Positions 1 through 37,783 of a stretch of DNA of 37,783 bases are shown here, piece after piece. The stretch's first letter is position 1. The number at the start of each line of letters is the position of its first letter. Below the pieces are notes generated by a model that did not search any database, was not told the origin of the DNA, and saw only the letters and a list, made by a program, of their open reading frames with translations. A program made the position numbers and the translations under genes. The DNA is from Phycisphaerales bacterium (lineage in GTDB: Bacteria; Planctomycetota; Phycisphaerae; Phycisphaerales; SM1A02): NCBI GenBank assembly GCA_009691705.1, contig SIAR01000025.1, forward strand, positions 1 to 37,783, in the 5' to 3' direction.

Positions 1-348
1 TGGTTTCTGATCTGCTTGGTAGTGACGTATTGGATCGGACTGCGAACATCCTTTGCGCTGCTTGTTGCTGTCGATGAATCGATCTCTGCGCGTGGTCCAC
101 TTGCTTGCATTGAAATGTCGTGGAAGATGACGCGCGGTCGCGCACTTTCGCTTCTAGGACTTTTCATCACGGTGGGAGTCCTGATGATCGCCACCACTTT
201 ATGTTGCTGTCTGCCAGTGATCGGGCTGGGCTATCCACTCGCATTGACGATCTTTGGTTTGGCGTACAACATGTTGCTGAACAGAGATGGCTTTACAGAT
301 CAATACAACAATCAATTTGCCAACACACCCACCGACGCTCCTTCGTGA
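1..348 (+). CDS. Integral membrane protein, C-terminal part (cut by window edge)
   Basis: The reading frame is open from the first base of the window and ends at a TGA at 346-348, so this is the C-terminal ~115 residues of a longer protein. It has two or three hydrophobic segments. Between them is the amphipathic stretch IEMSWKMTRGRALSLLG, a pattern typical of DUF975 or glycerophosphodiester-phosphodiesterase-type membrane domains. The next gene carries a matching stretch (LSHSWRMTRRQNSALSSV), so the two look like tandem paralogues. The substrate or role cannot be told from sequence. The stop codon lies inside the start region of the next gene, which suggests co-transcription. I am confident that it is a real membrane protein, but the family assignment is tentative. 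Confidence 0.7.
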   Translation, partial: WFLICLVVTYWIGLRTSFALLVAVDESISARGPLACIEMSWKMTRGRALSLLGLFITVGVLMIATTLCCCLPVIGLGYPLALTIFGLAYNMLLNRDGFTDQYNNQFANTPTDAPS

Positions 349-1162
349 GATTCAAGATCGAATTGGTGGCGTGCTTGTTCGGCCGAGCGCCCCATTGATT
401 TGGGCGGGAGCGATCGTCGCGGTGATGATGGCCATTCCCTTGGTCGGTGCGATTGATGCACTTGTTGCTCAATCGCGAGCGCCAACCGATCTCTCGCTAG
501 AAGCGTCGATCGCCGAACTCACTGGCCAACTCGCCGACACCATCAACCATCTCGTAATCGGGATGGTGCTACTCGTGTTTGTCGTTGTCCCACTCTCGTA
601 TGGTGCGGCGTTGATGGGAGTGCGCGCAATTCGCGGCGAGGCGTCAAGTGCACGCGATCTCTTCGCGGGGTACTTGCGACCACTTTCGTTTTCGATCTTC
701 TCACTTGTGCTCATCGTTTCGGCCGCGATCCCACTCATCGTCTGGTTGATTGTGGCGATCATTGTGGCGGTCATCGTTGGCGTGCTGGCTGCGCTCGGCG
801 GCGATGATTCAACGGCGCAAGTCACCATGATCACCACAACCATCATCATTGTGGGGTTGCCGTTCATCTTCTTGGCGCTCTATCTGCAGGTTCGACTGTT
901 TTATGGGGGTATCGCCATCATCGACCCGCGCGCGGCGGGTGCCGGCGCGATGACGGCTCTCTCTCATTCATGGCGGATGACGCGGCGGCAGAACTCTGCG
1001 CTTTCATCGGTGGCCTCATATGCAACATGGGTGCTCATTCGCTCAACTGTCGGTGGATACGGCATCGGACTCTTCACGCGCGGATTACCAGAATTCGTCG
1101 CGCTTTTCAGCGGTTCTTATGAAGTGCTCAGCGAACGCGCGCGCCCACAGGAACAGTGCTGA
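287..1162 (+). CDS. Multi-span membrane protein, probable paralogue of the upstream gene
   Basis: This 291-residue protein has about five hydrophobic segments: residues ~37-60, ~88-112, ~140-172, ~180-205 and a weak one near the C-terminus. Near the C-terminus it carries a SHSWRMTRRQ motif that matches SWKMTRGR of the preceding gene. The ATG at 287 overlaps the upstream gene by 62 bases. A GTG at 371 would remove the overlap and still leave the charged DRIGG segment partly upstream, so the start is uncertain. The 3' end overlaps the convergent cation exporter by 46 bases. No catalytic motif is visible. The function is unknown; a membrane-organising or transport-associated role is only a guess. 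Confidence 0.68.
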   Translation: MALQINTTINLPTHPPTLLREIQDRIGGVLVRPSAPLIWAGAIVAVMMAIPLVGAIDALVAQSRAPTDLSLEASIAELTGQLADTINHLVIGMVLLVFVVVPLSYGAALMGVRAIRGEASSARDLFAGYLRPLSFSIFSLVLIVSAAIPLIVWLIVAIIVAVIVGVLAALGGDDSTAQVTMITTTIIIVGLPFIFLALYLQVRLFYGGIAIIDPRAAGAGAMTALSHSWRMTRRQNSALSSVASYATWVLIRSTVGGYGIGLFTRGLPEFVALFSGSYEVLSERARPQEQC

Positions 1163-2043
1163 GAACTGCACGGTTCGCAGTGCACGGTCGCATCGCCGGC
1201 ACCACCTAGGGCGGCAATCGCCCGCCCTTCAATCACACTCGCGATGTCGTGACTCTCTGCAACGCTCATGGCGCGTGGCAATCGAATGTGCATGTCGATC
1301 CAGTGCATCGGTCCATCGTGACGACAGCGCACCTTGTGAAACGAACAAATCGTCGGACTCTGCGCGCCGCCATCAAGGTGGCTTGTCAAGAGCGCGTTGA
1401 GTTTCGTGATGTCGCCATCATCTTGGCGGTCGATGAGTCGATTCACCGATCCCTTTGCGACGCGCCATCCCATGAACAGAAGTAAGCAACCTAGAGCGAG
1501 AGCAATGATGGGATCGACCCACGTCCATCCAGTGAACCAGATGACAACGAGCCCAACGATGACTGCCGCGGTCGTGATCGAATCGCTCAACACATGCACT
1601 CCATCTGCGATAAGCGCCGCAGAGTCGGTGCGTCGTCCCACCGAGATCATGAGTCTCGCGAGTGCCAGATTTAGAAGTCCAGCCGCAACAACAAGCGCGA
1701 GACCCCATCCTGTCTGAGTGATCGGCGCAGCGTCATTCAAGAGTGCGCCCACCGATTGAATGATGATGAACGCCCCAGCCGCGACGAGCATTCCACCTTC
1801 GACTGCCGCGCTCACAAACTCGACGCGACCATGTCCATAAGGATGTTCAGCATCCGGGGGCTTGGCTGCGAGTCGCACGGCACCCAACGTCATCGCGCTC
1901 GCAACAACATTCACGATCGACTCAAGCGCGTCCGACAAGACCGCATCAGACTGTGTCGCCCACCACGCTGCCAACTTCATCGCAAGAACAACCAGTGAGA
2001 CAACAACGGCAACGAGCGCGATAGTCGCTTGTGAAAATCTCAC
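1117..2043 (-). CDS. Cation diffusion facilitator (CDF) family metal exporter
   Basis: This 308-residue protein is predicted to export divalent metal ions (Zn, Fe, Co, Mn or Cd) from the cytoplasm by proton antiport. Six hydrophobic helices occupy residues ~7-210. The family metal-site signatures are present: SDALES in TM2 (residues 37-42) and HVLSD in TM5 (H150 and D154). The family motif HPYGHGR lies at residues 67-73, after TM2. The cytoplasmic C-terminal domain (residues ~212-293) contains the usual HWIDMHIRL strand. The tail HCEPCSSQHCSCG is Cys/His-rich and could add a metal-binding site. ATG 2043 faces the next gene across 47 bases. Metal specificity cannot be assigned. The 3' end overlaps the convergent membrane gene. 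Confidence 0.93.
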   Translation of the reverse strand: MRFSQATIALVAVVVSLVVLAMKLAAWWATQSDAVLSDALESIVNVVASAMTLGAVRLAAKPPDAEHPYGHGRVEFVSAAVEGGMLVAAGAFIIIQSVGALLNDAAPITQTGWGLALVVAAGLLNLALARLMISVGRRTDSAALIADGVHVLSDSITTAAVIVGLVVIWFTGWTWVDPIIALALGCLLLFMGWRVAKGSVNRLIDRQDDGDITKLNALLTSHLDGGAQSPTICSFHKVRCRHDGPMHWIDMHIRLPRAMSVAESHDIASVIEGRAIAALGGAGDATVHCEPCSSQHCSCGRARSLSTS

Positions 2044-2090
2044 TAGAAGTGTCTTACCACAGTTGCGCCTCTGCCTCTACGATTCGACCC

Positions 2091-2549
2091 ATGCCAGTTC
2101 CGCCAAATCGTCCGTTCTATCCGCAAGGAAATCCAAATGAGGGCGATGGATCGCGCGGCGGTTTCGATCGATCGAGTGGACCCTCGCGGGGAGGATCGAG
2201 TGGCGGACGCGGCGCTCCCCGTGGGCGCACGTCGCGTGAGGGATCATGGAACCGAACCCAAGGCGAGCCGCGCGCCCGCCCCACTGCCCTTCGTCTCGCG
2301 GGCTTTCGCGCCGATCTCGAACGCGCCCTGCGCGAACTAGAAGATGCATCCAAAATCGCCGCAACTGCAAAGCATCCACCAACAAGTGTTCTCGAGCACA
2401 CTCAAGGACCCGCGCTTGATGCGGTTTTCGCCCCATGGCGCCGCGTTCGAGCTGCACTTGCCGAAGTTGAACGCGCCTGTGTGGCGATCGAAAGATTGAA
2501 GAACCCCCCAAAAGCTTTTGCACCGCGAGATTTCCCTCCTAGACTGTGA
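2091..2549 (+). CDS. Hypothetical protein with Arg/Gly-rich N-terminus
   Basis: This 152-residue protein starts at the ATG at 2091. The frame is open further upstream to 2031, but that part would overlap the divergent exporter start. Residues ~15-60 are disordered and rich in Gly, Arg and Ser with RGG-like repeats, as in many nucleic-acid-binding tails. The rest is helical (LERALRELEDASKIA; RRVRAALAEVERACVAIERL) and may form a short coiled coil. I recognise no family. Its stop at 2547-2549 overlaps the GTG start of the secreted metallopeptidase, so the two may be translationally coupled. The protein could be an RNA- or DNA-binding accessory factor, but nothing in the sequence proves it. Confidence 0.6.
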   Translation: MPVPPNRPFYPQGNPNEGDGSRGGFDRSSGPSRGGSSGGRGAPRGRTSREGSWNRTQGEPRARPTALRLAGFRADLERALRELEDASKIAATAKHPPTSVLEHTQGPALDAVFAPWRRVRAALAEVERACVAIERLKNPPKAFAPRDFPPRL

Positions 2550-5212
2550 AAATGCTCGCCACAACCGCCCTCCAGATTGTGTTGGCGGGACTTTGTGGTG
2601 CGACATCGTCTGGCACGCTGCCATCCCCAGCAAACCCAGCAAACCCAACGAAACAGGTTGGATGGCCCAACCTGCAAGCGCAGTGGCCCCGGCAGATCGA
2701 ATTCACAACGTCGCACCTGATCGAGCGCGCGCAGGGACGCAGGTCATGTGTTCTCACGGGCAATGACGGCTCAGGACCGATTCAGGCCGTCATCGTCGAA
2801 AGGGGTGGATTTCTTGCTGGAACTCTGGTGGATGGTTCGGGCGTTCGGTGGGGAGCGCGCGGAGTTTCTGGCACGCCCTTGCACTTCGATCCACTGCCAC
2901 CCGAGGCGATGAAAGAGTGCGCTGGCGCTGTTGAAGCGCCACCAGAACTTCTCGCGCAAGGAGCATTCAACCCCGCATCGCAAGGAGGAATCGCCGGTGG
3001 ATGCGTGGATGCAGCGACCGTCGATGTTGTGATCCTGACCACTCCAGCCGCCCGCATCGAAGCTGGTGGCGTGGGTCAACTCGCAGCGCTCGTTGATCTC
3101 GCCGAGGCAAGCGCGAACGCGGCATATTCCAACAGCGCGATCGCGCCGCGCATTCGAATCGTCTTTGAAATGGAAGTCGACTACGAAGAGGTGAGTTTCG
3201 GCAGTGATCTTTCCTCGCTCGCCGATGGCACCGATGGAGTGCTCGACGAAGTACACGCACTGCGTGACGCGGCGGGAGCAGATCTCGTGGCGATGATTCG
3301 CTCGCTGGGTGAGTACGGCGGCATCGCCTATCTCTTGCCGAACAACGATCCTTCGTCCTCTGGAATGGGGTTCAGTGTGACCGCCTGGGGAAGTCTTTCG
3401 AGCCAAACGTTGGCGCATGAACTTGGCCACAACATGGGATGCTGCCACGCCCCAAACGATGGCGGCGGTTGCTTGAGTGGTGGGATCTTTCCGAAGTCGC
3501 TCGGGCACCGATTCAACGGATCAAGCGGCACGCAGTATCGAACAGTGATGGCATACGCACCAGGATCGCGCATCGACCACTTTTCAAATCCACTCGTGAA
3601 TTTCAACAACACGCCCACGGGTCTGGCGCCAGTTGGAGCAGATCCAGGACGCGATAACGCGGCCACCATCGCCACAACCAACGCCGCGATTCGTGGGTTT
3701 CGCTGCGCGGCACCACCAGGATCGTTCGGCGACTGCGACCAAGATGGGCGCATCGACATCACACAGATTGCCGCAGGATCGGCCAGCGATTGCGACGGCA
3801 ATGGCCAACTTGACTCTTGCGATCTCGCGTCCACACCGCTCTGTAGTGATCCTGCGCGCTTTCTCTGTGCGGGCGGAGTGATAAGCGGACTGCCATCACC
3901 ATCGTTGGCCCAAGACAACTACTACGGATACGCCGTCGATACCGACGGTCGCACCGCAGTCGTTGGTGCGTACGGCGACGATGTCGGGGCGAACTTTGCA
4001 GGAAGTGCAGCGGTCTACGCGTTGGTGGGCAACACTCCGCAACTGGTCGCAACCCTTCGCCATGTGAATCCAGGCGAGATTGATTTGTTTGGTCGAGCAG
4101 TCGCAGTTGACGCAGGGTTCATCGCCATTGGAAGCGTCGCGCGCGACGTGCTCGGCTTCAACGCGGCGGGCGATGTTTCGGTTTTCGCGGCGTCATCCAC
4201 TGGTGCGCCGTGGCAACTCGTCGCGACGCTTACCGCTCCCACCCCGCAAACATCAGGCGGATTCGGTTTTTCGGTGGCGCTGCGCTCAAATGTGCTCGTC
4301 GTTGGCAGTCCCGAGGCACCAGTCACCCAAGGCGCGCCACAGCGCGGTCACGCTTATGTGTACGAGCGCATCGGATCAACATGGACACTTGTGAAGACAC
4401 TCGCCCCGCTCGACGCAACCAATCAAGGAAACTTTGGATCGGCCGTCGCGGTCGCCAACGGGGTGATAGTGATTGGCGCGCAGTACGTTGCGAATGCCAG
4501 TGGCGTCGAATCCGGCGCGGTGTACACATCGTCGCGTGTAGCGAACACTTGGCAAAACGCAGTGCGCGTTGCTGGACTTCCAGCGACTGCGGTCTGGGCT
4601 GGATCTTCTGTATCGACCGACGGCGAGCGAATTGCCGTTGGATCGCCAGGCGCCGGTGTCGCCGTTGGAATCGAAAGCGGTGCCGTCTACGTACTCGAGC
4701 GCAGCCAATCGCAAGGATCGCCTTGGCAAGTAGTGCAGAGTGTTCTTCCTGCGCAAAGCACACCACTTCAAAAGTTCGGCACGCGCGTCTCAATCGACGG
4801 TTATTCGTTGGTGATCGGCTCGATTCGCACTGTCGATGTCAGCGGAACACACGAGTTGTTTACTCACGACGGCAGCGCATTCAACCGGACTCTTCCGGTT
4901 CGCTCTGGATTGGCCGTTGCCATCCGCGGCGAGTACTGCGCGGTCGGATCGCCGCGCGACATTCAAGCCGGCATCGCTGTGGGAGGTGCGCGCATCGTGT
5001 TGCGTCTTACAGACGGTGACGGCGACGCGTCGGCGGATCGCTGCGAACGCGCGCGTGGTGACATCGATCTCAATGGCACCGTTGAAGGGGCAGACCTCGC
5101 AGCACTTCTCGCAGCGTGGGGAGAATCACAGTCGATCGCTGACATCGATCGAAACGGTGTTGTCGACGGATCAGACCTCGCAGTGGTGTTGGCATCCTGG
5201 GGATCCCTGTAG
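2546..5212 (+). CDS. Secreted zinc metallopeptidase (reprolysin/M12B-like) with FG-GAP repeats and dockerin-like C-terminus
   Basis: This 888-residue exported protein begins with a signal peptide (MKMLATTALQIVLAGLCG). The GTG start at 2546 is preferred to the ATG at 2552 because it supplies the N-terminal lysine. The catalytic domain has the metzincin zinc motif HELGHNMGCCH, with H291, E292, H295 and H301. A later MAYAPG segment could be the Met-turn. It is followed by a DCDQDGRID...DCDGNGQLDSCD calcium-binding linker (residues ~392-425). Next come about six or seven FG-GAP-like beta-propeller blades of ~50 residues (AVVGAYGDD, IVIGAQY, IAVGSPGAG). The C-terminus has two EF-hand-like dockerin repeats ending in LLAAWG and VLASWG. 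It probably degrades extracellular protein. The terminal repeats are typical of Phycisphaerae exported proteins. Confidence 0.9.
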   Translation: MKMLATTALQIVLAGLCGATSSGTLPSPANPANPTKQVGWPNLQAQWPRQIEFTTSHLIERAQGRRSCVLTGNDGSGPIQAVIVERGGFLAGTLVDGSGVRWGARGVSGTPLHFDPLPPEAMKECAGAVEAPPELLAQGAFNPASQGGIAGGCVDAATVDVVILTTPAARIEAGGVGQLAALVDLAEASANAAYSNSAIAPRIRIVFEMEVDYEEVSFGSDLSSLADGTDGVLDEVHALRDAAGADLVAMIRSLGEYGGIAYLLPNNDPSSSGMGFSVTAWGSLSSQTLAHELGHNMGCCHAPNDGGGCLSGGIFPKSLGHRFNGSSGTQYRTVMAYAPGSRIDHFSNPLVNFNNTPTGLAPVGADPGRDNAATIATTNAAIRGFRCAAPPGSFGDCDQDGRIDITQIAAGSASDCDGNGQLDSCDLASTPLCSDPARFLCAGGVISGLPSPSLAQDNYYGYAVDTDGRTAVVGAYGDDVGANFAGSAAVYALVGNTPQLVATLRHVNPGEIDLFGRAVAVDAGFIAIGSVARDVLGFNAAGDVSVFAASSTGAPWQLVATLTAPTPQTSGGFGFSVALRSNVLVVGSPEAPVTQGAPQRGHAYVYERIGSTWTLVKTLAPLDATNQGNFGSAVAVANGVIVIGAQYVANASGVESGAVYTSSRVANTWQNAVRVAGLPATAVWAGSSVSTDGERIAVGSPGAGVAVGIESGAVYVLERSQSQGSPWQVVQSVLPAQSTPLQKFGTRVSIDGYSLVIGSIRTVDVSGTHELFTHDGSAFNRTLPVRSGLAVAIRGEYCAVGSPRDIQAGIAVGGARIVLRLTDGDGDASADRCERARGDIDLNGTVEGADLAALLAAWGESQSIADIDRNGVVDGSDLAVVLASWGSL

Positions 5213-5235
5213 TCAGGCGCACTCTGTGCGGTATA

Positions 5236-6204
5236 TCACTCGCTTGGGTCGTACGACGCGGCGTATCGAACGCCTCCGACAACACCACTCGTGCTGGGCA
5301 GCTCAAGTCGAATGAGTTGGCGAACGACATCATTGGCGAGCGTCGAAGCACCGAATCTAAACAGTGAGGGAGTGAGCCATTCTTCGCCGAGTGTCTCTTT
5401 CACCATCACGAGGTAAGCAATCGCGCTCTTGGCAGCGCGAATACCGCCTGCGGGTTTCATGCCGATGCGAACACCAGTTGCGAGAAAGTGATCCCGTATC
5501 GCCTCGAGCATCACCAGTGTCACCGGCATAGTCGCGGCCGGTTGCACCTTGCCCGTCGAAGTCTTTATGAAAACATCACCGTCGGTGAGAGCAGAAAGTC
5601 CTGCAACACTCGCGGCCGCATCGATGGCAATGTCACTAGCACGACGAATCGAGTCGAGCGTTCCGAGTTCGCCAGTCTCGAGAATGATCTTCAGATGCAC
5701 AGCATGATGCCCTGCCACCGATTGCGCACACACCGCCCGTGTCTCGCGAATCTCTGTGCGAATGTCGTCGTACTTGCCGGCGAGAAAAAGCCCGCGTGAA
5801 ATCACCATGTCGATCTCATCCGCCCCAGCCTGCACTGCGCGGCGACAATCTTCGAGGCGAACTTCAAGTGGATACTGACCGCTTGGAAACCCTGTTGCGA
5901 CCGAGGCGACTTTCACACCACTGCCACAGAGTGCCTCACGCGCGATTGGCACAAGCGCTGGGTAGACACAGACTGCTCCGACACTCGGCAGCGGCGGGTC
6001 AAATGAAAACTCGCTCGGAACAATTGCCTTCGCGCAGAGCGCGCGCACTTTCTCGGGCGAGTCTTTCCCCTCGAGTGTGGTTAGGTCGATCATCGAGAGC
6101 ACGAGACGAAGGGCCTGGCGCTTTGATGCTCCCTTGATAGATCGTTTTGTGAAGCGTGCCGCGCGTGCCGTGACCGTGACGCTCTCGACGGGATGATCGC
6201 GCAT
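5236..6204 (-). CDS. deoC: Deoxyribose-phosphate aldolase
   Basis: This enzyme cleaves 2-deoxyribose 5-phosphate to glyceraldehyde 3-phosphate and acetaldehyde in deoxynucleoside breakdown. Of its 322 residues, the Schiff-base lysine is K214 in FIKTSTGK. The second conserved lysine is K250 in GMKPAGGI, and the proton-relay aspartate lies in DEIDMVI (D132). About 40 residues precede the TIM barrel (SMIDLTTLEG), so the protein is longer than short bacterial forms and closer to longer DeoC proteins. The ATG at 6204 sits four bases after the stop of the upstream small gene, which decides the start; the frame is open further back. It is the last gene of the minus-strand group that begins with the nucleotide-sugar dehydrogenase. 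No functional link to those envelope genes is obvious. Confidence 0.96.
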   Translation of the reverse strand: MRDHPVESVTVTARAARFTKRSIKGASKRQALRLVLSMIDLTTLEGKDSPEKVRALCAKAIVPSEFSFDPPLPSVGAVCVYPALVPIAREALCGSGVKVASVATGFPSGQYPLEVRLEDCRRAVQAGADEIDMVISRGLFLAGKYDDIRTEIRETRAVCAQSVAGHHAVHLKIILETGELGTLDSIRRASDIAIDAAASVAGLSALTDGDVFIKTSTGKVQPAATMPVTLVMLEAIRDHFLATGVRIGMKPAGGIRAAKSAIAYLVMVKETLGEEWLTPSLFRFGASTLANDVVRQLIRLELPSTSGVVGGVRYAASYDPSE

Positions 6205-6208
6205 GGTG

Positions 6209-6532
6209 TCAGCGCGGCCGAGCCGAACGAAAGAGCACCGGAAGATTCTCGACGGTGCGCAGCAACATATTGCGTCCACCCGCTGCCGACTCGACTGAGT
6301 AAATCATCAGACTCTCAGTGCGATTGTCGAGCAAGTAGATGCACTCATTGGGACGGTTGTCAGGTCCCTCGCCACTCGTGATCGTGATGACACCAATTCC
6401 GTTGGCAGTGGGAGTCACCGAGTCACCCGCGCGGGCGGCTTGCTCGACTGGGCGCAGCATCAGCATCACCAAGATCGTTGTGAGCACAAGTGCACCTGTG
6501 GCCATCGACCATTCCATCTTTGCACCGCTCAC
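6209..6532 (-). CDS. Small single-span envelope protein of unknown function
   Basis: This 107-residue protein starts with GTG at 6532 and overlaps the upstream stop by four bases (GTGA). One N-terminal hydrophobic helix (residues ~9-27) anchors an outward-facing domain of ~75 residues. The segment ECIYLLDNRTESLMIYSV resembles GAIYIVDETHEEMIGLVW in the gene just upstream, so the two appear to be diverged paralogues with a short beta-rich domain. I know no named family with confidence; similar small proteins occur in planctomycete genomes. The tight packing points to co-translation with its neighbour and deoC. Confidence 0.7.
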   Translation of the reverse strand: MSGAKMEWSMATGALVLTTILVMLMLRPVEQAARAGDSVTPTANGIGVITITSGEGPDNRPNECIYLLDNRTESLMIYSVESAAGGRNMLLRTVENLPVLFRSARPR

Positions 6533-6840
6533 GGTCGCACCCGCGCAGACGCCGCACTATCAGCAGCAAGATTTCGGTATCCGAACGAACTGATCGACTT
6601 CGTCTTCTCATTCCACACGAGCCCGATCATCTCTTCGTGGGTCTCATCGACGATGTAGATGGCACCCATCGAAGTCGCTGGAATATTGCCGCCCGCCATC
6701 GAATAGGTCGCGCGGCCGCGTGAGAAAACCCCCGCTTGGCCATCGGCACTACTAGCAAGTGGCAACACCAAGATTGCCACGATGAGCAATGCGTTGAGAG
6801 CGAAGAGTGCGACGATTCGTGATCGGCGGTTCATCTTCAT
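6529..6840 (-). CDS. Small signal-anchored envelope protein, paralogue of the downstream gene
   Basis: About 103 residues from ATG 6840 (MKMNRRSRIVAL). A GTG at 6864 would add eight residues and overlap the upstream gene by 17 bases, so 6840 is preferred. A basic N-terminus and one hydrophobic helix (ALFALNALLIVAILVLPLA) are followed by the outer segment GAIYIVDETHEEMIGLVWNE. That segment aligns by eye with the downstream paralogue around IYLLDNRTESLMIYSV. No catalytic residues are evident. It overlaps the next gene by four bases. The pair could form a hetero-complex; this is inferred only from the paralogy and coupling. Confidence 0.68.
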   Translation of the reverse strand: MKMNRRSRIVALFALNALLIVAILVLPLASSADGQAGVFSRGRATYSMAGGNIPATSMGAIYIVDETHEEMIGLVWNEKTKSISSFGYRNLAADSAASARVRP

Positions 6841-6847
6841 GGGCGAC

Positions 6848-7102
6848 TCACTCTTGGTGTCCACGCTTCGATGGCATCAGACTAATCGTGATCACCAAGC
6901 CAACAATTAGAGCCATCGCGGCATATCCAACCCACGCTGCGCTCAAATTGCGAACGGCTGGATGCCGTGGCGCATTTGATTCTGCATCTTGGGCGTGGGC
7001 GAGGGGCGATGAGAGCAATAGGGCCGTGGCGAGAGCGATGACCTGCACACCGCGGCGAATCGCCCCTGAAAGAGTCGATGATGAAAATACAGCGCCAGTC
7101 AT
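6848..7102 (-). CDS. Small exported protein with C-terminal membrane helix
   Basis: About 84 residues from ATG 7102, chosen because it begins just after the stop of the dehydrogenase gene (14-base gap) and gives a good signal peptide (VIALATALLLSSPLAHAQ). A second hydrophobic helix near the C-terminus (AWVGYAAMALIVGLVITISL) ends in a short basic tail (PSKRGHQE), so the protein would be anchored by its C-terminus. No family was recognised. It forms a cluster of three consecutive small envelope proteins with the two downstream genes. Confidence 0.62.
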   Translation of the reverse strand: MTGAVFSSSTLSGAIRRGVQVIALATALLLSSPLAHAQDAESNAPRHPAVRNLSAAWVGYAAMALIVGLVITISLMPSKRGHQE

Positions 7103-7116
7103 TGGATGGGTGCCTC

Positions 7117-8508
7117 TTACGACTTCACTATCTCGCACTTGATCAAGTTTGTTGGAACGGTTGCCATCGCGTTTCTGGTATCCACAACGAGTCTCGCATG
7201 TTGGCCGATCGCCGAGTAGTCGACCGCATCGTGGTCGGTCAAGATCAACACACAATCACTCGCAGCGATCGTGGCTGGCGTCAGGGCAACGGACGAGAGA
7301 TTCGTGCGATACTTGCGCATGGCAGGAAAGTGCGCCAAGTGTGGATCGTGGTACGAAACTTCTGCGCCGCGGTCGCGCAGTAACTCAATGATCTCTGCGG
7401 ATGGACTCTCGCGTGGATCGTCGATGTTCTTCTTGTACGCGATTCCGAGCACGAGAATCTTGGATGCCTTGATCGACTTTGTGTGACCATTGAGCGCGTG
7501 TTGCGTGCGATCGATCACGTAATGCGGCATCGAAGTGTTCACTTCACCCGCCAACTCGATGAATCGAGTGTTGCGTCCAACCTCGCGCGCCTTCCATGTG
7601 AGATAGAAAGGATCGATCGGGATGCAGTGACCGCCGAGTCCTGGACCCGGATAAAACGCTTGGAATCCAAATGGCTTTGTGCTTGCTGCAGCGATAACTT
7701 CCCACACGTCAATGTTCATGTCGGTCAGTACAACCTTCATCTCATTCACGAGAGCGATGTTGACCGCCCTGTAAATATTCTCGAGCAACTTCGCGCTCTC
7801 CGCGATCTCGGCAGTCGAGACGCGATGCGCCGACTTGACGACGCGGGTATAGAAAGCCATCGCCAGATCAGTCGAGATGTCATCCACTCCACCCACGAGC
7901 TTTGGAATGTGCTGCGCGCTGCGCCCGAAGCTGCCCGGGTCTTCACGCTCGGGGCTGTAGGCCAAAAAGTATTCCTCGCCGCACTTCAATCCGCGGGCAT
8001 CGAGAATTGGCTTCATCTCATCGCGGGTCGTGCCAGGATAGGTCGTCGATTCGAGAACAACTAGTTGCCCCTTGCGCAATGAGGCCGCAGCGGTCTTGGT
8101 GCTCTCGATGACATAAGAGAGATCTGGTTCGTGATGCAATCCGAGTGGGGTTGGAACGCAGAGCACAACGAGATCAGCCTTCGCAAGTTCTTTCGGATCG
8201 GACGTAGGGCTGAACTTTGTGTCTGCCTTCAGCGTGCTGAAGAAGTCATCGCCGAGATGCAAGATGTAACGCACGCCGTTGGTGAGCGCGTCAATCTTGC
8301 GCTGATCGACGTCAAAGCCGATGACTGGATAGCCGCTGTCACGAATCGCGTGCACCAGCGGAAGCCCCACATACCCCAATCCGACAATGGCGATCGTGGC
8401 AGTCTTGCTCTCGATCTTCTGCATGAGCGCTGCGGCAGTCGCGCTCATGGTCGCTGCGTTGTGATTGGATGTGGAAGCAACTGGATGGGGATGATTGGTA
8501 GTTGTCAT
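7117..8508 (-). CDS. Nucleotide-sugar dehydrogenase (UDP-N-acetylglucosamine / UDP-glucose 6-dehydrogenase type)
   Basis: This 463-residue cytoplasmic enzyme oxidises C6 of a UDP-sugar to a uronate with two NAD+, feeding surface polysaccharide synthesis. The Rossmann motif GLGYVG is at residues 43-48. Other family features are CVPTPL (117-122), ESAKLLENIYRAVNIALVNE with K240 and N244, and the catalytic Cys295 in GGHCIPIDP. The C-terminal domain contains LGIAYKKNIDDPRESP. GGHCIPIDP and the overall form resemble the WbpA/TviB (UDP-GlcNAc) group more than the UDP-glucose group, but the substrate is not certain. The ATG at 8508 follows an AAGGA ribosome site; the frame is open further upstream. 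It lies next to a decayed glycosyltransferase. Confidence 0.93.
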   Translation of the reverse strand: MTTTNHPHPVASTSNHNAATMSATAAALMQKIESKTATIAIVGLGYVGLPLVHAIRDSGYPVIGFDVDQRKIDALTNGVRYILHLGDDFFSTLKADTKFSPTSDPKELAKADLVVLCVPTPLGLHHEPDLSYVIESTKTAAASLRKGQLVVLESTTYPGTTRDEMKPILDARGLKCGEEYFLAYSPEREDPGSFGRSAQHIPKLVGGVDDISTDLAMAFYTRVVKSAHRVSTAEIAESAKLLENIYRAVNIALVNEMKVVLTDMNIDVWEVIAAASTKPFGFQAFYPGPGLGGHCIPIDPFYLTWKAREVGRNTRFIELAGEVNTSMPHYVIDRTQHALNGHTKSIKASKILVLGIAYKKNIDDPRESPSAEIIELLRDRGAEVSYHDPHLAHFPAMRKYRTNLSSVALTPATIAASDCVLILTDHDAVDYSAIGQHARLVVDTRNAMATVPTNLIKCEIVKS

Positions 8509-8580
8509 GGACGAATCCTTAGGTTTCGCAGAATAGCACACGAAGCGCGGCACAATTCCCTTCATTACTATGCCTCGCGC

Positions 8581-9147
8581 ATGACTCCGCACATCAGCAT
8601 CGTCTGTCCCGTGCATAATGAAGCGGCATGTGTCGAGGAATTCGTTCGACAAGCCAACGCCGCCCTTCGCGCCACGGGACTCTCACATGAGATCATCATC
8701 GTCAGTGATGGTTAAACCGACCAGACCGAGGCAATTCTCGCGCGTCTGACCCGCGAAGTTCACAGCCTGCGTTTGCCTCGCTAGAAATGTCGGACAGTGC
8801 GGCGCACTACTGGCGGGTCTGCACGAGAGTTCTGGCGAAGTCGTCGTCATAATGGACGGCGACTTGCAGCACTCCCCCCAAGAGATTCACCCCTTGTTTC
8901 TGCGATGCAGGGCGGATTTGATCTGGTATCCGGGAGCAGAAGGAACAGACATGAGAGCCCCTTTGTTCGACGATTCCCTTCTTGGATCGCCAACGCACTC
9001 TTGCGTTGGGTGTCCCGCTGCGCGGTGCAAGACATGGGCAGATTCAAGGCAATTCGCAGCCGATCGATCTATCTCTTTGGCCGCATCGCCGTGGCCGATC
9101 GCAAGCCATTCGTGATTCGATCGCGAATGGGATTCGACAGAAGTTAA
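8581..9147 (+). pseudogene. Decayed family-2 glycosyltransferase (polyprenyl-phosphate sugar transferase type)
   Basis: Three frames read in sequence rebuild a GT2 enzyme. ATG 8581 opens with ISIVCPVHNEAACVEEFV and IIIVSDG, then a TAA at 8713-8715 sits where DGSTDQT would have serine. The frame then resumes with TDQTEAILARL. Near 8776-8785 the match moves to another frame (ARNVGQCGALLAGL, VVVIMDGDLQHSPQEI). Near 8890-8910 it returns to the first frame (GGFDLVSGSRRNRHES) and ends at 9147. The C-terminal membrane helices expected of DPM1/ArnC-like enzymes are missing. The end runs directly into the azurin gene. One nonsense change, two frame changes and a missing tail make this a remnant rather than a single sequencing error. 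Confidence 0.85.
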
Positions 9148-9953
9148 GGCGTAACAGCGGGTTGCGGCAGTGTGGTTGGCGCAGCAATCACCTTCATTTT
9201 GCCATTCATCGTGCGCCAGTGGCTTGGATATGTGCAGACAAACGGGTAGGTGCCAGGCTTCTTCGGCGCGATAAACCAGAAGTCTTGCGAGCGGCCTGGA
9301 GCAACTAAACCCATAACTGCCAACACCTTCGGTGAGTCTGGAACGAACTCTTTGACCTTGCCATCCGCCGATTGCCCCGCACGGTCTCCTGCGATACCCA
9401 TCTCGGCGAGTGATCCAGGCGCAACAATGATGAGGTTGTGCTCAAGTGAATCGGGGTTATGAAAGATTATGTGAACCGCCTGCCCAGCAGCAACCGAAAA
9501 GTCCTTTCGGTCATATGCCATCTTGGATGGCACCGCAGTCAGTTCAAAAGTCAGTAGCGGCGGCGGCAAAAACCCCTTTGGAAGCGACTCGGGCGATGTA
9601 GCCGAGATCGCCAATAGCGCGCGGGTGGCGACGATCTGTGCGCCGGCCGAAGCCCCACCCAGTCCCGACGCCATCGCAATCAATTGTGAGACAACCGGCT
9701 CGCTCGCGAGCTCACGTGGATTCCACGCAGCGGCAACATCTCCAAGGTTTGCTGAGCGGCGATCGCAGATTGTCAAACGAGATGCCTCACTCAACATGAA
9801 GTCGATTGGCTTCTGTGCCGCCGCCGCCGCACACTCATTGAGAGCGCCGCGCCGCTGCTCAGTTGATGCGTTGAGCGCGTCGACACCTGCACAACGTGAA
9901 GCGGTCGCATCTTGCGCGCACAACGCAAACGAAAAGCATATCAGGGCAATCAT
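9144..9953 (-). CDS. Azurin-like blue copper protein with long N-terminal domain
   Basis: This 269-residue exported protein has a signal peptide (MIALICFSFALCAQDATA). The C-terminal ~125 residues form a cupredoxin domain. Its predicted type-1 copper ligands are H172 (SLEHN), C240, H245 and M249 in CTYPSHWRTM, the same C-x4-H-x3-M spacing as azurin CTFPGHSALM. It should shuttle electrons outside the cytoplasmic membrane. Residues ~20-125 are an unassigned helical domain with conserved-looking cysteines (C21, C41, C63). A GTG at 9971 is an alternative start, but it would leave almost no room before the divergent gene at 9980. The 3' end touches the glycosyltransferase remnant. Confidence 0.87.
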   Translation of the reverse strand: MIALICFSFALCAQDATASRCAGVDALNASTEQRRGALNECAAAAAQKPIDFMLSEASRLTICDRRSANLGDVAAAWNPRELASEPVVSQLIAMASGLGGASAGAQIVATRALLAISATSPESLPKGFLPPPLLTFELTAVPSKMAYDRKDFSVAAGQAVHIIFHNPDSLEHNLIIVAPGSLAEMGIAGDRAGQSADGKVKEFVPDSPKVLAVMGLVAPGRSQDFWFIAPKKPGTYPFVCTYPSHWRTMNGKMKVIAAPTTLPQPAVTP

Positions 9954-9979
9954 TGGGCAACGATGGTACACACGCTCAC

Positions 9980-11446
9980 ATGAGCGATGGCGTTGCGACG
10001 GTCAGTGTGCGTGTGCATGGAGCTGCAGGTGAAGTCACTGGATCGTGCTACGAGGTCACGACTCCATGCGCGCGCCTACTGGTTGACTTTGGAATGTTTC
10101 AAGGATCGCCCGAACAAGAGGTGCGAAATACAAGCGCACCCAATCTTGATTTCGAGAAACTCGACGCTGTACTAGTAACCCACGCACACATCGATCACTG
10201 CGGGCGGCTGGGAATGCTGCCTGCGCTTGGATATCAAGGTCCTGTGCTAACGACCGAGCCAACCGCGGAGTTGCTTGGGCGCGTGTTGACGTCGTCGGCA
10301 ACACTGCAGCAGTTACGCATTCAAGAGAAACGCGCCGGCACCGCCCCATCGTCGCGCGTGCTCGTGCCTGCGCATCTCGCAACATCAATTCCGATTCGAG
10401 GCGAGCCGCCACCGATCCTCTTTACACATCGGCATGCCGAGCGTGTGGCGCGATCGATTCGCGCCGTGCCATTTATGGAGTGGGAACCAATCGCAGATGG
10501 TGTCGACGTGCGATTCTTGCACGCGTCGCACGTGATTGGGGCGGCGAGTATCGAGTTGCGCGTGCAGCGAACACAGGGCGGCGAACCAGCACACGTCTTG
10601 TTCTCGGGTGACATTGGTCCCATAGACAATCCCCTGCTTGCTCCGCACCAATGGCCAGATCGCGCGCCAGATCTCGTGATCATGGAATCAACAAATGGTG
10701 CGCGACGTTTCAAGCAAGTCGACCAATACGAGGCGTTGTGCAACATCTTGCGCGAGGCAATCACCAAGAATCAACGCATCCTCGCCCCTGTTTTCGCACT
10801 CGGGCGCGCCCAGACGATGTTGCAACTCTTCGCCCGCGCATCGCGCGAAGGAGTGCTAGGCGGACTACCGATCTATCTCGACTCGGCTATGGCGTGTCGC
10901 GCGAGCGAGTTGTACGCCCGCCATCCGCACTTGCTCGAAGCGAGTGTGCGTCGATCGTGTTTGCGCGGTTCGAATCCGCTGCACTTTGCCGAACTGCACA
11001 CCCTGATGTCGCGTCGAGAGTCTGAGTCGATCGATCGCGTGCGTACTGCATGCGTGATCATGGCGGGATCAGGCTTCTGTGACGCCGGACCAATCCTGCG
11101 ACACGTGCAGGTCGCCATCGAGCAACCGACCACGCGCATTCTTTTTACGGGTCACCAACTCGACGGACTGCTCGGACACGGATTACTCAATGGCGCCACG
11201 CGGGTCGAGATCAACGGAGCAGAACTCGAAGTGCGCGCGACAATTGATCGCCTTGCGGGAATCTCTGGTCATGGCGATGCCGACGATTTGTTGACGTGGG
11301 TGAAGCGAATGCCCGGAGATGTGAAGCAGGTCGCACTCGTGCACGGCGCCGAAGAGTCTCGTCAAGAATTCGCATTGGTGTTGCGCGCCAACGGCATCAC
11401 CGACATCCAGATGCCAATGACTGGCGACACGCTGCGAATTGACTAA
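9980..11446 (+). CDS. Metallo-beta-lactamase fold RNase with beta-CASP domain
   Basis: This 488-residue predicted RNA-processing nuclease belongs to the CPSF73/YSH1-like family. The zinc motif is THAHIDH (H68, H70, D72, H73). Further metal motifs are HASHVIGAASIEL, FSGDIG and, near the C-terminus, GISGHGDADDLL. The beta-CASP insert carries PVFALGRAQTML and SGFCDAGPILRH. Length and order match bacterial beta-CASP RNases that lack KH domains. ATG 9980 was chosen because upstream sequence in this frame overlaps the divergent copper-protein gene; only 26 bases separate the two starts. It probably acts in the cytoplasm on RNA; the substrates are unknown. Confidence 0.93.
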   Translation: MSDGVATVSVRVHGAAGEVTGSCYEVTTPCARLLVDFGMFQGSPEQEVRNTSAPNLDFEKLDAVLVTHAHIDHCGRLGMLPALGYQGPVLTTEPTAELLGRVLTSSATLQQLRIQEKRAGTAPSSRVLVPAHLATSIPIRGEPPPILFTHRHAERVARSIRAVPFMEWEPIADGVDVRFLHASHVIGAASIELRVQRTQGGEPAHVLFSGDIGPIDNPLLAPHQWPDRAPDLVIMESTNGARRFKQVDQYEALCNILREAITKNQRILAPVFALGRAQTMLQLFARASREGVLGGLPIYLDSAMACRASELYARHPHLLEASVRRSCLRGSNPLHFAELHTLMSRRESESIDRVRTACVIMAGSGFCDAGPILRHVQVAIEQPTTRILFTGHQLDGLLGHGLLNGATRVEINGAELEVRATIDRLAGISGHGDADDLLTWVKRMPGDVKQVALVHGAEESRQEFALVLRANGITDIQMPMTGDTLRID

Positions 11447-11487
11447 TCGAAGTGCGCACAGCCCGAGGCCGGCGGCGAGCCACTCCC

Positions 11488-11820
11488 CTACTTCTCAACG
11501 ATGAAGAGACGCAAGAATCCCATGCGGTCGAGTAGCTGTTGAAAAGTTGGCGTCAGTTTTGAAAGCGTCAACGACCATCCGCGGTCGCGGCATGACCTGT
11601 GCAACTGAAGCAACGATTCGAATCCGCGACTGCTCATTGCGAGCACCCGCGAGACATCGAGGCGAACGGTCCGCACATCCCCAGGAACCGTCTGCAATGC
11701 GTGCGCGATTTCTGCTTTTAGTTGGATAGCACGCTCAGCATCAATCGCTGGCATGACCACTGTGAGAACCAACAACTCACCTTCTAGGCTTGCCGCCAGA
11801 ATGCTCTGTGCATTTTCCAC
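11488..11820 (-). CDS. STAS-domain (anti-sigma-factor-antagonist-like) protein
   Basis: This 110-residue protein consists only of a STAS domain. The sequence LDVSRVLAMSSRGFESLLQL (residues 54-73) corresponds to the family strand-loop-helix, and S63/S64 are at the position of the phosphorylated serine in SpoIIAA/RsbV-type antagonists. Such proteins bind anti-sigma factors or other partners under serine-kinase control. No kinase, phosphatase or sigma gene lies nearby, so its partner is elsewhere. It is divergent from parB across 118 bases that contain a parS site. Confidence 0.85.
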   Translation of the reverse strand: MENAQSILAASLEGELLVLTVVMPAIDAERAIQLKAEIAHALQTVPGDVRTVRLDVSRVLAMSSRGFESLLQLHRSCRDRGWSLTLSKLTPTFQQLLDRMGFLRLFIVEK

Positions 11821-11891
11821 GGAGAGAGGGTAGTAGGGTATGAAAGTCCGATAATGAGTACAGTTCTAATGATGTCTGGTTATTATGTCGA

Positions 11892-11897
11892 TATACT
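11892..11897 (+). promoter_or_regulatory. Possible -10 box of the parB promoter
   Basis: TATACT lies 47 bases before the parB start and 8 bases before the parS palindrome. No clear -35 box is seen at the expected spacing, so the call is weak. If it is real, ParB bound at parS would sit over the start of its own transcript. Confidence 0.3.
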
Positions 11898-11905
11898 CGA
11901 GGCAA

Positions 11906-11921
11906 TGTTCCACGTGGAACA
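11906..11921. promoter_or_regulatory. parS centromere site (ParB binding site), upstream of parB
   Basis: TGTTCCACGTGGAACA is a perfect 16-base palindrome matching the well-known chromosomal parS consensus (TGTTNCACGTGNAACA). It lies 17 bases before the parB start, between a possible promoter and the ribosome site. It is expected to load ParB for chromosome segregation and may also repress parB. Chromosomal parS sites usually cluster near the replication origin. Confidence 0.95.
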
Positions 11922-11938
11922 AAACGAAAGGACTTGAA

Positions 11939-13051
11939 ATGACCAAAAAAGACAACGAAACAATCCAACCGGTCGCGTTGACCGTTCCCGCAGTTCAATC
12001 ATCATCGGTCGTCGCGAAACCGCCGATAATTTCGCGGCTTGGCAGAGGGTTGGGGTCCCTGATTCCTGCGGCGCCATTCAAGACCCCTGTTGCGACTGCA
12101 CACTCGCCTAAGGCACCGCAACCGATCGCGGTGGCTACTCAAGCGGGAGCGCTCACCGACCAACCAAAGGATGGTTCCACGTGGAACACTGTTTCAACCC
12201 AGCCGCCGCCAACCACAGGCTCGGCAGTTATCGAATTGGAACTCTCGTTCATTGCGCGCAATTCAAGGCAGCCTCGAGAGAAGTTTGACGACCGTGCGAT
12301 TGCGACGCTTGCAGAGTCGATCACACAGCACGGTCTCATTCAGCCAATTGTTGTGAGGAAGCTTCGCATGCCAATTGGTGGAAAGACGCACGAACTAATC
12401 GCTGGAGAGCGGCGCTTGCGAGCGTTTGAGAAGCTCGGAAAGGCCAGGATTTCAGCCATCATGATGGATGCCGATGATGCTGCGTCGGCCGTGTTGGCAC
12501 TCATTGAGAACGTTCAAAGAGAAGATTTGAACCCACTTGAGCGCGCGGTCGCCTTAAAGAGGCTGATAACAGACTTTTCGTGGACTCAGCAGCAGGCCGC
12601 AGAGAAGGTTGGGATTGATCGAGCCTCTGTTGCGAATCTCCTTCGCCTCATTGATTTGGATCCATTCACGTCTGGATGCGTACGCGAAGGTCGCCTCACG
12701 CAAGGGCATGCGAAGGCACTCTTGTCGATAGAAAACATCCAGGCACGACGGGCAATCGCCGAGAAGGCACTGCACGATGAGTGGTCTGTGCGCCAAGTTG
12801 AACGCGAAGTGCAACGGATCAAATCAGCTAGTGGCCTCGCTACACCGTCGCTGCCAACAGTGGCGCGCAAGGCTTCTGCCCAGGTCGTGGATCTCGAAAA
12901 ACGCCTCGGTCAGTTCATTGGGTCGAAGGTGCAAATCAAGCAGGGGAGAAAAGCCGGCAGTGGGACTCTCTCGATCGCCTTCTACTCACTCGACCAATTC
13001 GATGGGATCCTTCAACGCCTTGGATTCGATCCAAACAGTCTGAAGGACTAG
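11939..13051 (+). CDS. parB: Chromosome-partitioning protein ParB
   Basis: This 370-residue DNA-binding CTPase loads at parS and spreads to form the partition complex. The N-terminal ISRLGRGLGSLIP (residues 31-43) matches the usual ParA-contacting leader. A Pro/Ala/Thr-rich linker runs to ~95. The ParB/Srx domain has the CTP-binding GERRLR motif (156-161) and ENVQREDLNPLE (190-201). A helix-turn-helix follows (WTQQQAAEKVGIDRASVANLLRL, positions 215-237). The C-terminal dimerisation part (LEKRLGQFIGSKVQI) closes the protein. ATG 11939 follows GAAAGGA at 11926-11932, which decides the start. parA is not adjacent, which is unusual for chromosomal par loci. A parS copy lies within codons 79-84. 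Confidence 0.97.
   Translation: MTKKDNETIQPVALTVPAVQSSSVVAKPPIISRLGRGLGSLIPAAPFKTPVATAHSPKAPQPIAVATQAGALTDQPKDGSTWNTVSTQPPPTTGSAVIELELSFIARNSRQPREKFDDRAIATLAESITQHGLIQPIVVRKLRMPIGGKTHELIAGERRLRAFEKLGKARISAIMMDADDAASAVLALIENVQREDLNPLERAVALKRLITDFSWTQQQAAEKVGIDRASVANLLRLIDLDPFTSGCVREGRLTQGHAKALLSIENIQARRAIAEKALHDEWSVRQVEREVQRIKSASGLATPSLPTVARKASAQVVDLEKRLGQFIGSKVQIKQGRKAGSGTLSIAFYSLDQFDGILQRLGFDPNSLKD
12173..12188. promoter_or_regulatory. Second parS site, inside the parB coding sequence
   Basis: GGTTCCACGTGGAACA has an intact inner 14-base palindrome and differs from the upstream site only in the first base. It encodes Gly-Ser-Thr-Trp-Asn in the variable linker of ParB, where sequence constraint is low. 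It lies 267 bases downstream of the first parS. Confidence 0.9.
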
Positions 13052-13609
13052 CCAAGCACAATATCTCAGTTATCAGACCCACCGCATGACCGTTAGCACC
13101 GTGCGGCGCACACATAGATAGATCGCAGATCACGCCCCACACGAAATCTCATGGTTGCTTGAAGTCGCTCCTTGATCGGTGCGATTGGATGTGAGCGCAA
13201 ACGCGCCCACACCCATGCGAACCCCATCGATCAACCCAACCTGTCTGCGACCCAGTCAGAGAAAGTCAGCGCCGAAGTTCACGCTCTCTAGAGTCGCCCA
13301 ATCAACCGCGCCCAATGCGCGCCCCGCGACCGCGCCCCCAGCCAATGGGTGTCTCGGTGAGATGGTGCGCCGCGCACAACTCTCGCTCGGCGCTTGGGGA
13401 TGCGAGCTACTCGAACTGCGCAGAGCGAATCGGTTGACTCCAGCATGGTGCACAGACCAAGCATCGCTATCGGTCTGGCCCGACGACGAGTGCGATTGAA
13501 GCTGGCATCAACTTCAGCGCCATCGCGATTTCTGGAGTTCTCTTCTAGCCTTTGGGTCGACTGCGAACGTCGCGTTCACAGCACACACTCCTAGTTCAGA
13601 GGTCTAACC
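13052..13609. other. Gene-poor stretch without a convincing gene
   Basis: The 558 bases between parB and the YceI gene hold only short open frames on both strands. The longest is 13179-13499 plus, 106 codons, of biased Pro/Ser/Arg/Ala composition with no recognisable domain. On the minus strand, a frame at 13453-13256 continues in frame past a single TGA to about 13138, which could be a decayed gene, but I cannot identify it. A weak inverted repeat (CCGCA...TGCGG) near 13091-13115 has a long loop and no T-run, so it is not called a terminator. Confidence 0.5.
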
Positions 13610-14260
13610 ATGACACACACAAACCTGTTTGCTCCATTCACGGTTCTCGCGGCCTACGTTGCAGCGGCCCTCACATTCACAACACCGCAGGATACCAAGC
13701 CTGCGACAGATCCCGCTGCGCCAACATCGACTGCCGCAACATTTACCGTCGACGACACCCACTCGATGTCGCTCTTTCGCGTCGAACACATGGGTGCCGG
13801 CAAATTCTGGGGACGCTTCAACGAGGTTTCTGGAACCGCGCAATATGTGCCTAACACATCGCTCGCAATGAACGTCACCATCCAGACAGCCAGTGTTGAT
13901 AGCGGAAACAAGAAACTCGACGGACATTTGAAAAGTCCAGATTTTTTCAATGCGGTCGAGTTTCCAACGATGACGTTCCTCAGCACCAGCGCGAAGGCGC
14001 TCGGCACAGGACGCTTTGATGTCACGGGTGACCTCACCATGCACGGCATCACCAAATCGGTCACAGTTCCCGTGCAGTGCTCGGCGATATCGGTGATGGG
14101 TGGTACATCGCGCTCCGGCTTCGAAGCAACATTCGAAATTAAACGCAGCGACTTTGGGGTGAGCTACGGCGTCGAAAAGGGAGCGATCGGCGACGAGACG
14201 CGCGTCATTGTCTCGCTCGAGTGCATCGATCGCAGCACCGTCCCAACCCACAAGGAGTGA
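13610..14260 (+). CDS. YceI-family periplasmic lipid-binding-like protein
   Basis: This 216-residue exported protein begins with a hydrophobic signal segment (FAPFTVLAAYVAAALTF). The mature part has the YceI lipocalin-like beta-barrel order: FTVDDTHSMSLFRVEHMG, GRFNEVSGTAQY, LDGHLKSPDFFNAVEFPTM, VTGDLTMHGITKSVTVP and a final FEIKRSDFGVSYG with a charged C-terminus. YceI proteins bind isoprenoid or other amphiphilic molecules in the periplasm. The exact ligand is unknown. The central helix-loop HLKSPDFF is a strong family marker. It stands alone, with 57 bases before the next gene. Confidence 0.93.
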   Translation: MTHTNLFAPFTVLAAYVAAALTFTTPQDTKPATDPAAPTSTAATFTVDDTHSMSLFRVEHMGAGKFWGRFNEVSGTAQYVPNTSLAMNVTIQTASVDSGNKKLDGHLKSPDFFNAVEFPTMTFLSTSAKALGTGRFDVTGDLTMHGITKSVTVPVQCSAISVMGGTSRSGFEATFEIKRSDFGVSYGVEKGAIGDETRVIVSLECIDRSTVPTHKE

Positions 14261-14317
14261 GTCGATCTATCACTGCGCGTCGCCAACAGCGCTGAGTGAA
14301 CATGGCAGAACTTCCAG

Positions 14318-15223
14318 ATGATCCAAACGATTCTTGAGTCGGTCATCTTGCCACTGATGTGCGGCACGGCAGTGTTGCTCGCGCCACACCATCCTTGGTG
14401 CGCAGATATAGGTCGCAGGGTTGACGCATGGACTGGCTCTCTTGCCGTCGCCGTCGTTGTGCTGCTCTCGCTGCTCATGGTTGAAGGCACAAGCGTGCTA
14501 TTGCTCGCGCAGCAATGGCAGTGGATCGCCGTCAGTGCAGCAATCGTTGGCATCGGCCTCTGGCTCTCGATGCGCACCGCGAGCAGAGTGTCGTCTGGCG
14601 CGGTGGTCGCGCTGGCGATCTTTATCTTGCGCCTTCCAGGTTACGACTCAGTGACAACACGGCTCATGCTCGCGGTCGCCGCAACTGTTGCGACGATCGC
14701 AGTCGCGCCTGCCGCAGCGCGCGAATCAGTTCGCATGCCAACAGCACTCGCACTTTCGTGCGCCTCACTCGCAGCGTTGCTATTGGGGGCGGGATCGCTC
14801 AAGTTGGCATTTGTTGCTGCATCACTCGCGTCGATCTGCGCAGCGGCGGCGACGCTGGCCGTGCTCGGCCGCAGTTTCTCGGCTGGCCCGACGCTGAGCA
14901 TTGCGGCGCTCGCACTGGCGCTCGCACTGGCGGTCTATGGATGCGCCTACCACGCGGGTAGCGGCGTCGAACCGTTTACCTTTGCGGTGGTCTGGGCGGC
15001 ACCACTCTTGCTTGCACTTCCCGCTGTGCAGCGCTCTGCACGAATTGCAAACGCGACCATTGCGCTCATCGCGTTCATCTGCGCAGTGATTGTGGCATAC
15101 GCGATGCAGTCATCCCAAGCATCGCAAGAGATCGAAGAGACCTCGCCCTCATACACTTCGATCTACGAAAGAGGAGCGAATGACACTGGAACACTTTCCT
15201 GGCATTGCACGGTTACAGTTTGA
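14318..15223 (+). CDS. Multi-span membrane protein of unknown function
   Basis: This 301-residue protein is very hydrophobic and Ala/Leu-rich, with about eight to ten predicted helices (for example residues ~43-70, ~92-110, ~115-130, ~143-175, ~190-212, ~220-236 and ~245-262). No transporter or enzyme motif is visible. The last ~35 residues are hydrophilic, and their reading frame overlaps the start of the xylose isomerase gene by 44 bases, so the extreme C-terminus may be poorly conserved. A cytoplasmic-membrane location is likely. The coupling to the isomerase might hint at sugar metabolism, but this is not shown by the sequence. Confidence 0.65.
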   Translation: MIQTILESVILPLMCGTAVLLAPHHPWCADIGRRVDAWTGSLAVAVVVLLSLLMVEGTSVLLLAQQWQWIAVSAAIVGIGLWLSMRTASRVSSGAVVALAIFILRLPGYDSVTTRLMLAVAATVATIAVAPAAARESVRMPTALALSCASLAALLLGAGSLKLAFVAASLASICAAAATLAVLGRSFSAGPTLSIAALALALALAVYGCAYHAGSGVEPFTFAVVWAAPLLLALPAVQRSARIANATIALIAFICAVIVAYAMQSSQASQEIEETSPSYTSIYERGANDTGTLSWHCTVTV

Positions 15224-16523
15224 TCCGACTCCGGCAGTGCGATCAATCGCGCAGTGCCGTCCAAGGTTTCATCACTACAACCCCAGCGAGATCGTCGCAG
15301 GGCGATCGATGCAAGATCAACTTCGCTTCGCAGCCTGCTACTGGCACACGATGCGTAATGGACTGGGCGATCCATTCGGCGCTGCAACGGCCCAAACTCC
15401 GTGGGACGACGGCAGCGCGTCGATAGAAAACGCAAAGCGCCGCGCAGATGCGTTCTTTGAGTTTCTCACAAAGTGCCAGATTGGGCGCTGGTGTTTTCAC
15501 GATCGCGATCTCGCTCCCGAAGGACAGACCATAGCGCAATCAGAGCGCAACCTCGATCAACTTGTTGCGCACGTCGCGCAACTGCAAAGCGCAACAGGTC
15601 ACCGCCTGCTCTGGGGCACAGCGAATCTGTTTTCGCATCCACGCTATTTGCACGGAGCGGCCACGAGTCCATCGGTCGATGTCTTTCTGCAAGCGACCGC
15701 GCAGGTGCGCAAGGCGCTCGAGGTAACGCAGGCGCTCGGCGGCGAGGGATATGTTTTCTGGGGAGGTCGCGAGGGATACGACACGCTCCTCAACACCGAC
15801 CTGGCTCGCGAGCGGGCGCAAATGGCGCGATTTCTACACATAGCATCGGATCACGCCCAGTCGATCGGATTCACAGGCGTGTTGCTCATCGAGCCCAAGC
15901 CGCACGAACCCACAACACATCAGTACGACAGCGACAGTGAGGCGACGCTGAATTTCTTGCGCGAGTTCGGTTTGTTCGGAAGGTTCAAACTCAACATCGA
16001 AACGAATCACGCAACGCTTGCGGGTCACTCGATGCAACACGAGTTAGCCGTTGCTAGCGCGGCAGGGTCATTGGGATCAATCGACGCAAACATGGGAACG
16101 TCTGGCCTGGGCTGGGACACCGATCGTTTTCCAACCGACGTCATGCTCACTACCGAGATCATGCTGGCGGTGCTCAACATGGGTGGTCTCAAGCAGGGGG
16201 GTCTGAACTTCGACGCCAAGCGACGCAGAGCGAGTTTCGAACCGGTTGATCTGTTTCACGCGCACGCAGCAGGAATGGATGCATTTGCGCTCGGGCTCAA
16301 GGCCGCCGCGCGCATTCGTGCTGATGGACGGTTGCACGAGTTCGTTCGCGCGCGCTACGAGTCGTGGGATGCCCCGCTGGGGCAGAGCATCCGCGCGGGT
16401 CAACTGACACTGGCGCAGTGCGCGCACGAAGCGACCAAGGTTGCGGTGGTAGCGCCCGCATCAGCGCGGCAAGAACTGCTTGAGTCAATTGTGAACGACA
16501 TTGTCTTTACGAGCGATCGCTGA
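15180..16523 (+). CDS. xylA: Xylose isomerase
   Basis: This enzyme interconverts D-xylose and D-xylulose (and glucose and fructose) in a TIM barrel with two divalent metals. The 447 residues match the long class II length. Visible active-site parts are H107 and D110 in WCFHDRD, the WGGREGYDTLLNTD segment, E238 and K240 in LIEPKPHEP, E274 and H277 in NIETNHATLAGH, D302 in IDANMG, and D313 and D315 in GWDTDRFPTD. ATG 15180 follows AAAGAGGAG, which decides the start; the frame is open upstream inside the preceding gene. No xylulokinase or transporter gene lies nearby. Confidence 0.96.
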   Translation: MTLEHFPGIARLQFDPTPAVRSIAQCRPRFHHYNPSEIVAGRSMQDQLRFAACYWHTMRNGLGDPFGAATAQTPWDDGSASIENAKRRADAFFEFLTKCQIGRWCFHDRDLAPEGQTIAQSERNLDQLVAHVAQLQSATGHRLLWGTANLFSHPRYLHGAATSPSVDVFLQATAQVRKALEVTQALGGEGYVFWGGREGYDTLLNTDLARERAQMARFLHIASDHAQSIGFTGVLLIEPKPHEPTTHQYDSDSEATLNFLREFGLFGRFKLNIETNHATLAGHSMQHELAVASAAGSLGSIDANMGTSGLGWDTDRFPTDVMLTTEIMLAVLNMGGLKQGGLNFDAKRRRASFEPVDLFHAHAAGMDAFALGLKAAARIRADGRLHEFVRARYESWDAPLGQSIRAGQLTLAQCAHEATKVAVVAPASARQELLESIVNDIVFTSDR

Positions 16524-16532
16524 GCGCAATCG

Positions 16533-17579
16533 TTACGGACTTCGCGGTGGTGCAACGTATCGGTACTCGCCATGGTTCTCGCGCGCGATTTGGCGCAGCA
16601 CAACTTCGCCCGCGAGGTCATGAAATCCAACGGTGTTGATCTCAACCGCGTGGTCACCATTGAACTTAGCGATCGCCGCGAAGGTCGCAAGCGGGTTGAA
16701 GCCACCGTCGGTCAGCAGGTAGATCGAATCTGGTTTCAGCCTCGAAAGCGCTAGTGCGAGTGCACCGCTTGGATCGGTGCCGCCATGCGCAGAAGCTCCA
16801 ACACTCTCAGTATCCGCCCACTGAAAATATTTCGACTTGTTTGAACTGGTCGCAGCAACCAGCGCTGCAGCAGGCATCGCCAACTCTTGATCATCAAAGA
16901 AAATCACGAAAAAAGAATGATCAGCCGGCAATCGATTCACGCTCTTTTTCAGTTCGAGAAGCACATGGTCGATCTTTGGATTGTCAACCGCTCCGAACAT
17001 GCTTCCAGAAAAGTCGAGGATGTAGACAATGCGTTTCGCCGAAGTTTCGACCCCCATGAACGATGTTCCAGAACCACCCATCGCTCCGGGCAGACCGCCG
17101 TTGCCGCGGCCACCAGGCGAGACGAGCACGGGCGAGACGGCCGGCGCGGTGACCGGCGGCTCATCGGGAGGGGTGAATCCAATGCGGGGCAGCACCCGCG
17201 TCGTCTCGGGCGCGTTGTTCCCACTAGCAATGGGTGCCGTCTGATTCATATCCGTGTTGGCATTCCCCAGCGGGTTGCCGTCGGGATCGGGAGTTTCGAG
17301 TCCGGGACCAGATCCCGCCGCGCCACCTCCGGGACCAGTTCCAGCGCCGTCCGTTCCGCCTGGTTGTCCACCACCGCCATTGATCTTCGACCGCCCCTGC
17401 TTCTCGTCAGGTGAGTCAGACGAATCAGCATCGCTGCCCCACCACGAAAAGAAGAGCAATATCCCCAAGATCAATGCGATCGATGGGAGGGCCTTGGTCC
17501 GATACGACTTTGGACAGGGTCGCATTGGCTCAATCGGCTGCTCAATCGGCTGCCCTTGGGCGAGTGGTGAGGAAGTCAT
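16533..17579 (-). CDS. Membrane-anchored von Willebrand factor A (VWA) domain protein
   Basis: This 348-residue protein has one N-terminal membrane helix (~32-47). A long Gly/Pro/Asp-rich, probably disordered linker (~50-175) follows, and then a VWA domain. The metal-ion-dependent adhesion site is complete: D189, S191 and S193 in DFSGSM, T268 in GGTDPSG and D291 in LLTDGG. It probably binds a protein partner through a bound Mg2+. It is transcribed divergently from the GTPase/motor operon across 92 bases containing a palindrome. VWA proteins are frequent partners of GTPase- and AAA-based assemblies, so it may belong to that system; that is inferred from position alone. Confidence 0.87.
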   Translation of the reverse strand: MTSSPLAQGQPIEQPIEPMRPCPKSYRTKALPSIALILGILLFFSWWGSDADSSDSPDEKQGRSKINGGGGQPGGTDGAGTGPGGGAAGSGPGLETPDPDGNPLGNANTDMNQTAPIASGNNAPETTRVLPRIGFTPPDEPPVTAPAVSPVLVSPGGRGNGGLPGAMGGSGTSFMGVETSAKRIVYILDFSGSMFGAVDNPKIDHVLLELKKSVNRLPADHSFFVIFFDDQELAMPAAALVAATSSNKSKYFQWADTESVGASAHGGTDPSGALALALSRLKPDSIYLLTDGGFNPLATFAAIAKFNGDHAVEINTVGFHDLAGEVVLRQIARENHGEYRYVAPPRSP

Positions 17580-17603
17580 TGGTTAGTATTTCAGCGGTTC
17601 CAC

Positions 17604-17617
17604 TCGTATTTATACGA
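17604..17617. promoter_or_regulatory. Inverted repeat in the divergent intergenic region (candidate operator)
   Basis: TCGTAT-TT-ATACGA is a perfect 6-base inverted repeat with a 2-base centre. It lies in the 92 bases between the divergent VWA and GTPase genes. The position suits a dimeric repressor acting on both directions. No regulator gene is adjacent. Confidence 0.4.
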
Positions 17618-17662
17618 CGGTGGGTCGATTCGTGATTCTCACGACCGGTCAAAAACCAAATT

Positions 17663-17667
17663 GGAGG
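17663..17667 (+). promoter_or_regulatory. Strong ribosome binding site for a TTG start
   Basis: GGAGG lies four bases before TTG 17672. It supports this rare start codon for the GTPase gene. No ATG is available near that point in the frame. Confidence 0.6.
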
Positions 17668-17671
17668 ATCG

Positions 17672-18973
17672 TTGCGTCGCAAATTACTCCCGAAGTTGCA
17701 ATGTCCGCACTGCTGGAACAAGTTTCCAGTCGCAGATGTGCTCTGGATCGCAACCCATCCCGACCTGCTAGGCGATCCAGTGCTCTCGGCTGATGATCCG
17801 CTGCGGTTTCTTCCTTCGCGATTCACTACCGCAGGCACCGCCATTGATGAACGCGGCTCGACCTGCCAGAGCCTCGCCTGCCCGCGCTGCCACTTAGGGA
17901 TCGCCAACGTACTGCTCGAACACCCAACGCGCATCCTTTCAATCGTGGGAACGCCCAGCAGCGGCAAGAGTTACTTCCTCACCTCTTGCGCATGGCAGTT
18001 ACGGCAGAAACTTGGGGCGTCGTTTGCATTGGCATTCTCAGATGCAGACCCTGTGTCTAATCGCGTCTTGACGAGCAATGAGCAACAACTCTTTTTGCAG
18101 GATGACCCCGAGAAATTAGTCTTTCTTGAGAAGACACAACTCGAAGGCTCGGCATACGACAGCGTGCAACTAGAACCAGGTCAGGCCACAATTCTTCCAC
18201 AGCCTTATCTCTTCACCATTCGTCCGACCTCGCAGCATGTCAATGCGCGCGGGGCGGCGAAGTTGACTGAGGTGCTCTGCCTCTACGACAACGCCGGCGA
18301 ACATTTCTTGCCGGGATCGGAGAGTCCGCTTTCGCCAACGACACAGCATCTCGCGCGATCGAAGAATCTCATGTTCGTCTTTGACCCAACGCAGGACGCC
18401 CGTTTTCGAGCGCGGTTGCGAGGACTCAGCAGCGATCCACAACTCGGACAGTTGGCGCGTGCATTTCGTCAAGACGTTGTCTTGCTCGAGATGGCATCGC
18501 GCGTGCGTTTGCACTCCGGCATGCCAGCCGACGAGAAGTTGCGACAACCACTGACGATCGTCGTCACCAAGAGCGACATCTGGGAGAGTTTGCTGTCGGG
18601 AGAGGACATTCGCAGTGATCCATATCTCATCGACCAACGCGATGATGGTGGGATGTTGGGAGTCGTTGACAAGGGGCGCGTCGAGCGGGTGAGCGATCTT
18701 CTTGAGTCGCTGCTGACCGAAATCGTTCCGGAGTTCATCTCGGCGGTGCGCGATACCGCGCTGCGGGTGCTCTATGTACCAGTGAGCGCAACGGGTGTCT
18801 CGCCCCAGATTGAAAGTTCTAGCGGAATGTTGAAAGTTAAGGCATCCAAGATCGATCCCTGGTGGGTGACCGTTCCATTCATTTATGAGTTCTCGCGATG
18901 GAAGAATGTTGTGGGATCGACCCGCGAGTCGAGCGCGCGCACCTCTGAGATACGCAACACCGATGGCGTTTGA
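17672..18973 (+). CDS. Zinc-ribbon TRAFAC-type GTPase (double-GTPase-2-like), first gene of the envelope motor operon
   Basis: 433 residues from a TTG start. An N-terminal four-cysteine zinc ribbon is formed by C11/C14 and C70/C73. A P-loop GTPase domain follows: G1 GTPSSGKS (93-100), G3 DNAG (206-209), a G4-like TKSD (299-302) and a G5-like VSA (371-373). The sequence between G3 and G4 (VFDPTQDARFRARL) resembles the DO-GTPase families that Aravind and colleagues described in NTP-dependent conflict systems; I name this from memory. No membrane helix is present, so it should be cytoplasmic. It overlaps the next gene by 11 bases. The GAP1-like next protein is its expected partner or regulator. 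Confidence 0.83.
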   Translation: MRRKLLPKLQCPHCWNKFPVADVLWIATHPDLLGDPVLSADDPLRFLPSRFTTAGTAIDERGSTCQSLACPRCHLGIANVLLEHPTRILSIVGTPSSGKSYFLTSCAWQLRQKLGASFALAFSDADPVSNRVLTSNEQQLFLQDDPEKLVFLEKTQLEGSAYDSVQLEPGQATILPQPYLFTIRPTSQHVNARGAAKLTEVLCLYDNAGEHFLPGSESPLSPTTQHLARSKNLMFVFDPTQDARFRARLRGLSSDPQLGQLARAFRQDVVLLEMASRVRLHSGMPADEKLRQPLTIVVTKSDIWESLLSGEDIRSDPYLIDQRDDGGMLGVVDKGRVERVSDLLESLLTEIVPEFISAVRDTALRVLYVPVSATGVSPQIESSSGMLKVKASKIDPWWVTVPFIYEFSRWKNVVGSTRESSARTSEIRNTDGV

Positions 18974-21284
18974 ACTGTTCTATACATCGGCCCCAAGGGG
19001 ACTGAAGCCGCAGACGAGCGGATTCTGCACTGTGGCGATGACCCGCGGTTTTCCTGCCCCATTTGTGCCGCGACTCGAGGCACTTTCGGGATATCGGCCT
19101 CCGCACGATGGCGCTTCAATCGAAGCCGCTCCCATCGCATGGTCGCACTGGATAGTCGATGCCGGAGGAGTTGAGCGGCATGTGCTCTCGGCGGTTGGTC
19201 CAACAGCACCAGATCACACGCTGCGAAACAACAAGTTTGCCCATCATCTTTTGCTGCGCGCCGACGAGTTGATCGAGGCGGGACCGGCGTGGGTGATCGC
19301 GCAACCTGGGATGATGGCCAATGAGTGGATTGGTGAACCACGGTTGATCGATGCTGAGCGCGCGTTGCCCGCGGCGACCGCCCCCACAAGTGATCGCTGT
19401 GAAACGTGGGATGCAGTGTGCGGCGATGCTGGTTGGGCTGGAGTCATCGCAAATGTTGTGATGATCGATCCATCGAAGTCGTGCTCGATTGTCTATCCGG
19501 TTGGGACTCCAGTGATCAAGCTGGTCGGCGAAGCATTGGCGTTGCTGCCCATCCACTGGCGTTGGCGCGTAACTTTTACGACATACTTCATGCAGCCGAT
19601 GGCGGGCACGCGCTGTGCTTGGCGTTTCTGTCTCGATGGAACCGAAGCTGCTTCTGCGGCTCGGTCAGGCGGTGGAACACTCGTCGATCTCTGCGCGCGT
19701 AATCCGTGCACGCACACGGGAACATTTATAGATCGCGCGCGACGAGGACAGGCAACAGCGCCGAGTGGCGCCGCGACTTCGAGTGGTGGCGCACAACCGC
19801 AGAATGCGCGCCGTGCTGCCGCAGCAGTAACCACAGCGGCAACGTCTGCGCAGCCTCGCAGGCGATCGCCCCAGCCACCAGTCGAAGAACCGCCGGTCGT
19901 TTTTGGAGTGGAGTATGTGCCCGACCATCAAGCAGAAGTGCGCAAGATCATTCTGTGGATTGCGGGAGTGGCGGCGGGGCTCTTGTTGTTGATTACTTGT
20001 GCGGGGGTGCTCTATTGGTATTCACTGCGAGCCACTGCAACAGATGAACCAGCACAACAGAACTCAACTGATCCCGCGATCACCACGCCAGCCGCACCGC
20101 CAAATCCAAATCCAAATCCAAATCCAAGTTCAAGTTCAAGTTCAAGTTCAGTGCAACTGCCTGACTCTGGTGCAGAGGCTGAAGGCTTGCCGCTGCCTCA
20201 AGAAGAGCCACCCGCGCAACCAACGCCAGAGTCAGCGCGCGTGAAGATCACGGCGACCACGGCGACCACGGCGACCACATCGACCACATCTATCGCAGCG
20301 GACGGAGCGACCGAAGCGAGTGGCCAGACTGCCCCATCAACGATGCCATCCGATTCCGCTGCATGGAAGGTCATCAAGTTTCCCGGTCCTGGAAAGGTGA
20401 TAGATGGGTCTTGGTCTGGATCAGCGACCGTCGATATCGGCATCGCGAATGGCGCGGCGCAGATAGAGTCATTCGCTTGGGCAATCACGCCGCGCAACCG
20501 CGTTGGCGAGTTCGAGTTTCCAGATGACCACTCGTTCGTGCGCCAAGATAAATCTAGTGTCGTGCGGACGATTGCCACGATCAGCAGCGATGCATCCCGA
20601 GCGAGATTCAGTTGGTGCGCCGATAGCGAAATGGTGCGAACACATCCGAACCTTCTCACCCAAGCCAACGCCGCACTCGGGCAGGTTCCCTTGGTTGCGA
20701 CGTTTGCAGACGGCTCAAGCGTGTGGTGCACCTCTGAGAAACTAACCACGACAACCATAGGTTCTGCGCCGCAAGTGGTGCCCATCGCGGTCCCCACCGC
20801 CCCGTGGCAGTATGCGCTGAATGGGCGCGAGTGGATCGCTTGGGATGACTCGACGCAGGTCGATCGCGAGGTCACGGTCGAAGTCACGGCGCGTGGCGAA
20901 CGCGTTGAGCTTGGCACGCTCACCCTCTCGAGAATTGGAACGAAGTGCACGCTCAAGTTTCTGCTCAACGCGGCGCTTGATCCACGCGCGCGGCGAGAGG
21001 CGATTGAGAGTGCGCAGAAGACGTGGCGGGATGCCCAGACTGAACTCACCGCAGCCAGCGGTGACGTCACCGCCAATGCAAAGGCACGTGCTGTGGCGGC
21101 AGGCACCGCAGAACTCACCGCGAAAGAATCGCTTGCGGCTGCTCGAACGGATTACGAATCTGCGAGGGTGAAGGCGCGCGCTCTCGATTCGTGGGAAGTG
21201 CTCGTTGGTAGCGAGCAGGGGATTCCAACTCGCATCACGATTCGCCCCCCCGAGTTTCCAGAGCTGAAGGGGACGACGCCATGA
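18963..21284 (+). CDS. GAP1-like (GTPase-associated) transmembrane protein
   Basis: This 773-residue protein starts at ATG 18963. Residues 1-255 look like the GAP1-N2 domain, the usual partner of double-GTPases (FELFYTSAPRGLKPQTSGF, DHTLRNNKFAHHLLL, WRWRVTFTTYF). A disordered Pro/Arg-rich region and one membrane helix (~329-353) follow. Beyond the helix is a low-complexity stalk (NPNPNPNPSSSSSSSS, residues ~381-396, and an Ala-Thr-Thr repeat). The C-terminal domain has beta-rich and coiled-coil parts (EIESAQK-like, ~680-745). The N-terminus is probably cytoplasmic and the C-terminus outside, so the protein could relay GTPase state across the membrane. Its outer part resembles the next gene product. 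The stop overlaps the next start by four bases. Confidence 0.8.
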   Translation: MAFELFYTSAPRGLKPQTSGFCTVAMTRGFPAPFVPRLEALSGYRPPHDGASIEAAPIAWSHWIVDAGGVERHVLSAVGPTAPDHTLRNNKFAHHLLLRADELIEAGPAWVIAQPGMMANEWIGEPRLIDAERALPAATAPTSDRCETWDAVCGDAGWAGVIANVVMIDPSKSCSIVYPVGTPVIKLVGEALALLPIHWRWRVTFTTYFMQPMAGTRCAWRFCLDGTEAASAARSGGGTLVDLCARNPCTHTGTFIDRARRGQATAPSGAATSSGGAQPQNARRAAAAVTTAATSAQPRRRSPQPPVEEPPVVFGVEYVPDHQAEVRKIILWIAGVAAGLLLLITCAGVLYWYSLRATATDEPAQQNSTDPAITTPAAPPNPNPNPNPSSSSSSSSVQLPDSGAEAEGLPLPQEEPPAQPTPESARVKITATTATTATTSTTSIAADGATEASGQTAPSTMPSDSAAWKVIKFPGPGKVIDGSWSGSATVDIGIANGAAQIESFAWAITPRNRVGEFEFPDDHSFVRQDKSSVVRTIATISSDASRARFSWCADSEMVRTHPNLLTQANAALGQVPLVATFADGSSVWCTSEKLTTTTIGSAPQVVPIAVPTAPWQYALNGREWIAWDDSTQVDREVTVEVTARGERVELGTLTLSRIGTKCTLKFLLNAALDPRARREAIESAQKTWRDAQTELTAASGDVTANAKARAVAAGTAELTAKESLAAARTDYESARVKARALDSWEVLVGSEQGIPTRITIRPPEFPELKGTTP
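20101..20148 (+). repeat. Hexanucleotide tandem repeat in the GAP1-like stalk
   Basis: Four exact CAAATC units (20101-20124) are followed by four exact CAAGTT units (20125-20148). They encode (Pro-Asn)n and then a poly-Ser tract just outside the membrane helix. A unit length divisible by three keeps the frame, so copy-number change would alter stalk length without breaking the protein. Confidence 0.95.
20250..20294 (+). repeat. Nine-base tandem repeat in the GAP1-like stalk
   Basis: Three exact ACGGCGACC units are followed by two diverged ones (ACATCGACC, ACATCTATC). They encode a Thr-Ala-Thr type tract in the extracytoplasmic stalk. The period keeps the reading frame. Confidence 0.88.
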
Positions 21285-22243
21285 CAACTGCTCGCGTGTG
21301 GATCGTGCTCGGCGCAATGTTGTTGGCAGAGCCATCTGCCGCTGTTCGGGCCGTTGCCTATGCCGCCTTCGATGACCCGGTGCTGCCGACGGTGCACGTG
21401 ATTCCGACGCGCGTCTTCGACGTTGTCATCGATGGGTTCAAGCAGGTCTCATCCGCAAATGTTTCGTGCGGATCGTTGCCAGGAGAGATCACAAAAATCG
21501 TTGTTTACCCAGAGATCAGCCCAAATGAGTCTTTCGCTTTCGATGCGGGCGATCACGCACTGACGCTGCGAATGAAACGAAACACGGGCAAGAAGCCCGT
21601 CGATGCTGGATCATTTTCATGGGATGGCGCCGCGCTCACCTGGTCGTGGAACACATTTCCGAGCAAAGACGTGGGCGATGGGGTGAAGAAACTGCGTCAC
21701 TTTCTCTCATCGAGTGCATTCATCGCGACACTAGCCGATGGACGCTTAGTCGTGCTCTGCCCGCCGCCAAGCGAACTCGCGTGTGCCGTGACGATGCAGG
21801 CAGATGGCATCCTGATGGGATCGGTTGACGCAGCGACGATTCCAGACACAGCGATCGTCTCGATTGAGCGAATCTCTGGCGGCGCATGGGTGAGCAGTTC
21901 GGCGCAGCCCGGTCTTGCCATGGGCACGATCGATGGAAACCTGTTTCGGATGACAGTGGTCGCCGGCAAGTGCACAGTGCAACAATATTCACCGCGACTG
22001 ATCGAGTTGCGAGAACTAACAAAACAGCTGCAAGAGAACAAGAAACTAGCGAATTCGCTGCCCGAGCGGCAGCGCAAGATTCTCGAGACAGAAGATGCCG
22101 CGACGGAAGTGAAGATCGCCGCACTCAAGAGTCAAGTCGAAGCAGACCGACTTCCACACTTAAAAGCTGTGCTGCGCATTCGCGCGACCGATGCGGCGAG
22201 CGGCCGTGTCTACGCAATGGTGACCGCCACGATAGGAGACTGA
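21281..22243 (+). CDS. Exported paralogue of the GAP1-like outer domain
   Basis: 320 residues beginning with a signal peptide (VWIVLGAMLLAEPSAAVRAVA). The mature protein has two beta-rich domains followed by a coiled coil (LIELRELTKQLQENKKLANSL, residues ~244 onward) and a final strand segment. Two segments line up by eye with the outer part of the preceding protein: IATLADGRLVVLC with VATFADGSSVWC, and MTVVAGKCTVQQY with LSRIGTKCTLKF, in the same order and spacing. The two could therefore form a hetero-oligomer outside the membrane. It overlaps the upstream gene by four bases and is followed after three bases by the next. No catalytic residues are evident. Confidence 0.72.
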   Translation: MTTARVWIVLGAMLLAEPSAAVRAVAYAAFDDPVLPTVHVIPTRVFDVVIDGFKQVSSANVSCGSLPGEITKIVVYPEISPNESFAFDAGDHALTLRMKRNTGKKPVDAGSFSWDGAALTWSWNTFPSKDVGDGVKKLRHFLSSSAFIATLADGRLVVLCPPPSELACAVTMQADGILMGSVDAATIPDTAIVSIERISGGAWVSSSAQPGLAMGTIDGNLFRMTVVAGKCTVQQYSPRLIELRELTKQLQENKKLANSLPERQRKILETEDAATEVKIAALKSQVEADRLPHLKAVLRIRATDAASGRVYAMVTATIGD

Positions 22244-22246
22244 TCT

Positions 22247-25177
22247 ATGCCACGCCCCCGAGAAGTCCTTGCCCTTGCTGAGCGCGTCCTCGAACGCGGT
22301 ATCAGTGAACGCGCTGCGGTCGAGCAGATCGCGATGCAATACACCGAAGCTACGGGCGAGATTCGCGCGCGACTCGGCCAGGCCACCGATTGTGCACGGC
22401 GCGGATTGCGCCTGGAAGTTCGGTCGATCGCCGAGGCACGGCCACCACTCATTGAGACCGCGACACTCTTTGCGACTCCGGCTGCAGATAAGTGGCGAGA
22501 GTTCTGCAAGGCGAATCAACTCACTGTTCCGCCGCGCATTTCTGAGGAGACCATCGCCGAGGTGCAAGAGGCGCTCAACGCACTGCTAGCCGATCGATTC
22601 GATGAGTTGCACGCGATCTTTCGCCAGCAGAATCTTGCACTCGCCCCCGCCTACCAGCGTCTTCGCACGTTGCGCTTGATCGCCAAGCGCGACGCAGCGA
22701 ATCCGATGTGGAGTGAGGATGTTGAGCGTTTCGAGATCGACTCGATACAGGAGTTACGTTCAACGTTTGCCGCGGCGATCAAGCACGAACGGCTCGAGGA
22801 GGCTCAAGAGATCGTTGAGACTCTGCGCCGCGAGGATTGGGTACGTCGCGATGCGCAGAAGTCTGCCGATCGATGCGAGAGAGAACTCTGGAGTGCGCAG
22901 GCAGCTCAGGCGGCAGTGCGCGCAGTGGCTGTCTCGCAGGAGATGTATGCGAACTACATGGCAGAGTCATTCGAGGGTGTGCGGGCCGGTCTTCAAGAGT
23001 GGGATCGACTCGGCGCGATCGCGGCGCGCGGCGGTGCGACGCTGCCCGAGGGGCCATCCACTATGGTTGGGCCCATCGTTGATTGGATGGTTTCGCGCGA
23101 GGCCGAGATGCAGATCGCGAATGAAACGCGGTCACAAATGGATGGACTCGAGCGGGTCGCGGTCGATGGATCGGCTTGCGCAGACGACATTCAGGCGCGA
23201 TTGGTGCAGGCAGAGCGCATGCCTGGCGGTGTTCCCAGCGAGTTGCGTGAACTTGCCCAGCGCCGCGTCGATGAGCACACAACGCGCGTGCGTGTGAGGC
23301 GCACGATGAAGTTCGTTGGGGGCGGTGCAGTGGCCGTTGCCGTGCTTGCGACAGCGGTCTGGCTGACGCGCGATTACCTCGATCGACAGAAGCAAAGCCA
23401 ATTCGCGCAAGCATTCTCGGCGGCAGTCGAACGGGGCGATGCCGGCGAGTGCGGGCGCCTTCTCGAACAATCGCGAATTGCTGTGGATGGATTCGACCAA
23501 GACGAGCGCGTGCTCGCAGCGCAGGCGCGTCTTGCGCAGGCGCAAGAGAAAGACATCGAGCAAGATGCTCGGTTCGAGTCGGCATTCGCCGCCGCTGGTG
23601 ATCCAACGGTTGCTAGCGGGCGCTCCGATGCGATCGATTCTGCAGCGCAACTCGCCCGCCTCGATGCGCAGCGCGAGCGGGTGCAGGTATGGCGTGATGC
23701 CCGAGCCGCTGCTGATGTTCGCACGCAACAGGCCCGCGACGGCGCATTTTTGGCGCAGGTCAAGAGCATGGCGGCGCAAATAGACGCACTCTCGGCGCTC
23801 GCGCCGCAGAGCAAAGAGGCGGGCGCGCAACTCGAGCGAATAGAGATACTCGCAGCGAACATTGGATCATCAACAGCAATCGGCAAAGAGGCGCGCGCCG
23901 CCTTTGATATGCAGCGAAGTCGGCTCGAGGGATCGCGCGAACTTGCCAATCACGAATCGCAGCGCGCGATCAATGAAGCAGAAGCAGCCGCCGCTCTTGC
24001 GAAACTGGTCAATGCGTCGGGTGATCCCAATCGGCTTGAAGGGCTGCTCGGCGAGTATGCAGAAACCCATCCCGACTCACCCTATGCCAGTGACTTTCGT
24101 GAGGCGGCGAGTCAAGGAAAGTCATGGCGACCAGTACTCGCGTGGCTTGCGCTCGCACCGACGTTGACGCGCGTGCCATTTCCGCAACTCGCCCAAGACC
24201 GCGCCGCGATTCGGCAGGGGCTTGAGGGCTTTCGGTCCAGTTATCGCGCGAGCCTCTTGGATGGATCGATTCGCGCGTACGGCGAACTCCTCTCAGACAG
24301 CAAGGGATGGACCGATTGGCTCAACAACATTCTTCGCACATGGACTCCAATGGACATGAACATGGTCGAGCTAGACACCGGCGAGCGCTATTACTTCTTG
24401 CCAGGCGATCTTCCCAAGCCGAGTGCGACCGCAGGCGTAGATGTCTATCAAGTGGTGTTGAGTTGGGCCGATGAGAAGCGTGGACCAGTGCGCATCGAGC
24501 GCAAGCGAATCAAGTCGCAGGGCGAGAGCCCGCAGGCAAAACTGCGCGCCCGATTACTGCCACTGATTCGCGGAGTGAATGCGACGACCACCGCCGAGGG
24601 TGCCATCGAGGTCATCCGCATGATTCGCGATGACGCGGCGGTCGATCCTGTCGCTCGTGCGTACCTCATCGGTGGACTGCTCGGCGAGATGCGGGCCAGT
24701 TTGCCGCAGCACGCCCCAGCGATCGACCGCGCGCTGGCCTTTCTTGTCGAGGAAGATCTCGTCGGCATCGATTGGCTGGCGCCGGGCAATCCAACCCGCC
24801 GAGTCGAATACAAGCGCATTCAAGAATTGCTCGTGAAATCACTGCCGTTGGCAGATTGGGTGAAGAACCAGTCGTCGCTGACATCACAGCTCACCCAGTG
24901 GCTGGCGAGCAAACTGCGATCGGTCGGCATTCTCGATCGAACGGTCGACCCAGTCCGCGTGATTTTCGCCGCGGGTGCGAAGACAAAGGTGGGCGAGAAG
25001 TTGTACGCAGTTGCCGCACCGAGCGCATCGCCTCCGCGCGTGGTCGAAGTTGGTTCGGTACAAGCCGACGGTTCGCCGCGCTTCAACGGTTCAGAGCGCA
25101 CACTGCCCAGTGGCGCCGTCATCTTCGCTGGATCATGGACCGATGGTCCCACACCACTCACCACGGAAACTAAGTGA
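22247..25177 (+). CDS. Large coiled-coil transmembrane protein of the motor operon
   Basis: 976 residues with one membrane helix at ~355-373 (FVGGGAVAVAVLATAVWL), flanked by basic residues. Residues 1-350 are helical and rich in Glu, Arg, Ala and Gln, probably a cytoplasmic coiled-coil or repeat domain. Residues ~380-640 contain more long helices (ERVQVWRDARAAADVRTQQA; LARLDAQRERV). The C-terminal ~330 residues are mixed, with a GERYYFLPGDLPKPSA stretch and a terminal beta-rich part. No enzyme motif was found. By size and topology it could be the scaffold connecting the GTPase side to the outer components. The GTG of the next gene overlaps its stop (GTGA). Confidence 0.7.
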   Translation: MPRPREVLALAERVLERGISERAAVEQIAMQYTEATGEIRARLGQATDCARRGLRLEVRSIAEARPPLIETATLFATPAADKWREFCKANQLTVPPRISEETIAEVQEALNALLADRFDELHAIFRQQNLALAPAYQRLRTLRLIAKRDAANPMWSEDVERFEIDSIQELRSTFAAAIKHERLEEAQEIVETLRREDWVRRDAQKSADRCERELWSAQAAQAAVRAVAVSQEMYANYMAESFEGVRAGLQEWDRLGAIAARGGATLPEGPSTMVGPIVDWMVSREAEMQIANETRSQMDGLERVAVDGSACADDIQARLVQAERMPGGVPSELRELAQRRVDEHTTRVRVRRTMKFVGGGAVAVAVLATAVWLTRDYLDRQKQSQFAQAFSAAVERGDAGECGRLLEQSRIAVDGFDQDERVLAAQARLAQAQEKDIEQDARFESAFAAAGDPTVASGRSDAIDSAAQLARLDAQRERVQVWRDARAAADVRTQQARDGAFLAQVKSMAAQIDALSALAPQSKEAGAQLERIEILAANIGSSTAIGKEARAAFDMQRSRLEGSRELANHESQRAINEAEAAAALAKLVNASGDPNRLEGLLGEYAETHPDSPYASDFREAASQGKSWRPVLAWLALAPTLTRVPFPQLAQDRAAIRQGLEGFRSSYRASLLDGSIRAYGELLSDSKGWTDWLNNILRTWTPMDMNMVELDTGERYYFLPGDLPKPSATAGVDVYQVVLSWADEKRGPVRIERKRIKSQGESPQAKLRARLLPLIRGVNATTTAEGAIEVIRMIRDDAAVDPVARAYLIGGLLGEMRASLPQHAPAIDRALAFLVEEDLVGIDWLAPGNPTRRVEYKRIQELLVKSLPLADWVKNQSSLTSQLTQWLASKLRSVGILDRTVDPVRVIFAAGAKTKVGEKLYAVAAPSASPPRVVEVGSVQADGSPRFNGSERTLPSGAVIFAGSWTDGPTPLTTETK

Positions 25178-26301
25178 GCGAACCGACGTACTGGGTTCGA
25201 CTTGGCACGCGCACAGAGGGTCCACTCTCGCTGAGTGAAGTGCGCTTGCGTGCCGCGCGCGGAGCACTCTCGCGCGTACACATGGTCTCACGCGATCGAA
25301 CGCGCTGGGTCGTTGCGGCGAAGGTGTCTGAGATTTTTCGCAGTAATGGCAGTGTGTGCACAGACGTTCTCGCATTGGCTCCCGTCGAAGATGCGCTCTC
25401 AATCGACTTTCCGGATGACGGTGCAGAGAACGGCATGTTTCAGGTTTCGCTGCCAGGCATGGCAATGGTGCGAGCCCAATGGATTCTCGTACCAGCGTGG
25501 ACTGTGATCGCAGTCGCTGCTCTGCTCCCAACGGCGCGACAATCAGCAGAGGCACTTCGCGCCTGGGATCTCGTGCAACTCAGTGAGTTCTTTGGATGGC
25601 GCGGAGTGTTGCTTGGATCACTCTGGCTTCTGATGCTGCTCATCGCAGCGATCGCGATCGGCATTGGCACGCTGGCGCGAGGCAACGCGCGCGCAGTCGG
25701 TGGACTTGTGGTCGGAGTGCTCGCAGTCGCCACCTGCACAGTGACAGTCTGGGCCGGCACCGCCAGTGGATTCATCGCTGGCACGACACTACTGCTCGCA
25801 GTGTTTGCAGTGCGGGTTGTTGATGCGATTCTGTATGGTCCATGTTCACAACCAGCGGGGGCACGAGAACCAGCGCTCACCCTGACCGAAACAGCAGTTG
25901 GGTTCTCGCTCGCCGTGACCACCATGCTTGTCGCGATCGTCGCTGTGGTGATCAAGGGTGTTCCGTTTTCGGTGGCGGCGTTCTTCGCCCTGGTCGCAAG
26001 CGCGTTGTGTGCTGTCGCCGCGGTGCTCGCAGGTGGAGAGTCGCCCAAGCGAACGCTCATTCTCTGGTTGTCGCTTGGCACAATTATTGCGGTCGTTCTG
26101 GCTCTGCTCGCAGAATCAATCACCGCGCACTTGCTGGGAGCACCGCGTATGGCGCTCTTCGAGGCTGTGCGGGCCATCTGCGTGACAGCGCTCACATCGC
26201 TCTGCGCATACGTTTCCTACTGTGAACTTCGCTACGTTCAACATCCAACCCCACCCGCGCCCGATATGAACGCGCTCAATTCAGAGGACATTGCACTATG
26301 A
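25174..26301 (+). CDS. GYF-domain multi-span membrane protein
   Basis: 375 residues from a GTG start. Residues 5-55 match a GYF_2 domain (YWVRLGTRTEGPLSLSEV ... RWVVAAKVSEIF), a small cytoplasmic module that in other proteins binds proline-rich peptides. About eight membrane helices follow (~103-119, 144-166, 176-194, 197-220, 241-260, 263-286, 293-312 and 329-349). It lies between the coiled-coil protein and the channel subunit, with four-base overlaps on both sides. The Pro-rich linkers of the GAP1-like or VWA proteins are conceivable GYF ligands, but that is inference. Confidence 0.78.
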   Translation: MSEPTYWVRLGTRTEGPLSLSEVRLRAARGALSRVHMVSRDRTRWVVAAKVSEIFRSNGSVCTDVLALAPVEDALSIDFPDDGAENGMFQVSLPGMAMVRAQWILVPAWTVIAVAALLPTARQSAEALRAWDLVQLSEFFGWRGVLLGSLWLLMLLIAAIAIGIGTLARGNARAVGGLVVGVLAVATCTVTVWAGTASGFIAGTTLLLAVFAVRVVDAILYGPCSQPAGAREPALTLTETAVGFSLAVTTMLVAIVAVVIKGVPFSVAAFFALVASALCAVAAVLAGGESPKRTLILWLSLGTIIAVVLALLAESITAHLLGAPRMALFEAVRAICVTALTSLCAYVSYCELRYVQHPTPPAPDMNALNSEDIAL

Positions 26302-27173
26302 CCACCACCAGCGACTCCACCCACTCAACTCCCATCGACGCGCGCAGTGGAGACCTCGAATGCATGATCGGATTTACAACCGGTCGCTACACCCGCACAC
26401 ACGGCCCATTCTGGTTTGGTATCGCGCTCGTGCTCACCGTGCTGACGTGGCTCGCGCTGAGTCCATTCAAGGGCACTTACTTCGAGAACGTCATCGCGAG
26501 CGGATGGCAAACGAATTGGTTCTGCATACTGTTTACTTGGTGGTGTCTGTGCATCTTGGTCGCCAAACTATTCAAGATTCGCGTGCAGCGGCGCGCGCTC
26601 GAGATTCATGACATCTTTCCCCGTCGCGGCGACTTCGTGCTCTCGCCAGGAACATCGGGCGACATCTTGGCGCGCATCAAACAACGGGTGAGCCGTCCCA
26701 AAGAGTTCCTGCTCTTCAACCGCGTCTCAATGGCACTCTCGAATCTTGGCAACATTGGTGAGGTGCGCGATGTCGGCGCAGTGCTCGATGCCCAAGCGGA
26801 TAGCGACTCGAGCACGGTTGACTCGTCATACACGGCGATTCGTGCGCTCATCTGGACGATTCCCGTGCTCGGATTTATCGGCACAGTGCTCGGACTCGGC
26901 ATCGCCATCGGCAATTTCACCGATGTGATTTCGGGTGGCGAGGTTGCCGCAGGGTCCGCGGCTACAAACGCGGGATCTATTCGTGAGAAACTCGCTCCGG
27001 TCGTGGGTGGACTAGCCACGGCGTTCAACACAACGCTCGTTGCGCTCGTCGCAGCAGTCGGCGTGCAACTCTTCACAACCTTCGTCTACAAACTAGAAGA
27101 AGACCTCTTGGATGACTGCACGCAGTACTGCAACGATCACATCGTGAGCCGTTTGAAACTGACCAACTGGTAA
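26298..27173 (+). CDS. MotA/TolQ/ExbB-like proton channel subunit
   Basis: 291 residues with four membrane helices (~37-54, 74-92, 183-206 and 235-264). TM3 contains IPVLGFIGTVLGLGIAIGNF and TM4 contains PVVGGLATAFNTTLVALVAA, the two conserved helices that surround the B-subunit helix in MotA/ExbB/TolQ. A cytoplasmic loop of ~90 residues separates helices 2 and 3, as in the family. Its job is to convert proton or sodium flow into movement, together with the two following proteins. It overlaps the GYF gene by four bases and precedes the first B-type subunit by 19 bases. It lacks the long cytoplasmic tail of ZorA: only ~27 residues follow TM4. Confidence 0.88.
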   Translation: MTTTSDSTHSTPIDARSGDLECMIGFTTGRYTRTHGPFWFGIALVLTVLTWLALSPFKGTYFENVIASGWQTNWFCILFTWWCLCILVAKLFKIRVQRRALEIHDIFPRRGDFVLSPGTSGDILARIKQRVSRPKEFLLFNRVSMALSNLGNIGEVRDVGAVLDAQADSDSSTVDSSYTAIRALIWTIPVLGFIGTVLGLGIAIGNFTDVISGGEVAAGSAATNAGSIREKLAPVVGGLATAFNTTLVALVAAVGVQLFTTFVYKLEEDLLDDCTQYCNDHIVSRLKLTNW

Positions 27174-27192
27174 TCGCACCGAGCTGCCCACC

Positions 27193-28053
27193 ATGTCGAA
27201 GCACGATGGAGTCTCGCCAATGTCCTTCTTTTCGTTTCAGGACATCATGGCGTGTGTCACTGGCATCATGATTCTGGTCGCGCTGATATTGGCGCTCGAT
27301 CCTCTTGGCGATATTCCCACTAGCGCGCGCAATCCTGGGCAATCACAGCAACTGCGACAGGGTCTTGACGGAGCACGGGCGCGGGTGGCCGAGGCTCAGA
27401 AAGGGCTTGAAGCAGCGAGTGCGGCGCTCGCAGAGGCGAAGGCGCGTCCCCAAGTGAGTGCCGATCAGTTGGAGCGTCTCGAGAAACTCGTCGCGAAAGC
27501 GCGCGAGGGAGTCATTGCGATCGAACGGCTGCGTGATTCGGCAAATGGCGATGCGCAGCGCCAAGAAGATCAAACGGTCTTGATAAATCGGGACTGCGAG
27601 CGCGCCAGTGAAAAAGTGCTCGCGATCAAACAAGACCTCGGCGACAAGTCGCTTCGGGCCCGCGTGCAATACCAAGCGGGTGATCGCGAGCAACTGCGTC
27701 CGCTCTTGTTCGAAGTGACGCCAACAGAGATTCGCGTTGGCGAACTTGATGAAATGGGAACCCCCAAGCAAGTCGCGACAGTGCGCGATGCCAGCGTCAC
27801 AACTGCACTACGCGTCTGGGCTGCGAGCACCCCCGTTGCGGGGGCGGCGCCCGAAGCGATCGCACTTGAACCACTGCTCAGGTCGCACCCGAGTTCGAAC
27901 TGGTATGTCATGCTGATCGTGCGCGACGATTCAGTGACGCTGTCGAATGGGTTGCGCGATCTTGTTCGAGCGCAGGGCTACGAGATTGGATGGCAAATCT
28001 GGGATGCCCACGATGGCGGGTTCTTTGATCTGCCACCGGAGTCACTGCCATGA
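27193..28053 (+). CDS. MotB/ExbD-like motor subunit, first copy
   Basis: 286 residues. A short N-terminus leads into one membrane helix (~12-36, FSFQDIMACVTGIMILVALI). D17 at its beginning is in the place of the proton-carrying aspartate of ExbD/MotB. A coiled coil (~55-115, rich in Glu, Ala and Lys) follows, then a C-terminal domain (~150-286) with RPLLFEVTPTEIRV and YVMLIVRDDSVTLSNGLRDL. The domain is not an OmpA-type peptidoglycan-binding domain. Similar proteins are common in planctomycetes. It should assemble with the MotA/ExbB-like subunit and with the next gene product, whose start overlaps its stop by four bases. Confidence 0.82.
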   Translation: MSKHDGVSPMSFFSFQDIMACVTGIMILVALILALDPLGDIPTSARNPGQSQQLRQGLDGARARVAEAQKGLEAASAALAEAKARPQVSADQLERLEKLVAKAREGVIAIERLRDSANGDAQRQEDQTVLINRDCERASEKVLAIKQDLGDKSLRARVQYQAGDREQLRPLLFEVTPTEIRVGELDEMGTPKQVATVRDASVTTALRVWAASTPVAGAAPEAIALEPLLRSHPSSNWYVMLIVRDDSVTLSNGLRDLVRAQGYEIGWQIWDAHDGGFFDLPPESLP

Positions 28054-28895
28054 TCATGCGGCGCAGAAGCAGGCGGCGTCGCCGACGGAAGGGAGCGGCG
28101 ACGACTGACGCATTCGAACTCTTTCTTGATGCGCTCTGCAACGCGCTCGGCGTGATTCTGTTCATCTTGCTCTGCGTGGTTGTGTTCGCGAAGAGCCCCG
28201 ATGGGGATCAGAAGCGAATGGATCCCGAGCAAATAGCGGCTGAGACGAAGGCACTTGACGCACAGGCCGCTCGCACGGAGGCGCAACTGACAGCAGTGCT
28301 CGCCGCGCTCTCAGCGCTGCCACCGTCGGGCGATCCTGAGAGCGTTCGTCGGAGGAAAGAGTTGCTTGGTGCGCTTGACACGATGCGCACCAAGAAACTC
28401 GCGGAGGTCGAAGCTGAGAAGCAGGCGCGTGCACGGCTGGCTGCAAGCGGCGTTGCACTCGTCGCTTCGGTAGAGAAGCGCAACAACCTCGCGGCGCAAC
28501 TTGCGCGGCTCGATGATGAGCGCAAGAAACAGCTGACAATGACGCAGTTTGTGCGCGTTGCTCGGTTGCGCGCAGATGGGCGCAAGGCAGTCCTCATCCT
28601 CTGCGCCGACGGCCGAGTGAGCATCGCAACACTCGTTGGCAAGGGACAAGAGATTGCTGAGCCAGTGGGGGTTGGCATCCCAGTCACCGACGAAGCTTCG
28701 GCGCGGTTGGCGATAGCACAGCTGTTTGGCGCAAAAACTCCCGACACCTTCCGGGCCGAGGTTGCCGTGTGGCCGAGTGGATTCGCCGCCTACAAACGCC
28801 TCGAACGAGTGATGATCGAGAAGAGATTCGGAATCAATCCGCTGCCGGTGGCTGCGGGCGAACCGATTCGCGAAGGGGCCGGCGGAATCCAGTAA
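28050..28895 (+). CDS. MotB/ExbD-like motor subunit, second copy
   Basis: 281 residues. A strongly basic N-terminus (MIMRRRSRRRRRRKG) precedes one membrane helix (~25-47, FLDALCNALGVILFILLCVV). D27 is followed seven residues later by G34, the same Asp-x6-Gly spacing as in the preceding protein. A coiled coil (~70-165) and a small C-terminal domain (KAVLILCADGRVSI; VAVWPSGFAAYKRLERVM) complete it. The two B-type proteins share architecture but little identity, so they are probably obligate partners. The 3' end overlaps the convergent EamA gene by 62 bases, and the operon ends here. Confidence 0.8.
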   Translation: MIMRRRSRRRRRRKGAATTDAFELFLDALCNALGVILFILLCVVVFAKSPDGDQKRMDPEQIAAETKALDAQAARTEAQLTAVLAALSALPPSGDPESVRRRKELLGALDTMRTKKLAEVEAEKQARARLAASGVALVASVEKRNNLAAQLARLDDERKKQLTMTQFVRVARLRADGRKAVLILCADGRVSIATLVGKGQEIAEPVGVGIPVTDEASARLAIAQLFGAKTPDTFRAEVAVWPSGFAAYKRLERVMIEKRFGINPLPVAAGEPIREGAGGIQ

Positions 28896-29766
28896 CGGTT
28901 GCAACAAGCGCTCCGCCGAGCATGAGCAACGCGCCGAACCACTTGCGCGGATCGAACGACTCATTCATCCAGAGCGATCCTGAAATCTCTGCGAAGAGCG
29001 CCTCAAGCGACAAGATCACCGCAGCGTGCGATGGTGGCGCCGATGTCTGCGCGAGTGCTTGCAGGGTGAACGCAATGGCGATGGCAAAGAGTGCCGAGAA
29101 GAGAATCGAGCCCCATCCTGCGCAGAGCAAGTCGACTGAGACCGGTTCGATGCTTAGAGCAATCACAGCCGATAGAACTCCGGTGACCGCGAACTGAACG
29201 ACGGCAATGCCAAGAGGATCGCCGCGACGAACAGCCCATCCAATCACGTGCACATGGCAGGCCCACGCGAGAGCGCATCCCATGAGATAGAGATCGTCCG
29301 ATTGAACCTCGACCGTGTCGCGAATGACGAGAAACCAAAGTCCAACGATGGTGAGCGCAACGCCGACCCAGACGCGCGCGAGCACGCGTTGACCGAGAAG
29401 TAATCCCAAGAGTGGCACCCACAACACATACGTGCCGGTGATGAATCCTGCGGTGCCCGCGGTGACTGTCGCCATCGCCTTCTGTTGCAACGATGCAGCC
29501 GTGAGCAGTGCGATCGATGCAGCTACTCCCCCGACCAGCGTGGTCAGCGTGCGTGCCTCGCCTCTGCGAATGACAAATGGCAGCAAGATCACTGCGCCAA
29601 TGAGAAACCGCGCGGCGTTGAAAGTGAATGGCGTGTCGCCCATCTGCTGCGTGGCAATGCGCTGCGCAACAAATCCGATTCCCCACAGTACGGCGCAGAG
29701 CAGCAGCAGGCCATCGGCTGATGCGACAGATAGCCGCAGTGGCAGCGGGGCAACAGGTTGAGTCAT
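28834..29766 (-). CDS. EamA/DMT-family transporter
   Basis: 310 residues with about ten membrane helices arranged as two EamA repeats, the second starting near WACHVHVIGWAV. Typical features include LLCAVLWGIGFVAQRIA in TM1, FNAARFLIGAVIL in TM2 and, near the C-terminus, VILSLEALFAEISGSLWMNE with the family's glutamate. The family exports metabolites and amino acids; the substrate is unknown. The ATG at 29766 overlaps the stop of the signal peptidase gene by one base (TAATG), which decides the start. It is the last gene of the minus-strand housekeeping operon. Confidence 0.93.
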   Translation of the reverse strand: MTQPVAPLPLRLSVASADGLLLLCAVLWGIGFVAQRIATQQMGDTPFTFNAARFLIGAVILLPFVIRRGEARTLTTLVGGVAASIALLTAASLQQKAMATVTAGTAGFITGTYVLWVPLLGLLLGQRVLARVWVGVALTIVGLWFLVIRDTVEVQSDDLYLMGCALAWACHVHVIGWAVRRGDPLGIAVVQFAVTGVLSAVIALSIEPVSVDLLCAGWGSILFSALFAIAIAFTLQALAQTSAPPSHAAVILSLEALFAEISGSLWMNESFDPRKWFGALLMLGGALVATVTGFRRPLRESVRPQPPAAD

Positions 29767-31379
29767 TAGCGGATGAATCTCAGGCGACCGAAGTCGGGAA
29801 TGAACGCCCGACCTCCTAGGTTCATCGGCATCGGTGCCGGGAAGTACACCGACCACGCCTTGCCGATCACCATCTCGCGCGGAACAACAAACGGATGATC
29901 GTTGCCGAGCTCTTGCGTGACGAGCGGATGGGGGCGTCCCCAAAGTCGCGAGTCTTTGCTCGCGCCACTGTTGTCGCCGAACATCACATACTCACCCCCG
30001 TCAATGCGCGCGAGTCGGGTTGGGTCAGTGGCGAAGGCGAGTCCTGTGATTGCTGGTCCGTTCGAAGCAAACTGATTGTTCGCGCTGAGAAAGTCAGGTC
30101 GGTAGTAAAGATCACGCTTCACTGCAACTTTTCGCAGGACGAAAGGCGATCCATTGAAGGTCCAGTGCAGCGCAGTGGGAGTTGGGCGTTGGCCGACGGG
30201 GTTAGCGAGCACCTGTTCGAGCGTGCGTCCAAAGTGCGATGCGAGCAATCGTTTGATTGGACCGCCGAGGTCGTAGTCGAGTCTTGCGACGCGCGATCCA
30301 TCAATAAACACCGACATCTCTTGGTCGACATGCCAGAGCTCGAGCAAGAAGGGTTCGTCGGCAGGAATCTCGCACGCAACAGATGTGCTGGCAACAGCGG
30401 CGTGCGACTCAGCCTCTTCGATCGCGAGTCGCACTTGACCACTTCCGATTTCGAAGTGATATAGAAGACCGCGCGCAGCCAGCGTGAGCTTAGTGTGAAA
30501 TGTTGCGGGGTCAGCCACATCGATCGCCGCTGCGATGCTGAGATCTGCAGTTGGAAAGAGCGGAATGTCGCGTCGATACACGTTGTAAGCATTCCAATCG
30601 TCGAGTGACAGAACATCGTTCGACCAGGTCAATGATGCCGGCGTTGCCTTGGTCCAACTCCATGCGCGATCACCGCGCACATCCCATCCATCGCTCGGTT
30701 TCCAAGGCGAACCAACCCAACGCTGCCGCAGCGCCGTTTCGAGACGCGCGATGTCAACTGGTTGGTAGTCGCTGTCATACACAGGTTGCCACACGGCCCG
30801 CTGGATGTACTCGGGCTTGCGTTCGATGAGAAGTTCGTCGGCAGTGGCGGTGGGCGATCCTGTAAAGATGTCTCCGTCCGAAACTAGCAATGTCTCATTG
30901 GGCATTCCGACCAATCGTTTGATGTAGTAGACGGCATCACCAACGGGATCGATCGGATTCTTGAACACGACAACATCCCAGCGTTTGGGGGCAGTGAATG
31001 GCTCGAGATACTTCAAGACCAGCACGCGATCACCCATGCGAATCTCACTCGCGAGCGCATCATTCGGTACTGACAGCACCGGATACTGACGACTGAGCAT
31101 CGGATCAAAGATCGGACGCTCTCCGCGCAGTTGCCGTCGTTGCACTTCGAGCACCTCTGCACTATCGGCCGCATACTCATACCCAGTCGCGGGAGTATGC
31201 AACCGCACGTGCGCGCCCATCAAGGTCGGCGCCATCGAGCCGGTAGGAATCACAAACCCTTCCAGGATGAATCCGCGAAATGCCATCGCGAAGACGAACG
31301 CGACGATGAGTGATTGCAAGGTGTCGATCACACCACTCGTTGTCTGTGGCGCACTCTGATGCGCGCGGGTGGTGTTCAT
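29766..31379 (-). CDS. lepB: Signal peptidase I with large internal beta-rich insertion
   Basis: This 537-residue enzyme removes signal peptides at the outer face of the membrane; most bacterial forms have 170-330 residues. One N-terminal helix (~20-40) is followed by box B with the nucleophile S48 (IPTGSMAPT), box C DRVLVLKYL (117-125), and boxes D/E with the general base K154 in YYIKR and FGDNSGASKDSR (467-478). Between them lies an insertion of about 240 residues (~190-430). Its DLSIAAAIDVAD, YHFEIGSGQVRLAIE and PFLLELWHVDQEMSVFIDG segments read like a concanavalin/LamG-type beta sandwich. The gene follows ricT by 12 bases and is fused by TAATG to the EamA gene. Confidence 0.94.
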   Translation of the reverse strand: MNTTRAHQSAPQTTSGVIDTLQSLIVAFVFAMAFRGFILEGFVIPTGSMAPTLMGAHVRLHTPATGYEYAADSAEVLEVQRRQLRGERPIFDPMLSRQYPVLSVPNDALASEIRMGDRVLVLKYLEPFTAPKRWDVVVFKNPIDPVGDAVYYIKRLVGMPNETLLVSDGDIFTGSPTATADELLIERKPEYIQRAVWQPVYDSDYQPVDIARLETALRQRWVGSPWKPSDGWDVRGDRAWSWTKATPASLTWSNDVLSLDDWNAYNVYRRDIPLFPTADLSIAAAIDVADPATFHTKLTLAARGLLYHFEIGSGQVRLAIEEAESHAAVASTSVACEIPADEPFLLELWHVDQEMSVFIDGSRVARLDYDLGGPIKRLLASHFGRTLEQVLANPVGQRPTPTALHWTFNGSPFVLRKVAVKRDLYYRPDFLSANNQFASNGPAITGLAFATDPTRLARIDGGEYVMFGDNSGASKDSRLWGRPHPLVTQELGNDHPFVVPREMVIGKAWSVYFPAPMPMNLGGRAFIPDFGRLRFIR

Positions 31380-31391
31380 TGGCGGCGAATC

Positions 31392-32387
31392 CTACAACGA
31401 AGGATTGTTGCTGGGCGGTTGGTCGACGCGCGGAATCACCGTGACATCTTCGACAGGAAAGGCGTACTCACCTTTGTTGCCGTCGAGGCGCACGAGCACG
31501 AGTTGAACCAGGATGCGTGCTTCGATCACGACACCCGCCCCGTCTGGAGTCTGCACGCGCGCTTTTACCTTGGGCACACGCTTCGCGAGCGACTCATAGG
31601 TCTCATCTTCGTATCGCAGACAACACATCAGCCGTCCACACCGCCCAGAGATTTTCATTGGATCGAGCGTCGCCTTCTGCAACTTTGCGCTCTTCATCGA
31701 GATCGGCTTGAGCACCTTGAGGAAGTTCTTGCAGCAGCAGTGCTGTCCGCACTTTTCGTAGTCGGCAACTAGTCGCGCCTCGTCGCGCGCCCCAACCTGG
31801 CGAAGTTCGATGCGGGTCGAAAGTTGCGACGCAAGTGTCTTGAGCAGTTCGCGAAAATCGACCCGCTCTTCGCTGAGGTAGTAGATCGTGAGCATTTCAC
31901 CACCGAAAAGTGGCTCGACCGCGACGAATTTCATGGCAAGTCCGCTTGCTTGCAGCAACACCTTTACCGATGGTCCCAGCGCCGCCGCTTCAGATTGCAC
32001 GCCATTCCAATGGGCGAGGTCTTGGGCGGTCGCGATGCGCTCGATGCGTCCCTCATTGTGAAACGGGTAGTCCTTGCCCCCTGAATTCTCGATGTATTCA
32101 AGCATTTCTTGCCGCGAGACGCTCTTGGAGCATCCCGAGTTCGCGCAGGCCGTGGTGAGCATCTCAACGATTTCAGTGCCGCGGTGCGTGTGCGCCACCA
32201 ACTTCGTGCCGCATCCAGGCTTTGCATTGCCTTGGTATGGCAATTCAGCGACCCACTTCATGCGACCCCCCCGAACCACGATCGATGTTGGAGCCTTCAG
32301 TTTCGCGTAGATCTCAGCGTCGGTTTCGAGTGTGCGAAAACTCGAGTCTGCATCGCGTTCAAAGATTGGTAGTGGATGGATCGACAC
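31392..32387 (-). CDS. ricT: PSP1-domain protein RicT (YaaT)
   Basis: 331 residues. The PSP1 core is recognised by FVAVEPLFGGEMLTIYYLSEERVDFRELL and by the cysteine-rich segment with CGQHCCC (213-219) and GRCGRLMCCLRYE (248-260), which in RicT binds iron-sulfur clusters with its partners. In Bacillus the complex modulates RNase Y cleavage and development. The N-terminal ~140 residues are longer than in Bacillus and contain further cysteines (CGTK, CANSGCSK). ATG 32387 follows the der stop by five bases, so it is co-transcribed with der. RicA and RicF partners are not visible in the window. Confidence 0.92.
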   Translation of the reverse strand: MSIHPLPIFERDADSSFRTLETDAEIYAKLKAPTSIVVRGGRMKWVAELPYQGNAKPGCGTKLVAHTHRGTEIVEMLTTACANSGCSKSVSRQEMLEYIENSGGKDYPFHNEGRIERIATAQDLAHWNGVQSEAAALGPSVKVLLQASGLAMKFVAVEPLFGGEMLTIYYLSEERVDFRELLKTLASQLSTRIELRQVGARDEARLVADYEKCGQHCCCKNFLKVLKPISMKSAKLQKATLDPMKISGRCGRLMCCLRYEDETYESLAKRVPKVKARVQTPDGAGVVIEARILVQLVLVRLDGNKGEYAFPVEDVTVIPRVDQPPSNNPSL

Positions 32388-32392
32388 GGTTT

Positions 32393-33826
32393 TTACTTGC
32401 GCGCGGCGCGCCTTTGGTGCATGTCATCTGGATCGCGCTTGCGCTCGCTGAAGATGAGTTTGATCGGTACTTCGCTGTACGGCACTTCTTCGCGCAACCG
32501 ATTGAGCAGATAGCGTTCGTATGACCCCTCAAACAGCGCGGGCCTGTTCACGACCATCGCGATCGTGGGAGGATTCGTTTCGATCTGCGAAATGTAATAG
32601 ACCTTAGCGAGTGTGCCGAGCCGCGAGGAGGGTCCGCGGTCGGTGAGAACCCTTTGAACAAGCGCGTTGAGCTTGCCCGTGGTCTCGCGATGGCTCGCTT
32701 GGGTGTGCAAGTTGAATGCCATCGAGATTGCATCGTTGATGTTGTCGCCCTTCTTGGCACTCACGAAGACAATCGGCGCGAAGTTGAGCATCGGCAGTTC
32801 CTGCGTAAGGTAGGCGAGGTAGTCCGACGTCGTGCGTCCTGCGGCAACGAGATCCCACTTGTTGACGACGATCACGGTTGGCTTGAAGGCCTCGATGAGG
32901 TTGCCGGCCAGTTGTTTTTCGACCTGCGAAACAGGCTCTGTTGCGTCGAGCAGCAAGAGCGCGACATCGGCGCGACGGATCGCTACTTCGGTGCGGTTGT
33001 GCGAATAGAACTCGACGTCGTCCGCCCACGATTTGCGCTTGCGAATGCCGGCGGTGTCGATGGCGATATACGTGCGTCCCTCTGACTCGAACCGCACATC
33101 GACTGAGTCGCGCGTCGTTCCAGCGATCTCACTCACGATGACGCGCGGCGCACCCGCGAGCGCATTCACAAGGCTGCTCTTGCCGGCGTTGCGCCGTCCA
33201 ACGATTGCAACTTTCATCTCTGGCGAGACAACCGTCTCTTGCGGACGCGATCCAAGTCGTTGCCAGATTTCTTCGATGAGCGTGCGCATTCCCATGCCAG
33301 ACTTCGTCGACACGCCATAGGTGTCGCCGAATCCGAGCGCTGACGCCTCGGCGGCGTGCATCTCCCAAGATGGGCCATCGACTTTGTTCGCGACCTGCAT
33401 GACGCGGTCAGTGTTTCCGCCGCGGCGCAGCAGCTGGGCGATGCGCTCGTCGAGGGCGGTGATGCCGGACTGCGCGTCTACTGTGAAGAGCACAATCGTC
33501 GCCCCTTCGACGGCAGCGAGAATCTGCTGTTCGATGTCTGGAGCGAGTAATGAGAGGTCTTTGCCCGCATCGTCGTATCGCTTTCCTTCGGCGGTGTAGA
33601 TGCCGAATCCGCCGGTGTCGCAGAGTTCGGCGGCGCGCGGAAGGGCGTCATCCTCAGCATCGCCCGGAGGAGCGATGGTGATCACTGTCGAAATGCGATC
33701 GCGCGTGACGCCGGGTGTGGGGTCAACGATCGAAATGCGTTCGCCCGCAATGCGGTTGAACAGACTTGATTTGCCCACATTTGGGCGTCCGACGATAGCG
33801 ATCACGGGAAGCATGGAGTCGTTCAA
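32393..33826 (-). CDS. der: Ribosome-assembly GTPase Der (EngA)
   Basis: 477 residues with two tandem GTPase domains and a C-terminal KH-like domain, the architecture unique to Der. The first has GRPNVGKSS (residues 13-21), CDTGG and NKVD. The second has GRRNAGKSS, DTAG and NKWD. It binds the 50S subunit late in assembly. The tail RDPDDMHQRRAARK is basic, as is usual. It is part of the run gpmI, unknown gene, der, ricT, lepB, EamA. Nothing is odd, except that the spacer between the GTPase domains is short. Confidence 0.98.
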   Translation of the reverse strand: MNDSMLPVIAIVGRPNVGKSSLFNRIAGERISIVDPTPGVTRDRISTVITIAPPGDAEDDALPRAAELCDTGGFGIYTAEGKRYDDAGKDLSLLAPDIEQQILAAVEGATIVLFTVDAQSGITALDERIAQLLRRGGNTDRVMQVANKVDGPSWEMHAAEASALGFGDTYGVSTKSGMGMRTLIEEIWQRLGSRPQETVVSPEMKVAIVGRRNAGKSSLVNALAGAPRVIVSEIAGTTRDSVDVRFESEGRTYIAIDTAGIRKRKSWADDVEFYSHNRTEVAIRRADVALLLLDATEPVSQVEKQLAGNLIEAFKPTVIVVNKWDLVAAGRTTSDYLAYLTQELPMLNFAPIVFVSAKKGDNINDAISMAFNLHTQASHRETTGKLNALVQRVLTDRGPSSRLGTLAKVYYISQIETNPPTIAMVVNRPALFEGSYERYLLNRLREEVPYSEVPIKLIFSERKRDPDDMHQRRAARK

Positions 33827-33860
33827 GCATAGTCGCTCGACGAGCGATCACGCCTCTGCG

Positions 33861-34448
33861 TCACCCTCGCACACGCGCGACGAATCCAAACTTGCGGCAG
33901 AGCGGTTTTTGCTCGCGGCGCATGAGTCGTAGGGCCGCCTTGACTCCGACGCTATTGCGCTTCTCGTAGTGCAGCATCGTGAGCCAATACGCTTCAAAGA
34001 TTGTCGCTTCGAGCCAAGGCACTTCGCCGATGAATCCGCTGATGCAAAGCGCCCCGGTGCGTTTGAGAAACTGGGTGAGCCGCGCTGGGGGAACTTTGAG
34101 AAAGCGGCAGCCAGAAAAATGCACAATGCGTCCGCGGCAGCGACCGGCGAGCAATGTTTCGAGATCGTCCAGCGAGATGCGTTCGAATGGAACGCGCATA
34201 TCTCCTGGCAGCAACTCGGCTGGACGCGAGTGAATCGCAAACCAGAGCAGATCAAACTGCTTGTAGCGCGTCTGAAACCACCGGCGCAGATAAAACTCAA
34301 TTTCTGCGCGGGTCGCAACATCGCGCAAGACATACGGAATGCGCGCATCGCTGCTCTTCATAAGGTCGAGCACCGGACGCATCGACATCGGATTTACCAA
34401 GCCGAACCAATCCGCCTCGAGACAGAAGACGCCAGGTGTTTTGGCCAT
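33861..34448 (-). CDS. Conserved protein of unknown function (DUF6642-like)
   Basis: 195 residues, soluble. It begins MAKTPGVFCLEADWFGLV and continues with IPYVLRDVATRAEIEFYLRRWFQ and DLLWFAIHSRPAELLPGD. This order recalls the DUF6642 family, which I recall from memory. A positively charged C-terminus (LRLMRREQKPLCRKFGFVARVRG) is present. The GRCRGRIVHFSGCRFLK segment resembles the beta-strand-with-nucleophile pattern of caspase-like or CHAT-type folds, but no catalytic dyad can be proved. It lies in a housekeeping operon, 24 bases after gpmI and 34 bases before der. The function is unknown. Confidence 0.75.
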   Translation of the reverse strand: MAKTPGVFCLEADWFGLVNPMSMRPVLDLMKSSDARIPYVLRDVATRAEIEFYLRRWFQTRYKQFDLLWFAIHSRPAELLPGDMRVPFERISLDDLETLLAGRCRGRIVHFSGCRFLKVPPARLTQFLKRTGALCISGFIGEVPWLEATIFEAYWLTMLHYEKRNSVGVKAALRLMRREQKPLCRKFGFVARVRG

Positions 34449-34472
34449 ATGGTGGGAGTGTAGGAACGCGCG

Positions 34473-36083
34473 TCAGGGCAACAACGAACGACCGGTCATC
34501 GCTGCGGGTTGCGCGAGACCGATCATCTCAAGCATTGTGGGAGCGATGTCGCCAAGCCGTCCACCGGCGCGAAGAGTGCGCCCAACAAACGCGCTGCCGA
34601 CGACCAACAGCGGCACATCGAAACTAGTGTGCGCGGTGTGCGGCTTGCCAGTGATGGGATCGCACATCTGCTCGACATTTCCGTGATCGGCGGTGACGAT
34701 GAGCGATCCGCCGCGGGCGAGCACCGCGGCAACGATCGCACCAACACACCCGTCGACGCACTCGACCGCCTGAATCGCAGCGGGCAGGCTGCCCGTGTGA
34801 CCGACCATGTCGGCGTTGGCGAAGTTGACGATGATGACCTCTTCACAATCGGCGGCGGCGATGCGCGCCAGCACACTGTCACGCACTCCCGCGGCGCTCA
34901 TCTCGGGCTTGAGGTCGTACGTCGCAACATCGCGCGGGCTAGGAATGATCGAGCGTGTTTCGCCGGCAAACGGCGGCTCGCGGTAGTCGTTGAAGAAAAA
35001 TGTGACGTGCGGAAACTTCTCAGTCTCGGCGCAGCGAAACTGGGCGATCGAATGGTCTGCGAGCCAACTGCCAAGGATGTCAGCCATTTTCGCGGGACGG
35101 CCGAAGATGACGTGCACGGGCAACCCCTCTTCGTACTGCGCCATCGTGCAGAAGTACAAGTCGCGCGGTACGCGTCCGCGATCGAATGCGCCGCGGGGCA
35201 GCGCTCGAAACGCTGTCTCGTCGTACACGAATGCTTTGGTGATCTCGCGGGGACGGTCGCCGCGGTAGTTGAAGAAGATCACGCTGTCACCATCGGCAAT
35301 TGCTCCATCAACACCTGCGATGCGCGTGGGAGGCACAAACTCTTCGCTCGATTGCGATGCCGATGGAGGAGCACTGTCGTGTGCGGCGAGGGCAGCCTGG
35401 GCGCTGGCCGCAGTGCGCGTCGATCGCGCGAGCAAACACTCCCACGCCTGGCTGACGCGATCCCACCGATCGTCTCTGTCCATCACGAAGAAGCGGCCGA
35501 TGAGAGTCGCGATCTGACCGCCGTACCTCTTGAGCGCCTCTTCGAGTGTTGCGATAAATCCAGCGGCCGAGTGTGGCGAACAATCGCGTCCATCGGTGAA
35601 GGCATGCACGAAGAGCCGATCGCCAGGAAAGCCCAGCGCATGCGCCAGTTCGAGAATCGCGATGAGGTGCAAGAGGTCGCTGTGCACCTGGCCAGAGCTG
35701 ACGAGCCCCATTATGTGCACTTTGCGTCCACTCGCCTGGGCGCGCGTGAAAGCCTCGCGCAAGGTCGCGTTCGCGGCAAAGTCGCCAGAGCGAATTGCAC
35801 GGGTGATGCGCATGAGCTCTTGATCGACGATGCGCCCCGCGCCAATATTCTGATGGCCGACCTCAGAATTGCCCATCACGGGACCATTCGCGCCGACGGG
35901 CAATCCCACATCTTCGCCGCTCGTACGAATCAGCACCGATGGATAGTCGCGCGTGAGCCGTTCGTCGACGGGGGTATGCGCCAGCTTGATCGCATTGAAT
36001 GGGTCGTGGGATGGATGCGGGTTGCGCCCCCATCCATCGCGCACAATCAGAACACATGGCGTGTTGGTGAGAGTTGGTTTCAC
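34473..36083 (-). CDS. gpmI: 2,3-bisphosphoglycerate-independent phosphoglycerate mutase
   Basis: This glycolytic enzyme interconverts 3- and 2-phosphoglycerate using two Mn ions and a serine nucleophile. It has 536 residues, close to the family's ~510. D16 in RDGWG and S73 in MGNSEVGH are the metal ligand and nucleophile; HAFTDGRDCSPHSA and YRGDRPREI are substrate-binding. NFANADMVGHTG and VTADHGNVEQM supply the remaining metal ligands. The start is divergent from the YggS-like gene across 58 bases. A long opposite-strand open frame runs across it but is a composition shadow. Confidence 0.97.
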   Translation of the reverse strand: MKPTLTNTPCVLIVRDGWGRNPHPSHDPFNAIKLAHTPVDERLTRDYPSVLIRTSGEDVGLPVGANGPVMGNSEVGHQNIGAGRIVDQELMRITRAIRSGDFAANATLREAFTRAQASGRKVHIMGLVSSGQVHSDLLHLIAILELAHALGFPGDRLFVHAFTDGRDCSPHSAAGFIATLEEALKRYGGQIATLIGRFFVMDRDDRWDRVSQAWECLLARSTRTAASAQAALAAHDSAPPSASQSSEEFVPPTRIAGVDGAIADGDSVIFFNYRGDRPREITKAFVYDETAFRALPRGAFDRGRVPRDLYFCTMAQYEEGLPVHVIFGRPAKMADILGSWLADHSIAQFRCAETEKFPHVTFFFNDYREPPFAGETRSIIPSPRDVATYDLKPEMSAAGVRDSVLARIAAADCEEVIIVNFANADMVGHTGSLPAAIQAVECVDGCVGAIVAAVLARGGSLIVTADHGNVEQMCDPITGKPHTAHTSFDVPLLVVGSAFVGRTLRAGGRLGDIAPTMLEMIGLAQPAAMTGRSLLP

Positions 36084-36141
36084 ACTTTGCAGAATAGGCG
36101 ATCAAGCTTTTCGCTACGCTAGGCAAGTGGAGAATACGACG

Positions 36142-36957
36142 ATGCAGGATGCGGTCGCCAGATCTGAAGTCAGCAATCAAACCATGAATGACACCACGGA
36201 TGGAACACTTCGAGAGCGCTACGACGCAGTGAAACAGCGCATAGCGACGGCGGCGATTGCCGCGGGGCGCAAGCCCGAGCACATCATGCTGGTGGTGGTC
36301 ACCAAGACGGCAACTCCCGAGCAGATTCGCGAACTCATTTCGTTTGGACAGCAAGACTTTGCCGAGAGCCGTGTGCAACTGTTGATGCAGCGTGCGGCGC
36401 AGATCGACGAGCATCTCGTGCGCCTGCGCGAAATGCGCGGCAGTGCACCCGAAGTGCGCTGGCACATGATTGGCTCGATCCAGCGCAATAAGGTGCGCAA
36501 AGCAGTTGAGTTGGCGCGGTTGATTCACTCGGTCGACAGTCTGCGGCTGGCGGAAGAGATTCATGTGCAAGCCGCGCGACGCGAGCAACCGATCGACGTA
36601 TTGCTCGAGGTGAATGTCTCGGGGGAGATGTCGAAACATGGCATCACTGGCGCAGCGGTGCGCCACGTTGTGCAACAACTCGACACGATGGTCAATCTGC
36701 GCGTGCGCGGGCTCATGTGCATGGCGCCACTCGAAGGCGGGGTCGGTGAAGCGCGAAAGACCTTCGATCGCGGCTACGAACTCTTCGGCGATGTGCGCCA
36801 GACCGGAATCGCAGGCAAGACTTTCGATTTGCTTTCGATGGGAATGAGTGGAGACTTTGAGGATGCCATCGCCGCCGGTGCGAACATCGTGCGGGTCGGC
36901 AGCGCGATAATCGGCGTTGGGCAACCTGAGGCGGCGCCAGATTCGGCGAATCAATGA
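36142..36957 (+). CDS. YggS/PLPBP-family pyridoxal-phosphate homeostasis protein
   Basis: 272 residues. The alanine-racemase-like N-terminal barrel binds PLP through K55 in MLVVVTKTATPEQI. Family motifs are FAESRVQ, RWHMIGSIQRNKVR, LLEVNVSGEMSKHG and a final SMGMSGDFEDAIAAGANIVRVGSAI. It keeps cytoplasmic PLP and amino-acid pools in balance. ATG 36142 follows a GGAG nine bases upstream; ATG 36184 is an alternative without a ribosome site. Its stop overlaps the tmk start by four bases (ATGA). Confidence 0.95.
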   Translation: MQDAVARSEVSNQTMNDTTDGTLRERYDAVKQRIATAAIAAGRKPEHIMLVVVTKTATPEQIRELISFGQQDFAESRVQLLMQRAAQIDEHLVRLREMRGSAPEVRWHMIGSIQRNKVRKAVELARLIHSVDSLRLAEEIHVQAARREQPIDVLLEVNVSGEMSKHGITGAAVRHVVQQLDTMVNLRVRGLMCMAPLEGGVGEARKTFDRGYELFGDVRQTGIAGKTFDLLSMGMSGDFEDAIAAGANIVRVGSAIIGVGQPEAAPDSANQ

Positions 36958-37613
36958 GGCAACCAGCGATGGCAACCAACTGGGCATCCTTGCTTCCCGG
37001 AAAGTTCGTCGTGTTTGACGGGCCCGATGGCAGCGGCAAGAGCACGCAATTGCGTTCGCTAGCAAAGTTAGCGCGCGCTGCATCGGTCGAGACAGTCGAA
37101 GTGCGCGAGCCTGGTGGCACTTCGATCGGCGAGAAGATTCGGGAAGTCTTGCTCGATCCAGCGAATTGCGAGATGGTGACGCGCTGCGAGATGCTTCTTT
37201 ACATGGCGAGTCGCGCGCAACTCGTCGAAGAGCGCATTCTTCCTGCTCTCGCGCGGGGAGCCTTCGTGCTTGCGGATCGATTCATCTCTTCGACGCTCGC
37301 CTATCAAGGCAGCGCTGGCGGAGTCGCGGTGAAAGACATCATGGCAGTTGGCGACATCGCCATTGGCGGACGGTGGCCAGATCTCGTGGTGATTTTCGAT
37401 GTGGACTGGGCGACGGCACAGAGGCGCATGACGCGGACACTCGACCGTATTGAACAGAAAGACGCCGCCTATCACCGACGGGTGCGCGAGGGATATCTCG
37501 AGCAGGCGCGCGCCAAGCCGAGCATGTATCTCGTGATTGACTCGACGGCAGAACCGCAGGCGGTGTTTGAGGCGTTGAGTTGCGGGATGCAGGAGCGATT
37601 GACAGGTAAGTAG
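36954..37613 (+). CDS. tmk: Thymidylate kinase
   Basis: 219 residues; it phosphorylates dTMP to dTDP. P-loop GPDGSGKST (23-31), the substrate motif REPGGTSIGE (51-60), and ADRFISSTLAYQG with the DR signature are visible. The lid region (LDRIEQKDAAYHRRV) is present. ATG 36954 overlaps the yggS stop; ATG 36969 is a possible later start, since the first five residues precede the domain. The convergent guanylate kinase gene follows 21 bases later. Confidence 0.96.
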   Translation: MRQPAMATNWASLLPGKFVVFDGPDGSGKSTQLRSLAKLARAASVETVEVREPGGTSIGEKIREVLLDPANCEMVTRCEMLLYMASRAQLVEERILPALARGAFVLADRFISSTLAYQGSAGGVAVKDIMAVGDIAIGGRWPDLVVIFDVDWATAQRRMTRTLDRIEQKDAAYHRRVREGYLEQARAKPSMYLVIDSTAEPQAVFEALSCGMQERLTGK

Positions 37614-37634
37614 CAGCGTCAGTGAGGCGCCTCA

Positions 37635-37783
37635 TCACCCCATGCGCGCTGCGACCAGCGCACAGATTGCATCAGTCGCACGGTTAATATCATCGTTGAC
37701 AACGAATGCGTCGAAGACTATTCCGCCGCGCGCACGGGCGATCTCGCAGGTGCTTGCCGCGAACCGTCTCTGAATCGTCGCCT
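37635..37783 (-). CDS. gmk: Guanylate kinase, C-terminal part (cut by window edge)
   Basis: The last ~49 codons run leftward to a TGA at 37637-37635. The decoded end ATIQRRFAASTCEIARARG and then FDAFVVNDDINRATDAICAL matches the guanylate kinase C-terminus, where FDYVVVNDDLDxA is the family signature. It would convert GMP to GDP. The frame is open to the window edge, so the start lies outside. It faces tmk, so the two nucleotide kinases are convergent. Confidence 0.87.
   Translation of the reverse strand, partial: ATIQRRFAASTCEIARARGGIVFDAFVVNDDINRATDAICALVAARMG

Follow-up and report, generated by a model that had tools for sequence, protein, structure and literature searches.

Analysis of an operon from a Phycisphaerales bacterium revealed a gene set, conserved in planctomycetes and related bacteria, in which a switch powered by GTP is apparently coupled with a membrane motor driven by ions. 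The operon is located on contig SIAR01000025.1, and the window referred to below is the whole 37,783-nt stretch of DNA that was analysed. As the best explanation of the whole we propose a GTP-switched, ion-driven, envelope-spanning machine, and the balance of evidence leans slightly towards it. GTPase-GAP1 and ion-motor modules are genuinely paired, and this pairing is conserved, with agreeing trees. Judged from the alignments, so are the residues that GTPase activity and ion passage require.

Eight genes are encoded on the plus strand between positions 17672 and 28895, and they form an operon. A preliminary description of this DNA gave the same ORF positions and counted seven genes, one too few. 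The junctions are tight, with overlaps of 4 bases for GAP1/SEC, CC/GYF, GYF/ExbB and B1/B2, a 3-base gap between SEC and CC and a 19-base gap between ExbB and B1. The GTPase and GAP1 genes share 89 bases when GAP1 is read from its first ATG (18885) and 11 bases with a start at 18963. Since the GAP1-N2 profile starts at ORF residue 27, the GAP1 start is probably 18963.

The first gene (17672..18973) encodes a GTPase of the DO type with a split zinc ribbon (C11xxC14 and C70xxC73). Walker A GTPSSGKS (residues 93-100), DNAGE (206-210), KSD (300-302) and VSATG (371-375) were all intact. DNAGE, with the conserved Glu in Walker B, was found in 36 of 37 alignment rows (one gap), as were the four zinc-ribbon Cys (one gap), and the KxD aspartate was found in 37 of 37; alignment A4 holds one non-GTPase row, the isomerase of locus L034, which A9 excludes. 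The DO-GTPase2 profile matched 22 of 26 GTPase members at E<=0.01 (best 1.4e-10), but the window protein scored 22.2 bits (E 1.2e-4), below the cut-off of 27. A PDB sequence search with the GTPase gave a match to Der at 6e-4.

GAP1 (18963..21284, ORF open from 18885) matched GAP1-N2 (E 6.6e-24) and GAP1-M (E 3.2e-11) above the cut-offs, and a single TM segment (355-373, numbered from 18885) follows both domains, in agreement with its earlier naming as a GAP1-N2-like transmembrane protein. The C-terminal domain is presumably periplasmic. An NCBIfam match of GAP1 (0.0031) to GltJ, which carries a zinc ribbon and a GYF domain, covered a low-complexity Pro-rich part and was not taken as evidence of likeness. 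SEC (21281..22243, 320 aa) has an N-terminal hydrophobic segment (residues 8-26) and aligned with the GAP1 outer domain (hhalign 91%, pairwise E 9e-7). It is probably a distant paralogue of that domain, which gives moderate support to the exported paralogue proposed before. CC (22247..25177, 976 aa) has about 350 residues before and about 600 after its one TM segment (356-374); as in GAP1, a single hydrophobic segment separates two large parts. Comparison of 33 CC members with Pfam gave one weak match and no known domain, and a PDB sequence search with CC retrieved helical bundles.

The fifth gene (25174..26301) encodes a protein in which eight TM segments come after a GYF_2 domain. The GYF_2 match of the window protein was below the cut-off (E 0.0035), whereas four hand-chosen GYF-bearing relatives matched at 3.8e-9 to 5e-31. 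The PPPL motif occurred 15 times in 73 distinct GAP1 linkers, compared with 1.04 times in shuffled linkers (maximum 5 in 2000 shuffles). One Victivallis GTPase bears an N-terminal GYF_2 domain.

ExbB (26298..27173, 291 aa, four TM segments) matched MotA_ExbB above the cut-off (E 3.5e-7) and aligned with a 5-row ExbB/TolQ profile (hhalign 96.6%, P 5e-10). By sequence it is homologous to ExbB/TolQ, and the MotA/ExbB-like channel named earlier was confirmed by the profile, the alignment and the conserved TM threonines. Residues T196, T246, P189 and D170 were each invariant in 31 of 31 rows, and T196 and T246 align with T148 and T181 of E. coli ExbB. The PDB sequence search with window ExbB gave chance matches only; with the ExbB profile, TolQ was retrieved at E 0.96.

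B1 (27193..28053) has one TM segment with D17 (SFFSFQDIM), a coiled coil and a C-terminal alpha/beta domain, and B2 (28050..28895) has a TM segment with D27 (LFLDALCN). The two proteins aligned with each other at 99.4% by hhalign and, on this comparison, are paralogues with one TM segment each. They had been called MotB/ExbD-like, which profiles did not confirm. PF02472 (ExbD) matched neither B1 nor B2 in the window, an ExbD search of the same genome gave five places, all outside the window, alignment with a 33-row ExbD profile reached 0.3-17.7% by hhalign, and ExbD was absent among the matches listed (25 of 61 families) for 28 B1 members. Homology to ExbD was thus not shown by profile. The ExbD/TolR trait of a single TM segment with an aspartate is nevertheless present, and ion carrying is predicted from it: the aspartate was kept in 75 of 75 B1 and 75 of 77 B2 sequences, window included, and D17 and D27 share one alignment column. 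A model of the B1 C-domain was compatible with TolR, a comparison of no discriminating power. In the VIA list for B1, no ExbD, MotB or ZorB chain was present among the matches listed, which is no evidence against such a fold. A PDB search with the B profile retrieved coiled coils. In sister modules lacking the GTPase, the B1 position was Ser in five of five and the B2 position Asp in four of four, a split that suits a B1-B2 heterodimer.

The gene order GTPase-GAP1-CC-(GYF)-ExbB-B1-B2 recurs in related phyla, and the arrangement is for that reason far beyond chance. We surveyed 80 named loci, which were selected by ExbB similarity and some of which duplicate contigs of unnamed loci in the collection; ExbB was called in 78, and L111 and L119, without a call, were left out of counts. 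By name, 78 of the 80 belong to Planctomycetota, Lentisphaerota or Verrucomicrobiota; the cultured carriers include Victivallis vadensis DSM 14823 (L143) and Lentisphaerae bacterium WC36 (L148). Where a named locus with an ExbB call extended 9 kb or more upstream of ExbB, GTPase, GAP1 and CC were all on the same strand in 34 of 38 cases, and CC was encoded in 37 of the 38. Exactly two same-strand B genes were found in 63 of the 72 that extended 2.2 kb or more downstream, and B1 preceded B2 in all 66 loci with two such genes. GAP1-N2 and a top-scoring ExbB co-occurred in 16 of 392 genomes of the phylum (ExbB in 20, GAP1 in 31; Fisher 1e-16, uncorrected for kinship), and for 14 of the 20 top-scoring ExbB a GAP1 gene lay no more than about 8 kb away on that contig. 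Tree distances of GTPase, GAP1, CC and ExbB were correlated at 0.78-0.89 over 46 loci. GTPase-GAP1-CC was also found without the motor. The preliminary description had named two outcomes that would refute it, genes that do not co-occur in other genomes and GTPase and GAP1 assignments that fail in profile searches; neither came about, although the window GTPase itself falls below the DO-GTPase2 cut-off.

In several genera of the window's family the operon is found at a single chromosomal site, which is empty in G020, a genome of another genus. The site is marked upstream by a xylose-isomerase-like gene (15090..16523, plus strand), with a YceI gene at 13610-14260, and downstream by an EamA transporter gene (28834..29943, minus strand), whose 3' end overlaps B2 by 62 bases and which is followed by LepB, PSP1 and Der. 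Eight of ten flanking genes tested had Pfam matches, and these eight are housekeeping genes. One fixed site among such genes argues against a mobile defence island. As a single site is kept in the carrier genera, we think a mobile anti-phage system less likely than a resident envelope task, which might be to supply force for transport or to keep the envelope intact.

From these parts we infer the assembly, stoichiometry, orientation, ion and direction of control of the proposed machine. An ExbB-type pentamer would hold one B1 and one B2 as a heterodimer. Protons or sodium ions would pass the TM aspartates of B1/B2 and the channel threonines, and the subunits would turn or pump. B1/B2, CC, GAP1 and SEC would receive this movement through their periplasmic parts. 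On the cytoplasmic side, the zinc-ribbon GTPase would dock on the N2 and M domains of GAP1, and its GTP state would decide whether GAP1-CC engages the motor, so that GTP would gate it. The GYF membrane protein may assist in keeping the machine assembled, and in some lineages it may do so by way of the PPPL motifs of the GAP1 linkers.

The same parts could instead form a Tol/Ton-like energiser with a GTPase regulator, serving a resident task such as outer-membrane upkeep or large-polymer uptake. We consider this a serious contender, somewhat short of an even chance. It is favoured by the homology of ExbB to ExbB/TolQ, the TolR-compatible model of the B1 C-domain, the shared site in the family and the presence of ExbB in 17 of 19 genomes of the genus. 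Yet no TonB, TolA or OmpA-like match was found in the nine proteins, the genome already has three canonical ExbB besides, and 34 of 42 relatives outside the genus are without ExbB. B1 and B2 also differ from the ExbBD and TolQR subunits in their long coiled coil between TM segment and C-domain and in failing PF02472, and here the motor is part of a GTPase operon.

It is also possible, though a little less likely than the Tol/Ton-like reading, that the operon is a conflict system of the GAP1-N2 kind. GAP1, CC or the outer proteins would sense envelope attack, GTP hydrolysis would lift a block, and the channel would be an effector draining or using the ion gradient. Such a role has been proposed for GAP1-N2/DO-GTPase systems in the main text of Kaur et al. 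2020 (eLife, PMC7159879). The patchy distribution beyond the genus is in line with it (ExbB in 8 of 42 other relatives, three of the eight with lower-scoring sister ExbB only, against 17 of 19 within), as is the empty site in G020. The most-matched PADLOC ZorA profile matched 23 of 29 ExbB members at E<=0.1, and the lowest E of any ZorA profile was 4e-8. The NCBIfam ZorA profile matched 15 of 29, but the TolQ profile also matched 19 of 29 (best 7.7e-5). The housekeeping flanks, the site common to several genera, the agreeing trees of the parts and the weak PADLOC matches of the nine proteins (E 0.014 or more) all speak against a conflict system.

In a system like Agl-Glt, with its small GTPase MglA, the GTPase would place or switch a motor of the TolQR type, and the envelope-spanning proteins that it moves would serve surface movement or adhesion. 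We consider such a system improbable here, and we know of no gliding in these bacteria. The kinds of parts are the same in the Myxococcus motor as outlined in passages of Luciano et al. 2011 (PMC3169522): one TolQ-type AglR, two ExbD-type (TolR-like) subunits AglQ/AglS, MglA and envelope-spanning partners. AglQ/AglS match PF02472, whereas B1/B2 do not; the GTPase here belongs to the DO type and carries a fused zinc ribbon, and no Glt protein was identified here. Membership of Zorya is most improbable and was rejected despite the weak ZorA matches and the MotA/ExbB-kind ion motor shared with ZorAB (PMC11890865), which has an aspartate in a TM segment and is linked to proteins that are not transporters, because ExbB lacks the long cytoplasmic ZorA tail (the last TM segment ends at 263 and 28 residues follow), no OmpA-type peptidoglycan-binding ZorB domain was matched in window B1/B2 by Pfam at E<=1, no ZorC, ZorD or ZorE was found among the nine proteins by Pfam or PADLOC, as the preliminary description had stated, and the operon has two distinct B subunits and a GTPase-GAP1 pair. 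A search of 199 genomes of the phylum with NF033915 (ZorA) gave no match at E<=1e-20 and was uninformative, as 14 controls gave none either.

Among known systems, the operon fits best with the GAP1-N2 GTPase systems described by Kaur et al. 2020, as a variant that carries a motor. As presented in that main text, those systems share with it a zinc-ribbon DO-GTPase adjoining GAP1-N2/GAP1-M with a C-terminal TM segment, a planctomycete protein in which GYF is joined to either a TM-rich region or trypsin (both found here) and, in some types, nearby VWA genes. The operon differs in adding a conserved ExbB, two TM-Asp proteins and CC. The N-terminal zinc ribbons of those systems are usually two; here one split CxxC...CxxC ribbon is conserved (36 of 37 rows). 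The companion with fast-evolving FNIII repeats had no counterpart detected by profile: FN3 matched none of the nine window proteins at E<=1 (Pfam) and none of 33 CC members at E<=0.01, although diverged FNIII could escape profiles. The main text names no ExbB, ExbD, MotA, TolQ or proton channel. In open-access main texts we found no description of a GTPase-ion motor pairing, for example none joining ExbD and DO-GTPase, and none combining Zorya, ExbB and GTPase. Kaur et al. was the only open-access source with GYF domain and planctomycete; one paper that brings together planctomycete, ExbB, ExbD, GTPase and operon was irrelevant, and one further DO-GTPase paper concerned phage shock proteins, without ExbB or MotA.

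Ion-driven motors of this kind are known from flagella, Tol/Ton, gliding, type 9 secretion and Zorya. This list would gain a class under nucleotide control if such a motor is tied, by a conserved operon, to a GTPase-GAP1 pair of its own. Tentatively, and with slightly less than even confidence, we suggest an undescribed class of GTP-gated heterodimeric motors in Planctomycetota, Lentisphaerota and Verrucomicrobiota, of composition ExbB5-B1-B2 with an aspartate in both B subunits, a DO-GTPase/GAP1 clutch and GYF-PPPL contacts; these motors would perform mechanical work across the envelope. As a motor offers a direct readout (ion flux, force), the role of DO-GTPase/GAP1 systems becomes a testable question. 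The invariant aspartates and threonines point to mutants, and sister modules that have lost the B1 aspartate are a natural test of the number of ion sites a motor needs.

At 25 bits or more, a SEC relative was found in 13 and a VWA relative in 15 of 36 near-complete named loci, and a VWA relative was present in 12 of 20 loci (L023-L042). The window VWA gene (16533..17579, minus strand) is divergent from the operon, as described before, and its 348-aa product has an N-terminal TM segment (30-48), a Gly-rich linker and a C-terminal VWA domain. Its VWA_3 match was below the cut-off (E 3.1e-5), and the domain contains the metal-site motif DxSGS.

The ORFs and junctions of the preliminary description stood, except that eight rather than seven plus-strand genes were counted between 17672 and 28895. 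These encode the GTPase, the membrane protein GAP1, SEC, the single-pass protein CC, GYF, ExbB and the paralogous one-TM proteins B1 and B2. GAP1-N2, GAP1-M and MotA_ExbB were confirmed by Pfam matches above cut-off in the window proteins. DO-GTPase2, GYF_2 and VWA_3 matched the window's own proteins but below the cut-offs; within the family, DO-GTPase2 was matched by 22 of 26 GTPases, and GYF_2 was strong in four hand-picked GYF-bearing relatives. The 3' ends of the EamA and B2 genes converge with a 62-base overlap (28834-28895), and a similar overlap was seen at locus L023. The relative of the VWA gene product adjoining the operon is part of a protein of about 1000 aa in two genus genomes (L029:2177-5176; L030:13976-16972).

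The operon ExbB (36 sampled rows) formed one group against the canonical and sister ExbB with an SH-aLRT of 95 in a quick tree with long outgroup branches. Residues P189, T196, T246 and D170 were conserved in 31/31 rows (window included). Against a five-row ExbB/TolQ profile, hhalign gave 96.6% with the threonine regions aligned, and 0.4% for the GYF control. In the GTPase alignment (37 rows, window included), the Walker A Lys, the DNAGE motif and the zinc-ribbon Cys were each present in 36 rows with one gap, and the KxD Asp in all 37; the Gly preceding the Lys was missing in one other row.

B1 and B2 proved homologous by hhalign (99.4% at full length, 96.1% for the C-domain alone). Their TM aspartate was present in 61/61 rows including the window's two and, at the named loci plus the window, in 75/75 B1 and 75/77 B2, the exceptions being a Gly in L124 and an odd extra copy in L155. 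Sister modules at L064-L068 (e.g. L064:5961-8385) consist of genes for a 540-660-aa ExbB, a B1-like and a B2-like protein, and neither GTPase nor GAP1 was found within the stretch fetched around them. At the aspartate position they carry Ser in B1 (5/5) and Asp in B2 (4/4). A single aspartate seems to be enough in these modules lacking the GTPase, which is compatible with a B1-B2 heterodimer. The 1.99-Mb genome (93% complete) of which the window is contig C34 also encodes three canonical ExbB, and ExbD at five places. Since two sets are ExbB-ExbD-ExbD (G000:C43:69534-70809 and G000:C44:43353-44622; a further ExbB lies on C18 and a further ExbD on C25), a pair of B genes beside one ExbB is not unusual in itself; the GTPase-GAP1-CC partners are.

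The GAP1-N2 profile PF20013 matched in 31 of 392 genomes of the phylum, and the ExbB profile A2 in 72 at 1e-10. A2 scores were split, 20 places exceeding 270 bits and all others reaching at most 198 bits. For fourteen of these 20 ExbB, GAP1 lay no more than about 8 kb away on the same contig; in two genomes (G342, G158) GAP1 sits on a different contig, and four (G409, G393, G114, G226) gave no PF20013 match. The G409 contig starts within CC, G393 has only weak remnants of GAP1 and the GTPase, and G114 and G226 have little of the operon besides ExbB. A scan of named genomes with one peptide pattern returned 523 ExbB relatives. Among the best 80, which were retained, 78 titles were Planctomycetota, Lentisphaerota (including Victivallis vadensis DSM 14823) or Verrucomicrobiota; the other two (L099, L133) bear other names and are both MAGs. 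Sequence reached 9 kb or more upstream of ExbB at 38 loci; 34 of these held the GTPase, 37 GAP1, 37 CC and 34 the full trio. Exactly two same-strand B genes followed ExbB in 63 of the 72 loci with at least 2.2 kb downstream; the remainder had one (four loci), none (four, of which L158 and L162 carry B genes on the opposite strand) or three (one). As loci were selected by ExbB likeness, the upstream and downstream rates both apply to this ExbB clade and not to ExbB in general. At the planctomycete loci L046, L048 and L050, the GTPase gene lies between two GAP1 paralogues.

Over 46 loci, tree distances of GTPase, GAP1, CC and ExbB correlated at 0.78 to 0.89, against at most 0.28 in permutations; the values include shared species history. 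Five rows without adjoining ExbB occupied separate places in the GTPase tree (34 rows), and genome search found no top-scoring ExbB in their genomes; the motor module is thus separable. GAP1-N2 systems are described as conflict systems by Kaur et al. (2020, eLife, PMC7159879), whose main text names no ExbB, ExbD, MotA, TolQ or proton channel, and we have therefore classified the operon as a motor-bearing variant of these systems.

GAP1 was present in 19/61 related genomes (window's included; 13/19 within the genus). ExbB was present in 17/19 genus genomes and 25/61 overall (E≤1e-30), the latter count including three genomes (G044, G048, G056) with a lower-scoring sister ExbB only. In the two genus genomes without a match the gap falls at contig ends: the G015 contig starts within the B2 gene adjoining EamA, and that of G017 stops just past EamA. 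The operon adjoins YceI/isomerase and/or EamA/LepB/PSP1/Der in the genus and several other family genera (L031-L034, L108-L110), the markers visible at each locus depending on the length of stretch fetched. These markers were found neither at operon loci outside the family nor beside the genus's short version, which makes sharing of this site a trait of the family. Eight of ten flanking ORFs tested matched Pfam, all housekeeping (ParB, YceI, isomerase-like, EamA, LepB, PSP1, Der, iPGM). This site and the housekeeping genes around it tend to favour a resident task in the envelope. Patchy presence outside the genus leans towards an accessory, possibly protective role, as does the empty site of family member G020, which has no GAP1 or ExbB match and in which isomerase and EamA are directly adjacent. 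In three others without the operon (G022, G025 and G034), 2-5 kb containing other ORFs separate the two flank genes. The shorter divergent version (L037-L042; GAP1 of 344-356 aa) occurs in five genus genomes; its two sampled members fall in other parts of the ExbB tree and of the GTPase tree, so that the operon has probably also been replaced by transfer. At the usual site G035 retains GAP1 and CC (L034:6566-11712, on G035:C3) with no GTPase adjoining, and its ExbB lies on another contig (G035:C7:384179-385021).

Among 73 distinct GAP1 linkers PPPL was counted 15 times, where shuffled sequences gave an expectation of 1.04, and it occurred in 10/39 linkers of loci with a GYF gene vs 2/34 without (p 0.029). 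As several of these linkers come from near relatives and the window's has no PPPL, these counts are a lead only. At L138, GYF_2 occurs together with trypsin, a pairing in common with the GAP1-N2 systems of Kaur et al. (PMC7159879), where GYF with trypsin is described in planctomycetes. In Victivallis vadensis (L143:1452-3257), GYF_2 is fused N-terminally to the GTPase of this system.
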